Of a stretch of 64,000 nucleotides of DNA, positions 1 through 64,000 are shown piece after piece. The notes beneath the pieces were generated by a model. That model saw only the letters and a program-made list of their open reading frames with translations, made no database searches and was not told where the DNA came from. A program made the position numbers and the translations under genes. This stretch comes from Thermococcus sp. SY098 (lineage in GTDB: Archaea; Methanobacteriota_B; Thermococci; Thermococcales; Thermococcaceae): NCBI RefSeq assembly GCF_035621495.1, contig NZ_CP141821.1:896760-960759 (forward strand), in the 5' to 3' direction. Numbering within the stretch: position 1 is the first letter of the stretch; each line of letters starts with the position of its first letter.

Positions 1-62
1 ATTTCTATCGTTTTGGCACATGATGCACAGCTCATTCCGGTAATCTTAATGTTCACTTCCAC
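1..62 (-). CDS. copA: Copper P-type ATPase, N-terminal HMA domain (partial)
   Basis: Only the first 20 codons are inside the window. The predicted protein starts VEVNIKITGMSCASCAKTIE, which contains the GMSCASC heavy-metal-associated (HMA) motif whose two cysteines bind Cu(I). GTG at 62 is chosen because GGAGGTGA lies 6 nt upstream. It is divergent from copR, the usual Thermococcales arrangement of a copper exporter and its regulator, so a Cu(+)-exporting P1B-1 ATPase is the best inference. A free-standing HMA chaperone cannot be excluded because the rest of the gene is outside the window. Confidence 0.7.
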   Translation of the reverse strand, partial: MEVNIKITGMSCASCAKTIE

Positions 63-181
63 TGGAGCTCACCTCCATTACATGCTTTGTTGAAAAGATT
101 ATTGAAGTTATTTTTTGCCAAAATGTAAATTCTCATAGGAAAATTTTTATAGTTTGAAAGCACAATGTTAGTGGTGGGAAA
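63..181. promoter_or_regulatory. Divergent copA/copR promoter region
   Basis: This 119-nt spacer separates divergent start codons. On the + strand an AT-rich TATA element (AATTTTTATAG, about 140-150) precedes copR by about 30 nt. On the minus strand, CATTTTG (119-125) followed 7 nt later by ATAAC (107-111) matches a motif repeated before other metal genes in this window. CopR family proteins are known to bind such intergenic regions. The exact operator is inferred, not demonstrated. Confidence 0.5.
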
Positions 182-802
182 ATGACGAAGCTCGATGAAA
201 TTGATCTAAAGCTTATCTACCTCCTAATGGACAACTCCAGGTTAAGCATTTCAGAGCTTGCTGAACGCCTGGGAGTCAGCAGGCCGACGGTAAAGTCGAG
301 ACTGGACAGATTGGAAAAGGAAGGAGTAATCCAACGCTACACAATAAAACTCAATCCCGAACTTCAAAGGGCCAGCAATGTTGTTGCCCTGATAATCAAA
401 ACAGACGAACCAGAAAAGCTTCAAGAATTCGAAGAAATTATTGAGATTAACCGATTTACAAGTAAAAAATATCTTATAAAAGTGGCTGTCGAGGATATGG
501 AAGGACTAAGGAATGTCATAGAAGGGGCAGGTTTTGAAGTGCTTGAGATAATGCCCATCCTTGAAAGCATTGAAAAAGAGTACCCACCAAAAGTTAAAGT
601 ATCCTTCAAATGTGACTACTGTGGTAAGGAGATAACCGGGGAACCAATAGTCTATAAGTACCGCAACAAAGTTTACTTCTTCTGCTGTGAAACCTGCTTC
701 AGAGAGTTTAAAAAAGCAAGGGAAAATTTAGAGAAGGTTAAACTATCCAAGGAACAAAAGGTAAAGAATACCCAAAGTCACCAAGATCACGCCCATGGTT
801 AG
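182..802 (+). CDS. copR: CopR-type copper-responsive Lrp/AsnC regulator with TRASH domain
   Basis: The 206-residue protein has an AsnC-type winged HTH (about 1-55), a middle region (about 60-130) and a C-terminal TRASH metal-sensing domain with C144-x2-C147 and C168/C169-x2-C172, then a His-rich tail ending HAHG. Members of this family in Thermococcales and Sulfolobales sense Cu(I)/Ag(I) and control the adjacent copper ATPase. The start follows GGTGGG and a TATA box. The 3' end overlaps, on the opposite strand, a degenerate C-terminal remnant of a membrane protein. A second, broken copy of this gene is at 3947-4330. Confidence 0.88.
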   Translation: MTKLDEIDLKLIYLLMDNSRLSISELAERLGVSRPTVKSRLDRLEKEGVIQRYTIKLNPELQRASNVVALIIKTDEPEKLQEFEEIIEINRFTSKKYLIKVAVEDMEGLRNVIEGAGFEVLEIMPILESIEKEYPPKVKVSFKCDYCGKEITGEPIVYKYRNKVYFFCCETCFREFKKARENLEKVKLSKEQKVKNTQSHQDHAHG

Positions 803-830
803 GCCCCCTTTTCTTAATTTGACACTCAGA
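743..830 (-). pseudogene. C-terminal remnant of CcdA-like membrane protein
   Basis: Read on the minus strand, the last residues before the stop at 743 (GGLTMGVILVTLGILYLLFL) closely resemble the C terminus of the intact membrane protein at 4273-5007 (GDLVMGVVLVLVSMLYFVFF). Upstream of about 830 the similarity disappears. Like its intact relative, it overlaps tail-to-tail the end of a copR gene. This suggests an ancestral convergent copR/membrane-protein pair that was duplicated and then reciprocally degraded. Confidence 0.6.
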
Positions 831-1063
831 CATAATGAGCGTTTCCTTTTTTCCAAATAGAGGGAAGTATGTTGGTGTACTTGGAGACAGTGAGAATAGC
901 AGGTTCTTGCCCTTGGGGCTATAAAGGTTATAATCGAGGAGCAGTTCACGACAAAGGTTTCGTCCGCAAGAACGTTTATGGTTTTGAAAAATTCAAGAAC
1001 TAATCTTATCCCCCCAGCCCTGAAGGACAGAGCTTTTCAAAAGAAAAAATAAAGAAAAAGCCT
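831..1063. other. Intergenic region, possible gene debris
   Basis: No supported gene. A 44-codon open frame at 869-1003 (+) contains a plausible-looking SCPWGYKGYNRGAVHDKG segment but has no ribosome site or promoter and I do not recognise it. The 3' part carries A-rich/T-rich tracts downstream of the large gene that ends at 1064. The region lies at the junction of the copR duplication, so it may be rearrangement debris. Confidence 0.3.
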
Positions 1064-3514
1064 TCAGCTCCCTATGCACTTCATGAAGGCGTCCCACATC
1101 TTGAACGGCCCGAGGAAGCAGGTAACGTAGCAGTTGCAGTCGAACTTAATATCGGCGCATTCGAGGGCACTGCAGATTGTACTTGGGTCGGCGGGATCAA
1201 GGCCATCCAAAGGCGACAGACAGGGATGTATGCTCCCCCAGCCAGGCTTTGGAAGGCTGTTCTCCAGGTCATCGGCATAGCTGTTTATCGCCGCCCCTCC
1301 AACGACGGAATTCGTTTCTGGCATCGGCGGCCAGGGAGTTATGCAGTCAAAGCGCTCTATCGCCGCCCACACGAGGTGGAAGTAGTAGTTGAAAACAACT
1401 GCGGGCCCAAAGTTCTTGCTCTGGAGGCAGCAGAGCTTGCAGGCCTCACCCTCGACCGCACCGACCATCGCCGCCTTAAGCTTGCAGAGGTCGCACCGGC
1501 CGGAGTCGAGTTCCCCACCAGTTTCGCCGCCTTTCATAGGCCCCAAAGGATATGTCCCAGGATGCATCGAGCTGAGGGTGACGCTTCCAACCGAGGCCGA
1601 GAAGCCCGCGTAGCCGGGACCGTTGGTCAGCGTCGCGTTTACTCCCGGGAAGAAGGGGACCACCAAGGTCCTGTTTTCGGCCATAGCCACCTCAAACCTC
1701 GTCTCCGCACCCCCGGACAGAAGTCTAATCTCGTGAAGCCCGTAGTCGATGGGGACCTCAAGCCTGCCCGTTGAATTCGTCCTTCCGGCATTCTCGCCAT
1801 CAACGATTACCGTGACGTTTGATGCGTAGAAGCCAGGGGGCATGACCACGAGGAGGGAAAGCGTTAGGGGCTTTTCTTCTCCAGCCTCTCTCGGAGCCCT
1901 TGGAACGGTGAAGTACAGAGCGGCAAGGACCAGCGCGATTATCAGGAGAGCATAGCCCTTCCGCTCCTTTCTTCCAATCAGCACCGCGCCGGCAACTCCG
2001 AGTGGAAGGGCGAATATGAGAAGGGCAATACTCCAGTGGTTGGGCTCTCCTTCTTCTTCCAGGGGTGCCGTTTCGGTCTCCGTGGCGTTCTCAACGAAGA
2101 ACGAGAAGTAGCCCCTCCCGTCCGTCCATACCGTTCTACCGGACACGTTTACGGGCACCCCTGGATGGCTGGCCATCCCGTAGATCACGGTTCCACCCTC
2201 AACTTTCAGAGACTGGCTCCAGACGAGCCTCGGTCTCAGGTCGCTCACCACGGTGGTCGTGTTCATGTAAACGTCTTCACCGTCGAAGTAAACGGCCGTA
2301 AGGTTGTACCGTCCCGCGAGGAACGTTGCGTTCCAGACTATTTCCTTGCTCCACCTCACGAGCTTTTCGTTGACGTAGAGAAAAACGGGGGCTGTGAATA
2401 TGTCCTCGGGCGTTACCCACGCCCTGACGGTTCCGTTCTCGTAGATGAGATGAACCTTCGGTCGGAGTTCATCAACAAGGACGAGTGCGCCACCTTCTCC
2501 CACATACCCACCACCGAAGTCGTGGGTCCCCAATATGTTGTAAAGGATGATCCCGTTGAATTCCTCCTTCACCACGTCTCTGTACTCTGGTTTTATCTCC
2601 CGTTCTTCCCTTGTTACGTTCTCAGTCTTGGTAGGTTTTCCAAGAAAGGCCGTTTCAAACCGGTATTCTCTGCCCTCAAGGACGCTTTCAAAGGTCCAGT
2701 TAACATTTGATGGGTCTACAAGTACAAGGAACCCCTCAGAAGCCATCAGAAGAATCCTGTTTCCAAAAGCCTTTACGTGCAGGGGCCTCCCACCCTGCTC
2801 TTTAAAGAAAAAGCTGCCGTTTTCCGGGGAGAACCTTATCAGTCCGGTCGCATCACCCTCCATTATGGCCGCATACAGAAGACCGTCGTGGCCAAGGACG
2901 ATGCCGTCCGGTATGAGCCTTGAATAGTTGGAGGGAAACCGCCAGAGGATAAAGGTTTTGTTTTCGGGCTGAAGAAGGCCTATGCCGCCGTAGGGACTCT
3001 CATTCAGCTCGGCGGTGAAGTATATGCCCTCTGGAGTGGCGTAGGTGTCGTAAACCTTCACAATTCCGGCGGATGAGAGGTCGTAGAAGACGAGGTCGTT
3101 TCCAGTGAGAACTCCTATTCCACCGCTCTCGTTGATTTTTCCAGCGTAGTACGCCCTTCCGGGGACGGCAAAGACGTGGACAAATGATACCCCCGGATAA
3201 CTCCATATGTAAATTGCGTCCCTAATGGGGTCAAAAACGGCCGGAGGCCCCCAGTCGGCTGAGATGTATACCCTATCACTTACAGACATTCCATTTGGCA
3301 TAATCGGTAGACGCCAGAAGATGAAGTGAGTTTCGCTGGTCTTCAGACCTAATCTTCCGCTGTAATCGCTGAAATAAAGGCCGTCTGGAGAAAACCTCGG
3401 GTGAAGTATCCAGCCCCCAGTGTTCCATACTAAAACTTTCGAAGACAAGACCGGGGGGGCAGTCAGGAGCAGGAGAAGTGCAATCCCAAGAAGGGATTTC
3501 TTAACAGCGGACAT
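1064..3514 (-). CDS. Exported membrane-anchored protein: propeller-like ectodomain, Cys-rich C terminus
   Basis: 816 residues, function unknown. Visible parts in order: signal peptide (about 1-25); a long beta-rich region with repeated short motifs of the type GLLYAAIM/GIGLL...F(W/Y)RFP, suggesting a beta-propeller of the NHL or Vgb-lyase sort (about 30-290); Ig-like or carboxypeptidase-regulatory-like segments (about 330-480 and 545-620); two hydrophobic helices around 491-535; and a final about 150 residues with 13 cysteines, including CDLC, CKLCC and CNC. The Cys-rich end could bind metal or be disulfide bonded. A TATA box (TATATAAA on the minus strand, about 3556-3563) lies about 45 nt before the ATG. 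It sits between the two copies of the copR duplication, so it may have arrived with the rearrangement. Confidence 0.7.
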   Translation of the reverse strand: MSAVKKSLLGIALLLLLTAPPVLSSKVLVWNTGGWILHPRFSPDGLYFSDYSGRLGLKTSETHFIFWRLPIMPNGMSVSDRVYISADWGPPAVFDPIRDAIYIWSYPGVSFVHVFAVPGRAYYAGKINESGGIGVLTGNDLVFYDLSSAGIVKVYDTYATPEGIYFTAELNESPYGGIGLLQPENKTFILWRFPSNYSRLIPDGIVLGHDGLLYAAIMEGDATGLIRFSPENGSFFFKEQGGRPLHVKAFGNRILLMASEGFLVLVDPSNVNWTFESVLEGREYRFETAFLGKPTKTENVTREEREIKPEYRDVVKEEFNGIILYNILGTHDFGGGYVGEGGALVLVDELRPKVHLIYENGTVRAWVTPEDIFTAPVFLYVNEKLVRWSKEIVWNATFLAGRYNLTAVYFDGEDVYMNTTTVVSDLRPRLVWSQSLKVEGGTVIYGMASHPGVPVNVSGRTVWTDGRGYFSFFVENATETETAPLEEEGEPNHWSIALLIFALPLGVAGAVLIGRKERKGYALLIIALVLAALYFTVPRAPREAGEEKPLTLSLLVVMPPGFYASNVTVIVDGENAGRTNSTGRLEVPIDYGLHEIRLLSGGAETRFEVAMAENRTLVVPFFPGVNATLTNGPGYAGFSASVGSVTLSSMHPGTYPLGPMKGGETGGELDSGRCDLCKLKAAMVGAVEGEACKLCCLQSKNFGPAVVFNYYFHLVWAAIERFDCITPWPPMPETNSVVGGAAINSYADDLENSLPKPGWGSIHPCLSPLDGLDPADPSTICSALECADIKFDCNCYVTCFLGPFKMWDAFMKCIGS

Positions 3515-3663
3515 GTTCCCACCGCCCTGTATTTAAGACACTTCTACTTTGGAATTTATATGGGTTTTGTTTGAAATTTGTCCATTTTGGCAGCCCAGGA
3601 CGTTTCCCTGATTTTGAAATGGCACCAAAAGCCTAATGTATGAAAAAAGCATCATAGGTTGGG

Positions 3664-3828
3664 ATGGTGATTATGAAGATCAAACTGCCCGCCCCCAAGC
3701 GCGAGGGAAGGATGAGCCTAGAAGAGGCAGTAGACAGGAGAAAGAGCATAAGGAGGTATAAAGACGAACCCCCAACTCTTAAGGGAAAATCACTCTACAT
3801 CTTTCTGCTGGGCATTCCAGAGGGATAG
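3664..3828 (+). pseudogene. Nitroreductase N-terminal stub
   Basis: The frame begins with an ATG and includes MSLEEAVDRRKSIRRYKDEP, the typical N terminus of nitroreductase-family flavoproteins (RRSIRxY/F motif). Shortly after, the family sequence stops and the frame ends at 3826-3828, giving about 54 residues instead of the usual 170-220. No continuation is visible downstream before the copR remnant. I infer a truncated gene at a rearrangement junction. Confidence 0.6.
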
Positions 3829-3946
3829 TTAGAGTCTTTTGAGTTCTTTAAACATAATGAGGGACCCTCCTTTTCCTCATGGGGTTCTTATTGCCTGTCA
3901 AAACAGCTCTTTAAGCTTAAGACCCATCTCTTAGGCACTCCTCACT

Positions 3947-4330
3947 ATGGCTCCCCAATCTGAGGAGATAATAGAGATAAACTGCTTCACGAGCAGGAAG
4001 TACCTCATAAAGGTCGCCGTTGAGGACATGGAAGAGCTGAGGAAGGTTATAGAGGGTGCCGGATTCGAAGTCATCGAGATAATGCCAGTCCTTGAGAGCA
4101 TTGAGAGAACCACCCCCCGAAGGTCAAGATACCCTTCAAGTGCTACTACTGCGGTAAGGAGATAGTGGGAGAGCCGATAGTCTACAAGTACCACAACAGG
4201 GTTTACTTCCTCTGCTGTCCCACCTGCTTAAGGGAGTTCAAGAAGACGAGGGAGAACATAGAGAAGTTCAAATTAAAGGAAAAAGACAAAGTAGAGCATG
4301 CTCACGAGCACAAGCACCACGCCCATAACT
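3947..4330 (+). pseudogene. copR: Second copR: truncated, frameshifted
   Basis: The product aligns with residues about 82-206 of CopR (EEIIEINCFTSRKYLIKVAV versus EEIIEINRFTSKKYLIKVAV). The whole DNA-binding HTH is missing. Near 4108-4115, in the run GAACCACCCCCCG, a frameshift breaks the frame. In the shifted frame the TRASH domain is intact (CYYCGKE, then CCPTC) and ends in a His-rich tail before TAG at 4328-4330. The 3' end overlaps the intact CcdA-like gene on the minus strand, mirroring the remnant pair at 182-830. It cannot make a DNA-binding regulator. Confidence 0.8.
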
Positions 4331-5007
4331 AGATCTCCCCTCCCGCTTACCGAGGATAGCCTATCCACGGCCCTTCCAAGTCTCGCGTATCTGCTCCCGT
4401 AGTGGAAGCCCAGAGTGACGATGGCAAAGGGGAGCACGGATATTCCAATGAACACCACGAGCAGCGCCCCCGTGATTGCCGGGGGATACTGGCCGGAAAG
4501 CAGGGAGCTCACCAGTAGGTAGGAAGGGAGCACGCAGGACAGCGATAGAAACGCCATCACGCCCCCAACAACAAAGGCTGCCGGCGGGGAGGTGGCCTTT
4601 TCAAGTATTATGTTGCTCTTTTCCCTAAGCGGGCTGGAGACTGGGAGCGACACGTAGCCCAGTGCGGAGAGTATCTTGTAAGCCCCCACTGTTATTCCAA
4701 AGGCGACCACAAAGTACCTGAGCAGGGGTATCTTGGTGTGCAGGTTCATGAGGGCAACGGCTATTATCGAGTATCCAAGAAACGCGCCGACGGTGAACGC
4801 CAGGCCGACCCTCAAAACCCTCTTCTCGTCCGTCAGCGCTATCATCGAGAGGAGAAACACTATCATCAGGAATATTGACGGCCGGAGGGCGTTGAGGATC
4901 CCGAGGGCGATTATTGAGAACGTTACCCCAGTGAACTCCGTCACCTGGCTCAGGGAGTCCAGCGATATATCCGCGGCGGTCATCAGGATTGCGTCTGAAA
5001 TTGCCAT
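4273..5007 (-). CDS. Polytopic membrane protein, CcdA/DsbD-like
   Basis: About 244 residues with six or so hydrophobic helices in two similar halves. The first half carries LNALRPSIFLM where CcdA proteins usually have a Cys-Pro; the second carries LSLSCVLPSYLL, which keeps a Cys and a Pro. This pattern fits the CcdA/DsbD or LysE-type transporter superfamily, known for moving reductant or small substrates across the membrane. Its place in a copper cluster suggests a redox or metal-handling job, which is inference. ATG at 5007 is chosen because AGGTGATC is 3 nt upstream; a GTG at 5016 would also be in frame. It follows the gene at 5017-5364 without a gap. Confidence 0.6.
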   Translation of the reverse strand: MAISDAILMTAADISLDSLSQVTEFTGVTFSIIALGILNALRPSIFLMIVFLLSMIALTDEKRVLRVGLAFTVGAFLGYSIIAVALMNLHTKIPLLRYFVVAFGITVGAYKILSALGYVSLPVSSPLREKSNIILEKATSPPAAFVVGGVMAFLSLSCVLPSYLLVSSLLSGQYPPAITGALLVVFIGISVLPFAIVTLGFHYGSRYARLGRAVDRLSSVSGRGDLVMGVVLVLVSMLYFVFFL

Positions 5008-5016
5008 TTTGATCAC

Positions 5017-5364
5017 CTAATGTTCCATTAACGGCTTTCCCAAACGTATAATTTCTACAGTTGAATCATGCTTCATGATTATATTAACCTTATCCCCTCT
5101 GGAAAGGCATGGAGTTTCGATTGGATGGGTGTAACGGACTTTTATTATCTCACCGTTTGCTTGTATTATCGCTGTACATGTGAGCGTGGTATATGCCTCA
5201 TTGGGCATACAATCTGTATCAGCTAAGACATTAGCATTTTCAGCATTAATTACTCTCCCTTCAATCAAAACACCAACAAAAGCATCTTGCCCACTCTTTT
5301 GATTTACAGAGAAAAACAAAAATAGGACGAATACTACAACAAAAAGAAAAAGGAGTCTTTTCAT
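5017..5364 (-). CDS. Small membrane-anchored extracytoplasmic protein
   Basis: 115 residues with one strongly hydrophobic N-terminal helix (about 3-20) and a soluble tail with three cysteines (TDC, LTC, TPC). The tail has beta-rich alternation and short motifs such as VLIEGRVINAEN that suggest an OB-like fold, but I do not recognise the family. GAGGTGAGGAG precedes the ATG. It sits 37 nt after the Met/His-rich gene and directly before the CcdA-like gene, so the three probably form one operon in which exported thiols and metal ligands act together. Confidence 0.6.
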   Translation of the reverse strand: MKRLLFLFVVVFVLFLFFSVNQKSGQDAFVGVLIEGRVINAENANVLADTDCMPNEAYTTLTCTAIIQANGEIIKVRYTHPIETPCLSRGDKVNIIMKHDSTVEIIRLGKPLMEH

Positions 5365-5401
5365 CTCCTCACCTCATTATCAGCCGCCTAAAGCAGTGGG
5401 T

Positions 5402-5734
5402 TCATTCATCTTCCTCAATGCCCATTGCTTTTTCGCAGTACTCATGCATTTCTTTCCAGTTTTCGCCCATGTACTTCTCCATTATTGGCTCCATTTCCTC
5501 ATGCATCTCTGTAAAGTTCCCGCTTTCCATGTACTTCTCCATCTCCTCATGCATATCCTCATCCATTACGCCATGTCCCATCATCATGCCATGTCCAGTT
5601 CCCATCATGGGAGCAAATCCTCTCCAAAGGGCTTTTTCCTCACTGGTATTAAACGTCCCTGTATGAGCCATGCCTATTGGAATTGCTATGAGCGCTCCTA
5701 TTATAAATCCGATTAATATTGACTTCCACTCCAT
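5402..5734 (-). CDS. Met/His-rich exported protein, probable copper binding
   Basis: 110 residues. One N-terminal membrane helix or signal anchor (about 5-23) is followed by a strongly acidic extracytoplasmic region rich in Met and His (GMMMGHGVM, and repeated EKYM/EMHEEM units). Such Met/His clusters are known ligands for Cu(I) and Ag(I) in exported copper proteins. It has a single Cys near the end. GAGGTGATTTGAG precedes the ATG. The upstream region carries CATGTTG-N6-ATAAG, close to the motif shared with other metal genes here. A role as a copper buffer outside the cell is inferred. Confidence 0.65.
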   Translation of the reverse strand: MEWKSILIGFIIGALIAIPIGMAHTGTFNTSEEKALWRGFAPMMGTGHGMMMGHGVMDEDMHEEMEKYMESGNFTEMHEEMEPIMEKYMGENWKEMHEYCEKAMGIEEDE

Positions 5735-5790
5735 CTCAAATCACCTCTTTTGTTGCTTCAGATTGTACTTATGAGCAAAATGCTAATAGG

Positions 5791-5808
5791 CTTATTATTT
5801 TCAACATG
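5791..5808 (-). promoter_or_regulatory. Shared metal-gene promoter box, Met/His-rich operon
   Basis: On the minus strand this reads CATGTTG-N6-ATAAG, one mismatch from the exact copies at 12771-12788 and 31062-31079. It lies about 57 nt upstream of the Met/His-rich gene, with the ATAAG in the position of a weak TATA element. Regulatory function is inferred from recurrence only. Confidence 0.4.
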
Positions 5809-5878
5809 TAAACCACGACTGATAAAGTTTCACAAGATGAAAGGACAAAGTTAATTGGAAGTTTACATATTATAAATT

Positions 5879-6505
5879 GTGATGGAAATGGCTGAAACCG
5901 CCAAAAAATATGATAGGTTTTCAAAATTCTACGACTTATTTGAAGCGTTAATAGAGAGTAGGGCTTTCTCGAAATACAGAAAGAAAGCTTTAAGCTTAGC
6001 TAAAGGCAAAGTTCTTGAAATAGGTGTTGGAACAGGTAAAAATCTGCCCTACTATCCAAAGGATGTTGAAGTTATCGGAATAGACTTCAGTAAAGGAATG
6101 CTTGAGAAGGCCGAAAAAAGGAAGAAAGAGCTTGGCATTAAAAACGTCAGGCTTCTTTTAATGGATGCCCAAAATTTGGAGTTTGAAGACAACAGCTTTG
6201 ACACCGTTGTGAGCACTTTCGTCTTCTGCACCGTGCCCGACCCGATAAAGGGGCTGAAAGAGGCTTACCGGGTGCTGAAACCCGGAGGGAAAGCCATACT
6301 CCTTGAGCACATGAAGAGCAGGTCAAAGCTTCTCAACGTCCCCCTCTACCTCATGGACCCTGTAATGAGAGCACTAACGGGGACGTCCATGATACGGGAG
6401 ACGCAGAAGAACATCGAAAAGGCAGGCTTTAAGATAGAGAAGGTGGAGAACCTGTTTTCTGACATTGTAAGGCTGATCATTGCAACAAAGCCTTCGGGTG
6501 ATTGA
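5879..6505 (+). CDS. Class I SAM-dependent methyltransferase
   Basis: 208 residues with the Rossmann-type methyltransferase motifs: VLEIGVGTGKN (motif I), VIGIDFSKGMLEKA (motif II) and VVSTFVFCTVPDP (motif IV). It is closest in style to UbiE or phospholipid N-methyltransferase families; the substrate is not visible. The start is uncertain: GTG at 5879, ATG at 5882 or ATG at 5888 are possible, and a TATA-like element at about 5866-5877 is so close that a start at 5888, leaderless or nearly so, is likely. It is followed after 1 nt by the ABC permease gene, so it is probably in the same operon. Confidence 0.8.
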   Translation: MMEMAETAKKYDRFSKFYDLFEALIESRAFSKYRKKALSLAKGKVLEIGVGTGKNLPYYPKDVEVIGIDFSKGMLEKAEKRKKELGIKNVRLLLMDAQNLEFEDNSFDTVVSTFVFCTVPDPIKGLKEAYRVLKPGGKAILLEHMKSRSKLLNVPLYLMDPVMRALTGTSMIRETQKNIEKAGFKIEKVENLFSDIVRLIIATKPSGD

Positions 6506-6506
6506 G

Positions 6507-7628
6507 ATGATAGCGAGGAAGAATTTGTTCCATGACAAGGGGAGGGTCCTGATAAGTGTGGGTGGAGTTGCCCTCTCCGTAACGCTGGTTATAATACTCC
6601 TTGGAGTGTACTACGGCATGACGACCCTCGGCACGAACTACATCGTGAACACAAATGCCGACCTCTGGGTAGGGCAGGAGGGCATACACGACCTGTGGCA
6701 CACTTATTCCCTCCTCCCAAGAGGACTTGGCGATGAAATTAAAGGTGTGGATGGCGTTAAGAGCGTCCACGAGCTCATAGGAAGGGCGGTTCAGATAGAG
6801 GTCCCAAGGAGCGGGGCGAAAAAGACGGTCTATATAGTCGGCTTTGATCCCACCAGCGGAGTGGGCGGCCCGTGGGACATCATGAAAGGTAAAAAAGAGA
6901 TAAAAAATGGAGAGGCCATCGTTGACCACGTCTTCTTTGTCAGGAACAATTTAAAGCTCGGCGACACCATTAAGGTAGGGGACAAGGAGCTCAAGATAGT
7001 CGGGGTCTCAAAGGGGACGTTTGCGGTTGTTTACCCGTATATTTTCGTTACCACCAAAGATGCCGCCGAGATTTTCGGGACGACCCAGTACGTGAACTAC
7101 TATCTGGTGGAGCTCTCGGGGGACAGGCCAGCGGACGAGGTGGCGAAGGATATCACTGACAGGCTGAAGGAAAAGGGAGTATCCGTGGAGATACTGACGA
7201 AGGAGAGGTTCATACAGAACCATAAAGATGTGATAAACGAGAGCTTCAACTCAATACTCTTCCCGCTGGTGTTCATAGGCTTTATAATCGGAGCGGCGGT
7301 CATAGGGCTTACGCTCTACACCATGACCATGGAAAAGATGAGGGAATACGCAATACTGAAGGCTATTGGGGCACAGAATAAATTTTTGAGGAAGATCGTC
7401 TTCCAGCAGGCGGTTATAATAACATTCCTCGGCTTTATCGTGGGTATAGGGCTCTCCCTGCTCGCGACCACCTTCGTCCCGAGGTTTGCCCCGGAGTTCT
7501 TTGTGGAGATGAACTCCGCCACGGTCGGGATAACATTCGCCGCCGTCGTTGGTATGGGTTTGCTGGCACCTCTAATCCCAATAAGGAGGCTCAACAAAGT
7601 TGATCCGGTGGTGGTCTTCAATGCCTGA
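6507..7628 (+). CDS. ABC transporter permease, MacB/FtsX type
   Basis: About 373 residues with one N-terminal membrane helix (about 14-36), a large extracytoplasmic MacB-PCD-like domain (about 45-240) and three C-terminal helices, the FtsX/MacB layout. Such permeases work in mechanotransmission or export of lipoproteins, peptides or drugs. ATG at 6507 is preceded by GGGTGATTGAG. Its stop overlaps the ATG of the ATPase gene by 8 nt, which indicates translational coupling. Confidence 0.85.
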   Translation: MIARKNLFHDKGRVLISVGGVALSVTLVIILLGVYYGMTTLGTNYIVNTNADLWVGQEGIHDLWHTYSLLPRGLGDEIKGVDGVKSVHELIGRAVQIEVPRSGAKKTVYIVGFDPTSGVGGPWDIMKGKKEIKNGEAIVDHVFFVRNNLKLGDTIKVGDKELKIVGVSKGTFAVVYPYIFVTTKDAAEIFGTTQYVNYYLVELSGDRPADEVAKDITDRLKEKGVSVEILTKERFIQNHKDVINESFNSILFPLVFIGFIIGAAVIGLTLYTMTMEKMREYAILKAIGAQNKFLRKIVFQQAVIITFLGFIVGIGLSLLATTFVPRFAPEFFVEMNSATVGITFAAVVGMGLLAPLIPIRRLNKVDPVVVFNA

Positions 7629-8409
7629 GATTTTGATTAAAGCCACCAATTTGACGAAAATCTACGGTTCGGGGAGGACAGCGGTTAAAGCTGTGGACAA
7701 CGTTTCACTAACCCTGAGAAGAGGGGAGGTTGTTCTACTCATGGGTCCCTCGGGCTCTGGAAAAACGACCCTCTTAACCCTGCTGAGCGGACTTTTAAGG
7801 CCCACCTCCGGAAGCATAAGGATATACTTCTCCTCCCATGCGTCACGTAAGGTGTTCCAGTTCCCGATTTCGGCACATGGATGGGTCGAGCTGACCGAAT
7901 TGAGCCAGGATGAGCTCGCAAAGCTCAGGCTGGAAAAGATGGGTTTCATATTCCAGCACTTCAATTTGCTCTCCTCACTGACGGCGCTGGAGAACGTCAT
8001 GGTGCCCCTCCTAATAAAGGGAGTAAAAAAGAAGGAAGCAGAGGAGAGGGCAAAGCGTCTGCTCGTCGAACTCGGGCTGGAGGACAGATTGAACAGCAAA
8101 CCGGAGAAGCTTTCAGGAGGGGAGCAGCAGAGGGTTTCCATCGCGAGGGCACTTATAACAGACCCGGACATCATAATAGCAGACGAGCCGACGGCAAACC
8201 TCGATTCAAAGAACGGGAGGGAGGTAATCGAGCTGATTCATGATAGGGCAAAGAGAGACGGCAAAGGCGTCATAATCGCCACGCACGATCCGAGGATAGT
8301 TGACTTTGCTGACAGAATACTCTACATGGAAGATGGAAAAATATACGAAAAGGACAACTCACAGGCGAGGAAACTGCTACTGTTCACAAAGGAAGAGCCC
8401 GAGGAATGA
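7621..8409 (+). CDS. ABC transporter ATPase, LolD/MacB family, with 20-residue insertion
   Basis: 262 residues. Walker A GPSGSGKT (42-49), Q-loop FIFQHFN (about 109-115), signature LSGGEQQR, Walker B IIIADEP and the H-loop ATHD are all present, so it should hydrolyse ATP for the permease at 6507-7628. Between SIRI (65-68) and VELTEL (89-94), where relatives have about two or three residues, there is an in-frame stretch of about 20 residues (YFSS...AHGW). It sits just before the helical subdomain and has no hydrophobic segment. It could be a surface loop or a small in-frame DNA insertion. Confidence 0.88.
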   Translation: MPEILIKATNLTKIYGSGRTAVKAVDNVSLTLRRGEVVLLMGPSGSGKTTLLTLLSGLLRPTSGSIRIYFSSHASRKVFQFPISAHGWVELTELSQDELAKLRLEKMGFIFQHFNLLSSLTALENVMVPLLIKGVKKKEAEERAKRLLVELGLEDRLNSKPEKLSGGEQQRVSIARALITDPDIIIADEPTANLDSKNGREVIELIHDRAKRDGKGVIIATHDPRIVDFADRILYMEDGKIYEKDNSQARKLLLFTKEEPEE

Positions 8410-8418
8410 GGTGCATTT

Positions 8419-8535
8419 ATGCAAAGGGATCATAAGATCCTGGTAATTTCAGGTGAGCTTTTGGTTTTTGTTACCCTGCTCACCCTCATTTCTGGATTTT
8501 CCACCACCAAAAACTCTTTCATAAGCTGGGGATAA
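8419..8535 (+). pseudogene. N-terminal stub of cytochrome-b5-type membrane protein
   Basis: A 38-residue frame, KILVISGELLVFVTLLTLIS in its core, resembles the first helix of the intact membrane protein at 35211-35834 (ALIISGELLIAASLALMVTG). It stops after one helix at TAA 8533-8535. A GAGGTG lies 6 nt upstream of the ATG, so it may still be translated with the ABC genes. The rest of the ancestral gene is not recognisable downstream. Confidence 0.5.
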
Positions 8536-8772
8536 GCTACTCCACCGCATACTGACTCCACACAAAGATGCCGACATTATGATGCAAAAATCCAATTGAA
8601 TGCCTTGCGAGTGTCCGAATGAGATAGCTCAGCTGGAGGAGGCAATGCACCTTTAGTTTCAAACCTTTTGTTAAATAAATACGAGCTATCCTTGATTTTC
8701 TAAAAAGGAGTTTTGCCACAACCGAAAGATATATATGCATTTTTATTCATTAATGAGTATGGAGGGGTTAAG
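8536..8772. promoter_or_regulatory. Intergenic region and promoter of the cysteine synthase operon
   Basis: The first part holds no convincing gene. Near the 3' end, CGAAAG followed by ATATATAT (about 8721-8733) is a good BRE/TATA pair about 40 nt before the cysteine synthase ATG, and GGAGGGG lies 6 nt before that ATG. An 18-codon frame at 8600-8656 and a tRNA-like string near 8625-8637 were considered and rejected. Confidence 0.55.
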
Positions 8773-9945
8773 ATGGTAGAAAATTACACAAAATTGGGTA
8801 TTTATGATAACATATTGCAGACTATCGGAAAAACACCATTAGTGAGGCTGAGGAAGATAGAGAGATACTTCAACCTTAAAAACGAGCTCTACGCCAAGGT
8901 GGAGTTCTTCAACCCCGGAGGAAGTGTAAAGGACAGGATAGGTAAGTATATGATAGAAGGAGCAAAGGAAGAAGGAAAAATAACCCAAGGGGCAGTGATA
9001 ATTGAGCCCACATCAGGAAACACAGGTGTGGGGTTAGCTTTAGTTGCAGCCGTTGAGGGATACATGACGGTCTTCACGATGCCGGACAAGATGAGCACAG
9101 AGAAGGAGCTCCTCCTAAGGGCCATGGGCGCCTTCCTCATAAGAACCCCCACCGCTGTGGCTCCAGACGACCCGAACTCTTACTACAAGGTGGCAGAAGC
9201 TGTGAGGAACCTCATCTGGAAGAAGGGAAGGGCGGTAACAAGGGAGGAGCTCAGGGAGATAGTTGAGTACGTTCAGCGGCTCGTTAATGAAGAGAGGCTC
9301 GACGAGCTCAGGGCGATCCTTGAGGAGGAAGTCGAGGAAACGCCCTATGCCTACATCCCCAACCAGTACTTCAACAGGTACAACCCCCTTGCCCACTACG
9401 AGACAACCGCGAGGGAGATATGGGAGCAGACCGGAGGGGAGATAGACTACCTCTTCGCGGGGATAGGCACCGGGGGGACGATAACCGGAATCGGGCGCTA
9501 CCTCAAGGAGAGGAAGAAAGAGGCGAAAATAATAGGCGTCGACCCGGTCGGCTCGATATACAGCCTGGTTAAGAAGGGAATGAGCCTTGAGGAAGCCCTC
9601 AAGAAGGCCCACCCCTACCTCGTGGAGGGTATAGGGGAGGATCTGCTCCCTGAAACCGTTGACCTAAGCCTCGTTGACGATATGGTTGTCGTCAATGATC
9701 AGGAAGCCTTCGCAATGACCCGCTTCCTCGCGAGGAAGGAAGGGATTCTGGCGGGCGGTTCATCCGGTGCGGCCCTCTACGGGGCGGTGAAGTACCTCAA
9801 GGAGAAAGGAGTGGAGGACAAGAAGGTCGTTGTCATATTCCCGGACACGGGGAGGAACTACCTCACGAAGGTGTTCAACGACGAGTGGCTCATCGCGAAC
9901 GGCTTTGAGGTCGACGACGAGAAGGTTCTGGAGGTGCTGAGATGA
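8773..9945 (+). CDS. PLP-dependent cysteine synthase / cystathionine beta-synthase family
   Basis: About 390 residues, fold-type II PLP enzyme. NPGGSVKDR carries the Schiff-base lysine, PTSGNTG binds the substrate carboxylate and GIGTGGTITG holds the PLP phosphate. It likely makes cysteine (from O-phosphoserine or O-acetylserine plus sulfide) or cystathionine. It is longer than the usual 300-310 residue CysK because of an insert of about 70 residues (around KKGRAVTREELREIVEYVQR), which seems typical of the archaeal type. ATG at 8773 is chosen for the GGAGGGG site and TATA box; a start at 8713 would lie before the TATA element. It heads an operon with the next two genes. Confidence 0.85.
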   Translation: MVENYTKLGIYDNILQTIGKTPLVRLRKIERYFNLKNELYAKVEFFNPGGSVKDRIGKYMIEGAKEEGKITQGAVIIEPTSGNTGVGLALVAAVEGYMTVFTMPDKMSTEKELLLRAMGAFLIRTPTAVAPDDPNSYYKVAEAVRNLIWKKGRAVTREELREIVEYVQRLVNEERLDELRAILEEEVEETPYAYIPNQYFNRYNPLAHYETTAREIWEQTGGEIDYLFAGIGTGGTITGIGRYLKERKKEAKIIGVDPVGSIYSLVKKGMSLEEALKKAHPYLVEGIGEDLLPETVDLSLVDDMVVVNDQEAFAMTRFLARKEGILAGGSSGAALYGAVKYLKEKGVEDKKVVVIFPDTGRNYLTKVFNDEWLIANGFEVDDEKVLEVLR

Positions 9946-11099
9946 GGTTCTCAACCAAAGCCATCCATGTCGGTGAAGAGCCCGAGAGCATGCAGCACGG
10001 CGACGTTGTTTTCCCCATCCACCTCTCAACCACCTTCGCGAAGAGGAGCATAAGGGAGGTCGAGGAGGGCTACGTCTACTCAAGGAGCGGCAACCCCACG
10101 AGGGACGCACTTGAGAGAAAGCTGGCGGCGCTTGAGAACGCAAAGTACGGGCTGGCGTTCTCCTCAGGCCTCGCCGCTGAATCCACGATACTCCTGGCGT
10201 TACTGAAAAAGGGTGACCACGTTGTGGCATTTGACGACCTCTACGGCGGGACGAAGAGGCTCTTCAACCAGGTGATGGAGCGGTTCGGCATCGAGTTCAC
10301 ATACGTTGATGCGAGGGAGCCCGAGAACGTGAGAAGGGCGATAAGGGAGAACACGAAGATGGTCTGGCTCGAAACGCCAACGAACCCCCTCCTCAAGCTC
10401 GCGGACATAAAGACAATCTCCGAGATCGCCCACGAGAGAGACATCATCGTGGTCGTGGACAACACCTTCGCGAGCCCCTACTTCCAGAACCCCCTTGATT
10501 TGGGTGCCGACATAGTCCTCCACAGCGTCACCAAGTACCTCGGCGGGCACTCCGACGTCGTCGGTGGAGCTGTGATGGTAAACGACGGCGAAATCTATGA
10601 GAGGCTGAAGTTCCACCAGAACGCAGTTGGGGCAATCCTTTCGCCCTTCGACTCCTGGCTCGTTATGAGGGGCATCAAAACGCTCGCCGTCAGGATGGAA
10701 AGGCACGAGAAGAACGCCATGACGATAGCAAGGTATCTGGAAGAGCATCCGCTGGTTGAGAAAGTTTACTATCCTGGTTTGGCGTCGCATCCACAGCACG
10801 AGCTCGCGAAGAGGCAGATGCGCGGCTTTGGGGGCATGCTGTCCTTCGAACTCAAGGGCGGCCTTGAGGAGGCGGTAAGGTTCGTTGAGAGCCTTGAGAT
10901 ATTCGCCTTGGCTGAAAGCCTCGGCGGCGTCGAGTCGCTCATAGAGCTCCCCGCCATAATGACCCACGCATCTGTTCCAAAGGAAGAGAGGGAGAAGGTC
11001 GGCATAAGGGATTCGCTCATTAGAGTCTCCGTGGGAATAGAGGACGTCGAAGACCTCATCGAGGACCTTGAGAGGGGCTTTGAGGCGGTGAGAGCATGA
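9942..11099 (+). CDS. Cystathionine gamma-lyase / gamma-synthase family PLP enzyme
   Basis: 385 residues, fold-type I transsulfuration enzyme. The PLP lysine is in VLHSVTKYLGGHSDVVGG; YSRSGNPTRDALE and ETPTNP are family motifs. It overlaps the preceding gene by 4 nt (ATGA) and the following one by 4 nt, so the three products are co-translated. With the upstream enzyme it could convert homocysteine to cysteine or the reverse. Whether it is lyase, gamma-synthase or a sulfhydrylase cannot be told from sequence alone. Confidence 0.88.
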   Translation: MRFSTKAIHVGEEPESMQHGDVVFPIHLSTTFAKRSIREVEEGYVYSRSGNPTRDALERKLAALENAKYGLAFSSGLAAESTILLALLKKGDHVVAFDDLYGGTKRLFNQVMERFGIEFTYVDAREPENVRRAIRENTKMVWLETPTNPLLKLADIKTISEIAHERDIIVVVDNTFASPYFQNPLDLGADIVLHSVTKYLGGHSDVVGGAVMVNDGEIYERLKFHQNAVGAILSPFDSWLVMRGIKTLAVRMERHEKNAMTIARYLEEHPLVEKVYYPGLASHPQHELAKRQMRGFGGMLSFELKGGLEEAVRFVESLEIFALAESLGGVESLIELPAIMTHASVPKEEREKVGIRDSLIRVSVGIEDVEDLIEDLERGFEAVRA

Positions 11100-11827
11100 T
11101 ACCCGACATCGAGGAGATTAGAACGTTCTTGGAGAGGCTTGGCTTTGGCGAAGAGGAGGTCAACGAGCTGGTGGAGCAGATAGAGTACTTCGAGACGGAA
11201 GCTCCTGAGAGGGACGACATTGTGCGGGACTACCTCAGAGACGAGTGCATAGAGACGATAGTTGAGGAAATAGTCGAGGAAATATTAAAGCTAAACAGGA
11301 AAAGCATCAAGCTTCTTGACGTCGCGGCCGGCTCGGGCTTCTTCACGGAGCGCGTAAAGGAAAAGCTTGAGGAAAAGGGCATAAAAGTTGAGGTCTACGG
11401 CTTCGACATAACGCCCAGCATGCTGAGGAGGCTCAAGGAAAAGGGAATAACACCCATCTGGGGTGTTGCCGAGAAGATCGGGGAGTCAATAAGGATAGCC
11501 AACGAGCACTACGGCATAAATGCTCCAAAAGAGTTCGACGTTGTTTTGTCGACGCTTGCATTTCACCACTTCCTAAAGCCAGAGGAAGTCCTCAGAAGCA
11601 TGAAGAGCGTTTTAAAAGAGGGCGGCAAAGTCATAATAGTCGACGTCCTCAAGCACGAGCACGAGGAGTTCAAAGAAACGCTGAAGGACACCCATCTTGG
11701 ATTTCCACTTGAAGAAATAAAGGGGATGGGCTCAAAGGTGTTCAAAGAGGTGGAAGCGGGCTATATGGACGTGTACTGTGAGGTTGGAGACATTATAGTT
11801 GGTCTTTATAAAGCGGTGTTTGCTTAA
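11096..11827 (+). CDS. SAM-dependent methyltransferase in transsulfuration operon
   Basis: 243 residues. LLDVAAGSGFFTERV (motif I), GFDITPSML (motif II) and VVLSTLAFHHF place it in the class I methyltransferases. An N-terminal acidic helical region (about 1-60) precedes the catalytic fold. It is translationally coupled (4-nt overlap) to two PLP sulfur-amino-acid enzymes, which suggests a link with SAM/homocysteine recycling, but the substrate is unknown. Confidence 0.78.
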   Translation: MIPDIEEIRTFLERLGFGEEEVNELVEQIEYFETEAPERDDIVRDYLRDECIETIVEEIVEEILKLNRKSIKLLDVAAGSGFFTERVKEKLEEKGIKVEVYGFDITPSMLRRLKEKGITPIWGVAEKIGESIRIANEHYGINAPKEFDVVLSTLAFHHFLKPEEVLRSMKSVLKEGGKVIIVDVLKHEHEEFKETLKDTHLGFPLEEIKGMGSKVFKEVEAGYMDVYCEVGDIIVGLYKAVFA

Positions 11828-12378
11828 CTAGAGCTCTTTTTTTCCGCCACTTCTTTTAGCTTTAGATGAGCATTTAAAAGCCTCTTCTTGATGACGCGCT
11901 CTGCTATGAGGAGGTTCAGGAGTTTTTCCACAAGACCATAGCGAGGGGAGTAGTATACGCTCTCGATGCTCATGGTCATATCATCCACGGGGATGAAGTG
12001 GTGTTCATACCGCAGCTTCTTTAAAAAAGCGTCCTTCCCCATCATTTCCCCCGAATAGAAAGAGTTCTCTTTAAAGTCAACAATCCGGTATTTTACCCAT
12101 CTTTCCGCTCCTTTTTCACGGGTGAGGTATATCAGCCCTTTCTTTAATTTCCCGTCACCCTCAGATTTGAACTCATATTCGGGCCAGAAAAGATAGTGAT
12201 TGTCGATGCTGGACACGAGAGAAAAAACTTCCTCCACTCTCGCATCAACGAGCACCGCTATCCTAACACAGTGGAGAAAATCCTCCGGTGGTTTGCACTC
12301 CAAAAACTCAGCCTGAGCCTTTTTAAGCCTCTCAAGGATTGCACGGATCTCCTGCTGGCGGTATCTTTTCGGATTCAT
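11824..12378 (-). CDS. SRPBCC/START-like domain protein
   Basis: 184 residues. After an N-terminal helix, the segment VRIAVLVDARVEEVFSLVSS followed by alternating strands and a long C-terminal helix (LLNLLIAERVIKKRLL) fits the polyketide-cyclase/SRPBCC helix-grip fold that binds hydrophobic ligands. Three cysteines are near the start of the fold. It converges with the methyltransferase gene with a 4-nt overlap. The ligand is unknown. Confidence 0.6.
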   Translation of the reverse strand: MNPKRYRQQEIRAILERLKKAQAEFLECKPPEDFLHCVRIAVLVDARVEEVFSLVSSIDNHYLFWPEYEFKSEGDGKLKKGLIYLTREKGAERWVKYRIVDFKENSFYSGEMMGKDAFLKKLRYEHHFIPVDDMTMSIESVYYSPRYGLVEKLLNLLIAERVIKKRLLNAHLKLKEVAEKKSSS

Positions 12379-12434
12379 TGCCCACCGCCCTTGTGGAAAA
12401 TAAAAATCTAAAATTCTAAAGACAAATGGAAGGA

Positions 12435-12728
12435 CTAACCTTCCAGAAGCTTCCTTTTCCTTCTCTCATATTCTTCGTCGTCTATTTCTCCTCTTGCATA
12501 CTTCTCATCCAGTATCTCAAGGGCGCTCTTTCTGCTTCCGCTCGAGCTCTGCTCGATTATCCACTTAATGAACCACACCACTCCGACTATTATCGCAATC
12601 CAGAATAAGAGCATGAGCAGTGCTCCAAAGATTCCGAAGTATCCGAATCCCATCATGTCGTGCCACCCCCATCCAGTTTCTCCAGTGTGAGCTGAAAGTC
12701 TCACCAGTTCAGTGCTTTCAAACATCAT
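12435..12728 (-). CDS. SHOCT-domain membrane protein
   Basis: 97 residues. One or two membrane helices (about 27-60) are followed by a C-terminal SHOCT motif (ALEILDEKYARGEIDDEEYE), a short helical pair found at the ends of many bacterial and archaeal membrane proteins. AGGAGATCAAA precedes the ATG. It is separated from the CopB-type ATPase gene by about 116 nt and has its own promoter with an exact CATTTTG-N6-ATAAG box at 12771-12788. Such small SHOCT proteins often accompany copper exporters; a direct role is inferred. Confidence 0.75.
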   Translation of the reverse strand: MMFESTELVRLSAHTGETGWGWHDMMGFGYFGIFGALLMLLFWIAIIVGVVWFIKWIIEQSSSGSRKSALEILDEKYARGEIDDEEYERRKRKLLEG

Positions 12729-12770
12729 TTTGATCTCCTCACATGCTACTCAGTGATAAAGACTATAGGG

Positions 12771-12788
12771 CTTATCATTAACAAAATG
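12771..12788 (-). promoter_or_regulatory. Shared metal-gene promoter box, SHOCT gene
   Basis: On the minus strand this is exactly CATTTTG-N6-ATAAG, lying 43-60 nt upstream of the SHOCT start codon. The ATAAG falls where a TATA element is expected (about 25 nt before a probable start site near 12748). It is identical in layout to the box before the mercury-like operon at 31062-31079. Confidence 0.45.
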
Positions 12789-12844
12789 AAAAGAAGTATT
12801 AAAAAATCTTCGCAAAATGCAAAATACAAAATAAGAATAAGGAG

Positions 12845-15010
12845 TCAGACCTTCAAAAACTTCGCATTTATAGCGACGATAACAGTGCTCAGGCTCATTA
12901 ACAAAGCACCTACGGCTGGACTTAACAGCACCCCATAGTTGTAGAGCACACCCGCAGCCAGAGGAATAGCAAAGGTGTTGTATCCTGTTGCCCATGCCAA
13001 ATTCTGAACCATCTTTTTATAGGTGGCCCTTGCGAGATGTATCGCGGTTATGACATCCCTCGGGTCGTTCTTGACGAGGATTATGTCGGCGCTCTCTATC
13101 GCCACGTCTGTACCGGCTCCGATGGCTATTCCAACATCGGCTTGAATCAGAGCCGGGGCGTCGTTTATGCCGTCGCCCACCATCGCCACAGTGTAGCCCT
13201 GCTCCTGGAGCTCCTTGACCTTCTCTGACTTCTGGTGAGGTAAAACTTCAGCGAAGAAACCGTCGAGGCCGAGCTCCTCGGCAACCCACTTTGCGACCTT
13301 GGCGTTGTCGCCGGTAAGCATGTAAGCCTTTATGCCCATCTCGTGGAGCTTCTTCACAGCCTCTCTTGATTCAGGTCTTATCCTATCGGCCAAAGCCAAA
13401 GCCCCGACAAGCTTACCATCAATAACCAAAAACACCACAGTCTTACCCTGCTCCAAGACTTTGTTAACGCGCTCGTCCTCCCTCCACAGCCCGTTCTCCT
13501 TCAGGAATCCCGGGCTTACAACGAGGACTTCCTTTCCGTTGATGACACCCTGGACACCCTTGCCAGGAAGAACCTTCGACTCACTGACCTCGTAGATCTT
13601 AAGGCCGAGCTCCTTGGCTTTCTCAACTATTCCCTGGGCTATCGGGTGACTTGAGTGGGACTCAAGTGCCGCCGCATATTTCAGGATTTCCTCTTCACCG
13701 AGCTCATCCAGCGCTATTATGTCAGTTACTTCGAACTTGCCTTCGGTCAGCGTTCCGGTCTTGTCGAAGACGACCACCTGAACGTCCTTCGCTCTTTCAA
13801 ACGCCTCCCTGTTCCTTATGAGGATTCCCTTCTTGGCCGAGATCGACGTCGAGACCGAGACGACCAGCGGGACAGCCAGGCCTAAAGCGTGCGGGCACGT
13901 TATGACCATGACGGTGACCATCCTCTCAAGGGCGAAGACGAAGGGCTTGCCGAGGTAGAGCCATGCCCCGAGCGTTATCGTTCCGGCGGTTATGGCTATG
14001 AGCGTGAGGTAAAAAGCAGCCCTGTTAGCTAAATCCTGCGTCCTTGACCTTGTCTCCTGTGCCTGCCTGACGAGCTCAACGACCTGCATCAGGTAGGTGT
14101 CCTTTCCGGTCTTCTCTATCCTGACCTTTATCGCTCCCTCAAGGTTTATCGAGCCGCCTATTACAGTGTCACCAGGTTTCTTATAGACGGGCTTCGACTC
14201 ACCTGTCAACATAGCTTCGTTTACGCTGGTTTCTCCTTCTATTATGATACCATCAGAAGGTATTTTCTCACCGGGTTTGACAAGGACTATATCACCTTTC
14301 TTCAACTCACTGACTGGAACATCTTTTATTCCCTCAGGGGTCACAAGATGAGCCTCAGTAGGCATGAGCTTTATGAGCTCCTCTAAGGCTCTTGAAGCGC
14401 CGAGAACGGAGCGCATCTCGATGTAGTGGCCGAGAAGCATGATATCGATAAGCGTAGCCAGCTCCCAGTAGAAGGTCTTACCCGGCAGGCCAAAGGTTAC
14501 AGCTACACTGTACGAAAATGCAACGGTGATTGCCAGCGCTATCAGCGTCATCATTCCGGGTAATTTCTTTTTGATCTCCTCTATCATGCCATTAAGGAAC
14601 GGCCAGCCACCGTAGAAGTACACCACTGCTGAGAGTGCAAACAGAACATACTGATCCCCTCTGAATGTAAAAGTGAATCCTAAAAACCTCTGTATTAGAG
14701 GAGAGAGTAGCAGTATCGGGATCGTAAGTATTGCGGAGATTATAAAGCGCTTCTTGAAGTCCTCCATCATCATCTTGTGATGCTCCGCGTGGGAGTGTTT
14801 GTGTTCTTCGTGCCCCTCGTGCTCGTGTCCGGCGTGTTCTTCATGGGCGTGTTCGTGCCCTTCATGCATCTCATGTTCCATCCCGTGCTCCTCATGCCCA
14901 CTTTCGTGGGCGTGCTCCATGTTCTTCATCTCGGGAGCTTTTTCAGCTCCATCGTGCACGTGTTCGCCGTGCACCATCTTTTTCTCATCCATATCAGACA
15001 CCATATGCAT
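12845..15010 (-). CDS. copB: CopB-type P1B ATPase (CPH), copper exporter
   Basis: About 721 residues. A long N-terminal His/Glu-rich tract (EHAHEEHAGHEHEGHEEH and similar) precedes the membrane domain. The transport helix carries CPH (ITCPHALGLAV) rather than CPC, the mark of the CopB subgroup linked to Cu(II)/Cu(I)/Ag(I) export. DKTGTLTEG holds the phosphorylated Asp, and TGDN and GDGINDAPAL are intact. ATG at 15010 is preceded by GGAG; a longer frame from 15043 lacks a ribosome site and would overlap the TATA-like TTAAATACT. It complements the CPC-type CopA that begins at the left edge. Confidence 0.9.
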   Translation of the reverse strand: MHMVSDMDEKKMVHGEHVHDGAEKAPEMKNMEHAHESGHEEHGMEHEMHEGHEHAHEEHAGHEHEGHEEHKHSHAEHHKMMMEDFKKRFIISAILTIPILLLSPLIQRFLGFTFTFRGDQYVLFALSAVVYFYGGWPFLNGMIEEIKKKLPGMMTLIALAITVAFSYSVAVTFGLPGKTFYWELATLIDIMLLGHYIEMRSVLGASRALEELIKLMPTEAHLVTPEGIKDVPVSELKKGDIVLVKPGEKIPSDGIIIEGETSVNEAMLTGESKPVYKKPGDTVIGGSINLEGAIKVRIEKTGKDTYLMQVVELVRQAQETRSRTQDLANRAAFYLTLIAITAGTITLGAWLYLGKPFVFALERMVTVMVITCPHALGLAVPLVVSVSTSISAKKGILIRNREAFERAKDVQVVVFDKTGTLTEGKFEVTDIIALDELGEEEILKYAAALESHSSHPIAQGIVEKAKELGLKIYEVSESKVLPGKGVQGVINGKEVLVVSPGFLKENGLWREDERVNKVLEQGKTVVFLVIDGKLVGALALADRIRPESREAVKKLHEMGIKAYMLTGDNAKVAKWVAEELGLDGFFAEVLPHQKSEKVKELQEQGYTVAMVGDGINDAPALIQADVGIAIGAGTDVAIESADIILVKNDPRDVITAIHLARATYKKMVQNLAWATGYNTFAIPLAAGVLYNYGVLLSPAVGALLMSLSTVIVAINAKFLKV

Positions 15011-15101
15011 AATTTCTCCAAGATAGTATTTAACCATTTTCATTTCAAATTTGAAAGATTACGAAAACTAAATCGTGACTAAAAAGAAAAAGTAATTGAG
15101 T

Positions 15102-15668
15102 TCATTCCTTCATCATGTTCTCGATTTCCTTCAGCCTCTTTTCAGGTTCGAGATCCTCACCAGCGGATGAGATCATAAGACCCTCGGCCATCTCAACGGT
15201 TTCGAGGTCGAACTCACCGGTCAGGATGCTCTCGCTGGTGAGGTCTATCATCGTGTTCAGCGCATCCTCAAGGTTCTCGACCTTGCCCATTGCCTTTTCA
15301 AACTCGACCTGCATCTTTGCCACGTCCTCTGCTCCCGGCCCTTCGGCTATGCTCTTAACAACGTCTTTGCTGAACTGAATGAAGTCTGCAGAAACCTTCA
15401 CAAGCTCCCTCTGAATCTCGGCCTCCTCCATGAGGAGGAGTAGCCTCTTCGCCTGCTTTATCCTTTCCTCAAGGGCAAGGTACTTCATGGCGCTCCTCTT
15501 GAGGAGGGCCTCGTCACCGAGCTTCGCCGCCTCCTTCCCCTGGAGAAAAATCTTACGCTTCAAATTTTCGAGGTTGCTGATGTACTGCTTCAACGCCATC
15601 TTGGCCTTCCTCATGCGTATCTTCCTCTCTATCTCCTTCTCTTCCTTCGACTTCCAGAGCTTGACCAT
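15102..15668 (-). CDS. ESCRT-III/Snf7-like coiled-coil protein C
   Basis: About 188 residues, last gene of the kinase operon. A basic N-terminal hairpin (KEIERKIRMRKAKMALKQYI...RKIFLQGKEAAKLGDEALLK) is followed by helices and an acidic C-terminal half (EDALNTMIDLTSE). The pattern VAKMQVEFEKAMGKVENLED recalls the Vps2/Vps24 type of ESCRT-III (I/VxxxxxEFE, then M/LE). The end, LEPEKRLKEIENMMKE, is reminiscent of a MIT-interacting motif 1 with R-L-x-x-I spacing, though not exact. ATG at 15668 follows GGAGGTG by 8 nt; GTG at 15677 is an alternative. The ESCRT-III assignment is an inference from charge pattern, length and the neighbouring Vps4-like ATPase. Confidence 0.55.
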   Translation of the reverse strand: MVKLWKSKEEKEIERKIRMRKAKMALKQYISNLENLKRKIFLQGKEAAKLGDEALLKRSAMKYLALEERIKQAKRLLLLMEEAEIQRELVKVSADFIQFSKDVVKSIAEGPGAEDVAKMQVEFEKAMGKVENLEDALNTMIDLTSESILTGEFDLETVEMAEGLMISSAGEDLEPEKRLKEIENMMKE

Positions 15669-15673
15669 AACCT

Positions 15674-16408
15674 TCACACCTCCCCAAACACGACGACAGT
15701 CACGTTGTCTTTGGTAACCTTCAGGGCTTCCCCGATCAGCGCCTCCGCTGCCGTCCTGGGGTCTGATTCAAAGACGAGCTTTCCTATAATCCCCTCATCG
15801 ATGTAGTCGTGGAGGCCGTCCGTGCTGAGAAGCAGGACATCCCCGGCTTTCAGCTCCCACACGTAGGAATCAATCCCAAAGTCAACGCCGAGGGCCTTTG
15901 TAACGACGTGCCTCATGGGATGTTCTCTGGCCTCCTCCTCCCTAATGACTCCGCGCTCAATGAGCTCCTGAACCACCGAGTGATCCCTTGTCCTCTCAGC
16001 TATCTCTCCACCCCTCACAAGATAGGCCCTGCTGTCGCCGGTGTTTGCTATTATTCCCTTTCCGTTTCTCACGAATGCGGAGGTAAGCGTCGTGCCCATC
16101 TTCCCCGGCCCGGGCGACATCTCCACCATCCTGCGGTGGGCATCCTCGTAGGCCCTTAGAAGGAGGTCCTTTACTCTCTCCACTCCCATGCCGCGTGTAT
16201 AACCCCTCTCAAAGGTCTCACGGAGCAATTCAACGGCCACCTTCGAGGCCAGCTCTCCCCCCTCATGCCCCCCAAGGCCGTCGGCAACGGCCAGGAGGTA
16301 GGCGTCGCCGAGGGGCAGGATGAGGAACGCGTCCTCGTTCTTCGCCCTGCCCCCGGGGTGCGAGATGCCCCAGACGATCCCATCAACGCCACCGGCTTGC
16401 CCGCTCAT
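15674..16408 (-). CDS. PP2C-family protein phosphatase
   Basis: About 244 residues with the PPM/PP2C metal-binding motifs: RAKNEDAF near the N terminus, ADGLGGHEGGELAS, TGDSRAYLV, LLLSTDGLHDYI and KDNVTVVVF at the end. It removes phosphate from Ser/Thr using two Mn/Mg ions coordinated by these aspartates. ATG at 16408 overlaps the AAA gene stop (ATGA). Its obvious partner is the Hanks-type kinase two genes upstream; the coiled-coil proteins and the AAA ATPase are the likely substrates. Confidence 0.9.
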   Translation of the reverse strand: MSGQAGGVDGIVWGISHPGGRAKNEDAFLILPLGDAYLLAVADGLGGHEGGELASKVAVELLRETFERGYTRGMGVERVKDLLLRAYEDAHRRMVEMSPGPGKMGTTLTSAFVRNGKGIIANTGDSRAYLVRGGEIAERTRDHSVVQELIERGVIREEEAREHPMRHVVTKALGVDFGIDSYVWELKAGDVLLLSTDGLHDYIDEGIIGKLVFESDPRTAAEALIGEALKVTKDNVTVVVFGEV

Positions 16409-17586
16409 CCCCCGAACTCCTCCGCCCACTTTTCATAGCGCTCGATGTCCTTCTTTGTCAGGGGGCTCTTTATCTTCCTGAACGCCTCCTCGAAGTCCCT
16501 CATCTCAAGCGGGCGAGTTCTCAATGAGCGCTTCCTCAGCTCCTCGAACGGAAGCCCAGCAAGCCTGTGGAGGTCTCTGTTCTCCTCACGGATCATGTTC
16601 CATATGGCCTCCTGACACAGGTTCCTGATGTCCCTGCCGGAGTATAGACGCCTCACGCTCTCCTCCGCTATCGCGTCGAGGTCGAGCCTCGAAATATCAA
16701 GCCCCTCAGTGTGTATTCTCACTATTGCCTTGGTCGCCTCTTTGTCCGGCAGGGGCACGTAAATCCTCTTGGGGAAGCGCGAGAGCACCGCCTCATCTAA
16801 ATCCCAGGGTGTGTTTGTGGCGGCAAGCGTGAGGACGAGCTTCTCATCCCCTCCCCCATGGAAGCCCTCAAGCTCCGTGAGGAGCGTCGAGAGCATCCTC
16901 CGGGTGGCTTCGCTGGTGTCGTTTGAACGCCTCGTGGTCAGGGCGTCTATCTCGTCGAGGAACACTATGCTCGGGGCTTTTTCTCTCGCGACCTCGTAGA
17001 GGGCGGAAATTATCTTGCTCGACTCGCCGAAGTACTTGCTCAGGACGTTTGACGCTTTGACGTTGAAGAAGGTGGCGTTTAAGCTCCCGGCGGCGGCCGA
17101 GGCGAGGAGCGTCTTACCCGTTCCGGGAGGCCCAAAGAGGAGTATGCCCCTCCACGGCTGAACCGCGGCGGGTTTTTTGAGGGCCGCTATCACGACCGTC
17201 TCCATCATGAGGAGCTTGACGTCCTCAAGGCCACCTATATCGTCCCACGTCGTCCTGGACTTGGATATAAGCCCCAGCACGTACTCCCTGAACTGGTCTT
17301 CCTCGTCTTTCTCCTGGGCCGTGCTCTTTCCTTCGGCGCCGACAACGGCCTTTCGGCCGTATTCGCCCCTCTCTATCTGCCCAGCTACATCTTCCCACTT
17401 CTTCGCCTTCTTAAGGTAGAGCTCCCCGTTGTAGGGGACGTGCCTGGCCAGCTGTCTGAGTATGGAGGCGCACCGGAGGGCGCTCTTTTTCGCCCTCTCT
17501 ATGTCTCCCGCGGCGACAGCCCTTTCAAACTCCTTCTTGGCCCTCTCGAACTCCGTAAGGAGGGGTCCCGAAAGGTCAACAGGCAT
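16405..17586 (-). CDS. Vps4/katanin-like AAA ATPase with N-terminal MIT-like bundle
   Basis: About 393 residues. Residues about 7-75 form three predicted amphipathic helices (LLTEFERAKKEFERAVAAGD, then ERAKKSALRCASILRQLARH, then ELYLKKAKKWEDVAGQIER) with the length and helix spacing of MIT domains. The AAA module has Walker A GPPGTGKT (152-159), Walker B IVFLDE (207-212) and the second region of homology NTPWDLDEAVLSRFPKRIYV, which is typical of the Vps4/katanin/spastin clade. The C terminus (SPLTKKDIERYEKWAEEFGG) matches the C-terminal helix of Vps4. MIT domains dock ESCRT-III tails and the ATPase disassembles the polymer. It overlaps the kinase gene by 4 nt if started at GTG 17592; ATG 17586 has the better ribosome site. 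Confidence 0.82.
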   Translation of the reverse strand: MPVDLSGPLLTEFERAKKEFERAVAAGDIERAKKSALRCASILRQLARHVPYNGELYLKKAKKWEDVAGQIERGEYGRKAVVGAEGKSTAQEKDEEDQFREYVLGLISKSRTTWDDIGGLEDVKLLMMETVVIAALKKPAAVQPWRGILLFGPPGTGKTLLASAAAGSLNATFFNVKASNVLSKYFGESSKIISALYEVAREKAPSIVFLDEIDALTTRRSNDTSEATRRMLSTLLTELEGFHGGGDEKLVLTLAATNTPWDLDEAVLSRFPKRIYVPLPDKEATKAIVRIHTEGLDISRLDLDAIAEESVRRLYSGRDIRNLCQEAIWNMIREENRDLHRLAGLPFEELRKRSLRTRPLEMRDFEEAFRKIKSPLTKKDIERYEKWAEEFGG

Positions 17587-17588
17587 CC

Positions 17589-19310
17589 TCACACCCCCTC
17601 GAATCCAAGCTTTATCTTGTGGACGATTATCTCGGCCTTCTCGACCAGCTCCTCGGGAACATCGAGGCCGTTCTCAAGGCGGAGCCTGAGCTGCTCCCTT
17701 AAAGCGAGCAGTTCTTCCCTCACCTCTCCCCTCGCGTAGTGAGCCAGGTCGTCGGCGTACTTGAGTGCATTAACAAGGTCGTTGAGCTTCAGGTACAGGA
17801 GGAACAGCTCGCCCGCGTAGTAGGCGCTCCTTGACATGTCGTTGATTGAAACGCTTTTGCTGAGGTTCTCGCGGTAGTTCTTCCCAAGGAACTCGGCCAA
17901 ATCCCTCTGGAGCTCCTCAACCGACTGGTAGCGCTCCTCCTTGTTCTTCGCGAGGCACTTCATCACGACCGGTTCAAGGGGCTTCGCATCGGGGTTCAGC
18001 TGACCCGGCGGCACTGGCTCCTCAAGGGTTATCTTCGACGCCACCTCGACGAAGTCCTCCCCCTCGAAGGGAGGCCTCCCGGTAAGCAGCTCGTAGAGAA
18101 CCGCCCCTATCTGCCAGATGTCAGTCCTCTCATCGGTTCCGCCGAAGCGGGAGCTTATCTGCTCCGGGGCAGCATAGAGCGGTGTGAAGCTGACCGTGTG
18201 GGTCGTCCTGCTCTCCTTGAGGAGCTTGCTGAGCCCCCAGTCGCTCACCTTGGCCCTCCTGCCCTTGAGCAGGATGTTGCTCGGCTTGAGGTCGCGGTGG
18301 ACTACGCCTTTGGAATGGGCGTACTTCAGCCCCTCCGCAACGTCGAAGATTATCCTCGCGGCCTTTTCGGGACTGAGGGGCTTTTCGAGCTTCGCAAGAC
18401 TCGTCTCGCAGTACTCCATCTCAAGATAGGGGAGGGGGAATATGTTGTAGTCGTGGAGCTCGACTATGTTCGGGTGGCTGAGGAGCGACCAGTTCCTTAC
18501 CTCCCTGAGGAATGTCTTGCCCCCCTCCTCCGTCAGACTGAGCGGGACTTTTAGGGCGACAACGCTCCCATCGTGCTTCTCCGCCCGGTAAACCCTCGCA
18601 AAGCCGCCCTCACCGATGGGCTCGACCTTCCTGTACCTCGCGAAGAGCTCCTCCAGCGGGGTGCGGGGAGTGCCGCCGGTAGAGTCCTGTCTATTCCCTG
18701 TGGGAACAGGGACTGGGGCAGGAACGGGGGTTTTGCGTTCTGTCATAGGTCTCTCGATTATTTCGGTTCGCACTTTCACCTTGGCGCTTACCATGCCTGA
18801 GCGAACCAGGACCTTGGCGCTGACCCTGCCCCGTCCCCTCGGAACGGCGGTGACGGTCTGAGAGACGTACTCCCCGGGCCCGACGGCCCTGAAGTACACC
18901 CTCGTGGAGCTGAGGTCGAGGTGCCTGGAGAGGTCGCCGAGGTCTATCTCGACGTTTATGGTGCCCCTGAGCAGGTTCCTAAAGCCAATCCTGAGGGGTA
19001 TCTCCTCCCCAGCGTGGACCTTGGGTGGAAGCTCGATTATCACCGACTTGCGGAGGAGCTCCTTCATGTCCTCCTTCGGTACCGGAGGAACTGGCGGAAC
19101 CGTTTTGGGATACCGCCTCTTGTACCTTCTGGACTTCGAAACGTCCTTGAGCAGGTGTTTTATCAGGTGTCCAAACCACATGACCATCACGATGAATATT
19201 ATAAATCCGGCCGCCCTCCCGAAGATGGCGGATACTATGACTATAAACACGAAGAGCTTGACGAGGCCCTCCAGGATGTCGTCGTCCATGAACCAGTGCC
19301 CCATGTGCAC
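17589..19310 (-). CDS. Membrane-anchored Hanks-type Ser/Thr protein kinase
   Basis: 573 residues. Two hydrophobic helices (about 17-50), a beta-sandwich-like segment (about 88-185, IELPPKVHAGEEIPLRIGF), a Pro-rich linker, a kinase domain (about 228-475) and a helical tail. G-loop GEGGFA (233-238), Lys254, HRDLKPSN (338-345), DWG (357-359, in place of DFG) and APE (381-383) are present, so it should be active. GTG at 19310 is preceded by GGAGGG; ATG at 19304 is the alternative. It opens the second transcription unit and its stop overlaps the AAA gene. Anchoring at the membrane fits control of a membrane-associated polymer. Confidence 0.9.
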   Translation of the reverse strand: MHMGHWFMDDDILEGLVKLFVFIVIVSAIFGRAAGFIIFIVMVMWFGHLIKHLLKDVSKSRRYKRRYPKTVPPVPPVPKEDMKELLRKSVIIELPPKVHAGEEIPLRIGFRNLLRGTINVEIDLGDLSRHLDLSSTRVYFRAVGPGEYVSQTVTAVPRGRGRVSAKVLVRSGMVSAKVKVRTEIIERPMTERKTPVPAPVPVPTGNRQDSTGGTPRTPLEELFARYRKVEPIGEGGFARVYRAEKHDGSVVALKVPLSLTEEGGKTFLREVRNWSLLSHPNIVELHDYNIFPLPYLEMEYCETSLAKLEKPLSPEKAARIIFDVAEGLKYAHSKGVVHRDLKPSNILLKGRRAKVSDWGLSKLLKESRTTHTVSFTPLYAAPEQISSRFGGTDERTDIWQIGAVLYELLTGRPPFEGEDFVEVASKITLEEPVPPGQLNPDAKPLEPVVMKCLAKNKEERYQSVEELQRDLAEFLGKNYRENLSKSVSINDMSRSAYYAGELFLLYLKLNDLVNALKYADDLAHYARGEVREELLALREQLRLRLENGLDVPEELVEKAEIIVHKIKLGFEGV

Positions 19311-19352
19311 GCGTATCCCTCCACTTCCTGGTGAAACAGGCAGATTATGCCA

Positions 19353-19360
19353 TTATTTAA
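19353..19360 (-). promoter_or_regulatory. TATA element of the kinase-AAA-PP2C unit
   Basis: On the minus strand AAAAGAGG (BRE-like) is followed by TTAAATAA, about 45 nt before the kinase start. It shows that the kinase, ATPase, phosphatase and coiled-coil C genes can be transcribed separately from the upstream four genes. Confidence 0.45.
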
Positions 19361-19426
19361 CCTCTTTTGATATCGTTTTGTTCGCTTAAGACAAGTTCAT
19401 GAGGGAGGTTCATGCCGGAGTGGAGG

Positions 19427-20032
19427 TCACTCAGTGACTACCTCCTCCCCCTTATCCTTCTCCCCCGTGACCTTCTCGGCCGCGCTCTCGGGCTCAAGCT
19501 CGCCCTCCTTCACAGCCTGTATCGTCCTCATTATCTCCGCCAGCTCCTCGTCCTCCTCGAACTCGACGCCGGCACCAATGGCCTGGTCTGTGTAGCCGAG
19601 CATGGTGTTGAGGTTCTCGTTGAGGTTCTGGGCGTCGAGCTGCATGCTGACGAGGTTCTTTTCGAGCTCCTCAGGGGACATCTTCCTCAGGAGCTCCCAG
19701 GTCGGTGTGCCCTTCAGTATGGCCTCGTTCTCCTTGATTATCAGCAGGTTCGCCACGAGCATGAGCTGTTTGTTGAGCTGGGCGTGGGTGTTCTGGAGGC
19801 TCTGCTTTTTCCGGTTCAGTGTCTTAATCTTGGTCGCTATGGTGAGCTCCTCGCTTTTGCTCCTCGCTTCCTTTGCCCTCTGGAACAGCGCCGCTATCTG
19901 GGCGTCTATCTCGGCTATCTCGTCCTCTATCTTCCTTATCTGCATGTCGAGCTTGACCTGGTTCTCCCTGAGCTGGTCAATCGGTATGTCCAGGGGGTTC
20001 TTCCTCCCGAAAAACCTTGAAAGGAGGCCCAT
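19427..20032 (-). CDS. ESCRT-III/Snf7-like coiled-coil protein B
   Basis: About 201 residues. It begins MGLLSRFFGRKNPLD, like the amphipathic FGRKK N terminus of Snf7/CHMP4, then a long basic alpha1-alpha2 hairpin (DQLRENQVKLDMQIRKIEDE ... TLNRKKQSLQNTHAQLNKQL), then an acidic C-terminal half with EEDEELAEIM and GELEPESAAEK. The run of basic N-terminal and acidic C-terminal halves in about 200 residues is the ESCRT-III charge layout. ATG at 20032 overlaps the stop of protein A (TGATG). Paralogous to A and more distantly to C. Confidence 0.58.
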   Translation of the reverse strand: MGLLSRFFGRKNPLDIPIDQLRENQVKLDMQIRKIEDEIAEIDAQIAALFQRAKEARSKSEELTIATKIKTLNRKKQSLQNTHAQLNKQLMLVANLLIIKENEAILKGTPTWELLRKMSPEELEKNLVSMQLDAQNLNENLNTMLGYTDQAIGAGVEFEEDEELAEIMRTIQAVKEGELEPESAAEKVTGEKDKGEEVVTE

Positions 20033-20628
20033 CACAGCTCCTCCTCCGTCTCCCTCTCAAGCTTGGGTGAGGCTATCTTCTCCGTCACTTCCTCAACGTC
20101 CGCTTCGCCGGTCTCGACCTTGGCCCAAGCCTCCATGAGCTCCCTCTCGGTCTGGTCCTCCGTTCTCTCAAACTCGGCTATGTCCATCTCGAAGACCCTG
20201 TTCAGGTTCTCGACCATCTCGTCGAACTCCCTGCCGTCGAGGCTCACCTTGACGAGCACGCTTTCCAGCTGCTCGGGCTCAACTTTGGAGAGCTTGTCCC
20301 AGAGGCCTATCTTCCTGAGCTCCTTCTCGTACTTCTTGACGACTATCAGGTTCTTGACGAAGGTGTACTGCTTCTGTGCCGTCGTGAAGTCCCTCAGCCT
20401 GAGCTTCTGCTCCATGTCGAGGCTCTTGATCTCCTGGGCGAGCATCTTCTTCTTGAGCACGTCCGCCCCGATGCCCTCCTGGAAGAGCTGCTTCTTTTTC
20501 TTCTCTATGCGCTCTATCTCCTTCTTCGTCCGCTCAAGCCTGTTTCTCAGCCTTATCTCCTCTTCCTGAAGCTCCCTAAGGGAGAGCTTTTCAATCGGGT
20601 TCTTCCTAAACCTGTCGAGTATTCCCAT
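20032..20628 (-). CDS. ESCRT-III/Snf7-like coiled-coil protein A
   Basis: About 198 residues with the same plan as protein B: MGILDRFRKNPIEKL at the N terminus, a strongly basic helical hairpin (RLRNRLERTKKEIERIEKKK), a second helix with a long LRDFTTAQKQYTFVKNLIVV segment, and an acidic tail (EFERTEDQTERELMEAWAKV). GAGGTGA is 5 nt upstream of ATG 20628; ATG 20634 and GTG 20637 are in frame. It lies 2 nt after the large coiled-coil gene. Likely a co-polymer partner of B. PspA/Vipp1, which shares the superfamily fold, is an alternative reading. Confidence 0.58.
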   Translation of the reverse strand: MGILDRFRKNPIEKLSLRELQEEEIRLRNRLERTKKEIERIEKKKKQLFQEGIGADVLKKKMLAQEIKSLDMEQKLRLRDFTTAQKQYTFVKNLIVVKKYEKELRKIGLWDKLSKVEPEQLESVLVKVSLDGREFDEMVENLNRVFEMDIAEFERTEDQTERELMEAWAKVETGEADVEEVTEKIASPKLERETEEEL

Positions 20629-20638
20629 CACCATCACC

Positions 20639-22462
20639 TCACTTCCGTATCAGCACGAGTCCAAATCCATCTATGTATTTCACCAGGTTGCCCTCACGGG
20701 CGATTTCATAGAACGCCCTCCTCACGTACTCCTCATCACCGCAGTCGAGGCACTCGCTGAGCGGCAGGTAGTCCCTGCCCTCAAGCTTTTTCCTCACGCA
20801 CTCCCTGACCTTCGCGTACATCTCCTCGTCGAGCTCAAGGCGCACCAGGGGGACGAGTGCCTTGGCGTAGCGGTCGTTGGGGTTGTGGATTACCTCGCCG
20901 CTCTCTGTGTCGAGGAGTATCAGCGAGACGTTCTCCGAGTAGAAGTTCCTGTGGAAGTCCTCCGACGAGACGTACCTCCTCACCCTCTCCTCGAAGCCGA
21001 GGGGTGAGGCGATAACGAGGACCGTCCTTGCGTTCTCCTTTGAGTCCCTCGCATCGATGAGGTGCACGTTGACCTCCGCCAGGGTGAGGGGGTCGGTGTC
21101 GAAGCCCAGCTCCGCCAGCCTTTCGACCCTCGTCAGGTAAATCCCCCTGACGAGTATCCTCTCCTTCCTTCCGAGGAGCTTCTTCTCCTTCAGGACTACC
21201 TCAACGTACCTGTTCTCCGGCAGGTTCTTGAGGGACTTCTCGTCAAGCTTTCCCGCAAACCTTGACGTGTCCTCGCCCCTCTTCTCTTCAATCCTCTCAA
21301 CGGAGTAGGTTTTGCCGAGGAGCCGCACTTCACCCGCGAATTTGCTCTTCATCCTGCCCACGAAGTTGAGCTCACCGATCCTCGCTTCGTCCCTGAGCAC
21401 CAGGCGGGAGCCCTTCTCGACCTTGCCCGACATCGTGAGGATTTCTTCTATCTTGCTTTTCAGCAGGCTCTCCTTCTCGGAAAGCTCAAGCTCTCTCTTC
21501 CTCAGCTCCATCTCCTTCTCCCTGAGTTCAAGCTCCCTCCTCCTGAGCCTCTCCTCAAGGAGCCTCGCCTCGCGCAGGGCCTCTTCCTTCGCCTTTGCAA
21601 GCTCCTCCTCCAGCTTTTTCCTCAGCTCCTCGTCCTTAAGCTCCATGAGCCTCCTGGCGAGCTCCTCCTTCTCGCGCTCAAACCTCTCGATCAACTCCTC
21701 CTTCTCCCTGCGGAGCCTCTCTATCTCCTCAATACCCGATGACCTGAGCTCTGTCTCAAGCCTCTCACGCTCCTCCTCGAAGAACTCCACCATCTCGGCT
21801 ATCCTCTTTTTCAGTTCCCTTACCCTGGCCTCGTAGCTCTCCCTGACTGCTTCAACTTCCTCCGTCTTTTCGCGCTCCCACTCCTCCATGAGCGTCCTGA
21901 ACCAGCCGTATTTGCTTGCCTCGTTTATTGCGGCATCGATTTTCTCGCGGTAGCTCTTCCATGTCCTCTTGAGGTAGTAGCGTAGGGGGAGCTTTACCTC
22001 GGGGTCTTCGAGCTGCTCATCTATCCACCTGTCCATGCCGAGGTAGTAGGTCTTTAGGAGCTGGAGGGTCTCCTCGTCCCTGCGGTAGAGCTTTTCAAGG
22101 ATGTCCTCCTTCGTAGTTATCTCAAAGACGTTGTACTTCAGTATCTCATCTATCAGGCCTATCTCGCGTTCCGAGAAGCGCTTTTCCGCAGGTGAAAACT
22201 CCTCCCCCTTCTTCCAGAAGCTCCACGCCAGCACTGCCAGTGCCGCCTCGAACTTCGCCCTGAACGTGCTGTCAAGGTCCTTAAGGAAGTCCCCGCATTC
22301 TCCTTCGAGATAGCGCGAGTATGCCTCCTGAATCCTCTCCCACAGGCTCTTCCGGGTCTCGAAGTCCTCGACGGTAACGTCCCTGCCCTGCCGCAGAACC
22401 CTCTCAGCCGGACGGAGCAGGTTCCTCACGCATTCGGGGTTTCCCTCGTTGAACACTACCAT
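20639..22462 (-). CDS. Long coiled-coil protein with C-terminal winged-helix-like region
   Basis: 607 residues, family not recognised. An N-terminal helical region (about 1-210) is followed by an unbroken Glu/Arg/Lys/Leu-rich coiled coil (about 215-355), a beta-rich region (about 360-540, with RSRLV/GELNFVG and HLIDARDS segments) and a final helical/winged-helix-like block (about 545-607, VRRAFYEIAREGNLVKYIDG). CdvA of crenarchaea also joins a coiled coil to an ESCRT-III-recruiting region, and ESCRT-II binds ESCRT-III through winged helices, so a recruiter role is a reasonable guess. ATG at 22462 is preceded by GAGGTGG. Confidence 0.6.
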   Translation of the reverse strand: MVVFNEGNPECVRNLLRPAERVLRQGRDVTVEDFETRKSLWERIQEAYSRYLEGECGDFLKDLDSTFRAKFEAALAVLAWSFWKKGEEFSPAEKRFSEREIGLIDEILKYNVFEITTKEDILEKLYRRDEETLQLLKTYYLGMDRWIDEQLEDPEVKLPLRYYLKRTWKSYREKIDAAINEASKYGWFRTLMEEWEREKTEEVEAVRESYEARVRELKKRIAEMVEFFEEERERLETELRSSGIEEIERLRREKEELIERFEREKEELARRLMELKDEELRKKLEEELAKAKEEALREARLLEERLRRRELELREKEMELRKRELELSEKESLLKSKIEEILTMSGKVEKGSRLVLRDEARIGELNFVGRMKSKFAGEVRLLGKTYSVERIEEKRGEDTSRFAGKLDEKSLKNLPENRYVEVVLKEKKLLGRKERILVRGIYLTRVERLAELGFDTDPLTLAEVNVHLIDARDSKENARTVLVIASPLGFEERVRRYVSSEDFHRNFYSENVSLILLDTESGEVIHNPNDRYAKALVPLVRLELDEEMYAKVRECVRKKLEGRDYLPLSECLDCGDEEYVRRAFYEIAREGNLVKYIDGFGLVLIRK

Positions 22463-22471
22463 GGTACCACC

Positions 22472-22990
22472 TCACAGCAGGAGGGAGAGCTCCCTCTCCA
22501 GCTTTCTCGCCATGTCCTCAACCGCGGTGCCGTAGCCCTCGATGGCTATGACGACGGCGGTTCCGTTATCCCTCTCTTCAACCAGCACCTCAACCTCCAT
22601 CCTCCCCTTTTTGGTGTACGCTCTGTATCGGGAGACGTTTCCCTCAGAGGAGACGTAGTATGCACCGAATTTTGAGAGGACGTACTTCAGCAGTTTTTGA
22701 ACCACCACTGGCTCTTCCCGGGTCAGATACTCAATCTCCCTCCTCGTTGGGGAGACCCTTGAGCCTATGTCCTCGGGCTCCACGCGGTACACCCTCACCT
22801 TCCCCTCGGTCGGGGGGTCGAGCTTTGAGAGGAGCTCCTCCGCGAAGCCCTCAACGTCGCTGGAGTCTATTATGAAAGATATCCCCCTGACCTTGGAAAT
22901 CCTGGCGCGGTTTGACCACTTGTCCAGCAGGTATTCAACGCGCTTTCGCTCCGCGTCGTTCTCGTAGCCGACTATGAACAGGTGCGGCAT
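22472..22990 (-). CDS. Unknown small protein heading the ESCRT-like operon
   Basis: 172 residues, mixed alpha/beta with no membrane helix. It begins with LFIVGYENDAERKRVEYLLD, a beta-alpha unit, and ends in an amphipathic helix (AVEDMARKLERELSLLL). I do not recognise a family. GGAGGGTGAACCGTC precedes ATG 22990. It is 9 nt before the coiled-coil gene, so it belongs to the first transcription unit. It could be a regulator or an adaptor of the system. Confidence 0.6.
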   Translation of the reverse strand: MPHLFIVGYENDAERKRVEYLLDKWSNRARISKVRGISFIIDSSDVEGFAEELLSKLDPPTEGKVRVYRVEPEDIGSRVSPTRREIEYLTREEPVVVQKLLKYVLSKFGAYYVSSEGNVSRYRAYTKKGRMEVEVLVEERDNGTAVVIAIEGYGTAVEDMARKLERELSLLL

Positions 22991-23042
22991 GACGGTTCAC
23001 CCTCCACTTTCACTCACTTGTTGAGTTGATGGGACTTTGGAG

Positions 23043-23050
23043 TATATAAC
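23043..23050 (-). promoter_or_regulatory. TATA element of the first ESCRT-like unit
   Basis: On the minus strand GTTATATA follows a CCGAAAAT BRE-like stretch and lies about 55 nt before ATG 22990. It is the only good promoter-like element between this operon and the DUF302 gene. Confidence 0.5.
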
Positions 23051-23138
23051 ATTTTCGGCAATTTGGAGAAAAATATAGTATTGCAAAATTTTCCATTCTG
23101 TAAAATACCGGAAAATAGGAGGAATGCACAGGGAAAAA

Positions 23139-23678
23139 TCAAACCCTGTCAACGACGCCCTTCAGTATCTCCTCGACCTCTGAGGCGACCTTCAACAGCT
23201 CGTCGTTCCCGGTTATGCTCATGGCCCGAGTCGGGAGCAGAAGCCCCACGTAGGTCTTTCCGCCCTTCACGTAGACTATCAGGTTGCACGGAAGGAACGA
23301 GCCGCTGTTGATGTCGATGCCTATGAGCTGGCTTGAGAACTTCGGGTTGCAGGCACCGAGGATAACGTAGGGCTCCATGTCAAGGTCGAGCTTCTCCTTG
23401 AAAAGCCGGTCAACCCTGACCTCGCTGAGGACACCGAAGCCCTCCTTCTTCAGCTCTTCCTTGACCCTCGCCACGGTCTCGTCAAAGCCTGTCTCGACCT
23501 CGCGGAGGTAGGAGTACTCCTTCTGCCCTTCCATTCCTTTCATCCCGTGCATGCCGTGGTGGCCCTTGCCCTTACATCCTCCTTTCATTTTTCCTTTGCC
23601 TTTCATTCCCTTCATGCCACCCATTTTCCCGTGGCCCTTCATTCCGCCGTTTTCCATTTCATTCATTTCGCCTTTCAT
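23139..23678 (-). CDS. DUF302 protein with Met/Gly/Lys/His-rich N terminus
   Basis: 179 residues. Residues 1-52 are low complexity (repeated GMKG, GKMKGG, HHGMHGMKGM) and rich in possible Cu/Ag ligands. Residues about 53-179 form a DUF302 domain (VETGFDETVARVKEELKKEG, then VILGACNPKFSSQLI, then LLPTRAMSI). DUF302 proteins are small alpha/beta proteins of unknown function, often near metal or sulfur genes. AGGTGATCC precedes ATG 23678. There are two further DUF302 genes in this window (31116-31493 and 45310-45663), but only this one has the metal-ligand-rich extension. Confidence 0.75.
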   Translation of the reverse strand: MKGEMNEMENGGMKGHGKMGGMKGMKGKGKMKGGCKGKGHHGMHGMKGMEGQKEYSYLREVETGFDETVARVKEELKKEGFGVLSEVRVDRLFKEKLDLDMEPYVILGACNPKFSSQLIGIDINSGSFLPCNLIVYVKGGKTYVGLLLPTRAMSITGNDELLKVASEVEEILKGVVDRV

Positions 23679-23964
23679 TTTGGATCACCTTTTTCTTCAT
23701 TGATACTTACTCTGTTGAAAAGGGTAAAAGGCTTGTCCTTAGCAATTTAGAAATCTTGGATGGCAAAAATTGTCAGAATTAAAGTGATTCCTTAAGCTCC
23801 TTATAAAGTGCATCCAAAAGGAGAACTGTTGTGATTCCGGAAGTGGGCGTTCCACCTACAAAATACTAACCACTCCGTTGAGAGGGACATTTCATGGAGC
23901 TTAGGGAAAACTCACAAGGTCTACAGAATGTTGAGGGGTTGGAAAGGGAAAGATAAGGAAAGCC
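23679..23964. promoter_or_regulatory. Intergenic region with DUF302 promoter
   Basis: 286 nt without a supported gene. At 23732-23749, minus strand, TAAATTG-N6-ACAAG is a degenerate copy of the box shared by the metal genes, about 55 nt before the DUF302 start. The rest, nearer the Zn/Cd ATPase stop at 23965, shows short open frames only and no family similarity I recognise. Confidence 0.4.
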
Positions 23965-26043
23965 TCACCTCAGAATCCTCATCGCGTTGAAGACCGCTAT
24001 TAACGCTACGCCAACGTCGGCAAAGACCGCCTCCCACATCGTCGCCTCTCCGAGGATCCCAAGGCTTATGAACGCTAACTTTACCCCGAGGGCGAAGATT
24101 ATGTTCTGCCATACTATCCTCTGCGTCTTCCTGGCTATCCTGATGCCCCTCGGCAGCTTGGATGGCTTGTCGTCCATTATAACGACATCTGCAGTCTCTA
24201 TTGCCGCGTCGCTACCCAAGGCTCCCATGGCAACCCCCACATCAGCCCTTGCCAAAACAGGAGCATCATTTATGCCGTCTCCTACGAAAACTATTTTCTC
24301 GTTGGGTGCTTTTTCCTTCTCAAGCGCCTCAATGACCTTTACCTTGTCCTCCGGCAGGAGCTCTGCATAGAAGCCGTCCAACCCAAGTTGCCTCGCTATC
24401 TCAGCCGCAACATCTTTGTTGTCTCCTGTAACCATAACGACCTTCCTAACACCAAGGCGTTTGAGTTCCCTCACCGCAACCGGAGCATCTTCCTTTATCT
24501 CGTCTGAGATTATTATATAGCCCGCATACTTTCCGTTTATTACAACGTGAGCTACTGTTCCCTTAACGCGGCACGTGTCGTGCTCGATGTTAAAGCGGTG
24601 CAAAAGCCTGTCGTTGCCCACCATGACCTCAATGCCGTCTATCTTTGCCCTGACACCGTGCCCCGCTATTTCCTCGTACTCGACTATCTCCGCCCCGTTG
24701 ATTTCCTTTCCATAGGCCTCCTTTATCGCCTTGGCTATCGGGTGGTTTGAGTGCGCCTCCGCCAGAGCTGCGAACTTTATTATCTCCTCCTCGCTGAAGC
24801 CGTTCCTTGTCTCGATTTTTGTGACCTTAAAAACGCCCTTTGTCAGCGTTCCGGTCTTGTCAAAGGCAACTATTGAAGCACTGCTCAGGGCATCGAGGAA
24901 GTTGGAGCCCTTGACGAGTATTCCATCCCTTGCTGCTCTTCCAATACCCCCGAAGTAGCCGAGCGGAATTGAGAGGACAAGCGCACACGGGCACGAGATG
25001 ACGAGGAGCACCAGTGCTCTGTATACCCACTTCGAGAAGGGCTCGCCGAAGACAAACGGGGGAACTAAAGCTATAAGCACCGCGAGTCCGACGACAGCTG
25101 GCGTATAGTAGTGGGCAAAGCGTGTTATGAACTTCTCCGTCTTCGCTTTTCTCGCGCTTGCGTTCTCCACAAGCTCAAGAATTCTCGAAATGGTTGATTC
25201 CTTGAGCTCTTTTGTAACTTTGACCGTCAAAAGACCGCTCAGGTTTACCATTCCCGAGAGGATTTCCTCCCCTTCCTTCACAGTCCTCGGAACGCTCTCC
25301 CCAGTTAAAGCAGAGGTATCAACGCTTGAGCTTCCCTCGATGATAACTCCATCAACAGGAACCCTCTCACCTGGCTTTATGACAATTATGTCTCCCACTT
25401 TAAGCTCTTCGGGCTTGACTCTTACTATCTTATCGCCCACCTTGAGGTTTGCGTACTCCGCCTTTAATGCCAGCAGTGCCCTGATGGAGCGCCTCGACCT
25501 GTTAACCGCTAAGTCCTGGAAGAACTCACCCACGATGTAGAAGAGCATAACTCCCACAGCTTCGGGATATTCATGAATGGCAAACGCTCCCAGCGTGGCT
25601 ATGGCTATGAGGAAGTTCTCGTCAAAGACGTTGCCGTGGATTGAGTTCACAAAGGCGTTCCTGAGAACCTTCCACCCAACGAGGAGGTAGCTCACCACAA
25701 ATATCCCGAACACAAAAGGGTTGTCGTAGTTGTAGTAGTACCTCAGGACTATCCCTACGGCAAACAGCAGGAGCGAGGGGATTATGAAGTAGAGCATCCT
25801 CTTCGGGTCGTCGTGATCGTGATGATCGTGTTCATGCTCATGCTCCTCCTTTTCGATGATCTTAACCCCGGGCTCAACCCTCTTTATTATCTCCTTTGCC
25901 TTTTCGATGTCCCCTTCTATTATGGCTTCTTTGGTGGTGAAGTTGACCAGGGCAAACTCGAAGCCCTCCTTCTTTAAAGCCTCCTCTATTTCATAAGCAC
26001 AGCTTGCGCAGTCAAGTCCCTCCAATTTAAGCTTCTTCGGCAT
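23965..26043 (-). CDS. Zn/Cd/Pb-transporting P1B ATPase
   Basis: 692 residues. The N-terminal HMA domain has GLDCASC (C12, C15), and a His/Asp-rich stretch (EHEHDHHDHDD) precedes the membrane domain. The transport helix carries CPC (ISCPCALVLSIPLG), followed by DKTGTLTKG, GDNKDVAAE and GDGINDAPVL. MGALGSDAAIETADV and the overall pattern fit the ZntA/CadA (P1B-2) group rather than copper pumps, which have Asn/Tyr/Met in helices 7-8. The ArsR-type regulator gene is 2 nt upstream, so the two are co-transcribed. Confidence 0.88.
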   Translation of the reverse strand: MPKKLKLEGLDCASCAYEIEEALKKEGFEFALVNFTTKEAIIEGDIEKAKEIIKRVEPGVKIIEKEEHEHEHDHHDHDDPKRMLYFIIPSLLLFAVGIVLRYYYNYDNPFVFGIFVVSYLLVGWKVLRNAFVNSIHGNVFDENFLIAIATLGAFAIHEYPEAVGVMLFYIVGEFFQDLAVNRSRRSIRALLALKAEYANLKVGDKIVRVKPEELKVGDIIVIKPGERVPVDGVIIEGSSSVDTSALTGESVPRTVKEGEEILSGMVNLSGLLTVKVTKELKESTISRILELVENASARKAKTEKFITRFAHYYTPAVVGLAVLIALVPPFVFGEPFSKWVYRALVLLVISCPCALVLSIPLGYFGGIGRAARDGILVKGSNFLDALSSASIVAFDKTGTLTKGVFKVTKIETRNGFSEEEIIKFAALAEAHSNHPIAKAIKEAYGKEINGAEIVEYEEIAGHGVRAKIDGIEVMVGNDRLLHRFNIEHDTCRVKGTVAHVVINGKYAGYIIISDEIKEDAPVAVRELKRLGVRKVVMVTGDNKDVAAEIARQLGLDGFYAELLPEDKVKVIEALEKEKAPNEKIVFVGDGINDAPVLARADVGVAMGALGSDAAIETADVVIMDDKPSKLPRGIRIARKTQRIVWQNIIFALGVKLAFISLGILGEATMWEAVFADVGVALIAVFNAMRILR

Positions 26044-26045
26044 GA

Positions 26046-26393
26046 TTATTCCTCCATGTGCTTTAACGCGACCTTCAAAATCTCCCTTATATGCTCGTCA
26101 TCCAAGCGATAAAAGACGTTCTTACCGTCTTTCCTGTAGGTCACGATTTTCCTGTCCTTCAGGATTCTCAGCTGGTGAGAGATAGCTGAGACTGAAAGGC
26201 CTGTGATGTTGGAAAGATCACAGGTGCAAAGCTCATCTTCAAGGAGAGCGAAGAGTATTTTAAGCCTCGTTGGATTCCCCAATGCATCAAAAAAATCCGA
26301 GATTTCCAAGATTAACTCCTCCTCAGGCAGTTTTTCTCTGGCTTTGAGAATTTTATCAAGATGTTCTTCATACACCTTACACACTTCTGTCAT
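26046..26393 (-). CDS. ArsR/SmtB family metal-sensing repressor, CadC-like
   Basis: 115 residues, winged HTH. ELCTCDL is the alpha-3 cysteine pair that binds Cd/Pb/Zn in CadC and CmtR-like repressors, and the final helix (DEHIREILKVALKHMEE) has acid/His ligands like the alpha-5 Zn site. Metal binding releases DNA and derepresses the ATPase. A 24-nt inverted repeat overlaps its promoter. ATG 26393 follows GAGGTGATGAAAA. Confidence 0.88.
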   Translation of the reverse strand: MTEVCKVYEEHLDKILKAREKLPEEELILEISDFFDALGNPTRLKILFALLEDELCTCDLSNITGLSVSAISHQLRILKDRKIVTYRKDGKNVFYRLDDEHIREILKVALKHMEE

Positions 26394-26407
26394 TTTTCAT
26401 CACCTCT

Positions 26408-26431
26408 ACATTTGAGCAATTGTGCAAATGT
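26408..26431. promoter_or_regulatory. Probable ArsR/CadC operator
   Basis: A 24-nt imperfect inverted repeat with perfect 7-nt arms ACATTTG and CAAATGT and central AATT (20 of 24 positions match the reverse complement). This is close to the SmtB/CadC type (TGA-CA-N4-TG-TCA). It lies immediately downstream of the minus-strand TATA (TTTATAAA, 26431-26438), so a bound repressor would cover the transcription start of the arsR/ATPase operon. Confidence 0.75.
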
Positions 26432-26467
26432 TTTATAAACCTTTCCATTTCGAAACATATCGAAAGA

Positions 26468-27547
26468 CTACACAGAGACTACCAGAATAGAAATCCCCAG
26501 AGCAATCGGGAAGTATGGAATAGAATATTTATGGAAGTCCCTTATACCAATCCCAGAGATGCGGAGGGCTATAAGATTGGCGAGAGAACCAATCACTATT
26601 CCAGTACCACCGAGATTTACACCAAGTGCCAAAGGGAGCCATTCTGGTTTTCCTGCAGAGATCAAAACCACAGTTGCAGGAACGTTGCTTATCAATTGAC
26701 TTAACCCAGCAGAAAGTAGAACTACACTTATGGAACTTTTTAATGGGGGCAAAATATTAAAAGCACGCATGAGCATAGAGAGCTCTTTAAAATCGATGAA
26801 TATAAAAGCAAATGTAATAATCAATGCAATATCAATAGAGAGCAAGATCCTTCGCTCAGCAATTGCTAAGATGGCAATAGTTAAAGGAAGTGCCCACAGT
26901 GCATGTCCCAGTTGAATCAACACGACATCTACAAATAACAATGTTGCGGATGAAAACATTAGAGTTTTGTTAAGCTTCACATCTGGCATTGTGAGTACTC
27001 GAAACGATTTCTTACTCTTCCCCATAGACACAAACAGAAGCAGAATAAACACCCACAGGGAGACATAGGGAAGCATTGTTAGAATAAATTCATGTACAGA
27101 AATCCTATACACCCTCCACATGATTATGTTCTGCGGATTTCCGATAGGGGTTAATGCTGACCCTACATTTGCAGCAATTGCCGTTAAGCTAACTGCTTTT
27201 TTCACGTCTACTTCTGCAATTTTAGACATGGTCATGATAAGGGGAATAAACACAAACATGGCAGTATCATTCATTATAAGTGAGGATGAGAATGATACAA
27301 TGACTATCATGATAAACAGAAAGCGTTTTTCGTCACCATCTGAAAGCTGTATTATGTAAGGAGCGATTCTTGTGAAAACACCAGAAAGTTCAAGACCTCT
27401 TGATACCATAATGAGGGATACTATCGCTGAAAGACTTTCATAATCAACGAGTTTTAGGGTTCTTCCAAGCAGGGAGTTATCTACAATTAATAGCAATACA
27501 TATAGTAATAACAAAAGAGCAAGGAACAACTCTCTTTTGGCACACAA
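26468..27547 (-). CDS. ArsB/NhaD-like anion permease (IT superfamily)
   Basis: About 359 residues with roughly ten membrane helices. The two inverted halves carry NVGSALTPIGNPQN and LGVNLGGTGIVIGSLAN, the hairpin motifs of the ion-transporter superfamily that includes ArsB arsenite permeases and NhaD/SLC13 carriers. In a metal-resistance region arsenite or a similar oxyanion is the likely substrate, but no arsenate reductase is seen. The start is uncertain: TTG at 27547 is in frame; no strong ribosome site is visible. It is divergent from nothing and in the same direction as the upstream gene. Confidence 0.72.
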   Translation of the reverse strand: MCAKRELFLALLLLLYVLLLIVDNSLLGRTLKLVDYESLSAIVSLIMVSRGLELSGVFTRIAPYIIQLSDGDEKRFLFIMIVIVSFSSSLIMNDTAMFVFIPLIMTMSKIAEVDVKKAVSLTAIAANVGSALTPIGNPQNIIMWRVYRISVHEFILTMLPYVSLWVFILLLFVSMGKSKKSFRVLTMPDVKLNKTLMFSSATLLFVDVVLIQLGHALWALPLTIAILAIAERRILLSIDIALIITFAFIFIDFKELSMLMRAFNILPPLKSSISVVLLSAGLSQLISNVPATVVLISAGKPEWLPLALGVNLGGTGIVIGSLANLIALRISGIGIRDFHKYSIPYFPIALGISILVVSV

Positions 27548-27575
27548 TGCTATGACCCTAATTAGTCCCCTAATA

Positions 27576-28100
27576 TTAAATGACGTATCTCCTTACCTCC
27601 TCTGTAAGGCCGTAATCAGGTATGAGCTCCCTACCATCGTAAGAAACTTTAACATGCATTATTATGAGTTTATTCCATGCCACTGGAATTGCCCATGCAT
27701 CTTCTGGCTCCCTAAATTCTGCAGCTTCAATGACATATGCCTCCTTTAATGCAGCCTCAATTATTTGTCGAACTTCTTGGGGGTCAATTTCAACATTCCA
27801 CGCTCTAACAGGTCTCCCCTTAGGAGATGGGGCTTTTAAATATGGATCATAGTGTATTCTGTCTATGGCAACATCCATGTACATTACTGGCACATCAACA
27901 TGTGTTTCACCGGCTGGTCCCCTTCGTATCAAAGGAACCCCTACAGTAAAAAGAGATAGAGCAGTTTTAACAGCATCAATGGCTCTATTTATGAGTTCTG
28001 GATCAAAAACTTTTCTATACTCTTTCCCGCCACCTTTTATTGGAGGAGGTGTTGGGGCTACCATTTCAGCAACCTCCGTTATGATTGTTGATTGAGTCAT
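27576..28100 (-). CDS. Unknown soluble protein
   Basis: 174 residues; I do not recognise the family. No membrane helix. It has a Pro/Gly-rich N-terminal segment (APTPPPIKGGGK), a region with DVPVMYMDVAIDRIHYDP, and a helix (EVRQIIEAALKEAYVIEAAE). TTATAAGG (about 28122-28130) lies so close upstream that the mRNA is probably nearly leaderless from ATG 28100. It lies between two transporter genes in an AT-rich stretch. Confidence 0.5.
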   Translation of the reverse strand: MTQSTIITEVAEMVAPTPPPIKGGGKEYRKVFDPELINRAIDAVKTALSLFTVGVPLIRRGPAGETHVDVPVMYMDVAIDRIHYDPYLKAPSPKGRPVRAWNVEIDPQEVRQIIEAALKEAYVIEAAEFREPEDAWAIPVAWNKLIIMHVKVSYDGRELIPDYGLTEEVRRYVI

Positions 28101-28153
28101 ATAAACCCCTAAATAATCTTTTCCTTATAACAGCTTATGTATTCTAACCGACT

Positions 28154-29056
28154 TTACTCCAAAGAAAGTAAATACACTCCAAAAAACATCAAAACGCCAA
28201 AAAATAATTTAATCGCAGTAAAGCTCTCCCCAAGGATTAGAAAGGCAAAGAGAGCGCCGATTAAAGAGGAAGTCGAAAAAATTGCCCCCGTCTTCATGGC
28301 GCCAATCTCTCTTAAGGCGAACAGGAACAGCACGATGGAAAAGCCTATGCTGAAAGCACCGACCGTTAAAATGTACGGAAGGCTTTGAAGCGGGATGTGG
28401 AAGGGAATTCCAATTAAAGAAGCCAGAGTTAATAGCGCGCTCCCTCCAAACAGCCCTTTCAGTGAGGTTACCAGTAGCAGATCCCTCTTAACGCTTAACA
28501 GCTTGCTCAAATTGTTGTCCACCGCCCATGAAAAACCTGCCAAGATTATTAAAATGTTCCCAAGGATGCCCCTGCTCAGCTCCACTTCCCTAAAGTTCTC
28601 CGTCGAGATCACAGCGGCTCCAATTAGGATTAAGAGAATTCCGGTAATGCTTCTTCTTGAGACTTTTTCTTTAAAAACCAAAAGGGCTATTAAAACGGTG
28701 AACAGCGTCTCGGTGTTGAGGAGCAAAGATGCGTTAACAGCTGTTGTCTTATTCAAGCCAAACATGAACGAAAGAGGTGCCAAAAAGGAGCCAAAAAGCA
28801 CTATAAGAGTCAACAGCAGGAGGTCTCGCCCTGAAAAGTATTCCTGAGTTTTAACCTTAAATTCAAGCCTTCCGAGGATTTTGTCCTTGAGCGGCGTAAA
28901 GCGGAGGAGCATTAAAACTATCCCCGCTGTTAGATAAATGCCTCCCGCTATTATCATCGGATGAACAGCTCTAAGAGCGATCTTATTCAGCGTTGAACTT
29001 ATTCCAAAGAGCAGAGCCGCTAAGAGAGCGCTCACATAGCCATAGTGATGGGTCAT
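28154..29056 (-). CDS. EamA/DMT-superfamily transporter
   Basis: 300 residues with ten predicted membrane helices arranged as two EamA repeats (about 1-145 and 155-298). The first starts ALLAALLFGISSTLNKIAL. Members export metabolites, amino acids or drugs; the substrate cannot be inferred here. A TATA (CTTATAAA, about 29078) is so close to ATG 29056 that the mRNA is probably leaderless. Confidence 0.8.
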   Translation of the reverse strand: MTHHYGYVSALLAALLFGISSTLNKIALRAVHPMIIAGGIYLTAGIVLMLLRFTPLKDKILGRLEFKVKTQEYFSGRDLLLLTLIVLFGSFLAPLSFMFGLNKTTAVNASLLLNTETLFTVLIALLVFKEKVSRRSITGILLILIGAAVISTENFREVELSRGILGNILIILAGFSWAVDNNLSKLLSVKRDLLLVTSLKGLFGGSALLTLASLIGIPFHIPLQSLPYILTVGAFSIGFSIVLFLFALREIGAMKTGAIFSTSSLIGALFAFLILGESFTAIKLFFGVLMFFGVYLLSLE

Positions 29057-29142
29057 GCTATTAATTCCTGTGCAGAGTTTTATAAGGCTAGCTCACACGA
29101 AAAGAAAGAAGATAACACAGGATTACACGATTCAAAGATTTT

Positions 29143-30542
29143 TCACATCGCACAGCACGGCATTTTTGATACGTCCCCCTTGAAGGAAAGTGCGGCAAGC
29201 TTTATGGCCTCGCTCATCGTCGGGAAGACGTGGAGGGTATCTACAACATCATCCACCGTCATCCTGCTCCTCAATATCATCACCGCTTCGTGGATTATCT
29301 CGGCAGCGTTGTGGGCTAAGATGTGGACTCCGAGGATTTCGCCGGTTCCGGCATTTATGACCATCTTTATCAGCCCCCTCTCCTCGCCGGTTATAATGGC
29401 CTTCGGGACGTTTGAGAATTCCACCGTGCTGCACAGGCACTTTGTGACTTTTTGTGCCTCTCTATCTGTTAGACCAACGCTGGCAAGCTGTGGGTCCGTA
29501 AAGACGACCCTCGGCACCACCCTGTAGTCCATCTCAACGTTTTTACCCTCCAGAGCGTTTGTCGCGGCGGTAAAGCCCTCCTTGGCGGCGACGGTTTCTA
29601 ACATGGGCTCACCTATCACGTCCCCGGCGGCATAGATGGTTTGACCTGCTCTAAGCGTCTTATCCACGATCACAAAGCCCCTCCCATCTGTTTTAACATC
29701 GGTGTTCTCAAGACCGAGACCGGCGGTGTTGGGCTCCCTCCCCGTTGCGAAGAAAACGTATTCCCCTTCAAACGCCCTTTCCTTTCCCCCAACTTCGGCA
29801 TGAACCTTAACTCCATCCCCCGCCCTCTCAAGGGACTTTATTCTAACGGAGGTGTTTACATCAATGCCCTCCCCCCTCAAGATGTCCTCAAGCTCTATTG
29901 CCAGCTCGGGCTCGGCATGAGGCATTATCCTGACGCTCCTCTGTAAAACGGTCACCTCGCTCCCGGCCCTCGCGAAGATTTGGGCAAACTCCAGCGCCTG
30001 GATTCTCCCTCCGATAATTATGACGGACTCAGGAAGTGTCTTAAGCTCAAGGGCCTCGACGTGCGTTAAAATCCTGTCCTTCACTTCTTCAACCCCCTTT
30101 TATGGGGAGGATTCTCGCCTTCGCCCCTGTCGCGATGAGGGCCCTCTTGAACTCAACCCTCTCGCCGTTCACCAGGGCCTCATGGTTTGATTCGAACCTC
30201 GCGGAACCGCTGACGTAGTCAACGTTATCAAGACCCTCCAGAACATTCTCATACTTCTCTCTCCTGAGCTTCCTCACGAGCTCGTCCTTCCCCTTTAACA
30301 GCTTTCCAAAATCGAATTCTCAATCCCAAAGCTCAGACCGGAGTAATGGTTCATCAATGCCCTTTTCTTGAGCTCCAGAGCGGTTAGAATATACTTCGTT
30401 GGGACACAGCCGACGTTTACGCATGTCCCCCTATTGGGCCCCTGTTGACCATGAGGGTTTTTACTCCAAGCTCATTGGCTTTTAAAGCCGCGGCAAAACC
30501 TGCAGCACCTCCTCCTATTATAAGAAAGTCGTACTTATCCAT
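29143..30542 (-). pseudogene. Mercuric-reductase-like flavoprotein disulfide reductase with three frameshifts
   Basis: The N terminus [20 protein letters not shown] (FAD-binding) starts at ATG 30542 after GGAGG. Frameshifts interrupt it near 30420, where the expected [13 protein letters not shown] active site becomes GGHA-stop although the downstream [10 protein letters not shown] is intact in another frame; near 30310 (GIE to FDFGKLLKGK); and near 30105 (PIKG to VEEVKDR). The C-terminal half (29143-30084) has NADPH-binding IIIGGRIQALEFA, the FAD motif IYAAGDV and a C terminus ending PCCAM with paired cysteines, as in MerA. It was probably a mercuric or related reductase. Sequencing error would need to occur three times. 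Confidence 0.75.
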
Positions 30543-30595
30543 TTCAACTGCCTCCACTAAAGAAAATGCTCTCAGAAAAGAGGAAAAAAGAAAAG

Positions 30596-30814
30596 TCAGT
30601 GGCAACAGCCATGCCTCTTGTGACCGTGGCCATGTCCGTGGGAGTTCATCTTGTGTCCGTGCTCCATGTGCCCCTCCTTGATAAACTTCTCCGGGTTTGC
30701 CTCAAACTGGGCTTTGCAGTGAGGGGAGCAGAAGTAGTAAACCTTCCCTCCATATTCCACTTTAAATTCCGTCTCTTCACCAACTTCCATCCCACAAACT
30801 GGATCTATAGGCAT
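30596..30814 (-). CDS. YHS/TRASH-domain protein with His-rich tail
   Basis: 72 residues. PVCGMEV and [19 protein letters not shown] form the YHS (TRASH-like) domain that binds metal ions with cysteines, followed by a tail of GHGHGH and CCH that is likely a metal chelator. ATG 30814 directly follows the HMA gene stop. It sits between the HMA protein and the MerA-like pseudogene, so it probably handles the same metal. Confidence 0.8.
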
Positions 30815-31021
30815 TTAAATCACCTCCGCTTCGTAACCAAACTTTGCAACGGCATTAATCAAATCCTCAACCCTGAGCTTTGACTCATCATATTCAACTA
30901 CAGCCATTTTTTCCTCAAGGCTTACATCAGCTTTAGCCCCAATTTTTTCCAAAGCCCTCTTAATTGTCATTGCACAGTGTCCGCAGCTCATGTTCTTGAT
31001 CTTTAAAACAACCTTCGCCAT
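30815..31021 (-). CDS. HMA-domain metal-binding protein, MerP/CopZ-like
   Basis: About 68 residues, a single ferredoxin-like HMA fold with MSCGHCAMTI (Cys-x2-Cys). It binds a soft metal and could pass it to a pump or reductase; MerP and CopZ are the known examples. ATG 31021 follows GGTGATTCAA; GTG 31030 is an alternative. First gene of the mercury-like operon, with the exact metal-gene promoter box at 31062-31079. Confidence 0.82.
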   Translation of the reverse strand: MAKVVLKIKNMSCGHCAMTIKRALEKIGAKADVSLEEKMAVVEYDESKLRVEDLINAVAKFGYEAEVI

Positions 31022-31061
31022 TTGAATCACCAGTTTAAACTAAGTATGAAAGTTTATTGCC

Positions 31062-31079
31062 CTTATCTTTTTCAAAATG
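31062..31079 (-). promoter_or_regulatory. Shared metal-gene promoter box, HMA operon
   Basis: Exact CATTTTG-N6-ATAAG on the minus strand, 41-58 nt upstream of the HMA gene. See the copies at 12771-12788 and, with one to a few changes, at 5791-5808, 107-125, 23732-23749 and 32860-32877. Confidence 0.45.
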
Positions 31080-31115
31080 GAAATTTATTACGACAAAAAC
31101 TTTAAAAATTGAAAA

Positions 31116-31493
31116 TTAGAGGGAGTCGATTATTTTTTTGAGCTTTTCTTCCATAGGTTTCATGAGTTCAACAACTTTCTCCCCTGCGATTTTCCAAGCA
31201 ACGCTCGGAAGTCCAATGCCAATGTAAACTCCATCCTCCCTGACATAGCCAAATGCAGTACAGGGCATTAGTGCTCCAATATTGGGATCAAGCCTGACGA
31301 GTTCTGCAACTACTTCACGGTCGCATATGAAGAGCACATGGTAATCCGCTATAATCCCGTCTTCCCTTTCCACTATGCTTACCGGGATTCTCTCTCCCAC
31401 TATAAGGAAACCTTCTTCTTCGATTTTCTTTTTAAGCTCTTCCCAAAGCTCATCCAAATCTCTTTCGAATCTTCTAACGTAGTAAAACTTCAT
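31116..31493 (-). CDS. DUF302 protein
   Basis: About 125 residues, a single DUF302 domain (DLDELWEELKKKIEEEG, LFICDREVVAELVRLDPN, GALMPCTAFGYV). Unlike the copy at 23139-23678 it has no Met/His-rich extension. ATG 31493 follows AGGTGG; GTG 31502 is in frame. It follows the CoA-binding gene without a gap, so the two probably form an operon. Function unknown. Confidence 0.75.
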   Translation of the reverse strand: MKFYYVRRFERDLDELWEELKKKIEEEGFLIVGERIPVSIVEREDGIIADYHVLFICDREVVAELVRLDPNIGALMPCTAFGYVREDGVYIGIGLPSVAWKIAGEKVVELMKPMEEKLKKIIDSL

Positions 31494-31502
31494 GGATACC
31501 AC

Positions 31503-31868
31503 CTATGTCTCCACCATTATGCATCTGTAAAAGCTATAATCTACATTGTGACTCTCCAAAAATTCTCTGATTTCCTCACTCTCAGCGCCTGGCTGGAACC
31601 ACAGCTTTTTGAAACCAGTTTCAACGGCTCTCTTTACAGCCTGAAGGCATGCCTTTGGAGGAATCACAAAAACTATTACATCAACATCTTTGGGGAGCTC
31701 CTCGACACTTTTATAGCACCTAATTCCCTCTATCTCGTCATAGTTTGGATTTACCGGCAGCACTTTAAAACCTTTCTTTAAAAGATCTTTGAGTATTATA
31801 TTCCCGTATTTAGCTGGATTTTTCGATGCTCCAACCAAAGCTATCTTCTCAAATTCCTCAACTTTCAC
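31503..31868 (-). CDS. CoA-binding domain protein
   Basis: 121 residues, Rossmann-like CoA_binding_2 fold. IALVGASKNPAKYGNIIL, LPVNPNYDEIEG and FVIPPKACLQAVKRAV are the family motifs; LWFQPGAESEE is the second conserved block. Related proteins bind CoA or a nucleotide, function not well known. The start is GTG 31868, with GGTGAGTTAA just upstream. Co-transcribed with the DUF302 gene. Confidence 0.85.
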   Translation of the reverse strand: MKVEEFEKIALVGASKNPAKYGNIILKDLLKKGFKVLPVNPNYDEIEGIRCYKSVEELPKDVDVIVFVIPPKACLQAVKRAVETGFKKLWFQPGAESEEIREFLESHNVDYSFYRCIMVET

Positions 31869-31946
31869 TTAACTCACCAAGTTTGAATATTCCTTCATCC
31901 TTATTTGTCTTTTGGCATTACCGTTTTTGATAAATAAAAAAAGAAT

Positions 31947-32801
31947 TCATCCCACTGTTTTGAGCCTTTCCCTTTTGGCATTTAATTTAGGCTCTTTGCC
32001 ATAAGCTCTAAGGACAAGATAAAGTCCGAATATGAGATAGCCAAATTGAACAATAACCCTCCCCCATTCCATTTTTGTAGAGTAACCAAAAAGCACTGCG
32101 AATACTGAACCTATTGCGCCTTTGTGAGACCATATGCTATCGCCTGGGATCCCCAAGTCATATGCCTTCTCCCCAAGAAAGCCAAGATTAAATCCTTCCT
32201 CCTGCCCCCATTCAATGAGCTCATGTGTTCCATAACCCGCTAATCCCGCTGCCACAAAGACCAATAAAATTGAAGTGTAGTAAAAGAATGTTCTGAGATT
32301 TATCTTCATACCAACCCCATATATAAGATAAGCCAACACTAAAGCGCCAATGAGACCTGTTACGATGCCGGCTAAAGTACCGCTTAAATCTTGAGTGGCA
32401 AAGGGGGTTAAGAACAACACCGTTTCGAGCCCTTCCCTAAAGACCACTACAAAAGTAAAACCGATTAACGCAAGGGGACTAATTGCCTTACTTACCTTGC
32501 TTTCTATCTCAGCTTTGATGTTTTTCCCTTTAGTGGCCATCCAGTATATCATACTCGTAAGGACTACCACCGCTATATACGACGCAACACCCTCGAAGAG
32601 CTCCTTCTCTTCAAAGCCTCCATAAAACTTGAGAATCATTACACCCAACATAGTACTCACTAAAAGAGAAAGTCCAACACCAGTCCAGACATCTTTGATT
32701 TGATTATTTCTGTTGGTTCTTTTTAAGTATGCGATTATCACAGCCACTATTATTGCCGCTTCAAGTGCCTCTCTAAACGTTATAAGGAACTGTCCAATCA
32801 T
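31947..32801 (-). CDS. FTR1-family high-affinity iron permease
   Basis: 284 residues with seven membrane helices and the two iron-binding motifs REALE (10-14) and REGLE (122-126) that define FTR1/EfeU. It imports Fe(III) (or Fe(II) after oxidation). A perfect DtxR-type box TTAGGTCAACCTAA at 32823-32836 lies over the probable start site, and a TATA-like box lies upstream, so iron should repress it. A variant of the metal-gene box (CAATTTG-N6-ATAAA) is also present at 32860-32877. Confidence 0.9.
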   Translation of the reverse strand: MIGQFLITFREALEAAIIVAVIIAYLKRTNRNNQIKDVWTGVGLSLLVSTMLGVMILKFYGGFEEKELFEGVASYIAVVVLTSMIYWMATKGKNIKAEIESKVSKAISPLALIGFTFVVVFREGLETVLFLTPFATQDLSGTLAGIVTGLIGALVLAYLIYGVGMKINLRTFFYYTSILLVFVAAGLAGYGTHELIEWGQEEGFNLGFLGEKAYDLGIPGDSIWSHKGAIGSVFAVLFGYSTKMEWGRVIVQFGYLIFGLYLVLRAYGKEPKLNAKRERLKTVG

Positions 32802-33072
32802 CTTTATACACCTCGTAAATTCTTAGGTCAACCTAATCTAATTTTGCTTACTTATAATGTTTATCTTTACCAAATTGGAATTTCGAATCGTTAGTTAGAA
32901 ACATTGGTATAGAGTACATTAAAATAGTGATTTCGAAATTTGGAGATAAGATTTCAAACTATTCTCTTCCACAATTTAAAGTCAATACTCATTCCCGAAT
33001 ATGCACATATATGTTACTTACCATTTCAAGAGAAAGCCTTGCAAAAATTTACAAAATGGAAAATGATAGAGC
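32802..33072. other. Intergenic region upstream of FTR1
   Basis: 271 nt between FTR1 and the peroxiredoxin stop. It holds the iron box, a weak TATA and the box variant at 32860-32877. Between about 32880 and 33072 I see no gene, only AT-rich sequence with GATTTCGAAATTTGG (32929-32943), a short imperfect palindrome. Confidence 0.4.
32823..32836. promoter_or_regulatory. DtxR-type iron box, FTR1
   Basis: TTAGGTCAACCTAA has perfect 5-nt arms (TTAGG/CCTAA) and matches the core of the DtxR/IdeR consensus. It lies 22-35 nt upstream of the FTR1 start codon and downstream of the TATA, as expected for a repressor site. A near copy (TTAGGTCAGTCTAA) is at 33663-33676 before the peroxiredoxin gene. Thermococcales encode DtxR-family metal regulators, though none is in this window. 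Confidence 0.7.
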
Positions 33073-33642
33073 TCAGATTTTTCCCACTAAGTCTAAGCTC
33101 ACTTTGAGAGTTTCTTTTCCGGGCTCCCAACTTGCAGGACATACTTGCCCAGGATGTTCTCTCACATACTTGGAAGCCCTGAGCCTCCTGAGGATCTCCT
33201 TTGCGCTCCTCCCTATGCTGAGGTCGTGCATCTCCATGTGGACGACCTTTCCGTCGGGGTCTACTATGAAGGTGGCCCTCCATGAAACGCCCTCGTCCTC
33301 GATGTAGGTTCCGAAGAGCCGGCTTATTTTTCCCGCCGGGTCGGCGAGCATGGGGTATCTTATCTTCTTTATAGCTGGCGATGTGTCGTGCCAGGCCTTG
33401 TGGACGTAGGCGGTATCGGTCGAAACGCTGAGGATTTCAGCCCCTTCCTTCTTGAACTCCTCGTAATAGTCGGCCAGCTCCTCAAGCTCCGTCGGGCAGA
33501 CGAAGGTGAAGTCAGCCGGGTAAAAGGCAACCACAACCCACTTGCCCCTGTAGTCTGAAAGCTTGATCTTTCCGATGTCGTCCTTCTCTGGAAGGTACGC
33601 ATCGGCCTCGAAGTCCGGAACGATTTCTCCAACCTTCACCAT
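33073..33642 (-). CDS. Peroxiredoxin (2-Cys, AhpC type)
   Basis: 189 residues. FTFVCPTE has the peroxidatic Cys49 and GQVCPASWEPG the resolving Cys168, so this is a typical 2-Cys AhpC/Prx1 enzyme that reduces H2O2 and alkyl peroxides. The gene has a TATATAAA TATA on the minus strand and a DtxR-type box overlapping the start region, which implies co-regulation with iron uptake. Confidence 0.92.
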   Translation of the reverse strand: MVKVGEIVPDFEADAYLPEKDDIGKIKLSDYRGKWVVVAFYPADFTFVCPTELEELADYYEEFKKEGAEILSVSTDTAYVHKAWHDTSPAIKKIRYPMLADPAGKISRLFGTYIEDEGVSWRATFIVDPDGKVVHMEMHDLSIGRSAKEILRRLRASKYVREHPGQVCPASWEPGKETLKVSLDLVGKI

Positions 33643-33662
33643 TTCGGTATCACCGTCTTTTA

Positions 33663-33676
33663 TTAGGTCAGTCTAA
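33663..33676. promoter_or_regulatory. DtxR-type iron box, peroxiredoxin
   Basis: TTAGGTCAGTCTAA, one mismatch from a perfect TTAGG-N4-CCTAA palindrome. It sits immediately downstream of the minus-strand TATA (ATATAAAT, about 33676-33683), so a bound repressor would block initiation. Similar to the FTR1 box; both fit the same regulator. Confidence 0.55.
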
Positions 33677-33781
33677 TTTATATGGGTTTGCCTAACAAAA
33701 TGAAAAGTTCCGAAATTCAAAGCATGTCATTTTGAAGGGCAAATTTAAAATATCGTCGGGATAACTTTCTTCGGTGATAAT

Positions 33782-34348
33782 ATGAAGGTTAAGATAATTC
33801 TCGGAACGGCAAGGGAAGGACGGAAGAGTGAGAAAGTCGCGGAATACCTCGTGAAGAAGGCCGGGGCACTCGGCTGGGAGGCCGAGCTTATAGACGTCAG
33901 GGACTACCTCCTGGCCTACACCCACCGCTGGAAGGTAACTCCCGAGATGGAGAGGTACAGGGATAAAATCCTTGAGGCCGATGCCCTCGTCATAGTTGCC
34001 CCCGAGTACAACGGGAGCTATCCGGGGGAGCTGAAGATCCTCCTCGATACCATCTACGACGAGTACGAAGGACTGCCCCTGGGCATCGTCACAGTCTCCA
34101 GCGTTACGGGGGGAGTACGGCTCCTCATGGAGCTCAGAACGGCCGCGGTGAACTACCGCATGCTACCGGTCGGGCAGGTTCTCTTCTATAACGTCGACGA
34201 CCTGTTCGATGGTGAAGAGCTGAAGGACGAGAAGTACAAAGAACGGGTTGAACGGCTTTTCAGGACCCTTGAGAAGTACGCTAAAGCTCTTAGGCCAATA
34301 AGGGAGGAGGTAAGGGAGAAGCTGAGGGAGAAGACAGAGGGAGTCTAA
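33782..34348 (+). CDS. NADPH-dependent FMN reductase-like flavoprotein
   Basis: 188 residues, flavodoxin-like fold. ILGTARE-GRKSEKVA is the phosphate-binding loop and IVAPEYNGSYPGELK the second conserved block of NAD(P)H-dependent FMN reductases (SsuE/ChrR style). Known relatives reduce quinones, chromate or FMN. It converges with the Lrp regulator with a 4-nt overlap. Confidence 0.85.
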   Translation: MKVKIILGTAREGRKSEKVAEYLVKKAGALGWEAELIDVRDYLLAYTHRWKVTPEMERYRDKILEADALVIVAPEYNGSYPGELKILLDTIYDEYEGLPLGIVTVSSVTGGVRLLMELRTAAVNYRMLPVGQVLFYNVDDLFDGEELKDEKYKERVERLFRTLEKYAKALRPIREEVREKLREKTEGV

Positions 34349-34911
34349 TCCCTATCCCCTCCCCCCAGCCCCATGAAGTAAACCGTCGCGGGACAGCCCG
34401 AGCACTTCTTGCCGTAGATGTAGCACTCCGTGCAGACCTTCCCGCAGGGGGCAACTTTCCTCGTCGGCTCCAGCTTGAAGTCAACGAACTCTGGATAGGC
34501 CGGAGACGAACCAAGGGAGACGTCCATTTCCTTGACGGACTCCATAGGCCGTATAGTGTTCTCTATGGTGGCCTCAAGGGCGGAGTAGCTCTCCGCTATG
34601 AGTGCCAGGTTTAGGTTGTACTTGCCGGTCGTCGTGGCGACGAAGACCGTTCTCGGGCACTTTGCAAAAACGTCCGCCAGCTTCTCAGCCTCGTCCATGC
34701 TCCGAACCTTGAGGTTCACCACCGCGGAGACAAAGTTCCTCTTCCTGATGTTCAGCAGTGCCTGAACCCTTAAGTCCCCCCGCCTCTCCAGCTTTTCAAG
34801 CCTCTCCCTCGCGGAGGGGTGGCTTATCCCCAGTTCCCTCGCTATCTCGGACACCTTCATCCTGCCGTTCTTCCTCAGCAGGCGGTATATCAGCAGGTCG
34901 CGTTCGTCCAT
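34345..34911 (-). CDS. Lrp/AsnC regulator with C-terminal Cys cluster
   Basis: About 188 residues. An AsnC-type winged HTH (about 1-55) and a RAM-like domain are followed by CGKVCTECYIYGKKCSGCPA, with five cysteines in C-x3-C-x2-C...C-x2-C arrangement. This may bind Zn or an Fe-S cluster and make the regulator redox- or metal-sensitive. ATG 34911 follows GGTGG; a longer frame reaches 34971 but lacks a ribosome site. It is divergent from the DUF2892 gene. Confidence 0.8.
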   Translation of the reverse strand: MDERDLLIYRLLRKNGRMKVSEIARELGISHPSARERLEKLERRGDLRVQALLNIRKRNFVSAVVNLKVRSMDEAEKLADVFAKCPRTVFVATTTGKYNLNLALIAESYSALEATIENTIRPMESVKEMDVSLGSSPAYPEFVDFKLEPTRKVAPCGKVCTECYIYGKKCSGCPATVYFMGLGGGDRD

Positions 34912-35003
34912 AAAACCACCTTCATTTTGAAGGTTTTTGCCTTCAATTTCCTGGGAAATAAATATAATCATTTCGAAATTTTCTAAAAATTGAGGTGATT
35001 TCG

Positions 35004-35201
35004 ATGGAGAGAAACGAGGGAGCCCTCGACAGGCTTTTGAGGATAGTTATAGGAATAGTACTGCTCGGCATATGGGCAGGCATGAACGTGCCCTACGAGA
35101 CCGTGCTTTTGATAGTCGGACTTATTGCACTGGTGACCGGACTTACCGGCTTCTGTGCAATTTATAAACTCCTCGGCATAAGTACATGCAAAGAATGCTG
35201 A
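35004..35201 (+). CDS. DUF2892/YgaP-like membrane protein
   Basis: 65 residues, two membrane helices (about 11-28 and 36-53) with the NEGALDRLLRIVIGIVL start that marks this family. The C terminus has KLLGISTCKEC with two cysteines. In bacteria this fold is fused to rhodanese domains; the role here is unknown. ATG 35004 follows AGGTGATTTCG. It is 9 nt before the cytochrome b5 gene and probably co-transcribed. Confidence 0.75.
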   Translation: MERNEGALDRLLRIVIGIVLLGIWAGMNVPYETVLLIVGLIALVTGLTGFCAIYKLLGISTCKEC

Positions 35202-35210
35202 GGTGAAAGG

Positions 35211-35834
35211 GTGAAGCGCGTAATCAAAGCCTTGATAATTTCAGGTGAGCTGCTCATAGCGGCCAGTCTGGCACTGATGGTAACCGGCCTGGCAATGAAC
35301 GACCCGACATCAACCCTTGGGTCGCTGATGAGCTATGAAACGGCCAGGAGAGTCCACACCATAGCGTCGTACCTCTTCATCCCCCTCTTTTACGTCCACA
35401 CGGCGGCGGGCCTTCTCGTTATTGCGAACAGAACAGAGAGGCTGAAAACAGAAAAGGCCAGGAGGACACTTGTCGGGGCCTGGACAGTCCTCACGGTGCT
35501 CCTCGTGGTGGCAGGATTTACCGCCTTCGGCACGGGGCGGTCGGCGTTCGGAAGCGTCCAGGCCACAGCGGTGCTGACCCTCGAAGAGGTCGCGAAGCAC
35601 AGTACCGAAAACGACTGCTGGATCATCGTCAAGGACAGGGTTTACAACGTCACCTCCCTGATAGACACCCACCCCGGCGGTAGGGACGCAATACTGAAAT
35701 ACTGCGGCACAAACGCGACCGAGGTCTTTTTCAACGAGCATACTGAAAGGGATTATGAAGCACTCCAGCAGTACTATATCGGCACAATCAACGGGTCGAT
35801 CGTTAATCAAGGAAACAGCACAGAAAAGGGCTGA
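35211..35834 (+). CDS. Membrane cytochrome b5-domain protein
   Basis: About 207 residues. Three membrane helices (about 8-28, 48-70 and 88-105) resemble a small heme-binding membrane domain (His residues in helix 2-3), followed by a cytochrome b5 domain (about 122-197) with the axial histidine motif HPGG and a second His in NEHTERD. Such proteins transfer electrons at the membrane. The start codon is GTG 35211 with AGGTGAAAGG upstream. The stub at 8419-8535 is a broken paralogue. Confidence 0.82.
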   Translation: MKRVIKALIISGELLIAASLALMVTGLAMNDPTSTLGSLMSYETARRVHTIASYLFIPLFYVHTAAGLLVIANRTERLKTEKARRTLVGAWTVLTVLLVVAGFTAFGTGRSAFGSVQATAVLTLEEVAKHSTENDCWIIVKDRVYNVTSLIDTHPGGRDAILKYCGTNATEVFFNEHTERDYEALQQYYIGTINGSIVNQGNSTEKG

Positions 35835-35867
35835 TGGGGACGGCTGACGTCCCCTTTTAAGGTTTTA

Positions 35868-37865
35868 TCAGTTGCTTTCCCCGTTACCCGGGGCGAAGAC
35901 GCCGATTCTGACTGGTTTGTCCATGACCACCGTCATTGCCCTGATTGAGACCTTTCCGTTCTCGTCGAGAACCTTGAGGGCAATCACGGAAATTTCCTTA
36001 CCCGTCTGAGGGTTTCTGCCGGTCCACACCTCAAGGAACGTTCCTCCGAGGTACTCCGGCGGCATCTTTGATGCCATAGCTGGACCGGTCACAGCCACGA
36101 AAACCTCTCCGCCCGAATCCATGACCGCCAGCTCAACGGGCGGGATGAACGGGCCAGTTCCAAAGTCCGTTACGTTGATGTACCTGAACTCTGGAAGCGG
36201 CGCGGGGTTAAAGGGCCCGGTGCCAAAGTCTCCAAGGATGCCCCTGAGGAACGGGGCCGTGTTTCCGCGCTCCATGCGGAAGGCGGTGTACTCACTGGTT
36301 CTCATCGGGGTAACCCCTCTGATGTCGTTCACCCGCTCACCCACGGGTGCATCCTTTACCCATCCTGCCCCCGCGGCTCCTGCGGCAAACCTTCCGGTCT
36401 CGGCCCTGAAGTTCACGAGCTGCTCCGCCAGCTGTTTGAGGTCTGCCCTCTGGCTTGAAACCGGTTCAAAGGTCTCGTTGGTTGACGGCTCAAAGATGAT
36501 GGGCATCATCGTGAACTCCTCCTCGCAGACCTCCATGGGTTCAAGCGTGACGTTGATGTTGAGTTCAAGCGGCCGGTAGCAGAAGCCTCCGTTCGGAGGG
36601 TCTGCCTTCGCCACAAAGCCTATGACCTCTCCATCTATTCCAGGTATCCGGTAAATTCCCTTCTTGTCGGGCGTTATCCTGTCTATCTCCCTTCCGGTTT
36701 TGGGATCCATGAGCACCATGACTCCGGGCTTTGATGAGTTGCTGAGAACCCGTATCCCAGTCTTGTTCTCCGGAACACCCACGAGTAGCACGGTTCCGTT
36801 CCTTCCAAGCATTCCAATGGGTGCCACTGCAAGCTCAAAGGTTATCCCGCCGTAGGTCTTTCCGGTGAGGTAGGCATCCTCGAAGGGAACAGGCTCGACG
36901 GTAGCGTTCCCGGTGCCGGGCTCAAAGATGAAGGGCGCCAGTCCCGGTGATGGACACACTGGGGGATCCTCCGGCTCTTCCGTGAGGGTGGTTAGCGTGT
37001 AGGTGTCCAGGGGGAGAGGCCTGTAACAGAAGCCTTCGTCGTCAACCATGCCAACAAGCGTGGTATTCACCGGCGGAATCCGATAAACTCCGTTTCTATC
37101 GGGCTTGACCCGCAGGACAGTCCTTCCGGTGCCGGGATCAATGAGGCGCATGACTCCAGGAGAGTCTCCCATAGCATAGATCATGAAGCCCTTCTTTGGA
37201 ACACTTATCCTGACAACTGCCAGCTGACCGGCTCCCACGGTTCTTCCGCCCTCACGGATTCTGACGAGCGAACCGCTGCCGAAGTGATATATCTCTATGC
37301 TCTGGGTTTCATAACCCTTGGTGAGCTCCATCATCCTGGCCACCATTTTGTCTCTGCCCAGGGGCACCATCTTTCCGTTATCCACGATGAAGAGCTTCCC
37401 GTCTTCCCTGTAAAACCCTTCTATCGGCTCGCCCGTGGTGGCATTCTCCCAGTAGGCCGTCTCAACGGCGCTTATGACCATTAAATTCCTGAGCTCTGCC
37501 AGCTGGAGGTACTTTGAATATGCCAGCTTTTCCAGCAACAGAGTCTTTTCCCTTCCGATCGAGTGCGTCGCATCGCGCTCAAGTGCCTTGGTCTCTTCAA
37601 CCAGACCGCTCAGCATAAAGGGATTAAGTTTGCCTTTGAGTTCTCTGATCTCCCCGTTGTATGAGGAGATCGCCTTTAAAAGGTCGTCTTGATGCTTTTC
37701 CTCTTCAGAGATTTGAGGAGACATTGTGGTGGGTTGAGACATAGTCTCGTCCGTTTTAGTCTGGGTCTCGGTAACGTTTCTTTGGTCGATACAGCCTGAA
37801 ATAAAAATCCCGACCATTACAATTCCCAAAAGCAGTGCAAAGCCTGCAATTTTCCTTTTTTTCAT
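35868..37865 (-). CDS. Large exported lipoprotein with internal repeats
   Basis: About 665 residues. The lipobox ISGC follows a signal peptide (about 1-23), so it is likely a membrane-anchored extracytoplasmic protein. Two related segments of about 150 residues carry RVKPDRNGVYRIPPVNTTL/RITPDKKGIYRIPGIDGEV, then EGFCYRPLPL/GGFCYRPLEL and PSPGLAPFIFEPGT/MMPIIFEPST. A third region with the FGTGPFNPAPLPE motif repeats near the end. Function unknown. ATG 37865 follows AAGGGGTTTAAAA. Confidence 0.65.
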   Translation of the reverse strand: MKKRKIAGFALLLGIVMVGIFISGCIDQRNVTETQTKTDETMSQPTTMSPQISEEEKHQDDLLKAISSYNGEIRELKGKLNPFMLSGLVEETKALERDATHSIGREKTLLLEKLAYSKYLQLAELRNLMVISAVETAYWENATTGEPIEGFYREDGKLFIVDNGKMVPLGRDKMVARMMELTKGYETQSIEIYHFGSGSLVRIREGGRTVGAGQLAVVRISVPKKGFMIYAMGDSPGVMRLIDPGTGRTVLRVKPDRNGVYRIPPVNTTLVGMVDDEGFCYRPLPLDTYTLTTLTEEPEDPPVCPSPGLAPFIFEPGTGNATVEPVPFEDAYLTGKTYGGITFELAVAPIGMLGRNGTVLLVGVPENKTGIRVLSNSSKPGVMVLMDPKTGREIDRITPDKKGIYRIPGIDGEVIGFVAKADPPNGGFCYRPLELNINVTLEPMEVCEEEFTMMPIIFEPSTNETFEPVSSQRADLKQLAEQLVNFRAETGRFAAGAAGAGWVKDAPVGERVNDIRGVTPMRTSEYTAFRMERGNTAPFLRGILGDFGTGPFNPAPLPEFRYINVTDFGTGPFIPPVELAVMDSGGEVFVAVTGPAMASKMPPEYLGGTFLEVWTGRNPQTGKEISVIALKVLDENGKVSIRAMTVVMDKPVRIGVFAPGNGESN

Positions 37866-38002
37866 TTTTAAACCCCTTTCTGTCACGAAACACTGAAAAA
37901 TCAAAAGAAAATTTTATGGCAAGTGACTTATAAATTAAGTTAGATGACAGGGTATATAACAGTTATGCTTTACAAAATTTAAAGGATTAAACAGAAAGTG
38001 TA

Positions 38003-38536
38003 TCACCTTTTAATAGCAATAAGAGACGTAAACACCGCCATCAGTGCTATTTCGTATGTCTCTATCAGCGCCACCGAGGGCCAGGGGATGAAGGTTCCCA
38101 GCAGGGCGAGTGCAAAGAGTGCCACAGAGCCATAGCGGATAGCCCTGTCCTTTGAACCCGCTCCGTAGATGAGCATCCCAAGGAAGAACTGCACGAAGAA
38201 GTAGGTCGAGACGAAGCCATGGGGCCGTGTCCCGGCATGAAAAACGCCAATGAGCGCAAGGAAGATGGCGGAGATGCTGACGTAAGCCCCTCCAACTGTC
38301 TGGAGCTTGTTTTCCGCGGAGAGCATTAAGTACACCGAAAACGCAAGCACGAACACCGCTGTGACCATCAGCCCGTAGTTGTATATCCATGAAGCCCGCG
38401 CCATCTCCGGCGAGCCAAGGTCGCTCAGGGCGTTGCTCCAGAAGGAAAACCAGGGGTTTTTGCCTATACTCCATGCGACAAAGAGCCAGTATACTACAAC
38501 GCCGGCTATTCCGGAGTACTTGAGGTGCCTCATCAT
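38003..38536 (-). CDS. DUF998-family membrane protein
   Basis: About 177 residues, six membrane helices. SALSDLGSPEMARASWIYNY and the repeat of glycine/alanine-rich helices match DUF998. Members are integral membrane proteins of unknown function. A TATA-like TTTTATT (about 38560) is about 25 nt before the double ATG at 38533-38536, so the mRNA is probably nearly leaderless; a frame from 38575 is unlikely. Confidence 0.7.
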   Translation of the reverse strand: MMRHLKYSGIAGVVVYWLFVAWSIGKNPWFSFWSNALSDLGSPEMARASWIYNYGLMVTAVFVLAFSVYLMLSAENKLQTVGGAYVSISAIFLALIGVFHAGTRPHGFVSTYFFVQFFLGMLIYGAGSKDRAIRYGSVALFALALLGTFIPWPSVALIETYEIALMAVFTSLIAIKR

Positions 38537-38608
38537 GATATCAGTTTGACTCAGAGAAAATAAAAGTTTTCCCAAAACCGAAAATAATATTTAAAGAGTT
38601 ATGAAACA

Positions 38609-39709
38609 TCAGAGAAGTCCCTCTATGAGCTCCCTGACGTTGCTTCTTGCCTTACTGCGGAGCCTTTCGAGGTGACTGCTCAAAGCCTCTCCAATGCCGT
38701 GGACGAAGAGGCTCATTGCCTCGTCGCTGTCGAGTCCCCTCGACCTCAGGTAGAAGAGCGCATCTTCGTCGAACTGCCTCACCGCCGAGGAGTGGAATGC
38801 TGATTCGATTTCTCCTGTATCTACCTCAAGCATCGGCACGCTGACGCCGAGTGAACCCTCGTCCATTATGGTTATCTGGGAGACCACACCGCTCGATGAG
38901 TTCCTGGCACTCTCAAAGACCTTCGCAACCCCCCTGTGAACCGTCCAGCCGTTCTCGTATGAAAAGCCGTGAACCCTCGTCTCGCTCACGGTCTTTTCCC
39001 CGTACTGGAGGACGTTGGTGAGGTAGTCCACGGCTCTTCCGATGGCTATCGGCATGCCCCTGAGTATCAGCCCGCTCTTTGCCCCCTCAAGGGAGTAGTC
39101 CTCGCGGTGGTGGCTCATCTCCCCGGCGCTTATGACCGTGAATGCCCTGACCCTGGTTCCTTCCCCGAGGCTCGCCCTGAGGAGGTAGTGGGATAAAGAG
39201 CTGTGCCTTCCAACGGTCAGAACCTCAAGCTCGGCGTTCCTGGCCTTAAGCTCGACCACGAGGGACTTCGTCCCTTCCTCGGCCATGTCGTAGATTATTA
39301 TCGGGGCCCTGACGTTCTCGGCCTCGATGCTTATGTGGTGGCTGATGAATGCCTTAGCCGAGAGGTGGGATACTATGACGAGGGGCTCCACCAGGTCTCT
39401 GGTAATCCTCAGTCTGTACGCTTTCCTGAGGGCGTAGAAGTGGAAGCCGAGGATTCTCGACTCCTCCGGCTGGGAAAGGCCCAGCATCCCCTCGCTCAGC
39501 TCAACACCCTCCGGAAGGCCGAACTCGACCTCGCTTCCCGATAGAACAACGTGCCCCCTTATCGGAACCTCACCGGCGTTAGCCTCTGTCGGCAGTTTGA
39601 GCGGCGAGTTCTCCTCGAAGAGCTTCCACTTGGTGTAGCTCTTTATGGTTGGGCTGTCACCGTACTTCTGGTAGGTTAACCTTTCGAGTGCTTCCCTCTC
39701 AATGAACAT
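38609..39709 (-). CDS. sufD: SufBD family protein, SufD-like
   Basis: 366 residues, parallel beta-helix of the SufB/SufD family. The conserved C-terminal block is HSSAVRQFDEDALFYLRSRG, then EAMSLFVHGI. With SufB and SufC it forms the Fe-S cluster scaffold complex SufBCD. ATG 39709 overlaps the sufB stop by 1 nt. It is shorter and more divergent than SufB, as usual for the D subunit. Confidence 0.85.
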   Translation of the reverse strand: MFIEREALERLTYQKYGDSPTIKSYTKWKLFEENSPLKLPTEANAGEVPIRGHVVLSGSEVEFGLPEGVELSEGMLGLSQPEESRILGFHFYALRKAYRLRITRDLVEPLVIVSHLSAKAFISHHISIEAENVRAPIIIYDMAEEGTKSLVVELKARNAELEVLTVGRHSSLSHYLLRASLGEGTRVRAFTVISAGEMSHHREDYSLEGAKSGLILRGMPIAIGRAVDYLTNVLQYGEKTVSETRVHGFSYENGWTVHRGVAKVFESARNSSSGVVSQITIMDEGSLGVSVPMLEVDTGEIESAFHSSAVRQFDEDALFYLRSRGLDSDEAMSLFVHGIGEALSSHLERLRSKARSNVRELIEGLL

Positions 39710-41136
39710 CAGCCAACACCCCCGACCTCGCTGAACTCAAGCTCTATGACCTTCTTGAGAACCTCGACGTACTCGAAGGGCAGTCCCTCCAGTATCTCGC
39801 TGATGAAGCCGAGCACGATAAGGCTCTTGGCCTCTTCCTCACTTATACCACGCGAGTTCATGTAGAAGAGCTTGTCTTCGCCGAGCTTCCCGGTCGTTGC
39901 CTCGTGGATTATGCTCGCTGTAGGCTCGTCGCTCTGGTTGTGCGGGTATGTGTATGCCCTGCTCTCCTCGTCAAGGATTAGCGAATCACACGAGACCGTG
40001 GCAATGGAGTTCTTCGCGCCCTTAATAATCCTCACCAGCCCGCGGTATATGTTTATGCCGCCGTTGGCGCTTATGCTCTTGGAGACTATCTTCGAGCTCG
40101 TGTTTGGAGCCAGGTGCCAGGTTTTAGCGCCGGTGTCCTTCATGAAGGGCCCGTTGCTCAGCGAGACGACGTACTGAGCTGTCCTTGCCCCTTCGCCCTT
40201 CAGGACGCTCGACGGGTAGGTGTAGGTTATTTTGCTCCCGATGCTGCCCTCTATCCACTCGACGTAGGCGTTTTCCTCTATTATTGCCCTCTTGTTGTTG
40301 AAGTTGATGACGTTCCTGCTCCAGTTCTGTATCGTGGTAAACTTGACGGTGGCATTTCTGTGAGCGTATATCTCGACCATGCCGTCGTGGAAGGAGAAGC
40401 CCTTGTACATCGGTGCCGAACAGCCTTCAATGAAGTGTATGTAGCTCCCCTCGTCCGCGACCAAAAGCGTGTGCTCGAACTGTCCCTCCAATGCAGAACC
40501 TATGACGAAGAAGGCCTCGACAGGGAAGGGGATTCTGACACCCTTCGGTACGTAAACGAAGACCCCACCGCTCCAGAGGGCGTGGTGTAAGGCTGAAAAC
40601 TTGTGCTCTCCAGCGGGGAATACCCTGCCGAAGTACTTCTTCACAAGGTCAGGGTACTTCTGGAGGGCTTCCTCCATGGGGAGCATTATTATGCCCTTCT
40701 TCTCGAACTCCTCTTTGAGCTTCGAATAGACGCTTTCGCTGTCAAAAACTGCCGTTAAGCCGGAGAGAAACTTTTTCTCTATCTCTGGAATATTTAAGCG
40801 CTCAAATGTTCTCCTGATGTTTTCTGGCAAATCGTCCCAATCCCTAACTTCACTGCCTATCTCAGGCTTGGAGTAGAGGGTAAGGCTCTCAAGATCAAGC
40901 TCCTCAACACCGACAACCCACTTGGGCATCGGGAGCTTGTGAAAAAGTTCAAGTGCCCTGAGGCGGTGCCTGAGCATCCACTCCGGCTCGTTCTTTATCC
41001 GCGAGAGCTCCTCGATCATATCCTTTGTCAGCTCTCCCTTCAGCTCTATCTCCTTGGGGTATGGTACCGCCGTCCCGAGTATCTCCTCAAGCGAGCCGGC
41101 CTTGAGTATCTCCTCAAGCCTTGACTGCTGTCCCAT
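39709..41136 (-). CDS. sufB: SufB, Fe-S cluster scaffold subunit
   Basis: 475 residues, with family motifs LHHALWSGGVFVYVPKG, FIEGCSAPMY and the C-terminal block SIIHEATTGKLGEDKLFYMN. It carries the conserved Cys (ATVSCDSLILD) seen in SufB. It overlaps sufC by 23 nt. The order sufC-sufB-sufD on one strand matches the minimal SUF operon of archaea, in which SufB also holds the cluster. Confidence 0.93.
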   Translation of the reverse strand: MGQQSRLEEILKAGSLEEILGTAVPYPKEIELKGELTKDMIEELSRIKNEPEWMLRHRLRALELFHKLPMPKWVVGVEELDLESLTLYSKPEIGSEVRDWDDLPENIRRTFERLNIPEIEKKFLSGLTAVFDSESVYSKLKEEFEKKGIIMLPMEEALQKYPDLVKKYFGRVFPAGEHKFSALHHALWSGGVFVYVPKGVRIPFPVEAFFVIGSALEGQFEHTLLVADEGSYIHFIEGCSAPMYKGFSFHDGMVEIYAHRNATVKFTTIQNWSRNVINFNNKRAIIEENAYVEWIEGSIGSKITYTYPSSVLKGEGARTAQYVVSLSNGPFMKDTGAKTWHLAPNTSSKIVSKSISANGGINIYRGLVRIIKGAKNSIATVSCDSLILDEESRAYTYPHNQSDEPTASIIHEATTGKLGEDKLFYMNSRGISEEEAKSLIVLGFISEILEGLPFEYVEVLKKVIELEFSEVGGVG

Positions 41137-41857
41137 TTTCCTCCACCGCCGCGAAGCCCTTCTCCTCTATGAGCTTTACAAGCTCCATCCCGCCGGAGAC
41201 GACGAGCCTGCCCTCCTTCAGCACGTGCACCCTCTGGGGGTTCAGGTACTCCAGTATTCTGCCGTAGTGGGTGATGAGGAGTATCGCCGTCCCCTCGCTG
41301 TGCAGCTTGGCTATAATCCCTGCGATGACCTTGAGGGAATCCACATCAACTCCGCTGTCCGGCTCGTCGAGGATGAGAAGCTTGGGCCTCACGAGATATG
41401 CTTGGAGCATCTCAAGCTTCTTCCTCTCACCGCCTGAAAAGCCTACGTTGAGCTCCCTGGAGAGGATTGAGCTGTCAAAGCCGAGCTCCTCCACAGCATT
41501 AAAGATTATTTCATAGGCTTCAACCTCGTCCACGCCCCTTAAATTTTTCAGTACCCTCTGGAGAAACTGGAGGACCTTAACTCCCTCAACTTCAACCGGA
41601 TGCTGGAAGCTGAGGAATATACCGTTTCTTGCTCTCTCTTCCGGCTTCATTTCAGTTATATCCCTGCCAGCAAAGATTATTCTTCCCGAACTTACTTTAT
41701 ACCTTGGATGACCTGCTATAGTTAAAGCTAATGTAGATTTTCCACTACCATTTGGACCCATAACAACGTGAAGCTCGCCCTCGCCAATGCTGAGTGTGAT
41801 ACCCCTAAGTATCTCTTTATCCATAACTTTGACATGTAAATCTTCCACTTTCAACAT
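41114..41857 (-). CDS. sufC: SufC, ABC-type ATPase
   Basis: About 247 residues. Walker A GPNGSGKST, signature LNVGFSGGERKK, Walker B LLILDEPDSGVD and ITHYGR are present; HPVEVEGV and the typical SufC helical domain distinguish it from transporters. It drives cluster transfer in SufBCD. The start is ATG 41857 or ATG 41863 (GGACGGTGATGAAC upstream); GTG 41866 is also in frame. Confidence 0.93.
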   Translation of the reverse strand: MLKVEDLHVKVMDKEILRGITLSIGEGELHVVMGPNGSGKSTLALTIAGHPRYKVSSGRIIFAGRDITEMKPEERARNGIFLSFQHPVEVEGVKVLQFLQRVLKNLRGVDEVEAYEIIFNAVEELGFDSSILSRELNVGFSGGERKKLEMLQAYLVRPKLLILDEPDSGVDVDSLKVIAGIIAKLHSEGTAILLITHYGRILEYLNPQRVHVLKEGRLVVSGGMELVKLIEEKGFAAVEENGTAVKA

Positions 41858-41965
41858 GTTCATCACCGTCCTTTAACTACACGGAATTGGGTAGAAAAGT
41901 TCACTTTTAAAACCTTTCTTCACAAATGTGTGTAATGAAAATTAAAGATGCCACAATCCAGAAAC

Positions 41966-43063
41966 TCACAACATGAATTTGTTCATCTCCTCAAGAGCAT
42001 CAAGAATTCTTTTGAACTCCTCCGGCTTCCCCTGAGTTACAACTCTCTCAGGTCTGAATGGACAGTCACAATATGGGTACTCCAGAAACGCTTGATACGT
42101 TCCGATTTCTCTTGCAATCTTAATTATCTCCTCTTTGTCCATTCCTAAAAGAGGCCTGTGTATTGGAAAGCGTACACTCATGGTCTCAAAATAGAGGTTA
42201 GTCAGCGTCTGTGAAGCAACTTGCCCAAGGGAATCACCGGTCACAATACCCAGTGCGCCTTTCTCCCTTGCTATCTCAGCAGCCCTCCTCAGCATTGCTA
42301 CCTTGCACACAACACATGTCCATTCTCTCATATTGAGCCTGTTCAATGTCACAACATATGGCTTCAGAACTTCAAAGTGATTCTCTATGATGAGCTCAAT
42401 ATCCCTTGGAGAATAGTCATTGAGTATATTAACGGTCTTTTCTACAACTTTTCTTGCATTCTTTCCTTGATCAAAGTGAACCGCTATGATCTCGGCTCCC
42501 CTTTTCATCATAAGAAATGCAGCCACCGGTGAATCAATGCCGTCGCTTAAAAGGGCAACGACTTTCCCCTGGGTGCTTACCGGCAAGCCACCAACACCTT
42601 TGATCTTTTCAAGGAAAACATATGCCTTTTTCTTTATAATCTCAATACCTATTGTGAGCTCTGGATTCTCCAGATCAACTTTCCATCCAAATTCCTTAAC
42701 AATGAAGGCACCGATTTCTCTGTTAACCTCAACGGAAGTTTTGAGAAAAGTCTTGTCCAACCGCTGGGTTTCCACTTTGAAGCTCTTTGGATTCAGCCCT
42801 TTCAAGGCTTCTCTTAAATAGTTTGGAACTTCTTCATAACTCATCTCTCTCGCCGGTGAAACAGAAACAACTCCAGGAACTTTTGCTATGATTTTTGCAG
42901 CCTCATCAGGGGCATCAACTAATATCCTCCCTCGAATTAGCTCTGCTCTTGCTTCAATACCCTTTCTCCTTAATGCAGCTAAGATATTTTCCATCAGCTT
43001 CCTTTCAAATTCTCTCCGCCTTCCCCTCTTTACTGCTATTTCTCCGTATCTAACCAGTATCAT
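41966..43063 (-). CDS. thiI: ThiI, tRNA 4-thiouridine synthetase-like
   Basis: 365 residues: NFLD/THUMP N-terminal half (about 55-165) and PP-loop ATP pyrophosphatase (ALLSDGIDSPVAAF). It lacks the C-terminal rhodanese of E. coli ThiI, as usual in archaea, but has Cys residues in YCDCPFRP near the C terminus. In archaea the sulfur donor is uncertain. It follows the ThiF/MoeB-like gene by 2 nt. Confidence 0.9.
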   Translation of the reverse strand: MILVRYGEIAVKRGRRREFERKLMENILAALRRKGIEARAELIRGRILVDAPDEAAKIIAKVPGVVSVSPAREMSYEEVPNYLREALKGLNPKSFKVETQRLDKTFLKTSVEVNREIGAFIVKEFGWKVDLENPELTIGIEIIKKKAYVFLEKIKGVGGLPVSTQGKVVALLSDGIDSPVAAFLMMKRGAEIIAVHFDQGKNARKVVEKTVNILNDYSPRDIELIIENHFEVLKPYVVTLNRLNMREWTCVVCKVAMLRRAAEIAREKGALGIVTGDSLGQVASQTLTNLYFETMSVRFPIHRPLLGMDKEEIIKIAREIGTYQAFLEYPYCDCPFRPERVVTQGKPEEFKRILDALEEMNKFML

Positions 43064-43065
43064 AA

Positions 43066-44025
43066 TTAACCACCCAAATAGCGTGCGAAGAAGTTTTTGG
43101 CTTCCTTTTCGTCCTCTACTCCCCTGACTACCATCCTTCCGCTCTTAAAGATTAGAATTTCAGCATAGTCGTCCTCAAACTGTATGAACTGTGAGGTCTT
43201 GAGGTATTCCTTGCCCAGAGCTTCAAGCCTCTTGGCAAGCTCATCAAGGTTCACAGACATTTTTTCAGGTGGTGTTACTTGGATTGAGCCGTCACACATC
43301 CTCTCAATTTTCATCTGCTTTTCCAAGAACGTGAAGTTGTGCCTAACGCAGGCTTCACAGTCATCTCTTCTTGGAATCTCTATCTTCTCAAAATCCAAGG
43401 TCTTTGTATCAAAGAAAATCATTTCACTTTTCACTTCCTCTCCCAAGAGTATTTTTACCGCAAGTGCAACCGCAAGTGAGGCAGCCAAAGGGGGAACATA
43501 GCTCATTATCCCAGCAACGGCGCATGTGGGCATGGGTCTTGAGGGTAGTTTGGGCATCAGACAGCGGAAACAGGCAGTTTTCCCGGGAATTATTGGCATT
43601 ATGTTGCCATACGTGCTTAAAACTCCAACATAAATCCATGGCTTTCCAGTTTTTACCGCATAGTCGTTTATGACCTGGCGCGTGTAGATGTTGTCTGTTC
43701 CATCAATGATCAAGTCAGCCTCATCCAAAAGGTTTACGGTTGACGGATTTAAATCCTCAAAATAACCCTTAACCCCAAATTTTTCCTTTAAAACTTCGAC
43801 CTTTGGTTTTTCCACATCTTCTTCGTCATATATAGTTCTCGGCAGGTCATTGTAGTCCACAAAATCCCTATCAACAACTATAATCTCACCAACACCAACT
43901 TTTTTCAGAAAATAAACCTCCCAGCTCCCAAGTGCTCCAGCTCCCACTACTGCAACCTTAGATTTCATGAGCTTTTTCTGACCCTCTAAACCGATGATTG
44001 GAAAGTGTCTTGAAAATATCTCCAT
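43066..44025 (-). CDS. ThiF/MoeB/UbaA-like adenylating enzyme
   Basis: About 319 residues, E1-like fold. VAVVGAGALGSWEVYFLKKVG is the ATP-binding loop and CFRCLMP with CEACVRH supplies the two Cys pairs for zinc. It would activate the C terminus of a ubiquitin-like sulfur carrier (SAMP/MoaD/ThiS). A C-terminal extension (about 230-319) contains a short ubiquitin- or MoaD-like segment (FIQFEDDYAEILIFKSGRMV). Paired with thiI it probably supplies activated sulfur for tRNA thiolation or thiamine synthesis. ATG 44025 follows GGTGATAGGA. Confidence 0.85.
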   Translation of the reverse strand: MEIFSRHFPIIGLEGQKKLMKSKVAVVGAGALGSWEVYFLKKVGVGEIIVVDRDFVDYNDLPRTIYDEEDVEKPKVEVLKEKFGVKGYFEDLNPSTVNLLDEADLIIDGTDNIYTRQVINDYAVKTGKPWIYVGVLSTYGNIMPIIPGKTACFRCLMPKLPSRPMPTCAVAGIMSYVPPLAASLAVALAVKILLGEEVKSEMIFFDTKTLDFEKIEIPRRDDCEACVRHNFTFLEKQMKIERMCDGSIQVTPPEKMSVNLDELAKRLEALGKEYLKTSQFIQFEDDYAEILIFKSGRMVVRGVEDEKEAKNFFARYLGG

Positions 44026-44114
44026 TCCTATCACCAAACTTCATTACACTCCCACTATTTATGAAGTTATCCTCAACAAATAAATCTGGGAAAAATAGGG
44101 GAGATATAGAAAAT

Positions 44115-44639
44115 TCAGCCTCCGGCCTGGAGGAGAAGTCCCGGAAGCTGGGGCTGTCTCTGGCCGAGCTCCTGATCGAGCATGAATATGACCTGCGGGC
44201 TGTCCTTGGCGAACTTGAGCTTGTCCACTATCTTCTTGACGTTTGCCTCCTCCTCGACCTGCTCGTTGATGAACCACTCAAGGAACGCCCTCGTTGAGTA
44301 GTCCTTCTCCTCCTCAGCAAGGGCAGCGAGCTCGTGTATGTGTCTGGTTATGAACTGCTCGTGCTCGTACGCCGCTTCAAAAGCGGCAAGCGGTGAGTCC
44401 CACTCCTTAGGTGGCTGCTCTATTGCTTTCAGCTCGACCCTGCCGTTCCTGTCGTAGATGTAGTTGTAAAACCTTAGGGCATGTCCAAGCTCTTCTTCAG
44501 CTTGTGCCTTCATCCAGTTAGCAAAGCCTTCAAGGTTGAGATCCTCGAAGTAGGCTGCCATTGAAAAATACAGGTATGCAGAGTACAGCTCCCTATTGAG
44601 CTGTTCATTTAGTGCCTTCAACATCTTTTCGCTCAGCAT
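44115..44639 (-). CDS. Ferritin
   Basis: About 174 residues, four-helix bundle. [20 protein letters not shown] and [20 protein letters not shown] contain the ferroxidase ligands (Glu17, Glu50, His53 type), and the C-terminal helix is followed by a loose GLLLQAGG. It stores iron. ATG 44639 follows GGTGATGAAA; ATG 44645 and GTG 44651 are in frame. It is not next to the FTR1 gene, but belongs to the same iron theme. Confidence 0.9.
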
Positions 44640-44728
44640 TTTCATCACCAAACTATAGTTACGAGGAGTTACTTAAAAGCTTTCGCTTTATACCTTACCA
44701 GCCAATTATTTAACCCTAAAAGGAAAAA

Positions 44729-45175
44729 TTAAAGCGCTTTCAGGAGCTGATAGATAACTGAGAAGTCCTCATCTTCAATCCCCCTGGAGAATGCCATGGT
44801 GTAGATTTCTTTTACCTGAGCATTTAAGAATACCGGCTTTCTGACACTTTTTGCCAGGTCGTAGGCATATGTTAGATCCTTTAAAAGGTTTTTAACTGAG
44901 AAATGGGTTGAGAAGTCCTCCTTAAGAAGCTTTTCCTTCTTGGCTTTTAAAACAATAGAATTCCCAGCACCATTCTCAAGGATTTCGATAAGCTCACTCT
45001 TTTCTATTCCTGCTTTTTCTCCCAGTGCAACGGCCTCCTCAATGGCAACCATAAACGCCCCAAGTACAAAGTTATTTATGAGCTTCAGCTTGGTGGCCTT
45101 TCCAGGCTCTTTAAAGTAAAATATCTTTTTTCCAAGCCTCTGGAGATAGGGAAGTACAATCCTATATGCCTCCTC
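44729..45175 (-). pseudogene. Truncated beta-hydroxyacid dehydrogenase, C-terminal half
   Basis: The last 149 codons match the helical C-terminal domain of the 3-hydroxyisobutyrate/6-phosphogluconate-type dehydrogenases (KLINNFVLGAFMVAIEEAVALGEKAG carries the catalytic Lys/Asn region). The N-terminal NAD-binding Rossmann half is absent: upstream of SGNEEAYRIVLPYL the open frame consists of unrelated residues, near an inverted CGCTGCG...CTGCGGCGAGC motif. It probably lost its 5' half in a rearrangement and has no obvious promoter. Confidence 0.75.
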
Positions 45176-45309
45176 GTTGCCGCTGCGTAAGTTGCTCGTT
45201 CCCTGCGGCGAGCATTTCAAAGATTGAAGTTGCTTAGTTTCATTATGAAAATTTTTTCAAGATAAAGCTTATTTAGTGCCAGCATGCCAGAACTCCAAGG
45301 GTGAGAGAA

Positions 45310-45663
45310 ATGTTCAGATACAGAAAGAAGGTTGGATTAAGCTTTGAAGAGGCTGAAAGGAAGTTCAAAGAAGAGCTCAAAAAGAGGGGCTACAAAGTTG
45401 TCTTAGAGATGAACGCAAGTGAAGTCATAAAGAGAAATGTTGGAGCGGAATTCGAACCGTATAAAATCTTCTACATCTGCAATCCCAAGGTCTTCTATGA
45501 AATGACAAAGAGAGAATACGAAATTGGATCTTTTGCTCCATGCCCAGTTCTCCTTTACAAGAAGGAGGACAACGTTTACTTTGCAATAAATACCGCCGAA
45601 GAGATCCTTGACATCATCAGAGAGCCTCTTGAAGTTGTTAAAGACATTCTAAAGGAGCTTTAA
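45310..45663 (+). CDS. DUF302 protein
   Basis: About 117 residues, one DUF302 domain (VGLSFEEAERKFKEELKKRG, IFYICNPKVFYEMTKRE, APCPVLLYKKEDNVY). Most similar in plan to the copy at 31116-31493. ATG 45310 is 6 nt after GGGTGAG; GTG 45301 is in frame. Function unknown. Confidence 0.75.
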   Translation: MFRYRKKVGLSFEEAERKFKEELKKRGYKVVLEMNASEVIKRNVGAEFEPYKIFYICNPKVFYEMTKREYEIGSFAPCPVLLYKKEDNVYFAINTAEEILDIIREPLEVVKDILKEL

Positions 45664-45737
45664 GCTCCCCTACACTTATCCCTTTGTATTGCCCCCTATT
45701 TTCAATATTTATAAAGTCCAAGGTCGAACTACCAAAT

Positions 45738-46400
45738 ATGCACGAAGTTGAAATCGACGGCAAGAAAATCAAATACGAATTAATTCTACGTCCTGTTCGG
45801 TATATGAGAATTTATGTTCACCCTGAAGGTTATCTAAGAATAGTCTCCCCAACTCGGAATGTAAAGCCCATTCTGAAATCAAAGGAACGCTGGATTTTAA
45901 AAAATCTTGAAAAAGTTGAAAGAGGAAAGACGTTGGCATCCCGTGGATTCCCGCTTTTTGGAAGATTCTATGAAGTTCGAGAGTGCGGAAAGACTGAGAT
46001 TTTTAATGATGTCATTTGTGTTTCAAACCTTGAAAGCCTGAAAAGAAAAATCAGAAGGGAGCTTAAAAAGAAAATTGACAAAATAATTGAGAAGAGAGCA
46101 GAGGAAATTGGAAAAAAGCCAAACAAGGTGTTCATCAGAGTTCAGAGAAACAAGTGGGGTAGTTGCTCCTCAAAAGGAAATCTAAGCCTGAACATAGCAC
46201 TTGCAGCTCTTCCAGAGGAGCTTTTGGATTATGTCATGACCCATGAGCTTGCCCATCTGTTGGAGCTGAACCACTCCAAACGCTTCTGGAAGCTTGTGGC
46301 AAAAATCCACCCAGATTATAAGAAGAAGAGGAATGAGCTAAAGCTGTGGTGGGTAATCGTTAATAACAACGAGCTGTGGAAAAAGATTTTGGGTGAGTAA
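45738..46400 (+). CDS. YgjP-like DUF45 metalloprotease family
   Basis: About 220 residues. VMTHELAHLLELNHSKRFW is the zinc-binding HExxH with the third His ligand, and WGSCSSKGNLSLN is the conserved DUF45 block. It is a predicted zinc-dependent peptidase. TTTATAAA at about 45710 lies about 27 nt upstream of ATG 45738, so the transcript is probably leaderless; a longer frame from 45684 lies before the TATA and is not used. Confidence 0.85.
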   Translation: MHEVEIDGKKIKYELILRPVRYMRIYVHPEGYLRIVSPTRNVKPILKSKERWILKNLEKVERGKTLASRGFPLFGRFYEVRECGKTEIFNDVICVSNLESLKRKIRRELKKKIDKIIEKRAEEIGKKPNKVFIRVQRNKWGSCSSKGNLSLNIALAALPEELLDYVMTHELAHLLELNHSKRFWKLVAKIHPDYKKKRNELKLWWVIVNNNELWKKILGE

Positions 46401-46401
46401 A

Positions 46402-47157
46402 ATGAAGGTGATAATCCTGGGCTCTGGCTCATATAGTGGAACTCCTAAACCCCTGTGCAGCTGTGAAAACTGTGTTAGGGCAAGGAAATATCCTCAATAC
46501 AGAAGAACCAGATTTTCAGTCTTCATTCCGGAGATAAAAGCGTTGATCGATCCATCACCCGATCTGCACTACCACTTGGAACATTTGAACATGGATGTGA
46601 AAAGGGTTTTCATAACCCATGCCCACTTTGATCACATAGCTGGACTTCCAGAACTGCAGATTTTCAGGGGAGTTAAGTTTTACTCCCACGAATATGCGGT
46701 AAATACTGCAAAGCACCTTCAAGAGCTTTTCTTAGGTGAGAGAGACTGGGAGTACATACCCTTAGAATTCAACCGCTGGTATGACTTTGGATTTAAAGTT
46801 TATCACTTCCCAACGATACATCAGCCAATAAAGGCTGCCGGAGGATTTGTTATTGAGATTGGAAAGAAGAAGATTGCAATTACTGGAGATACTGGGCCGG
46901 AGATTTTAGGTGATGAGAATGCTATAGAGATTATGAAAGGCGTTGATCTGCTCATAGCAGAAATGACTAAGAAACAGTCCGTACCAAAAACCCATCTTGG
47001 AGTTGAAGATGCAATAAAGCTGGCACAAAAAGTTGAAGCTAAGAAGACGGTTTTTGCCCACATAAGCCACAGCAACTACACTCAAGAGAAGCTTGAAGAT
47101 ATGGTTAGGGATCATGGCTACATGATTGCAAGGGACTTTATGTATGTGGAGGTTTAA
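46402..47157 (+). CDS. MBL-fold hydrolase, PhnP-like
   Basis: About 251 residues. ITHAHFDHIAG is the metal-binding HxHxDH; CSCENCVRARKYPQYRRT gives an extra N-terminal zinc site as in PhnP-type enzymes. It may hydrolyse a cyclic phosphodiester; the substrate is unknown. ATG 46402 follows GGGTGAGTAA. Confidence 0.85.
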   Translation: MKVIILGSGSYSGTPKPLCSCENCVRARKYPQYRRTRFSVFIPEIKALIDPSPDLHYHLEHLNMDVKRVFITHAHFDHIAGLPELQIFRGVKFYSHEYAVNTAKHLQELFLGERDWEYIPLEFNRWYDFGFKVYHFPTIHQPIKAAGGFVIEIGKKKIAITGDTGPEILGDENAIEIMKGVDLLIAEMTKKQSVPKTHLGVEDAIKLAQKVEAKKTVFAHISHSNYTQEKLEDMVRDHGYMIARDFMYVEV

Positions 47158-47166
47158 AAAGGAAAA

Positions 47167-47580
47167 TCATTCTCCAATAGCCTGCAGGATTATTCTCCTC
47201 TTTCTTGGTCTTACATCAAGCTCAACGAAGAATATCTGCTGCCATATCCCTCTGACCAGCTCCCCATCAATGATCGGCAAAACCAATGATGGTCCGAGCA
47301 GGGAAGCTCTCAGGTGGGAATGAGCATTGTTGTCAATCAGATCATGCTTATAGCCCTGCCCTTTTGGAACGAGCTCTTTTAATATCCTTTTGAAGTCCTC
47401 AAGAAGCCCGCTTTCATGTTCAATCGTTACAACTGCACCTGTAGCTCCCGGGACAAATATTAAGACCTGCCCATTGGTTATTCCGCTTTCCTCTACAAAC
47501 CTCTCAACTTCATGTGTTATGTCAACGAGGTCAATCTCTCCCCTTGTGGAAAGGTGAAGCTCCCTTCTTACCACTCTCAT
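47167..47580 (-). CDS. YjbQ/UPF0047 family protein
   Basis: About 137 residues, family length. It has DITHEVERFVEESGI, FVPGATGAVVTIEHE, and NAHSHLRASLLG with the conserved His. The fold is that of a thiamine-phosphate-synthase-like enzyme. It sits 276 nt from the ThiN-type regulator gene, which fits a link with thiamine. ATG 47580 follows GGGTGGT. Confidence 0.85.
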   Translation of the reverse strand: MRVVRRELHLSTRGEIDLVDITHEVERFVEESGITNGQVLIFVPGATGAVVTIEHESGLLEDFKRILKELVPKGQGYKHDLIDNNAHSHLRASLLGPSLVLPIIDGELVRGIWQQIFFVELDVRPRKRRIILQAIGE

Positions 47581-47857
47581 ACCACCACCCCACGGTAACT
47601 CCAACTCCAAAGCCTATTAGGTTTGCGATCATATCATAGTACGAAAAGCATCTACCTGGAACAAATAGCTGAAAGTATTCAAGGACGATAGGCAACACAA
47701 GAAGAAAAGCTTTATCATATCCCAGAATTCCCAAAATGAGAAACTCCAAGAAGTGTGCAATTTTATCCCCTCCGCTTATTGGAACTGTAGGAACTCGGGG
47801 CGTTAGATTAGCATAGAAGAGAAAAACCAAATATGCAAAGAGGATTTTGTCCCTCAT
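47531..47857 (-). CDS. VanZ-like membrane protein
   Basis: 108 residues with four membrane helices. KIAHFLEFLILGIL and YYDMIANLIG contain the family motifs. Function unknown; VanZ-like proteins occur with lipid and cell-surface genes. It overlaps the YjbQ gene by 50 nt and the regulator stop by 4 nt, so all three may be one unit. Confidence 0.75.
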   Translation of the reverse strand: MRDKILFAYLVFLFYANLTPRVPTVPISGGDKIAHFLEFLILGILGYDKAFLLVLPIVLEYFQLFVPGRCFSYYDMIANLIGFGVGVTVGWWYESGKKGASPFHKGRD

Positions 47858-48747
47858 AGGTGACTCTCCAGCTTCTTCACCTTCTCAACAACTTCAATTG
47901 GATCCCTTCCGAAGATGTAGACACATGGCTCAATTCCAAAAGCCCCCTTGTCTATCACTGCATCCAGGACTCCTTTCCCTTTAAAAAGCTGGACTATCAG
48001 CTCAACGGTTTTATCCTCATCCCTCTTCTTCTCTTCAATACTTTCCACTTTGAATCCTGCTTTTCTGAGTGCGTCTTCTATTTTCTCATCGAATTTTATA
48101 TTAATGACGCTCCTTATCTCTGGGACAACCTTTGAGAGCTCAAGAAGAATCTTCGCTGTATGCCTGCTCACACCAAATTCTGGGGGTAAAGCAAAAGCTT
48201 TTCCTTTTACAACTGTTATCCTCCCAGGAACTGCTGCTACATCACTGAAATCTTTAGGCTCGGGCAAAGCATAGGCTATGTTGCTCCTAATTTCTGGAAT
48301 CAGTTGAAGGAACTTTTCATCTTGCAAGAGCTCACTTAATGCTAAATTCAGCCTTTCCAGTACGTCACTTCTTGATGGTGTTGCTATAAAGATCTCCCTG
48401 CAAATAGATTCTTCAACTCCAGCATATTCTGCATAGTATTTGCAGAGAAATCCGCTCCGGAAAAGCTCAAAGAACTTCCTTGATGTGAACTTTATAATCT
48501 CACCCCTATCTGCTCCGTAGAGAATGAGATTTGCAATTTCCTCTGCAATCTCCTCAAGCTTGTCCTCCAACTCTTTTTCCAGCTTTCTATACTTCCCTGC
48601 CAAATATTTGCTAACCATAGCTTGAGTTATTCCTAAGTACTCCGCTATTTTTGCTTGAGTAAGCCCTTCCTCGTAAAGCTTTTGGGCAACTTTGGCCCTT
48701 AGAACCGGCATTATTACCTCAACCCAAAAGACACATGGTGTTTTCAT
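47854..48747 (-). CDS. HTH-ThiN transcriptional regulator (ThiR-like)
   Basis: About 297 residues. An N-terminal HTH (EEGLTQAKIAEYLGITQAMV) is joined to a ThiN domain (about 115-297, LPPEFGVSRHTAKILLELSK, AFGIEPCVYIFG), the thiamine-phosphate synthase fold used as a ligand sensor in archaeal ThiR. ATG 48747 (MKTPCVF, the usual family start) is preceded by GGGAGA; ATG 48759 is an alternative. The divergent pyrBI operon shares its upstream region, where ACAAATTTGT (48807-48816) is a 10-bp palindrome between the two TATA boxes. Confidence 0.85.
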   Translation of the reverse strand: MKTPCVFWVEVIMPVLRAKVAQKLYEEGLTQAKIAEYLGITQAMVSKYLAGKYRKLEKELEDKLEEIAEEIANLILYGADRGEIIKFTSRKFFELFRSGFLCKYYAEYAGVEESICREIFIATPSRSDVLERLNLALSELLQDEKFLQLIPEIRSNIAYALPEPKDFSDVAAVPGRITVVKGKAFALPPEFGVSRHTAKILLELSKVVPEIRSVINIKFDEKIEDALRKAGFKVESIEEKKRDEDKTVELIVQLFKGKGVLDAVIDKGAFGIEPCVYIFGRDPIEVVEKVKKLESHL

Positions 48748-50250
<1,503 letters not shown>

Positions 50251-50255
50251 GCTTT

Positions 50256-50275
50256 CTACTTTTATTCTTTTTAAC
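50256..50275 (+). terminator. T-rich terminator after pyrI
   Basis: TCTACTTTTATTCTTTTT, oligo-T as used by archaeal RNA polymerase. Weak on its own, but placed directly after an operon stop. Confidence 0.35.
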
Positions 50276-50324
50276 CACCAAAAGCTTTATATTAACCCTC
50301 ATCTTTTTTCCTATGGGGAGTAGT

Positions 50325-51860
50325 ATGAAACAGGTAAGGATTTTTACCTTCTTGGTAATTGTGATCCTCTCCTCAGGATGCATCTCCGTCGAAACGTCTT
50401 TTCATTCCCACAACCACAACTATCCAATCAAGGTTTTTGTTCAAATCGAGGAAGAAAATGCTATTTTTGAGATTGCAAAATTTGAACTGACGGTTGGTAA
50501 TGTGACCATTGACAGGTTGGACACTCCAATCTTTGTTGGAAGGGTTGGAATAGATAACGGAAAAGTCCCCATAGTGTTCACAGTAAAAGGAACTCTCATA
50601 AACTGGTATGGAAAGAGTTTCAAAGTAAAAGAACTCCTCTCTGCAATTTTCAATGCAACAAGCAATGATGAAATTTTGATAACCCTAAAAATCTACAAGG
50701 AAGATGACACTTTCAGAGTTGGGATTGATGAGAAGAAATCTGGAATCATCGGAAGAGACGTACCAGAAGACGTGTTCTTAAGCCCAGAAACGGCACTTTT
50801 GAAAACAGCTAAAGGAACAAAATTTTATGAAGAGCTGGCAGAAGAAATAGGGAAAAATGAGAAAATAAAGAGCAAACTGCTGGATGAATACAAGAGAACC
50901 GGTAATTTAACGTACCTTAAGAGCTACAGGGACTCTTTTTATACCATTAGGGTTTTTGGAGAGCTTGCAAAATGGAGAAGACTAAGTAAGGTTGAGTACA
51001 GGATCCTCTTAGCAGAACTGAAAGCAAATAACGCCTACTACTCCCACTACACTTCTCCGACAAAAGATTTCTCTGCACTTGTCTTTTCAGATGATTCTCC
51101 ATATTATTCAACGTTTAGGATGAAGGATTCGTTAAATTCCTCCCTGCCTTTTGTATATTACACGGGTAGGGGATTCAATCTTTATCCGGTAACAGCCATC
51201 CACTGGGCTGAGATGTACTTTCAGAGAGGACAGAATGAAAAAGCCCTGCAAATACTAAAGGAGCTCAGCCAATATGCCCAGTACGGAGAATATGGAGGGA
51301 AGGAGTACGTGCTCTTCAAGAATTATTTCCACTTTGAGAACTCCTCCATCCCATGGGTCTCCGGGTATGCCCAAGGAATGGGTGCTGGAGTTTATGCAAT
51401 CGCTTACAACCTGACGGGCAATGAAACCTACTTGAGGATAGCTAAGGGATTGGTGAATTCCTTTGATTTGCCTCCGAGCATGAACGGCTTTGTCTCACAT
51501 ACAAAGTATGGAGACTGGTACCTTGAATACAACTATAACTCAAATGAGCTCGTTCTAAATGGACACATCATAGCTCTGCAAGGACTTTACTATTACTGGC
51601 AGGTAACCAATGACGAAAAAGCCTGGCTGCTTTTCCAAAAGGGAGTTCAGGCTGTAAGAAACGCACTTCCTATATTTGATACAGGCTCGTGGTCAAGATA
51701 TTCAAACATTCACGGAGACGCCAGCGAATTCTACCACCGTCTGCATATTAGACTCTTGAAGTGGCTCTATGATGTTACCGGGGACAAATACTTCCTTGAA
51801 TATGCAAGAAAATGGAACGACTATCTCATGATTAGGGGCCTGAAACCAGAAAAGATTTAG
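50325..51860 (+). CDS. Glucuronyl-C5-epimerase-like lipoprotein
   Basis: About 511 residues. Lipobox LSSGC follows a short signal. The first about 200 residues are beta-rich and specific to this copy; the C-terminal about 300 residues match the D-glucuronyl C5-epimerase C-terminal family (FHFENSSIPWVSGYAQGMGAG, then YNSNELVLNGHIIALQGLYY). Known members act on heparosan or alginate-like uronic acids. It may alter an exported polysaccharide. ATG 50325 follows GGGGAG; ATG 50313 is also in frame. It is tandem with a paralogue. Confidence 0.75.
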   Translation: MKQVRIFTFLVIVILSSGCISVETSFHSHNHNYPIKVFVQIEEENAIFEIAKFELTVGNVTIDRLDTPIFVGRVGIDNGKVPIVFTVKGTLINWYGKSFKVKELLSAIFNATSNDEILITLKIYKEDDTFRVGIDEKKSGIIGRDVPEDVFLSPETALLKTAKGTKFYEELAEEIGKNEKIKSKLLDEYKRTGNLTYLKSYRDSFYTIRVFGELAKWRRLSKVEYRILLAELKANNAYYSHYTSPTKDFSALVFSDDSPYYSTFRMKDSLNSSLPFVYYTGRGFNLYPVTAIHWAEMYFQRGQNEKALQILKELSQYAQYGEYGGKEYVLFKNYFHFENSSIPWVSGYAQGMGAGVYAIAYNLTGNETYLRIAKGLVNSFDLPPSMNGFVSHTKYGDWYLEYNYNSNELVLNGHIIALQGLYYYWQVTNDEKAWLLFQKGVQAVRNALPIFDTGSWSRYSNIHGDASEFYHRLHIRLLKWLYDVTGDKYFLEYARKWNDYLMIRGLKPEKI

Positions 51861-51868
51861 GTGAGCAG

Positions 51869-52972
51869 ATGAGAGAGGAAGCTTTAATTTTGGTCTTTAT
51901 GCTGCTGATTTCTTCTCTCTTTGCTATATATGAAAACGCAGAAAACCGAATTTTAGCTCAAACAGGAGATCCAGGGATTATCGCTCTTCTGCAAGAAAAC
52001 GGGAATGTTGTGCTTGGCAACTTCATCTCATTTCTCAGCACCGTGAATCCTCTTTACTTAATCTCGAGTTTTGAGGCTTCTTATCCCCTTTTGGTGTTTT
52101 CAAAGGTAAAGCTAACTCCAGAGAGAAATAGAATTTTAAAAGCAACACTAAGAGCCAACAACGAATTCTATTCCCACCATTTATCCCCACTCAAAAGCTT
52201 CTATGCAGTCTCATTTGCAGATTCCGCACCATATAATAACGTATTTCTTGTAAACTCAAGTTTCAAAAGTACCTTACCCTATGTACACTACAACTTTAGG
52301 GGATTGGCTCTTTATCCTGTTACAGCACTCCACTGGGCTGAGATGTACTTTCAGAGAGGTAAAGAGGGAAAAGCTCTGGAAGTATTAAGGGAACTTCAGT
52401 CATATTTGATCATAAAGAATTACCAGGGATTAGAATATGCAGTTTTTGAGAACTACTTCCACTTCGAGAACTCTTCAATTCCCTGGATTTCAGGTTATGC
52501 TCAAGGATTAGGAGCTGGCTTGTATGCAAGAGCTTACAACATTACAAAAAACGAGAGCTACCTAAAAACTGCTCAGCTCTTAATGAACTCATTCAGAGTT
52601 CCTTACAGCAAAGGGGGATTTACTGTGAATTCAACTTATGGACTTTGGATTTTAGAATATGCCTACAACTCAAACGAACTTGTGCTGAATGGGCATATAA
52701 TAGCCCTCCAGGGTGTTTACTACTATTGGGAAATTACAAACGACACCTATGCAAAATGGGTTTTTGATGAAGGAGTGAGAGCTGTTGAAAAGGCTCTTCC
52801 AGATTTTGATGAAAACGGATGGAGCCTGTACTCAAACATTCATGGCAGAGCTATGGAAAATTACCACGAACTCCACATCCAGCTTTTGGAATGGCTCTAT
52901 GAAAAAACAAAGAATGAAAAATTTAAGGAATACGCAGAAAAATGGAGAGAATCACTCCAAAATGTGGGGTAA
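51869..52972 (+). CDS. Glucuronyl-C5-epimerase-like protein, second copy
   Basis: 367 residues. Same C-terminal domain (FHFENSSIPWISGYAQGLGAG and NSNELVLNGHIIALQGVYYY), but only a short N-terminal hydrophobic segment (about 5-20) instead of the large N-terminal region of the first copy. It begins 8 nt after the previous stop with AGGTGAGCAG before the ATG, so it is probably co-transcribed. Convergent overlap of 21 nt with the ECF gene. Confidence 0.75.
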   Translation: MREEALILVFMLLISSLFAIYENAENRILAQTGDPGIIALLQENGNVVLGNFISFLSTVNPLYLISSFEASYPLLVFSKVKLTPERNRILKATLRANNEFYSHHLSPLKSFYAVSFADSAPYNNVFLVNSSFKSTLPYVHYNFRGLALYPVTALHWAEMYFQRGKEGKALEVLRELQSYLIIKNYQGLEYAVFENYFHFENSSIPWISGYAQGLGAGLYARAYNITKNESYLKTAQLLMNSFRVPYSKGGFTVNSTYGLWILEYAYNSNELVLNGHIIALQGVYYYWEITNDTYAKWVFDEGVRAVEKALPDFDENGWSLYSNIHGRAMENYHELHIQLLEWLYEKTKNEKFKEYAEKWRESLQNVG

Positions 52973-53536
52973 TGCTCTAATCACTGGCAGGCTTATTAGG
53001 ATTCCTCCAATTACATCCACGGCACTTTGAATTGCATTTGGGATCGCTATCACAAGCCAAAATGGAATGTGGAACCACTCTTCAATCTTTGGAATAACCT
53101 GCTCCCTCGGAATGCCGAGCCATATTGGAAGCGCATAATAGTAGTTCAGTCCAACCATGAGAGGTATCCTAATCGCAATGCTGATCAGATAAGCGGAAAT
53201 GATAAATGCAATGAGCTGCTTTTCTGTATAACTGTCGGGACTGAATTTTGTAAGTTTTTTCGCAGTCTCAAGACCTAAGATCACGCTGAGCGTTGCAAAG
53301 AACTTCATGCTGGCACCAAGCCATGATGCTGGGGACACTATGCTGAGTCCAACGAAGAGTAACGCTAAAGATACTAAGGAACTTGCGAAGCCCAATAAGA
53401 GATAAACAACAACTATTGGTATTGCAACTAAGTCTATCGTCATTCCCCACTGAGTTGGCACCTTGAGTGGAGAAACATTTAGCATTAAACTGAGAGCCAG
53501 CATTATTCCGATTAGAGCTATCTCCCTTGATTTCAT
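52952..53536 (-). CDS. ECF transporter S component
   Basis: About 194 residues, six membrane helices. ALIGIMLALSLMLN at the start and PAIWLGASMKF-like motifs indicate the substrate-specific S subunit of an energy-coupling-factor transporter. The vitamin is uncertain; riboflavin, thiamine or another cofactor is possible. The EcfA/T genes are not in this window. ATG 53536 follows GGTGATGGACTG. It shares its upstream region with the cysteine desulfurase gene. Confidence 0.8.
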   Translation of the reverse strand: MKSREIALIGIMLALSLMLNVSPLKVPTQWGMTIDLVAIPIVVVYLLLGFASSLVSLALLFVGLSIVSPASWLGASMKFFATLSVILGLETAKKLTKFSPDSYTEKQLIAFIISAYLISIAIRIPLMVGLNYYYALPIWLGIPREQVIPKIEEWFHIPFWLVIAIPNAIQSAVDVIGGILISLPVIRALPHILE

Positions 53537-53556
53537 CAGTCCATCACCATTACCAA

Positions 53557-53612
53557 TTTTGTTCCATAATTTATAAAATTTTGTTCCAAAAATAGAACAA
53601 TTAAATGGAACA
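53557..53612. promoter_or_regulatory. Four-half-site operator, ECF/SufS
   Basis: Two copies of TTTTGTTCC (53557-53565 and 53579-53587, 22 nt apart, two helical turns) and two inverted half-sites (AGAACAA 53594-53600 and GGAACA 53607-53612). TTGTTC/GAACAA is a perfect 6-bp inverted repeat. It lies between the minus-strand TATA (TTTATAAA) and the plus-strand TATA (CTTTATAG, 53629-53636), so one regulator could control both divergent genes. Confidence 0.65.
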
Positions 53613-53669
53613 TATTTGAGAAGCAAATCCTTTATAGTCCCTTGAACGAGTTTTCATAGGTGGTTCGAA

Positions 53670-54860
53670 ATGAGAATTCCAGAAGATGTTAGAAAGGACA
53701 TTCCCCTTACACAGGAAGTTATATATTTCGACAATACCGCCACAAGTTTGACACCAATTCCTGTTGTCAAAGCTATGGACGAGTACTACCTCAAATACAG
53801 GGCAAACGTTCACAGAGGGGTTCACAGGCTGTCCCAGATGGCAACGCACAAATACGAGGAATCAAGAAAAATCGTTGCAGACTTCATTGGTGCAAAATTC
53901 GAAGAGATAGTTTTCACAAAAAACACAAGTGAAAGCCTAAACTTGGTTGCCCTCGGACTGGAGTGGAAGAAAGGGGATAAAATAGTGACAACACCCTATG
54001 AGCACCACTCCGATCTGCTTCCATGGCAGAGGGTTGCAAGAAAGTATGGAGCAAAGCTCGAGATCATCGAAGGAGACGATGAGGGAAACCTCGACTTAGG
54101 GGATGCTGAGAAAAAGATTAAAGGTGCAAAGCTCGTTGCAGTTCAGCACGTTTCTAACGCTTTAGGGGTCATCCATGAGGTTGAGGAAATCGGTAAGATG
54201 GCAAAAGAAGAGGGAGCGATATTTGTTGTGGACGCGGCACAAAGCGTTGGACACATGGAAGTTGATGTAAGAAAAATTCATGCAGATTTTTTAGCCTTCT
54301 CAGGTCATAAGGGGCCCTTAGGGCCAACGGGTATTGGTGTTCTGTACATTAACGAAGAGATGTTTGATATCTTTGATCCTCCACTGGTGGGCGGGGGAAC
54401 CATTGAAGATGTTGACCTCTGCTGCTACAAGCTTACGGCTCCTCCGGAGAGATATGAAGCAGGAACTCCAAACATCGGCGGAGCAATAGGATTAGCGGCA
54501 GGAATTAAGTACATTGAAAAGATCGGACTTGATAAAATTGAAAAACAGGAGCACAAGCTCGTTAAGAGAACTACTGAAGGTTTAACAGAGCTTGAAATTC
54601 CATGGTATGGGCCGAGAAACTTGAAAAAACACGCTGGAGTTGTTAGCTTCAATGTGCCACCCTTGCATCCACATGACGTTGCTGCCATACTGGATGAGCA
54701 CAACATAATGGTTCGCTCTGGACATCACTGTGCCCTGCCAGTGATGAAGCGCCTGGGAATCAACGGAACGGTGAGAGCTTCATTCCATGTCTACAACAGC
54801 ATTGAAGAGGTTGAAACGTTCCTAAGCGTCATGGAAGAGCTCGTTAAAAGCTTGCGTTAG
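53670..54860 (+). CDS. Cysteine desulfurase, SufS/CsdA type
   Basis: 396 residues, class V aminotransferase fold. The PLP lysine is in FSGHKGPLGPTG and the active-site Cys in RSGHHCALPVM, the SufS subgroup pattern. It supplies sulfur from cysteine; the SufBCD genes lie about 12 kb away. Its regulation appears shared with the divergent ECF gene. Confidence 0.9.
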   Translation: MRIPEDVRKDIPLTQEVIYFDNTATSLTPIPVVKAMDEYYLKYRANVHRGVHRLSQMATHKYEESRKIVADFIGAKFEEIVFTKNTSESLNLVALGLEWKKGDKIVTTPYEHHSDLLPWQRVARKYGAKLEIIEGDDEGNLDLGDAEKKIKGAKLVAVQHVSNALGVIHEVEEIGKMAKEEGAIFVVDAAQSVGHMEVDVRKIHADFLAFSGHKGPLGPTGIGVLYINEEMFDIFDPPLVGGGTIEDVDLCCYKLTAPPERYEAGTPNIGGAIGLAAGIKYIEKIGLDKIEKQEHKLVKRTTEGLTELEIPWYGPRNLKKHAGVVSFNVPPLHPHDVAAILDEHNIMVRSGHHCALPVMKRLGINGTVRASFHVYNSIEEVETFLSVMEELVKSLR

Positions 54861-54932
54861 CTCCTCTCCTCTGATTTTTCATTTAGCGCAAACTTTTTTA
54901 TCCTTGTGTTCCAACTTTATTCGGTGATTCTT

Positions 54933-55208
54933 ATGCTCATTGCAAGACCATGCACAAGCATGAAAGCCATAAACATAACCCCAGAGGAAAAATACAACAT
55001 CGATATGGAAGAACTCTGTGAGTGCTTAGCTGAAAGGGGTTTTCAAATTAAGAGGGTCACGCGGTTTTTAGCTTTAGTTAAGAAAAAGTACGATATAAGC
55101 GTATTCCCAAGCGGAAAGGTAATTGTAAAAGATACTGACGACAAGGAAGAAGCACTGAAAATAGCGAAGGAAATTTACGAGTGCATGGAGCCATACAGGG
55201 TGATGTGA
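54933..55208 (+). CDS. Unknown small alpha/beta protein
   Basis: About 91 residues. DISVFPSGKVIVKDTDDKEEALKIA resembles a strand-turn-strand-helix unit; three Cys near the N terminus (PCTSM, CECL). I do not recognise a family. GGTGATTCTT precedes ATG 54933. It overlaps the next start (TGATG) and is therefore co-translated with it. Confidence 0.55.
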   Translation: MLIARPCTSMKAINITPEEKYNIDMEELCECLAERGFQIKRVTRFLALVKKKYDISVFPSGKVIVKDTDDKEEALKIAKEIYECMEPYRVM

Positions 55209-56008
55209 TGTTCACAAAAGGACTCATTGCAGAAAAAGTTAGAGAAATTAGAGAAAAGCACGGCTTTGAGAACGTTCCCTTTTTTATTGATGATGTTATC
55301 TATGACAGCGAAGGGGATAAGCTGTTCATTATAGCGAGAGATAGGAGCGATAAAAGTGCAATCATAGGGAACAGCTTTGTGATTGGGAAGCTCAGGGAAG
55401 AGCTTGGGGTGAAACAGGTTACCGTATATTCCAAACTTGATCTGCTGATTAAGAGAAAAAAAGTTAGGGAGAACATTGAGAGGATTAAGGGCACATATTT
55501 GGAGTTTTTAAACCCTATACTTGAAGCGGAGCTTAAATTTCCCCCAAGGAAATGGCCAGAGCTTAAGAATAATGGGGAAGCTCTGGTTTTCTTAAGCTTC
55601 AATGCTAAAGCAATGGTTGGCTTTGCCGAAAAAGTCGGATTGATTCCTGTAAAAGTCGGGATCAAATATGCTTTTCCGAAATGGGAGTATGAAGCGATTG
55701 AAGGCTCACCGAGAGAAGTCCTGTTTCCTGATGAAGACAAGCTGATAGAAATCGCAAAGGAGAGAGGTCTGAGTATTATAATTTCCGACTTTCCCTTTGA
55801 TTTGAAGTTTAGAGAAAGCATTGCACTTTTAAATCCGCTCCGATTTTTGCACATGGGGTTCTTTGAGGCGAAGTACTTCTTTGGCTTTGAAAAGCCTGTG
55901 ATTCTTGATAAAATGGCATTAATAGACTTTGTAGTCAGCTATGTTTATGAGGGCCTCATGGAGTCAACCGATGGTGCAAATTTAATTTGGAGAGGGTGGA
56001 GAAGATAA
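55208..56008 (+). CDS. Unknown conserved protein
   Basis: About 266 residues; family not recognised. Mixed alpha/beta with no membrane helix. KLFIIARDRSDKSAIIGNSF and LSIIISDFPFD are typical beta-strand blocks. It is coupled to the preceding gene by TGATG and followed by the kinase/DUF523 fusion after 14 nt, so it likely belongs to the same operon. Confidence 0.5.
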   Translation: MFTKGLIAEKVREIREKHGFENVPFFIDDVIYDSEGDKLFIIARDRSDKSAIIGNSFVIGKLREELGVKQVTVYSKLDLLIKRKKVRENIERIKGTYLEFLNPILEAELKFPPRKWPELKNNGEALVFLSFNAKAMVGFAEKVGLIPVKVGIKYAFPKWEYEAIEGSPREVLFPDEDKLIEIAKERGLSIIISDFPFDLKFRESIALLNPLRFLHMGFFEAKYFFGFEKPVILDKMALIDFVVSYVYEGLMESTDGANLIWRGWRR

Positions 56009-56022
56009 TCCGGGGTGGTAAA

Positions 56023-57156
56023 ATGATTATTGGTGTTGTTGGGAAGATAGCGGCTGGAAAAACCACAATTGCAAAGTTTCTTGAGGAAAACGGCTTCTGC
56101 AGAATTTCATGTAGCGATCCTCTTATAGATTTGCTGACCCATAATGTTGATGCTTACTCCTGGTTCCCCGAACTTCCAGAGAAAGCTGAGCCAACAAGGG
56201 AAAAGCTGATTGAATATGGGAGATACCTAAAGGAAACTTATGGGGAGGACATTTTAATCAGACTGGCTCTGGATAAAATGAGGCATTGCAAAGATGTTGT
56301 CATTGATGGTGTCCGCTCAAGAGGGGAAATTGAAGCTATAAAGCGTAGAGGAGGCGCCATTATTTACGTTGAGGCAAAGCCCGAGCTTAGATACGAAAGA
56401 TTGGTTAAAAGAAAGGCAGAAAAAGACAAGGCCATTAACAGCTTTGAGGACTTCAAAAGGATGGATGATGAAGAGGAGAGGCTTTACCATACAAGCAAGC
56501 TTAAAGACCTGGCAGATTTTGTGATTGTGAATGAAGGAACTTTGGAGGATTTAAGAAAGGAAGTTAAGAAGATCCTTGAATTTCTGAACACACTTGTAGT
56601 TATTGCTCCCTGCCTGCTTAGCCCTTTCACGGTTTACAGGGGTCCAAAAGAAAAGGAATATCGGACAGCTTCCGCCCTAATGAGGCTCTTTGGGAAGTAT
56701 CACTACCTTAAAATTTTGGCTTATCCGTGTCCAGAATTTATTCTTCTTGGTTTTCCAAGGCTGCCGGCAAGCAAAGAAGTTTATGAAAGGCTTGGCATGA
56801 GAGAACATGCCAAGAGAGTTGCTGAGTTCATAATTGGGAGCATTAAGGAAGAGCAGCCTTCACGGGTAATTCTCATTGGGGTTAAAGGATCTCCAACATG
56901 CGGGGTCTTCCACACGACCTCAAGCGACCCGGAAGAGTACCCCTATGAGAGGATGGAGGAGTTTAAAAAGCTTTCAAGGGTAGAAAGATTTAAGGCAGCA
57001 AAGGATATCATTAGAGGATTCAAGCTTGTTGAAGGGCAAGGAATCGTGTTTGAGATTTTAAAGGGGAGGATTGAAGGAATTTATCTGGAGTTTGATAAAG
57101 ATGATTTAGAGGAAAGTTTGGAGAGAATAGAGAAAGTACTTAGGGATGCATTATGA
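56023..57156 (+). CDS. P-loop kinase fused to DUF523-like domain
   Basis: About 377 residues. N-terminal half: IIGVVGKIAAGKTTIAKFL is a Walker A as in dephospho-CoA or dNMP kinases, with VIDGVRSRGEIE and PELRYERLVKR as LID-like blocks. C-terminal half (about 195-377): CLLSPFTVYRGPK and LIGVKGSPTCGVFH match DUF523/TudS-like desulfurase or nucleobase-sulfur enzymes. The fusion suggests a coupled nucleotide or thio-nucleoside step. ATG 56023 follows GGGGTGGTAA. Confidence 0.75.
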   Translation: MIIGVVGKIAAGKTTIAKFLEENGFCRISCSDPLIDLLTHNVDAYSWFPELPEKAEPTREKLIEYGRYLKETYGEDILIRLALDKMRHCKDVVIDGVRSRGEIEAIKRRGGAIIYVEAKPELRYERLVKRKAEKDKAINSFEDFKRMDDEEERLYHTSKLKDLADFVIVNEGTLEDLRKEVKKILEFLNTLVVIAPCLLSPFTVYRGPKEKEYRTASALMRLFGKYHYLKILAYPCPEFILLGFPRLPASKEVYERLGMREHAKRVAEFIIGSIKEEQPSRVILIGVKGSPTCGVFHTTSSDPEEYPYERMEEFKKLSRVERFKAAKDIIRGFKLVEGQGIVFEILKGRIEGIYLEFDKDDLEESLERIEKVLRDAL

Positions 57157-57608
57157 AAACCCTTGTAATTTACGTGTCTATTCATCATAAAAACACAGAA
57201 AAGATAGCGAAGGTCATCGGGGATGCTCCAAATGCCCGGCTTGTTAAGCCCTGGGCAGTTAAGCCAGAAGAACTTTTAGACTATGATTTGGTAGGTTTTG
57301 GTTCTGGAATATACTGGTGGAGGCATCACTGGGCGCTCCTCAAGCTTGTTGATGATCTTCCAAAAATGGAAGGGAAAAAGGCGTTTATTTTCTCAACAGC
57401 AGGAATGAACATTCCGTGGTACAACCACAGAGCTTTGAGGAAAAAGCTCAAAGAAAAAGGCTTCCAGATAGTTGGTGAGTTCTCATGCAAGGGCTGGGAT
57501 ACAAACGGCTGGCTTGCAAAGATTGGAGGAATAAACAAAGGACATCCAAATGAGAGGGATTTAGAAAGAGCCAGGAGGTTTGCTGAAAGGCTTAAAATGA
57601 TTGATTAA
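57153..57608 (+). CDS. Flavodoxin-like protein
   Basis: 151 residues. LVIYVSIHHKNTEKIAKVI is the FMN phosphate loop and IFSTAGMNI, GFGSGIYWWR other flavodoxin-fold blocks. Redox carrier or small reductase. It overlaps the fusion gene by 4 nt (ATGA) and completes the operon. Confidence 0.82.
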   Translation: MKTLVIYVSIHHKNTEKIAKVIGDAPNARLVKPWAVKPEELLDYDLVGFGSGIYWWRHHWALLKLVDDLPKMEGKKAFIFSTAGMNIPWYNHRALRKKLKEKGFQIVGEFSCKGWDTNGWLAKIGGINKGHPNERDLERARRFAERLKMID

Positions 57609-57678
57609 TGGGGGAGTTTAAAAGAACCGTCGGGAAAATGATAAATAACACTTCCACCAAATGCAGATAGGTGGAAAA

Positions 57679-58260
57679 ATGGGAATGGAGATAAGTAAAG
57701 GTGGAGCGTCCATTTCAAAAGAGCTTACGGACCTGGATAAATTTGTCCTCGACATCGTAGGACTTATCAAAAAGTTCTTTCCCTATGTCATTGTCAGTGG
57801 GTATGTTACGATACTCTTCGGGCGATCACGCGGTACCGAGGACATAGATATCGTGATACCGGAGATTGAGAGGGAAAGATTTAAGGAATTCTGCAGGGAA
57901 GCTCTCAAAAGCGGTTTTGAATTTATAAACCCCGAAGACTGCGAGGGTCTTTATGAGATGCTTGAAGAGAGGATGGCAATTAGGATGGCACGGAGAGGAG
58001 AGATAATCCCCAATGCGGAGATAAAGTTCCCAAAGGACGCCTTTCATAGGGATGCACTTGAGAAGAAAATCCCTGTAAGGCTCAATGATAGCACCATCTA
58101 CATCTCCCCGATAGAGCTCCAGATCGCCTACAAGCTCTATCTTGGAAGCGACAAGGACATAGAAGATGCCTTCTTTCTGTATGAACTGTTTAAGGAAGTG
58201 ATTGACTGGAGGGCACTGTATGAATATGCGAAGAGGCTCGGGGTTGAAATTCCGTTCTAG
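57679..58260 (+). CDS. Nucleotidyltransferase-fold protein, possible toxin or antitoxin
   Basis: About 193 residues. VSGYVTILFGRSRGTEDIDIVIPE is a minimal nucleotidyltransferase motif (GR-S-RxT-x-DID) as in AbiEii or MNT-type toxins. FPKDAFHRD and the second DIEDA block complete the fold. ATG 57679 follows AGGTGGAAAA; ATG 57661 is in frame. It overlaps a small downstream gene by 41 nt. Confidence 0.7.
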   Translation: MGMEISKGGASISKELTDLDKFVLDIVGLIKKFFPYVIVSGYVTILFGRSRGTEDIDIVIPEIERERFKEFCREALKSGFEFINPEDCEGLYEMLEERMAIRMARRGEIIPNAEIKFPKDAFHRDALEKKIPVRLNDSTIYISPIELQIAYKLYLGSDKDIEDAFFLYELFKEVIDWRALYEYAKRLGVEIPF

Positions 58261-58447
58261 GCGCGACATGGAGGAGAGGCTATCCTTCATAAGGTTCTAT
58301 GTCAAGAAGCTCAAGGAGGATCCCGACAGGATTTTCAAACAGCAAGCCAGACTTGTGAATTCCTTCCTCAGGTCTGCCAAAAGCTTCCCGCTGACAAAGG
58401 AGGAATACCTAAGAATGAAGGGCGAACTCAGGGAAAAGAAAAACTAA
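58220..58447 (+). CDS. Small partner of the nucleotidyltransferase
   Basis: 75 residues, highly charged helical protein (SRRDMEERLSFIRFYVKKL). ATG 58220 inside the upstream gene follows GGAGGG at 6 nt; ATG 58268 is an alternative. The overlap and size suggest a toxin-antitoxin type pair. Confidence 0.6.
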   Translation: MNMRRGSGLKFRSRRDMEERLSFIRFYVKKLKEDPDRIFKQQARLVNSFLRSAKSFPLTKEEYLRMKGELREKKN

Positions 58448-58457
58448 ACTGCAAAGG

Positions 58458-59807
58458 TCACGCCCTCATTATTGCCCTCTCTACTAACTCCTTCGCTTTT
58501 TTCATCAGCTCCTCTGCCTTCTCCCTTGTGTGAGCCTCAAGTGTAATCCTCATTATCGGTTCTGTTCCGCTCGGTCTAAAGAGAATCCACCAGTCAGAGT
58601 TCTCAATTCTTATTCCATCTATGTCGATTAAATTTTCATACTCAAAGCTCTTTAATGCCTCTCTTTCAATTATCTCCATGGCTTTCCTCTTTTTCTCATT
58701 GGGACATGGTATCTTCGCCCTCATTGTAACATACCTTGGCACTTCCTTGGCTAATTCGCTCAAAGGTCCAAGCTTGTCAATCATCTCTAAGACCAAAGCC
58801 CCCGCAAAAATTCCATCTGGAGTTAAGTTCCACTGGGGTATTATCCAAGTTCCGCTTGGCTCACCGCCAAAGACTGCATTTTCCCTAACTATGCCTTCCG
58901 CAACAGCGACATCTCCAACTTTTACCCTAACGACTTCTCCCCCCAAAGGCTTAACGTAATCGTCCAAAGCAAAGCCGGCATCAACCGTTGTAATTATTTT
59001 TCCTTTCCCAAACTTCCTCAGCATGTAGCCAGAGATTAAGCTCAGCATAACCTCATACTCAACAAAGTTCCCATGGTCATCAATGACGCCGATTCTGTCG
59101 GCATCTCCGTCATGGGCTATGCCCACATCAGCCTTCATAACCTTCACAGTTTTGGCAAGCCACTCAAGGCTTTTCGCATTGGGTTCCAGCTCACGGACAA
59201 AGTATCCGGAAGGATGAGCATTGAGGCTTATAACTTTGTTTCCGAGCTCCCTCTGGAGATATGGACTAACGAGAGAACCTGCGCCATTTCCCGTATCAAC
59301 AACAACAGTGTAGGAGTTTTCAAGCTTAATTACATCCAAAATCTTCTTAATATATTCTTCCTTCGGGTCTGCATAGCTCAGCTTTCCAATTTCATTCCAG
59401 GCGACTTTCCTAAAGCTCTCACTCTCAAGGATCTTCTCAAGCTCATTCTCCATCTCACTTGTGTATGCCATTCCATTGGGCTGCCAGACCTTGATTCCAT
59501 TGTATTCAGGCGGATTGTGTGATGCCGTGATTGTTACTCCAGCATCTGCTTCGTAAAGCTTTATCGCAAAGCCCGTCAAAGGGGTAGGGGAGAGACCAAT
59601 ATCAATGACATCAATACCGGTACTTAAAAGCCCTGAGATCAGTGCATTCTTCAACATTTCCCCTGATGTTCTTGTATCAATCCCAACGACAACTTTCCCT
59701 CCTCCAAGAAAAGTCCCCAAAGCCTTTCCAACTTTTAAAGCAAGCTCCGGAGTCAGTTTTTCATTGACAACTTCCCTGATCCCGCTTGTCCCAAAGTACT
59801 TCCCCAT
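58458..59807 (-). CDS. Phosphohexomutase (GlmM/phosphomannomutase family)
   Basis: About 449 residues. [14 protein letters not shown] has the catalytic Ser, DGDADR the Mg-binding site, GGEPSG and [10 protein letters not shown] the sugar and phosphate loops. It interconverts hexose 1- and 6-phosphates; glucosamine, mannose or glucose as substrate cannot be told apart. ATG 59807 follows GGGTGATCATC; GTG 59816 is in frame. Confidence 0.9.
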
Positions 59808-59915
59808 GATGATCACCCAAGAGAGTTATGTAACTAACTTAAAATTCAGAGTTAAAAATTTTGGCTTTAATGGCACCTTGAAATTCCAAGTCTTAAAAAA
59901 GATAGAGAGAAGAAT

Positions 59916-60620
59916 TTACGGGAAAACAGCTATTTCTTTTCCTTCTGGGCTGAGGACATGCAGAACAACCTTTCCATTAAGCTCTGGGCTTAAGTCCTTC
60001 ACCATCTGCCTGTAGGTTGTTTCAGCTGTTCCTATATCATCAGCACTTTCAAATGAGCTCACGGCACTGATGTGATAAATGCCGTTGTTCTCTTCCATTA
60101 TTATGTCCCATGGACCTTCTCCAACCAGGGAAACCGCGTAGTCGAGAACCTTACGGGCGTTTTCTTCAGGGGTCCCGGAATACCATACCACTATTCCACT
60201 TGATTCCACGTAGGAATACTTTGATTCGCTCGAATAAAGGACGTTCTTATCAGTATCGAGGATTTCCAGCTTAACTTTTGCGCCGTCAAAAAGATCCTGC
60301 GACATCTTCGAAGGTAAAAGCGAGAGGTAGAACCTAAGTCCCGGATCGATATCGCTTTCGCTTGAGTAAGAGCTGACAATGCCAACCCTGTACGAATTTC
60401 CATCCTTTTCAAGGTACACATCCATCTCCTGGCTCCCGAGTTCATTCTTCAAAAAGCCTATCAGGTTTTTTGCCTCACCTAGCGAAACGTCACCGGAGTA
60501 GTAAACTGTGATCCCGCTCAGAGTGAGGCTCTTCTGGGTTTTTACCTCACTTTTCGTTTCACATCCACTTGCAAGTACAACAATGCCCACTAAAAAAAGG
60601 GCAAAGATCAGTTTTTTCAT
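59916..60620 (-). CDS. Lipoprotein with two repeats
   Basis: 234 residues with a lipobox (VLASGC). Two repeats of about 95 residues: SGITVYYSGDVSLGEAKNLI and SGIVVWYSGTPEENARKVLD, each followed by RVGIVSSYSS/ISAVSSFES and a beta strand (VKLEILDTD/VVLHVLSPE). Exported, function unknown. Confidence 0.7.
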   Translation of the reverse strand: MKKLIFALFLVGIVVLASGCETKSEVKTQKSLTLSGITVYYSGDVSLGEAKNLIGFLKNELGSQEMDVYLEKDGNSYRVGIVSSYSSESDIDPGLRFYLSLLPSKMSQDLFDGAKVKLEILDTDKNVLYSSESKYSYVESSGIVVWYSGTPEENARKVLDYAVSLVGEGPWDIIMEENNGIYHISAVSSFESADDIGTAETTYRQMVKDLSPELNGKVVLHVLSPEGKEIAVFP

Positions 60621-60707
60621 TTTTTACACCTTCCAAATTTCTTTTGATTTAACCACTTTCGTTAGAGTTGAGGAAGAACTCATAGCATGCCCTCGCATAG
60701 AGGTAGG

Positions 60708-60800
60708 TTAAAGAGTGTATCCAAGGAAGATTATAACCCCTGCGAGTATAAGCAGAGCTAATGGGCTGAGACTCATCGGCGGATGTGTTTGAGTACCCAT
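60708..60800 (-). CDS. Short single-helix membrane peptide
   Basis: 30 residues, MGTQTHPP followed by SLSPLALLILAGVIIFLGYT, one membrane helix. TAA at 60708-60710. A BRE/TATA-like pair (CGAAAGGTTTATTA on the minus strand, about 60885-60895) and a GGTGA upstream support expression. Too short for the supplied predictions; it may be real but is not strongly supported. Confidence 0.4.
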   Translation of the reverse strand: MGTQTHPPMSLSPLALLILAGVIIFLGYTL

Positions 60801-60926
60801 TCATATCACTTCACCATCCAAACCCATCTCGCAGAAAAGGAAAGCGGGACAGGCTTTTTGGTTTCTACATGTTACACATTCATGGGTAATAAACCTTTCG
60901 GAAAAGAAAATTCGGAATTGAAACAG
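60801..60926. other. Intergenic region
   Basis: No further gene seen; holds the promoter-like element of the small peptide. Confidence 0.3.
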
Positions 60927-61712
60927 TTAAACTTCATCTGCCCGGAGGTTTTTCACAAGTTCAGCAATTTTTTCGGCCCTTCTCGGATCAATATCATTCT
61001 CGGTTTTTCTCTCTCTCTTTATCCATGTCCCCACTATGAAGCCGTCCGCGTATTTCCACAGCTTCGGGAGGTTGTCGTAGGTTGTCCCTGAGCCCACTAT
61101 TACGGGAACTGGTGAAATTTCCTTTGCTTTTTTAAGTTTCTCAACATCAACTTCCATTCCAGTTGCCTTTCCACTGATAATTACAGCGTCAGCTAAGCCC
61201 CTCTCAACTGTGTCTCTCAATGCATCTCCAAATTCCCCAAAGTGATACGCGTGCTTAACGTGCACATCGGCAAAGACCTTTATTCTGCTTGGCAAGAGCT
61301 TCCTCAGCTTTGCCAGCTCATGGGCTATGCCCTCTATTATTCCCTGGTCGGTATAAGCTACACCGCTCAGCACATTCACCCTTATGAAGTCCGCCTTTAC
61401 CGCATAGGCTATGGAATAAGCCGCTATCGCATCGTTCCTCAGGACATTTATGCCGATAGGAAGCGAGATTTCATCGCGGATTGCCTTAGCTATGACGCTC
61501 ATCGCTGCAACTGTTATGGGCTCAACGGTCTTTGGAAAAGGCACATCTCCAAAGTTCTCCACCATCACCGCATCAAAGCCTGCCTTTTCGAGCTTCTTAG
61601 CTTCACCCACCGCGTGCTCGATGACCCTATGAAAGTCCCCATCGTATAGGTAGGAGCCCGGCAGGGGTTTGAGGTGAACCATCCCAATGAGAACTTTTCG
61701 GTCGAAGTTCAT
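60927..61712 (-). CDS. BtpA-family TIM-barrel protein
   Basis: About 261 residues. GMVHLKPLPGS, MVENFGDVPF and VFADVHVKHAYH are family motifs (BtpA/SgcQ). In cyanobacteria it aids photosystem I, but archaeal and bacterial members probably act as nucleosidases or aldolases. ATG 61712 follows GGTGATACA; GTG/ATG alternatives further upstream are not supported. Confidence 0.85.
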   Translation of the reverse strand: MNFDRKVLIGMVHLKPLPGSYLYDGDFHRVIEHAVGEAKKLEKAGFDAVMVENFGDVPFPKTVEPITVAAMSVIAKAIRDEISLPIGINVLRNDAIAAYSIAYAVKADFIRVNVLSGVAYTDQGIIEGIAHELAKLRKLLPSRIKVFADVHVKHAYHFGEFGDALRDTVERGLADAVIISGKATGMEVDVEKLKKAKEISPVPVIVGSGTTYDNLPKLWKYADGFIVGTWIKRERKTENDIDPRRAEKIAELVKNLRADEV

Positions 61713-62069
61713 TGTATCACCTAAAGATAAAAGAAACAAAGGATAGTTAAGGATTTTGGATGTCAAAAAGAGAGGTGGCTAAACAAAGTTGAGGTAAATT
61801 TCATAAATTTCAAATTTACTCCAGGATCATTCCGTTATGTTTTTTATTTGTCAGAAATTTAATAGAATCTGTTTGCGAATATTATTAAAAATCCGATATT
61901 TTTTCCAAATTTTCGCTCGAAAATTATAAATATCTCAACAGCAATAATGAATTAATAAATATCAGAATTCTTAGAATCATCCTAAAGGTTCAAAAGTAGA
62001 ATCTAACCTATCTGCAAGAGTTTGCTATTCTGGCAAACCCTTGCAGACATTGATATGGAGTGTGGTATT
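61713..62069. promoter_or_regulatory. AT-rich leader region with hairpin
   Basis: 357 nt without a gene. CGAAAATTATAAATAT (about 61918-61933) is a good BRE/TATA pair for the gene at 62070, implying a leader of about 120 nt. The leader holds the hairpin at 62011-62047. The 5' part (61765-61910) is AT-rich with no gene seen. Confidence 0.5.
62011..62047 (+). promoter_or_regulatory. Leader hairpin / inverted repeat
   Basis: TCTGCAAGAGTTTGC and GCAAACCCTTGCAGA form a 15-bp stem with one mismatch and a 7-nt loop. It sits 23 nt before the ATG, close to the ribosome site region. It could be an RNA switch, an RNA-stabilising hairpin or a protein-binding site. Confidence 0.55.
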
Positions 62070-64000
62070 ATGAACCTTTGGAGAAAACTAACTGTATATT
62101 TGGTATTTTTAGCGTTATTTAGCTCTTTTGCTCCAGAAGCCTATGCAGGAGACGCAGACCTTACGGAAGCAATTCCAGGTGCTGTTATCAAGGACGAAGA
62201 AATAATAGTGGGGGACAGAGGAGATCATCTGCTTATGTATGAGGATGAAAAAGGGGATCTACTTTACCAGTTTAGCCGAAACTATGAAATGTGGGACGAG
62301 ATCACTGCGGGGGATGTGAACGGCGATGGGAAAGCAGAAATCATTCATGGCGATAGAGATACTGACAAACTGTACATTCTAACCCGAAGTGGACAAATGT
62401 TGAGAAAGAAAAATGTTGGATTTGAAGCAGGAGATGATATAGTCTGTGGAGACGTCAATAAAGACGGAAAAGATGAGATAATTTTCGCTGACAGAAATGA
62501 CTGGATTAAAGTTTATGACGAAAACTTCAATGAACTGAGCAAGTTTAAGATCGATTTTTCTGATGAAGATGCGATTGCTTCAGGGGACATAGACGGAGAT
62601 GGAAAGGACGAGATAATTTGGGGGGATCATAGTAAAAACCTCATAATAGTATACGACATGTATGGGAACTCAATAATGAGCTTCTCAACAGATGATTACT
62701 TCGACTTAACAGGAAGAGACGAAATTGCAGTAGGGGACGTCAATCTTGATGGTATTGGAGAAATTGTAGTAGCAACTCAAGATAAAGACAATTACGGAAA
62801 ATCGAAAGGAATTCATGTGTTCAAGGTAGCTGAAGGGAAAGCTTATGAAATTTCATCCTTTAGAATTGAATATGCCAAAGGGGACAGAATGGTTATTGGA
62901 GATGTAAACAGAGATGTTGTTGATGAGATAGTATGGGCAAGTCGAACCGGAAAAATAAAAGTGTACAACTATCAGGGTGAATTGATAAATGGACCGAATG
63001 GGTTTTCATCACGCTTTGAGTATGGAGCTGGCTTAGCGGTTGGAGACGTTGATGGCAATTCAATAACAGTTGGTCCGCCAATACACAGCACCATGAGTAT
63101 AACAAACAAGGTTATCGCAGTTATAAATGCACCCCCTGTAGATTTCGACGTTATAAATGAAACCGGCGTATTTTATGCCACATACATGACCAAAAATACA
63201 AGAGCATTATCAGTATCTGTAAAGGCAGTAAGTGACTTCTCTTTTTCACTTGGAGTTAAACTTGGTGTAGGATTGAAAGGAGTGGCAGAGTCAGAAGTTA
63301 GGCTCAAAGCAAAGGTGCAACAGAAATTTGAAGCAACCAGAGGAAATGAACACATGTTTTCTGAAACCTATGATGTAACAGCAGACATGGCGGATGGCAT
63401 TCTTCATGTGAGCACTGATTATGATGTTTATGAGTTTCCAATAATAAGCCCTCCAGAGCTGGCAGTTATCAATGGAGAACAGCAATATATACTTGTAACG
63501 GTACCGAAGGGGAAACCCCATATCCATCTAAGCAACTACAACTCAGATATTCACAGAATTGGGGATATAACCACATATCCGACAAGACCTGAAGACCTTC
63601 CAAATTATGAAGTAAATAATGAACTCTTCCATTACACAATTGAAGTTGGCAAAGTAAAAGGAGGCGGAGGATTCTACATGAAAGATGCTAACTGGAGAGA
63701 GACAAAAAATACATTCTCGGTTTCAGTATCAATGGAGGCAAAAGCCTCTGGAAAAATTGGGCTTTTTGGAAGTTATGAGGTGAATCTCCAAGGAAACTAT
63801 GGAAAAAGCAAGATAACTACCCACAAAGTGTCAATTTCCAATGAAACCAGGGTGCATATAGAATACAACGGAAGAATCGAAGATCGGGATAAATGGTACA
63901 ATGCAACTGCCATTGCTTACTTGGATAGTGAAGACGGACATTTAGTTCTTGAGTTCATAGTGCCAAGTATGGGTTCATATTACAAAACAAGAAGTCTCAG
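62070..64000 (+). CDS. Large exported FG-GAP/VCBS-repeat protein (partial)
   Basis: At least 643 residues, open to the window end. A signal peptide (about 1-28, ending SFAPEAYAGD) is followed by repeated calcium-loop FG-GAP motifs: GDVNGDGKAEIIHGD, GDVNKDGKDEIIFAD, GDIDGDGKDEIIWGD, GDVNLDGIGEIV, GDVNRDVVDEIV, GDVDGN, the arrangement of a beta-propeller (about 45-350). After about residue 370 the sequence is Ser/Thr/Val-rich and beta-like (SVSVKAVSDFSFSLGVKLGV, KASGKIGLFGSYEVNLQG) without a family I recognise. Possibly a surface adhesin or a pore-like exported protein. Confidence 0.75.
   Translation, partial: MNLWRKLTVYLVFLALFSSFAPEAYAGDADLTEAIPGAVIKDEEIIVGDRGDHLLMYEDEKGDLLYQFSRNYEMWDEITAGDVNGDGKAEIIHGDRDTDKLYILTRSGQMLRKKNVGFEAGDDIVCGDVNKDGKDEIIFADRNDWIKVYDENFNELSKFKIDFSDEDAIASGDIDGDGKDEIIWGDHSKNLIIVYDMYGNSIMSFSTDDYFDLTGRDEIAVGDVNLDGIGEIVVATQDKDNYGKSKGIHVFKVAEGKAYEISSFRIEYAKGDRMVIGDVNRDVVDEIVWASRTGKIKVYNYQGELINGPNGFSSRFEYGAGLAVGDVDGNSITVGPPIHSTMSITNKVIAVINAPPVDFDVINETGVFYATYMTKNTRALSVSVKAVSDFSFSLGVKLGVGLKGVAESEVRLKAKVQQKFEATRGNEHMFSETYDVTADMADGILHVSTDYDVYEFPIISPPELAVINGEQQYILVTVPKGKPHIHLSNYNSDIHRIGDITTYPTRPEDLPNYEVNNELFHYTIEVGKVKGGGGFYMKDANWRETKNTFSVSVSMEAKASGKIGLFGSYEVNLQGNYGKSKITTHKVSISNETRVHIEYNGRIEDRDKWYNATAIAYLDSEDGHLVLEFIVPSMGSYYKTRSL

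Follow-up and report, generated by a model that had tools for sequence, protein, structure and literature searches.

In the 64,000-nucleotide window from Thermococcus sp. SY098, eight ORFs, all on the minus strand, span positions 15102-22990 (Table 1), exactly as the original prediction of eight co-directional genes had placed them. Neighbouring genes overlap by 4-25 bp or lie 1-9 bp apart, the sole exception being a 116-bp gap before the kinase gene. The operon encodes three proteins of the ESCRT-III superfamily, a Vps4-type AAA ATPase, a membrane-anchored Ser/Thr kinase, a PP2C phosphatase, a coiled-coil protein with a putative winged helix (wH) and a 172-aa protein. Exactly this gene set makes up the published ‘Main’ clade among euryarchaeal ESCRT systems, with Thermococcales named as carriers (Makarova et al. 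2024, PMC10936438), and the operon is best taken as a member of this type. Its reading as an ESCRT-III/Vps4 system coupled to a kinase and a phosphatase, in a host with FtsZ, is supported, while its novelty is not, as the kind of system had already been reported.

Table 1. Genes of the operon, with position in the window, strand, length and basis of assignment.
Feature	Position	Strand	Length (aa)	Basis
ESCRT-III E1, Snf7/CdvB-like	15102..15677	-	191	weak Snf7 match and AF2 model
PP2C-type Ser/Thr phosphatase	15674..16429	-	251	PP2C_2 and Stp1 matches
Vps4/CdvC-type AAA ATPase	16405..17592	-	395	AAA, Vps4_C and CdvC matches
Membrane-anchored Hanks-type Ser/Thr kinase	17589..19310	-	573	Pkinase match and hydropathy
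ESCRT-III E2	19427..20035	-	202	amphipathic N-terminus MMGLLSRFFGRKNP; homology to E3
ESCRT-III E3	20032..20637	-	201	amphipathic N-terminus MGILDRFRKNP; AF2 model
Coiled-coil protein, putative C-terminal winged helix	20639..22462	-	607	arCOG09748-like
Small protein	22472..22990	-	172	arCOG08177-like by position and size

The three ESCRT-III genes fall into two sequence families, E1 and E2/E3, and profile comparison yielded no link between them. In Pfam, Snf7 matches E1 at E=0.0016, below the curated cut-off, and E2 at E=0.037, with no match for E3 or its family; a Chloroflexi orthologue of E1 matches the same model at E=4e-6. Profiles of E1, E2 and E3 found nothing significant among PDB HMMs, and the E1 profile extended with Chloroflexi members had CHMP2A as its best match (E=0.065). 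Sequence alone was thus a weak guide to ESCRT-III membership. In the AlphaFold models, E1 and E3 have an ESCRT-III-like helix order, with fold matches at modest E-values. The E1 model (pLDDT 82.7) consists of helices 2-53, 56-110, 116-153, 158-167 and 178-190, and its six best matches in the PDB fold search are CdvB and CdvB2 of S. islandicus (probability 0.98-0.99, E 0.05-0.09). The E3 model (pLDDT 74.8) has a short helix at 6-12 followed by a hairpin at 20-55/60-102, with Vipp1 (8qhx) and CdvB2 (9s97-9s99) leading its matches (probability up to 0.89, E 0.3-0.9); all Foldseek E-values for both models exceed 0.001, and promiscuous matching is typical of long helices. E2 is assigned to ESCRT-III through its homology to E3 (hhalign 98%, E=1.8e-13), the E3 profile also finding it at 1e-17 in a genome-wide search, and both proteins carry amphipathic N-termini and conserved tails. 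The claim of three short ESCRT-III-like proteins is in this way borne out, by models and fold matches for E1 and E3 and by homology for E2.

The AAA ATPase matches AAA (4e-38) and Vps4_C (1.2e-9) in Pfam, as well as the NCBIfam CdvC model (4.5e-59), which covers residues 90-393 only; its Walker A and B motifs read GPPGTGKT and IVFLDEID. In a Vps4/CDC48 tree drawn without TACK, Asgard and eukaryotic Vps4, it falls in its own clade separate from CDC48 (support 100/100). The N-terminus of about 70 aa, first proposed to be MIT-like, is conserved and bears the signature M-P-V-D-L-S-G; profiles of this region found no MIT match in Pfam or PDB HMMs, and for the Main clade the presence of ESCRT neighbours is accepted in place of a MIT domain at the Vps4 N-terminus (PMC10936438). 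Thermococcales also have diverged ‘solo’ Vps4 proteins, which form a separate clade (support 100/99), are about 50% identical to the operon ATPase and have a similar N-terminus. ESCRT-III is strictly linked to the close Vps4 type, whereas the genomes with solo Vps4 lack ESCRT-III, having yielded no E1- or E3-family gene.

Many, though not all, Main-clade members have a membrane STK (TM, Ig, kinase and helical tail) and an STP (PMC10936438), and at this locus both are present as a kinase with an N-terminal hydrophobic segment and a PP2C protein. The kinase (Pkinase 1.9e-46 in Pfam; domain at 226-467) has its hydrophobic segment at about residues 8-55 by hydropathy, then a middle part of about 150 aa that may be Ig-like, going by the literature only (PMC10936438), and a conserved tail, putatively of PCI-like fold, that aligns to those of other operon kinases, one Chloroflexi kinase among them. 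Kinases of sister loci are mostly receptor-like, with large parts preceding the transmembrane segment: PEGA and CARDB in Chloroflexi (Pfam), and outer parts judged by eye to be PQQ-, PEGA- and macro-like in the L026 and L027 kinases. The phosphatase matches PP2C_2 (1e-15) and the Stp1/IreP model (8.5e-56), and the metal and phosphate motifs NEDAF, VADGLGGH, NTGDSRA, LSTDGLHD and TKDNVTV can be read in its sequence; it lacks the N-terminal hydrophobic segments that its counterpart in genome G003 has.

Of 115 genomes in the phylum, 40 encode homologues of the 607-aa protein. Over its last 250 aa it can be aligned to a protein from Chloroflexi with an HTH_11 match (8e-5) at the C-terminus, and through this aligned homologue a C-terminal winged helix may be proposed; arCOG09748 is described as helical and coiled-coil, with a globular part and a C-terminal wH (PMC10936438). 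The 172-aa protein is kept in all eight Thermococcaceae operons and occurs in Halobacteriota loci, with no match in Pfam or the PDB. A Cas2-like plus TBP-like fold, as given for arCOG08177, would apply to it from the literature only (PMC10936438).

The host is Thermococcales-like, as had been proposed, the closest named loci being those of Thermococcus MAGs. Conservation across Thermococcaceae, a check that had been suggested, gave an operon that is kept yet patchy: it is present gene for gene in 6 of 25 genomes, this one and five others with the same order (G006, G013, G021, G014 and G010), and in an expanded or re-ordered form in two more (G003 and G024), for 8/25 in total. As the order is retained in this way, the operon is not a chance arrangement. 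It lies inside a metal-resistance cassette, and other genera have the corresponding site without the operon; its GC content is 57% against 46.5% in its surroundings.

Related genes are also found in bacteria. On Dehalococcoidia contigs, three ESCRT-III genes, Vps4, the wH protein, a kinase and a phosphatase adjoin the bacterial mraZ-rsmH-ftsA-ftsZ genes, and further Chloroflexota have related ESCRT sets. The Dehalococcoidia locus is unlikely to be a contaminant, since its contig carries bacterial genes to either side of it. It is very likely that a complete archaeal-type ESCRT system, with three ESCRT-III proteins, Vps4, a wH scaffold, receptor kinases and PP2C, is present in bacteria, in Dehalococcoidia through transfer from archaea and in other Chloroflexota as a separate, deeper Vps4 lineage. 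ESCRT systems had been said not to exist in Chloroflexota, and no paper on such sets was found in the literature searched. If confirmed, these copies would mean that a full ESCRT-III/Vps4 machine can pass from archaea to bacteria despite their differing membrane lipids and can coexist with a standard FtsZ divisome.

Taken together, the operon is best read as an accessory, phosphorylation-controlled membrane-remodelling machine (probability about 0.65). In such a machine, the membrane kinase would sense an envelope signal and phosphorylate either the winged-helix scaffold or E1-E3 themselves, while E2 and E3 would attach to the membrane through their short amphipathic N-terminal helix and then polymerise, E1 co-assembling with this polymer or capping it. 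The N-terminal domain of the Vps4-like ATPase could grip the conserved ESCRT-III tails and disassemble the polymer, so that the cytoplasmic membrane buds, is cut or is sealed, and the phosphatase would return the phospho-switch to its starting state. Vesicle release, membrane repair and envelope stress, as first proposed, would be candidate roles. Unpublished disruptions of Vps4 homologues in T. kodakarensis, a species said to lack ESCRT-III, reportedly left vesicle production unchanged (PMC10117752).

A repair or envelope-stress device akin to PspA/Vipp1, in which E2 and E3 coat and seal damage, Vps4 recycles them and a stress-sensing kinase acts as the switch with no vesicles formed, is possible but rather unlikely. 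Vipp1 is the best fold match of E3, the outer parts of the kinases are sensor-like and the metal-resistance setting would suit such a role; however, PspA systems can do with less than a Vps4 of their own and three different ESCRT-III proteins, and the cassette position may reflect shared mobility only. The patchy distribution, the high GC content, the empty site elsewhere and the matches of the kinase and AAA protein to defence models would fit a defence or counter-virus module moving between genomes, for example one blocking or sealing virus exit. This is improbable, as the PADLOC matches of the kinase, AAA protein and phosphatase are generic, and the eight genes include no nuclease or toxin.

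The CdvB-like E1 and CdvC-like ATPase could also suggest a second, Cdv-like division machine, but this has very little probability. The host genome has three tubulin/FtsZ-family loci, in keeping with the earlier expectation that Thermococcales use FtsZ; these genes, the lack of the operon in most relatives and the empty site argue against a role in cell division, and Pfam and NCBIfam gave no CdvA-family match for any protein of the operon. Gene content, conservation and structure models support an ESCRT-III/Vps4 system with a kinase and phosphatase that is probably not for division. As Thermococcales are culturable and include species with and without the operon, a phospho-regulated ESCRT is testable there apart from cell division.

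In comparison with known systems, the operon shares with Sulfolobus Cdv (CdvA/B/C) a CdvB-like ESCRT-III fold and a Vps4-type ATPase, and differs in its added kinase and phosphatase, the lack of CdvA among its eight genes, an FtsZ host and a patchy distribution. With PspA/Vipp1 repair systems it has in common the ESCRT-III superfamily fold and the amphipathic N-terminal helix of E2/E3, to which it adds a dedicated Vps4, several paralogues and receptor kinases. The closest likeness is to the Main clade (PMC10936438), which also occurs in FtsZ archaea and combines Vps4, ESCRT-III, an arCOG09748-type wH protein, an arCOG08177-type small protein, a membrane STK and an STP; with putative counterparts of the wH and small proteins, the operon differs from it in nothing essential, the form seen here having three ESCRT-III genes of two sequence families.

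The eight co-directional genes claimed in the original prediction are present at the positions given there as eight ORFs, all on the minus strand, and reading the sequence shows the AAA ATPase, the kinase and the phosphatase each to have intact catalytic motifs. The ESCRT-III-like nature of the three short proteins (E1, E2 and E3) is supported by several lines of evidence, in which the Snf7 match of E2 in Pfam/NCBIfam is weaker than the sub-threshold one of E1. E2 is homologous to E3 (hhalign 98%, E=1.8e-13), and E1 forms a family separate from E2/E3 in profile comparison; the Chloroflexi orthologue of E1 matches Snf7 at 4e-6. The AF2 model of E1 (pLDDT 82.7; helices 2-53, 56-110, 116-153, 158-167 and 178-190) has as its best six PDB fold matches the S. 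islandicus CdvB and CdvB2 filaments with probabilities of 0.98-0.99, but E-values of 0.05-0.09. That of E3 (pLDDT 74.8) shows a short N-terminal helix, a hairpin (20-55/60-102) and smaller helices, and its leading fold matches are mostly Vipp1 and CdvB2. Single lines are not proof; combined with the constant Vps4 partner, these sequence and model predictions make a convincing case that the short proteins are ESCRT-III. The N-termini of E2/E3 are amphipathic stretches (MGLLSRFFGRKNP, MGILDRFRKNP) and would serve in membrane binding, while their conserved C-terminal tails (e.g., V-K-E-G-E-L-E-P-E) would bind Vps4. The N-terminus of the ATPase, originally described as MIT-like, carries the signature M-P-V-D-L-S-G followed by ~70 conserved residues and is common to archaeal and most bacterial relatives; no MIT domain was recognised in it by any HMM search.

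Coordinates of the features discussed (in the window unless a locus is named)
Feature	Position	Strand	Remarks
172-aa protein, 1st in transcription order	22990-22472	-	
607-aa coiled-coil protein, 2nd	22462-20639	-	
E3, 3rd	20637-20032	-	
E2, 4th	20035-19427	-	116-bp gap between E2 and kinase
Kinase, 5th	19310-17589	-	strong Pfam/NCBIfam match
AAA ATPase, 6th	17592-16405	-	strong AAA and Vps4_C match, Pfam/NCBIfam
PP2C phosphatase, 7th	16429-15674	-	strong Pfam/NCBIfam match
E1, 8th	15677-15102	-	Snf7 match, sub-threshold
DUF302 gene	23139-23678		
CopB-like P1B ATPase	12845-15043		
DUF302-CopB-CadA cassette	12845-15043, 23139-26043		interrupted by ESCRT operon
Expanded operon, L026	1980-13293		
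Expanded operon, L027	1562-10798		
Dehalococcoidia locus, G115:C107, L050	8086-20276		L091/L092 flanks
Second G116 locus, L093 (G116:C129)	8254-17372		
HTH_17-bearing wH protein, L051	366-1649		
HTH_17-bearing wH protein, L135	57-1322		

An orthologue of the ATPase, 74-97% identical, is found in 7 of 24 Thermococcaceae relatives of the 2.03-Mb genome that contains the window, and "solo" forms (~50% identical) in six further ones. ESCRT-III profiles recover E2/E3 in exactly the eight genomes with the orthologue, the window's own included, and E1 in seven; the eighth is G024, whose locus lies at a contig end. Conservation across relatives, a check proposed originally, extends to gene order, as all eight genes are kept in identical order in six Thermococcaceae genomes including the window's. 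The operon is expanded in the relatives G003 (three kinases) and G024 (two), the N-terminal parts of these kinases resembling PQQ, PEGA or macro segments by eye; the G003 phosphatase has N-terminal hydrophobic segments. At the expanded loci L026 and L027, the kinases (two or three per operon) differ in their outer parts, which have PQQ-like repeats, a PEGA-like part or a macro-like domain, giving the impression of several sensors feeding a single ESCRT machine. The 607-aa protein serves well as a marker and is found in 40/115 genomes of the phylum. E2/E3 relatives, surrounded by the same partners, were recovered from 9 of 295 genomes sampled from the Halobacteriota, as the phylum to which G118 (the source of locus L042) belongs is called here. 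The contig of L042 is labelled as an Archaeoglobus MAG and holds a Thermococci-like ESCRT locus with a Vps4 nested inside Thermococci; it is either mis-binned or the product of recent transfer.

The DUF302 gene directly adjoins the operon on one side in six genomes of three genera, with the CopB-like ATPase on the other side in the window, and both flanks also align by blastn in G006, G013, G021, G014 and G010. In three relatives (G015, G009 and G019), DUF302 and CopB are neighbours, with a CadA-like ATPase following on the opposite side just as it does in the window, and no E2/E3 gene was found by profile search; the junction, read directly in G015 and G009, leaves ~75-80 bp between the genes. 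As the cassette is uninterrupted at loci L132, L133 and L134 of three related genomes and the operon has a GC content of 57.3% versus 46.5% elsewhere in the window, the operon appears to have been inserted into a metal-resistance cassette, with loss from that cassette as a possible alternative.

The bacterial relatives are the part of the results surprising to a specialist. In a single scan of genome contigs, the E3 profile had hits outside Thermococci, at 45-49% identity, in two Dehalococcoidia records and a Chloroflexi MAG (G117), the last on a short contig that could be mis-binned. The Dehalococcoidia contig G115:C107 carries secF, secD, mraZ, rsmH, ftsA, ftsZ, meaB, hpf, pyrD and an aroH-type chorismate mutase, all above NCBIfam curated cut-offs and several from typically bacterial families (MraZ, RsmH, FtsA). 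These are followed by a complete ESCRT-III/Vps4/wH/kinase locus: a coiled-coil protein with a winged helix (wH), E3, a receptor kinase (PEGA, CARDB, TM), E2, Vps4 and E1. Next come another CdvC-like AAA, another kinase and PP2C (the last two just downstream, in L092), and finally aspartate kinase. The sister genome G116 has the same locus (L053, G116:C78), and matches occur in 4 of 294 Dehalococcoidia genomes, one being only a fragment at a contig end. G116 also has a second ESCRT-III/AAA locus, accompanied by a zinc-ribbon coiled-coil protein that by eye resembles SPFH proteins; a transglutaminase-like protein and large surface proteins are encoded nearby. In Vps4 trees, the proteins of G115, G116 and G117 group together (99/98) within the archaeal Main set, beside Halobacteriota; support for the enclosing node is 95/92 in the first tree and 85/89 in the second. 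This placement fits transfer from archaea.

Two further Chloroflexota, G956 and G958, have an M[PS]VDLSG Vps4, an ESCRT-III-like gene and kinases, with PP2C additionally in G956 (L136/L137) and an HTH-fused wH protein in G958 (L135); the G956 copy begins a 375-kb contig with, by eye, ParA/ParB-like and transposase-like genes. Their Vps4s group in a clade of their own (100/98), a deeper Chloroflexota lineage. In some Chloroflexota wH proteins (L051, L135), the coiled-coil half is replaced by an HTH_17 DNA-binding domain, hinting at possible transcriptional control by the ESCRT scaffold. A survey of PSP reported bacterial acquisitions of Vps4-like ATPases in which, however, snf7 is replaced (PMC11237479); no description of such systems in Chloroflexota was found in a search of the main texts of open-access articles.

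The surprise of the original prediction is understandable because an earlier review still stated Thermococcales to be without ESCRT-III (PMC10117752). Its finding is real and its outline reading correct, but the operon adds one more example to a published type, whose roles are putative; the genome itself may already be in the supplementary tables of Makarova et al. (2024, mBio, PMC10936438), who described this type as the euryarchaeal "Main" clade of ESCRT systems. There, carriers include Thermococcales, whose solo Vps4 was already noted, and phospho-control and vesicle/sorting roles were proposed. The core comprises Vps4, ESCRT-III, arCOG09748 (helical, coiled-coil, globular, C-terminal wH) and arCOG08177 (Cas2-like plus TBP fold), often with an STP and a membrane STK having a TM segment, Ig repeats and a small helical tail (PMC10936438). 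The window's operon agrees with this clade at every feature that could be tested.
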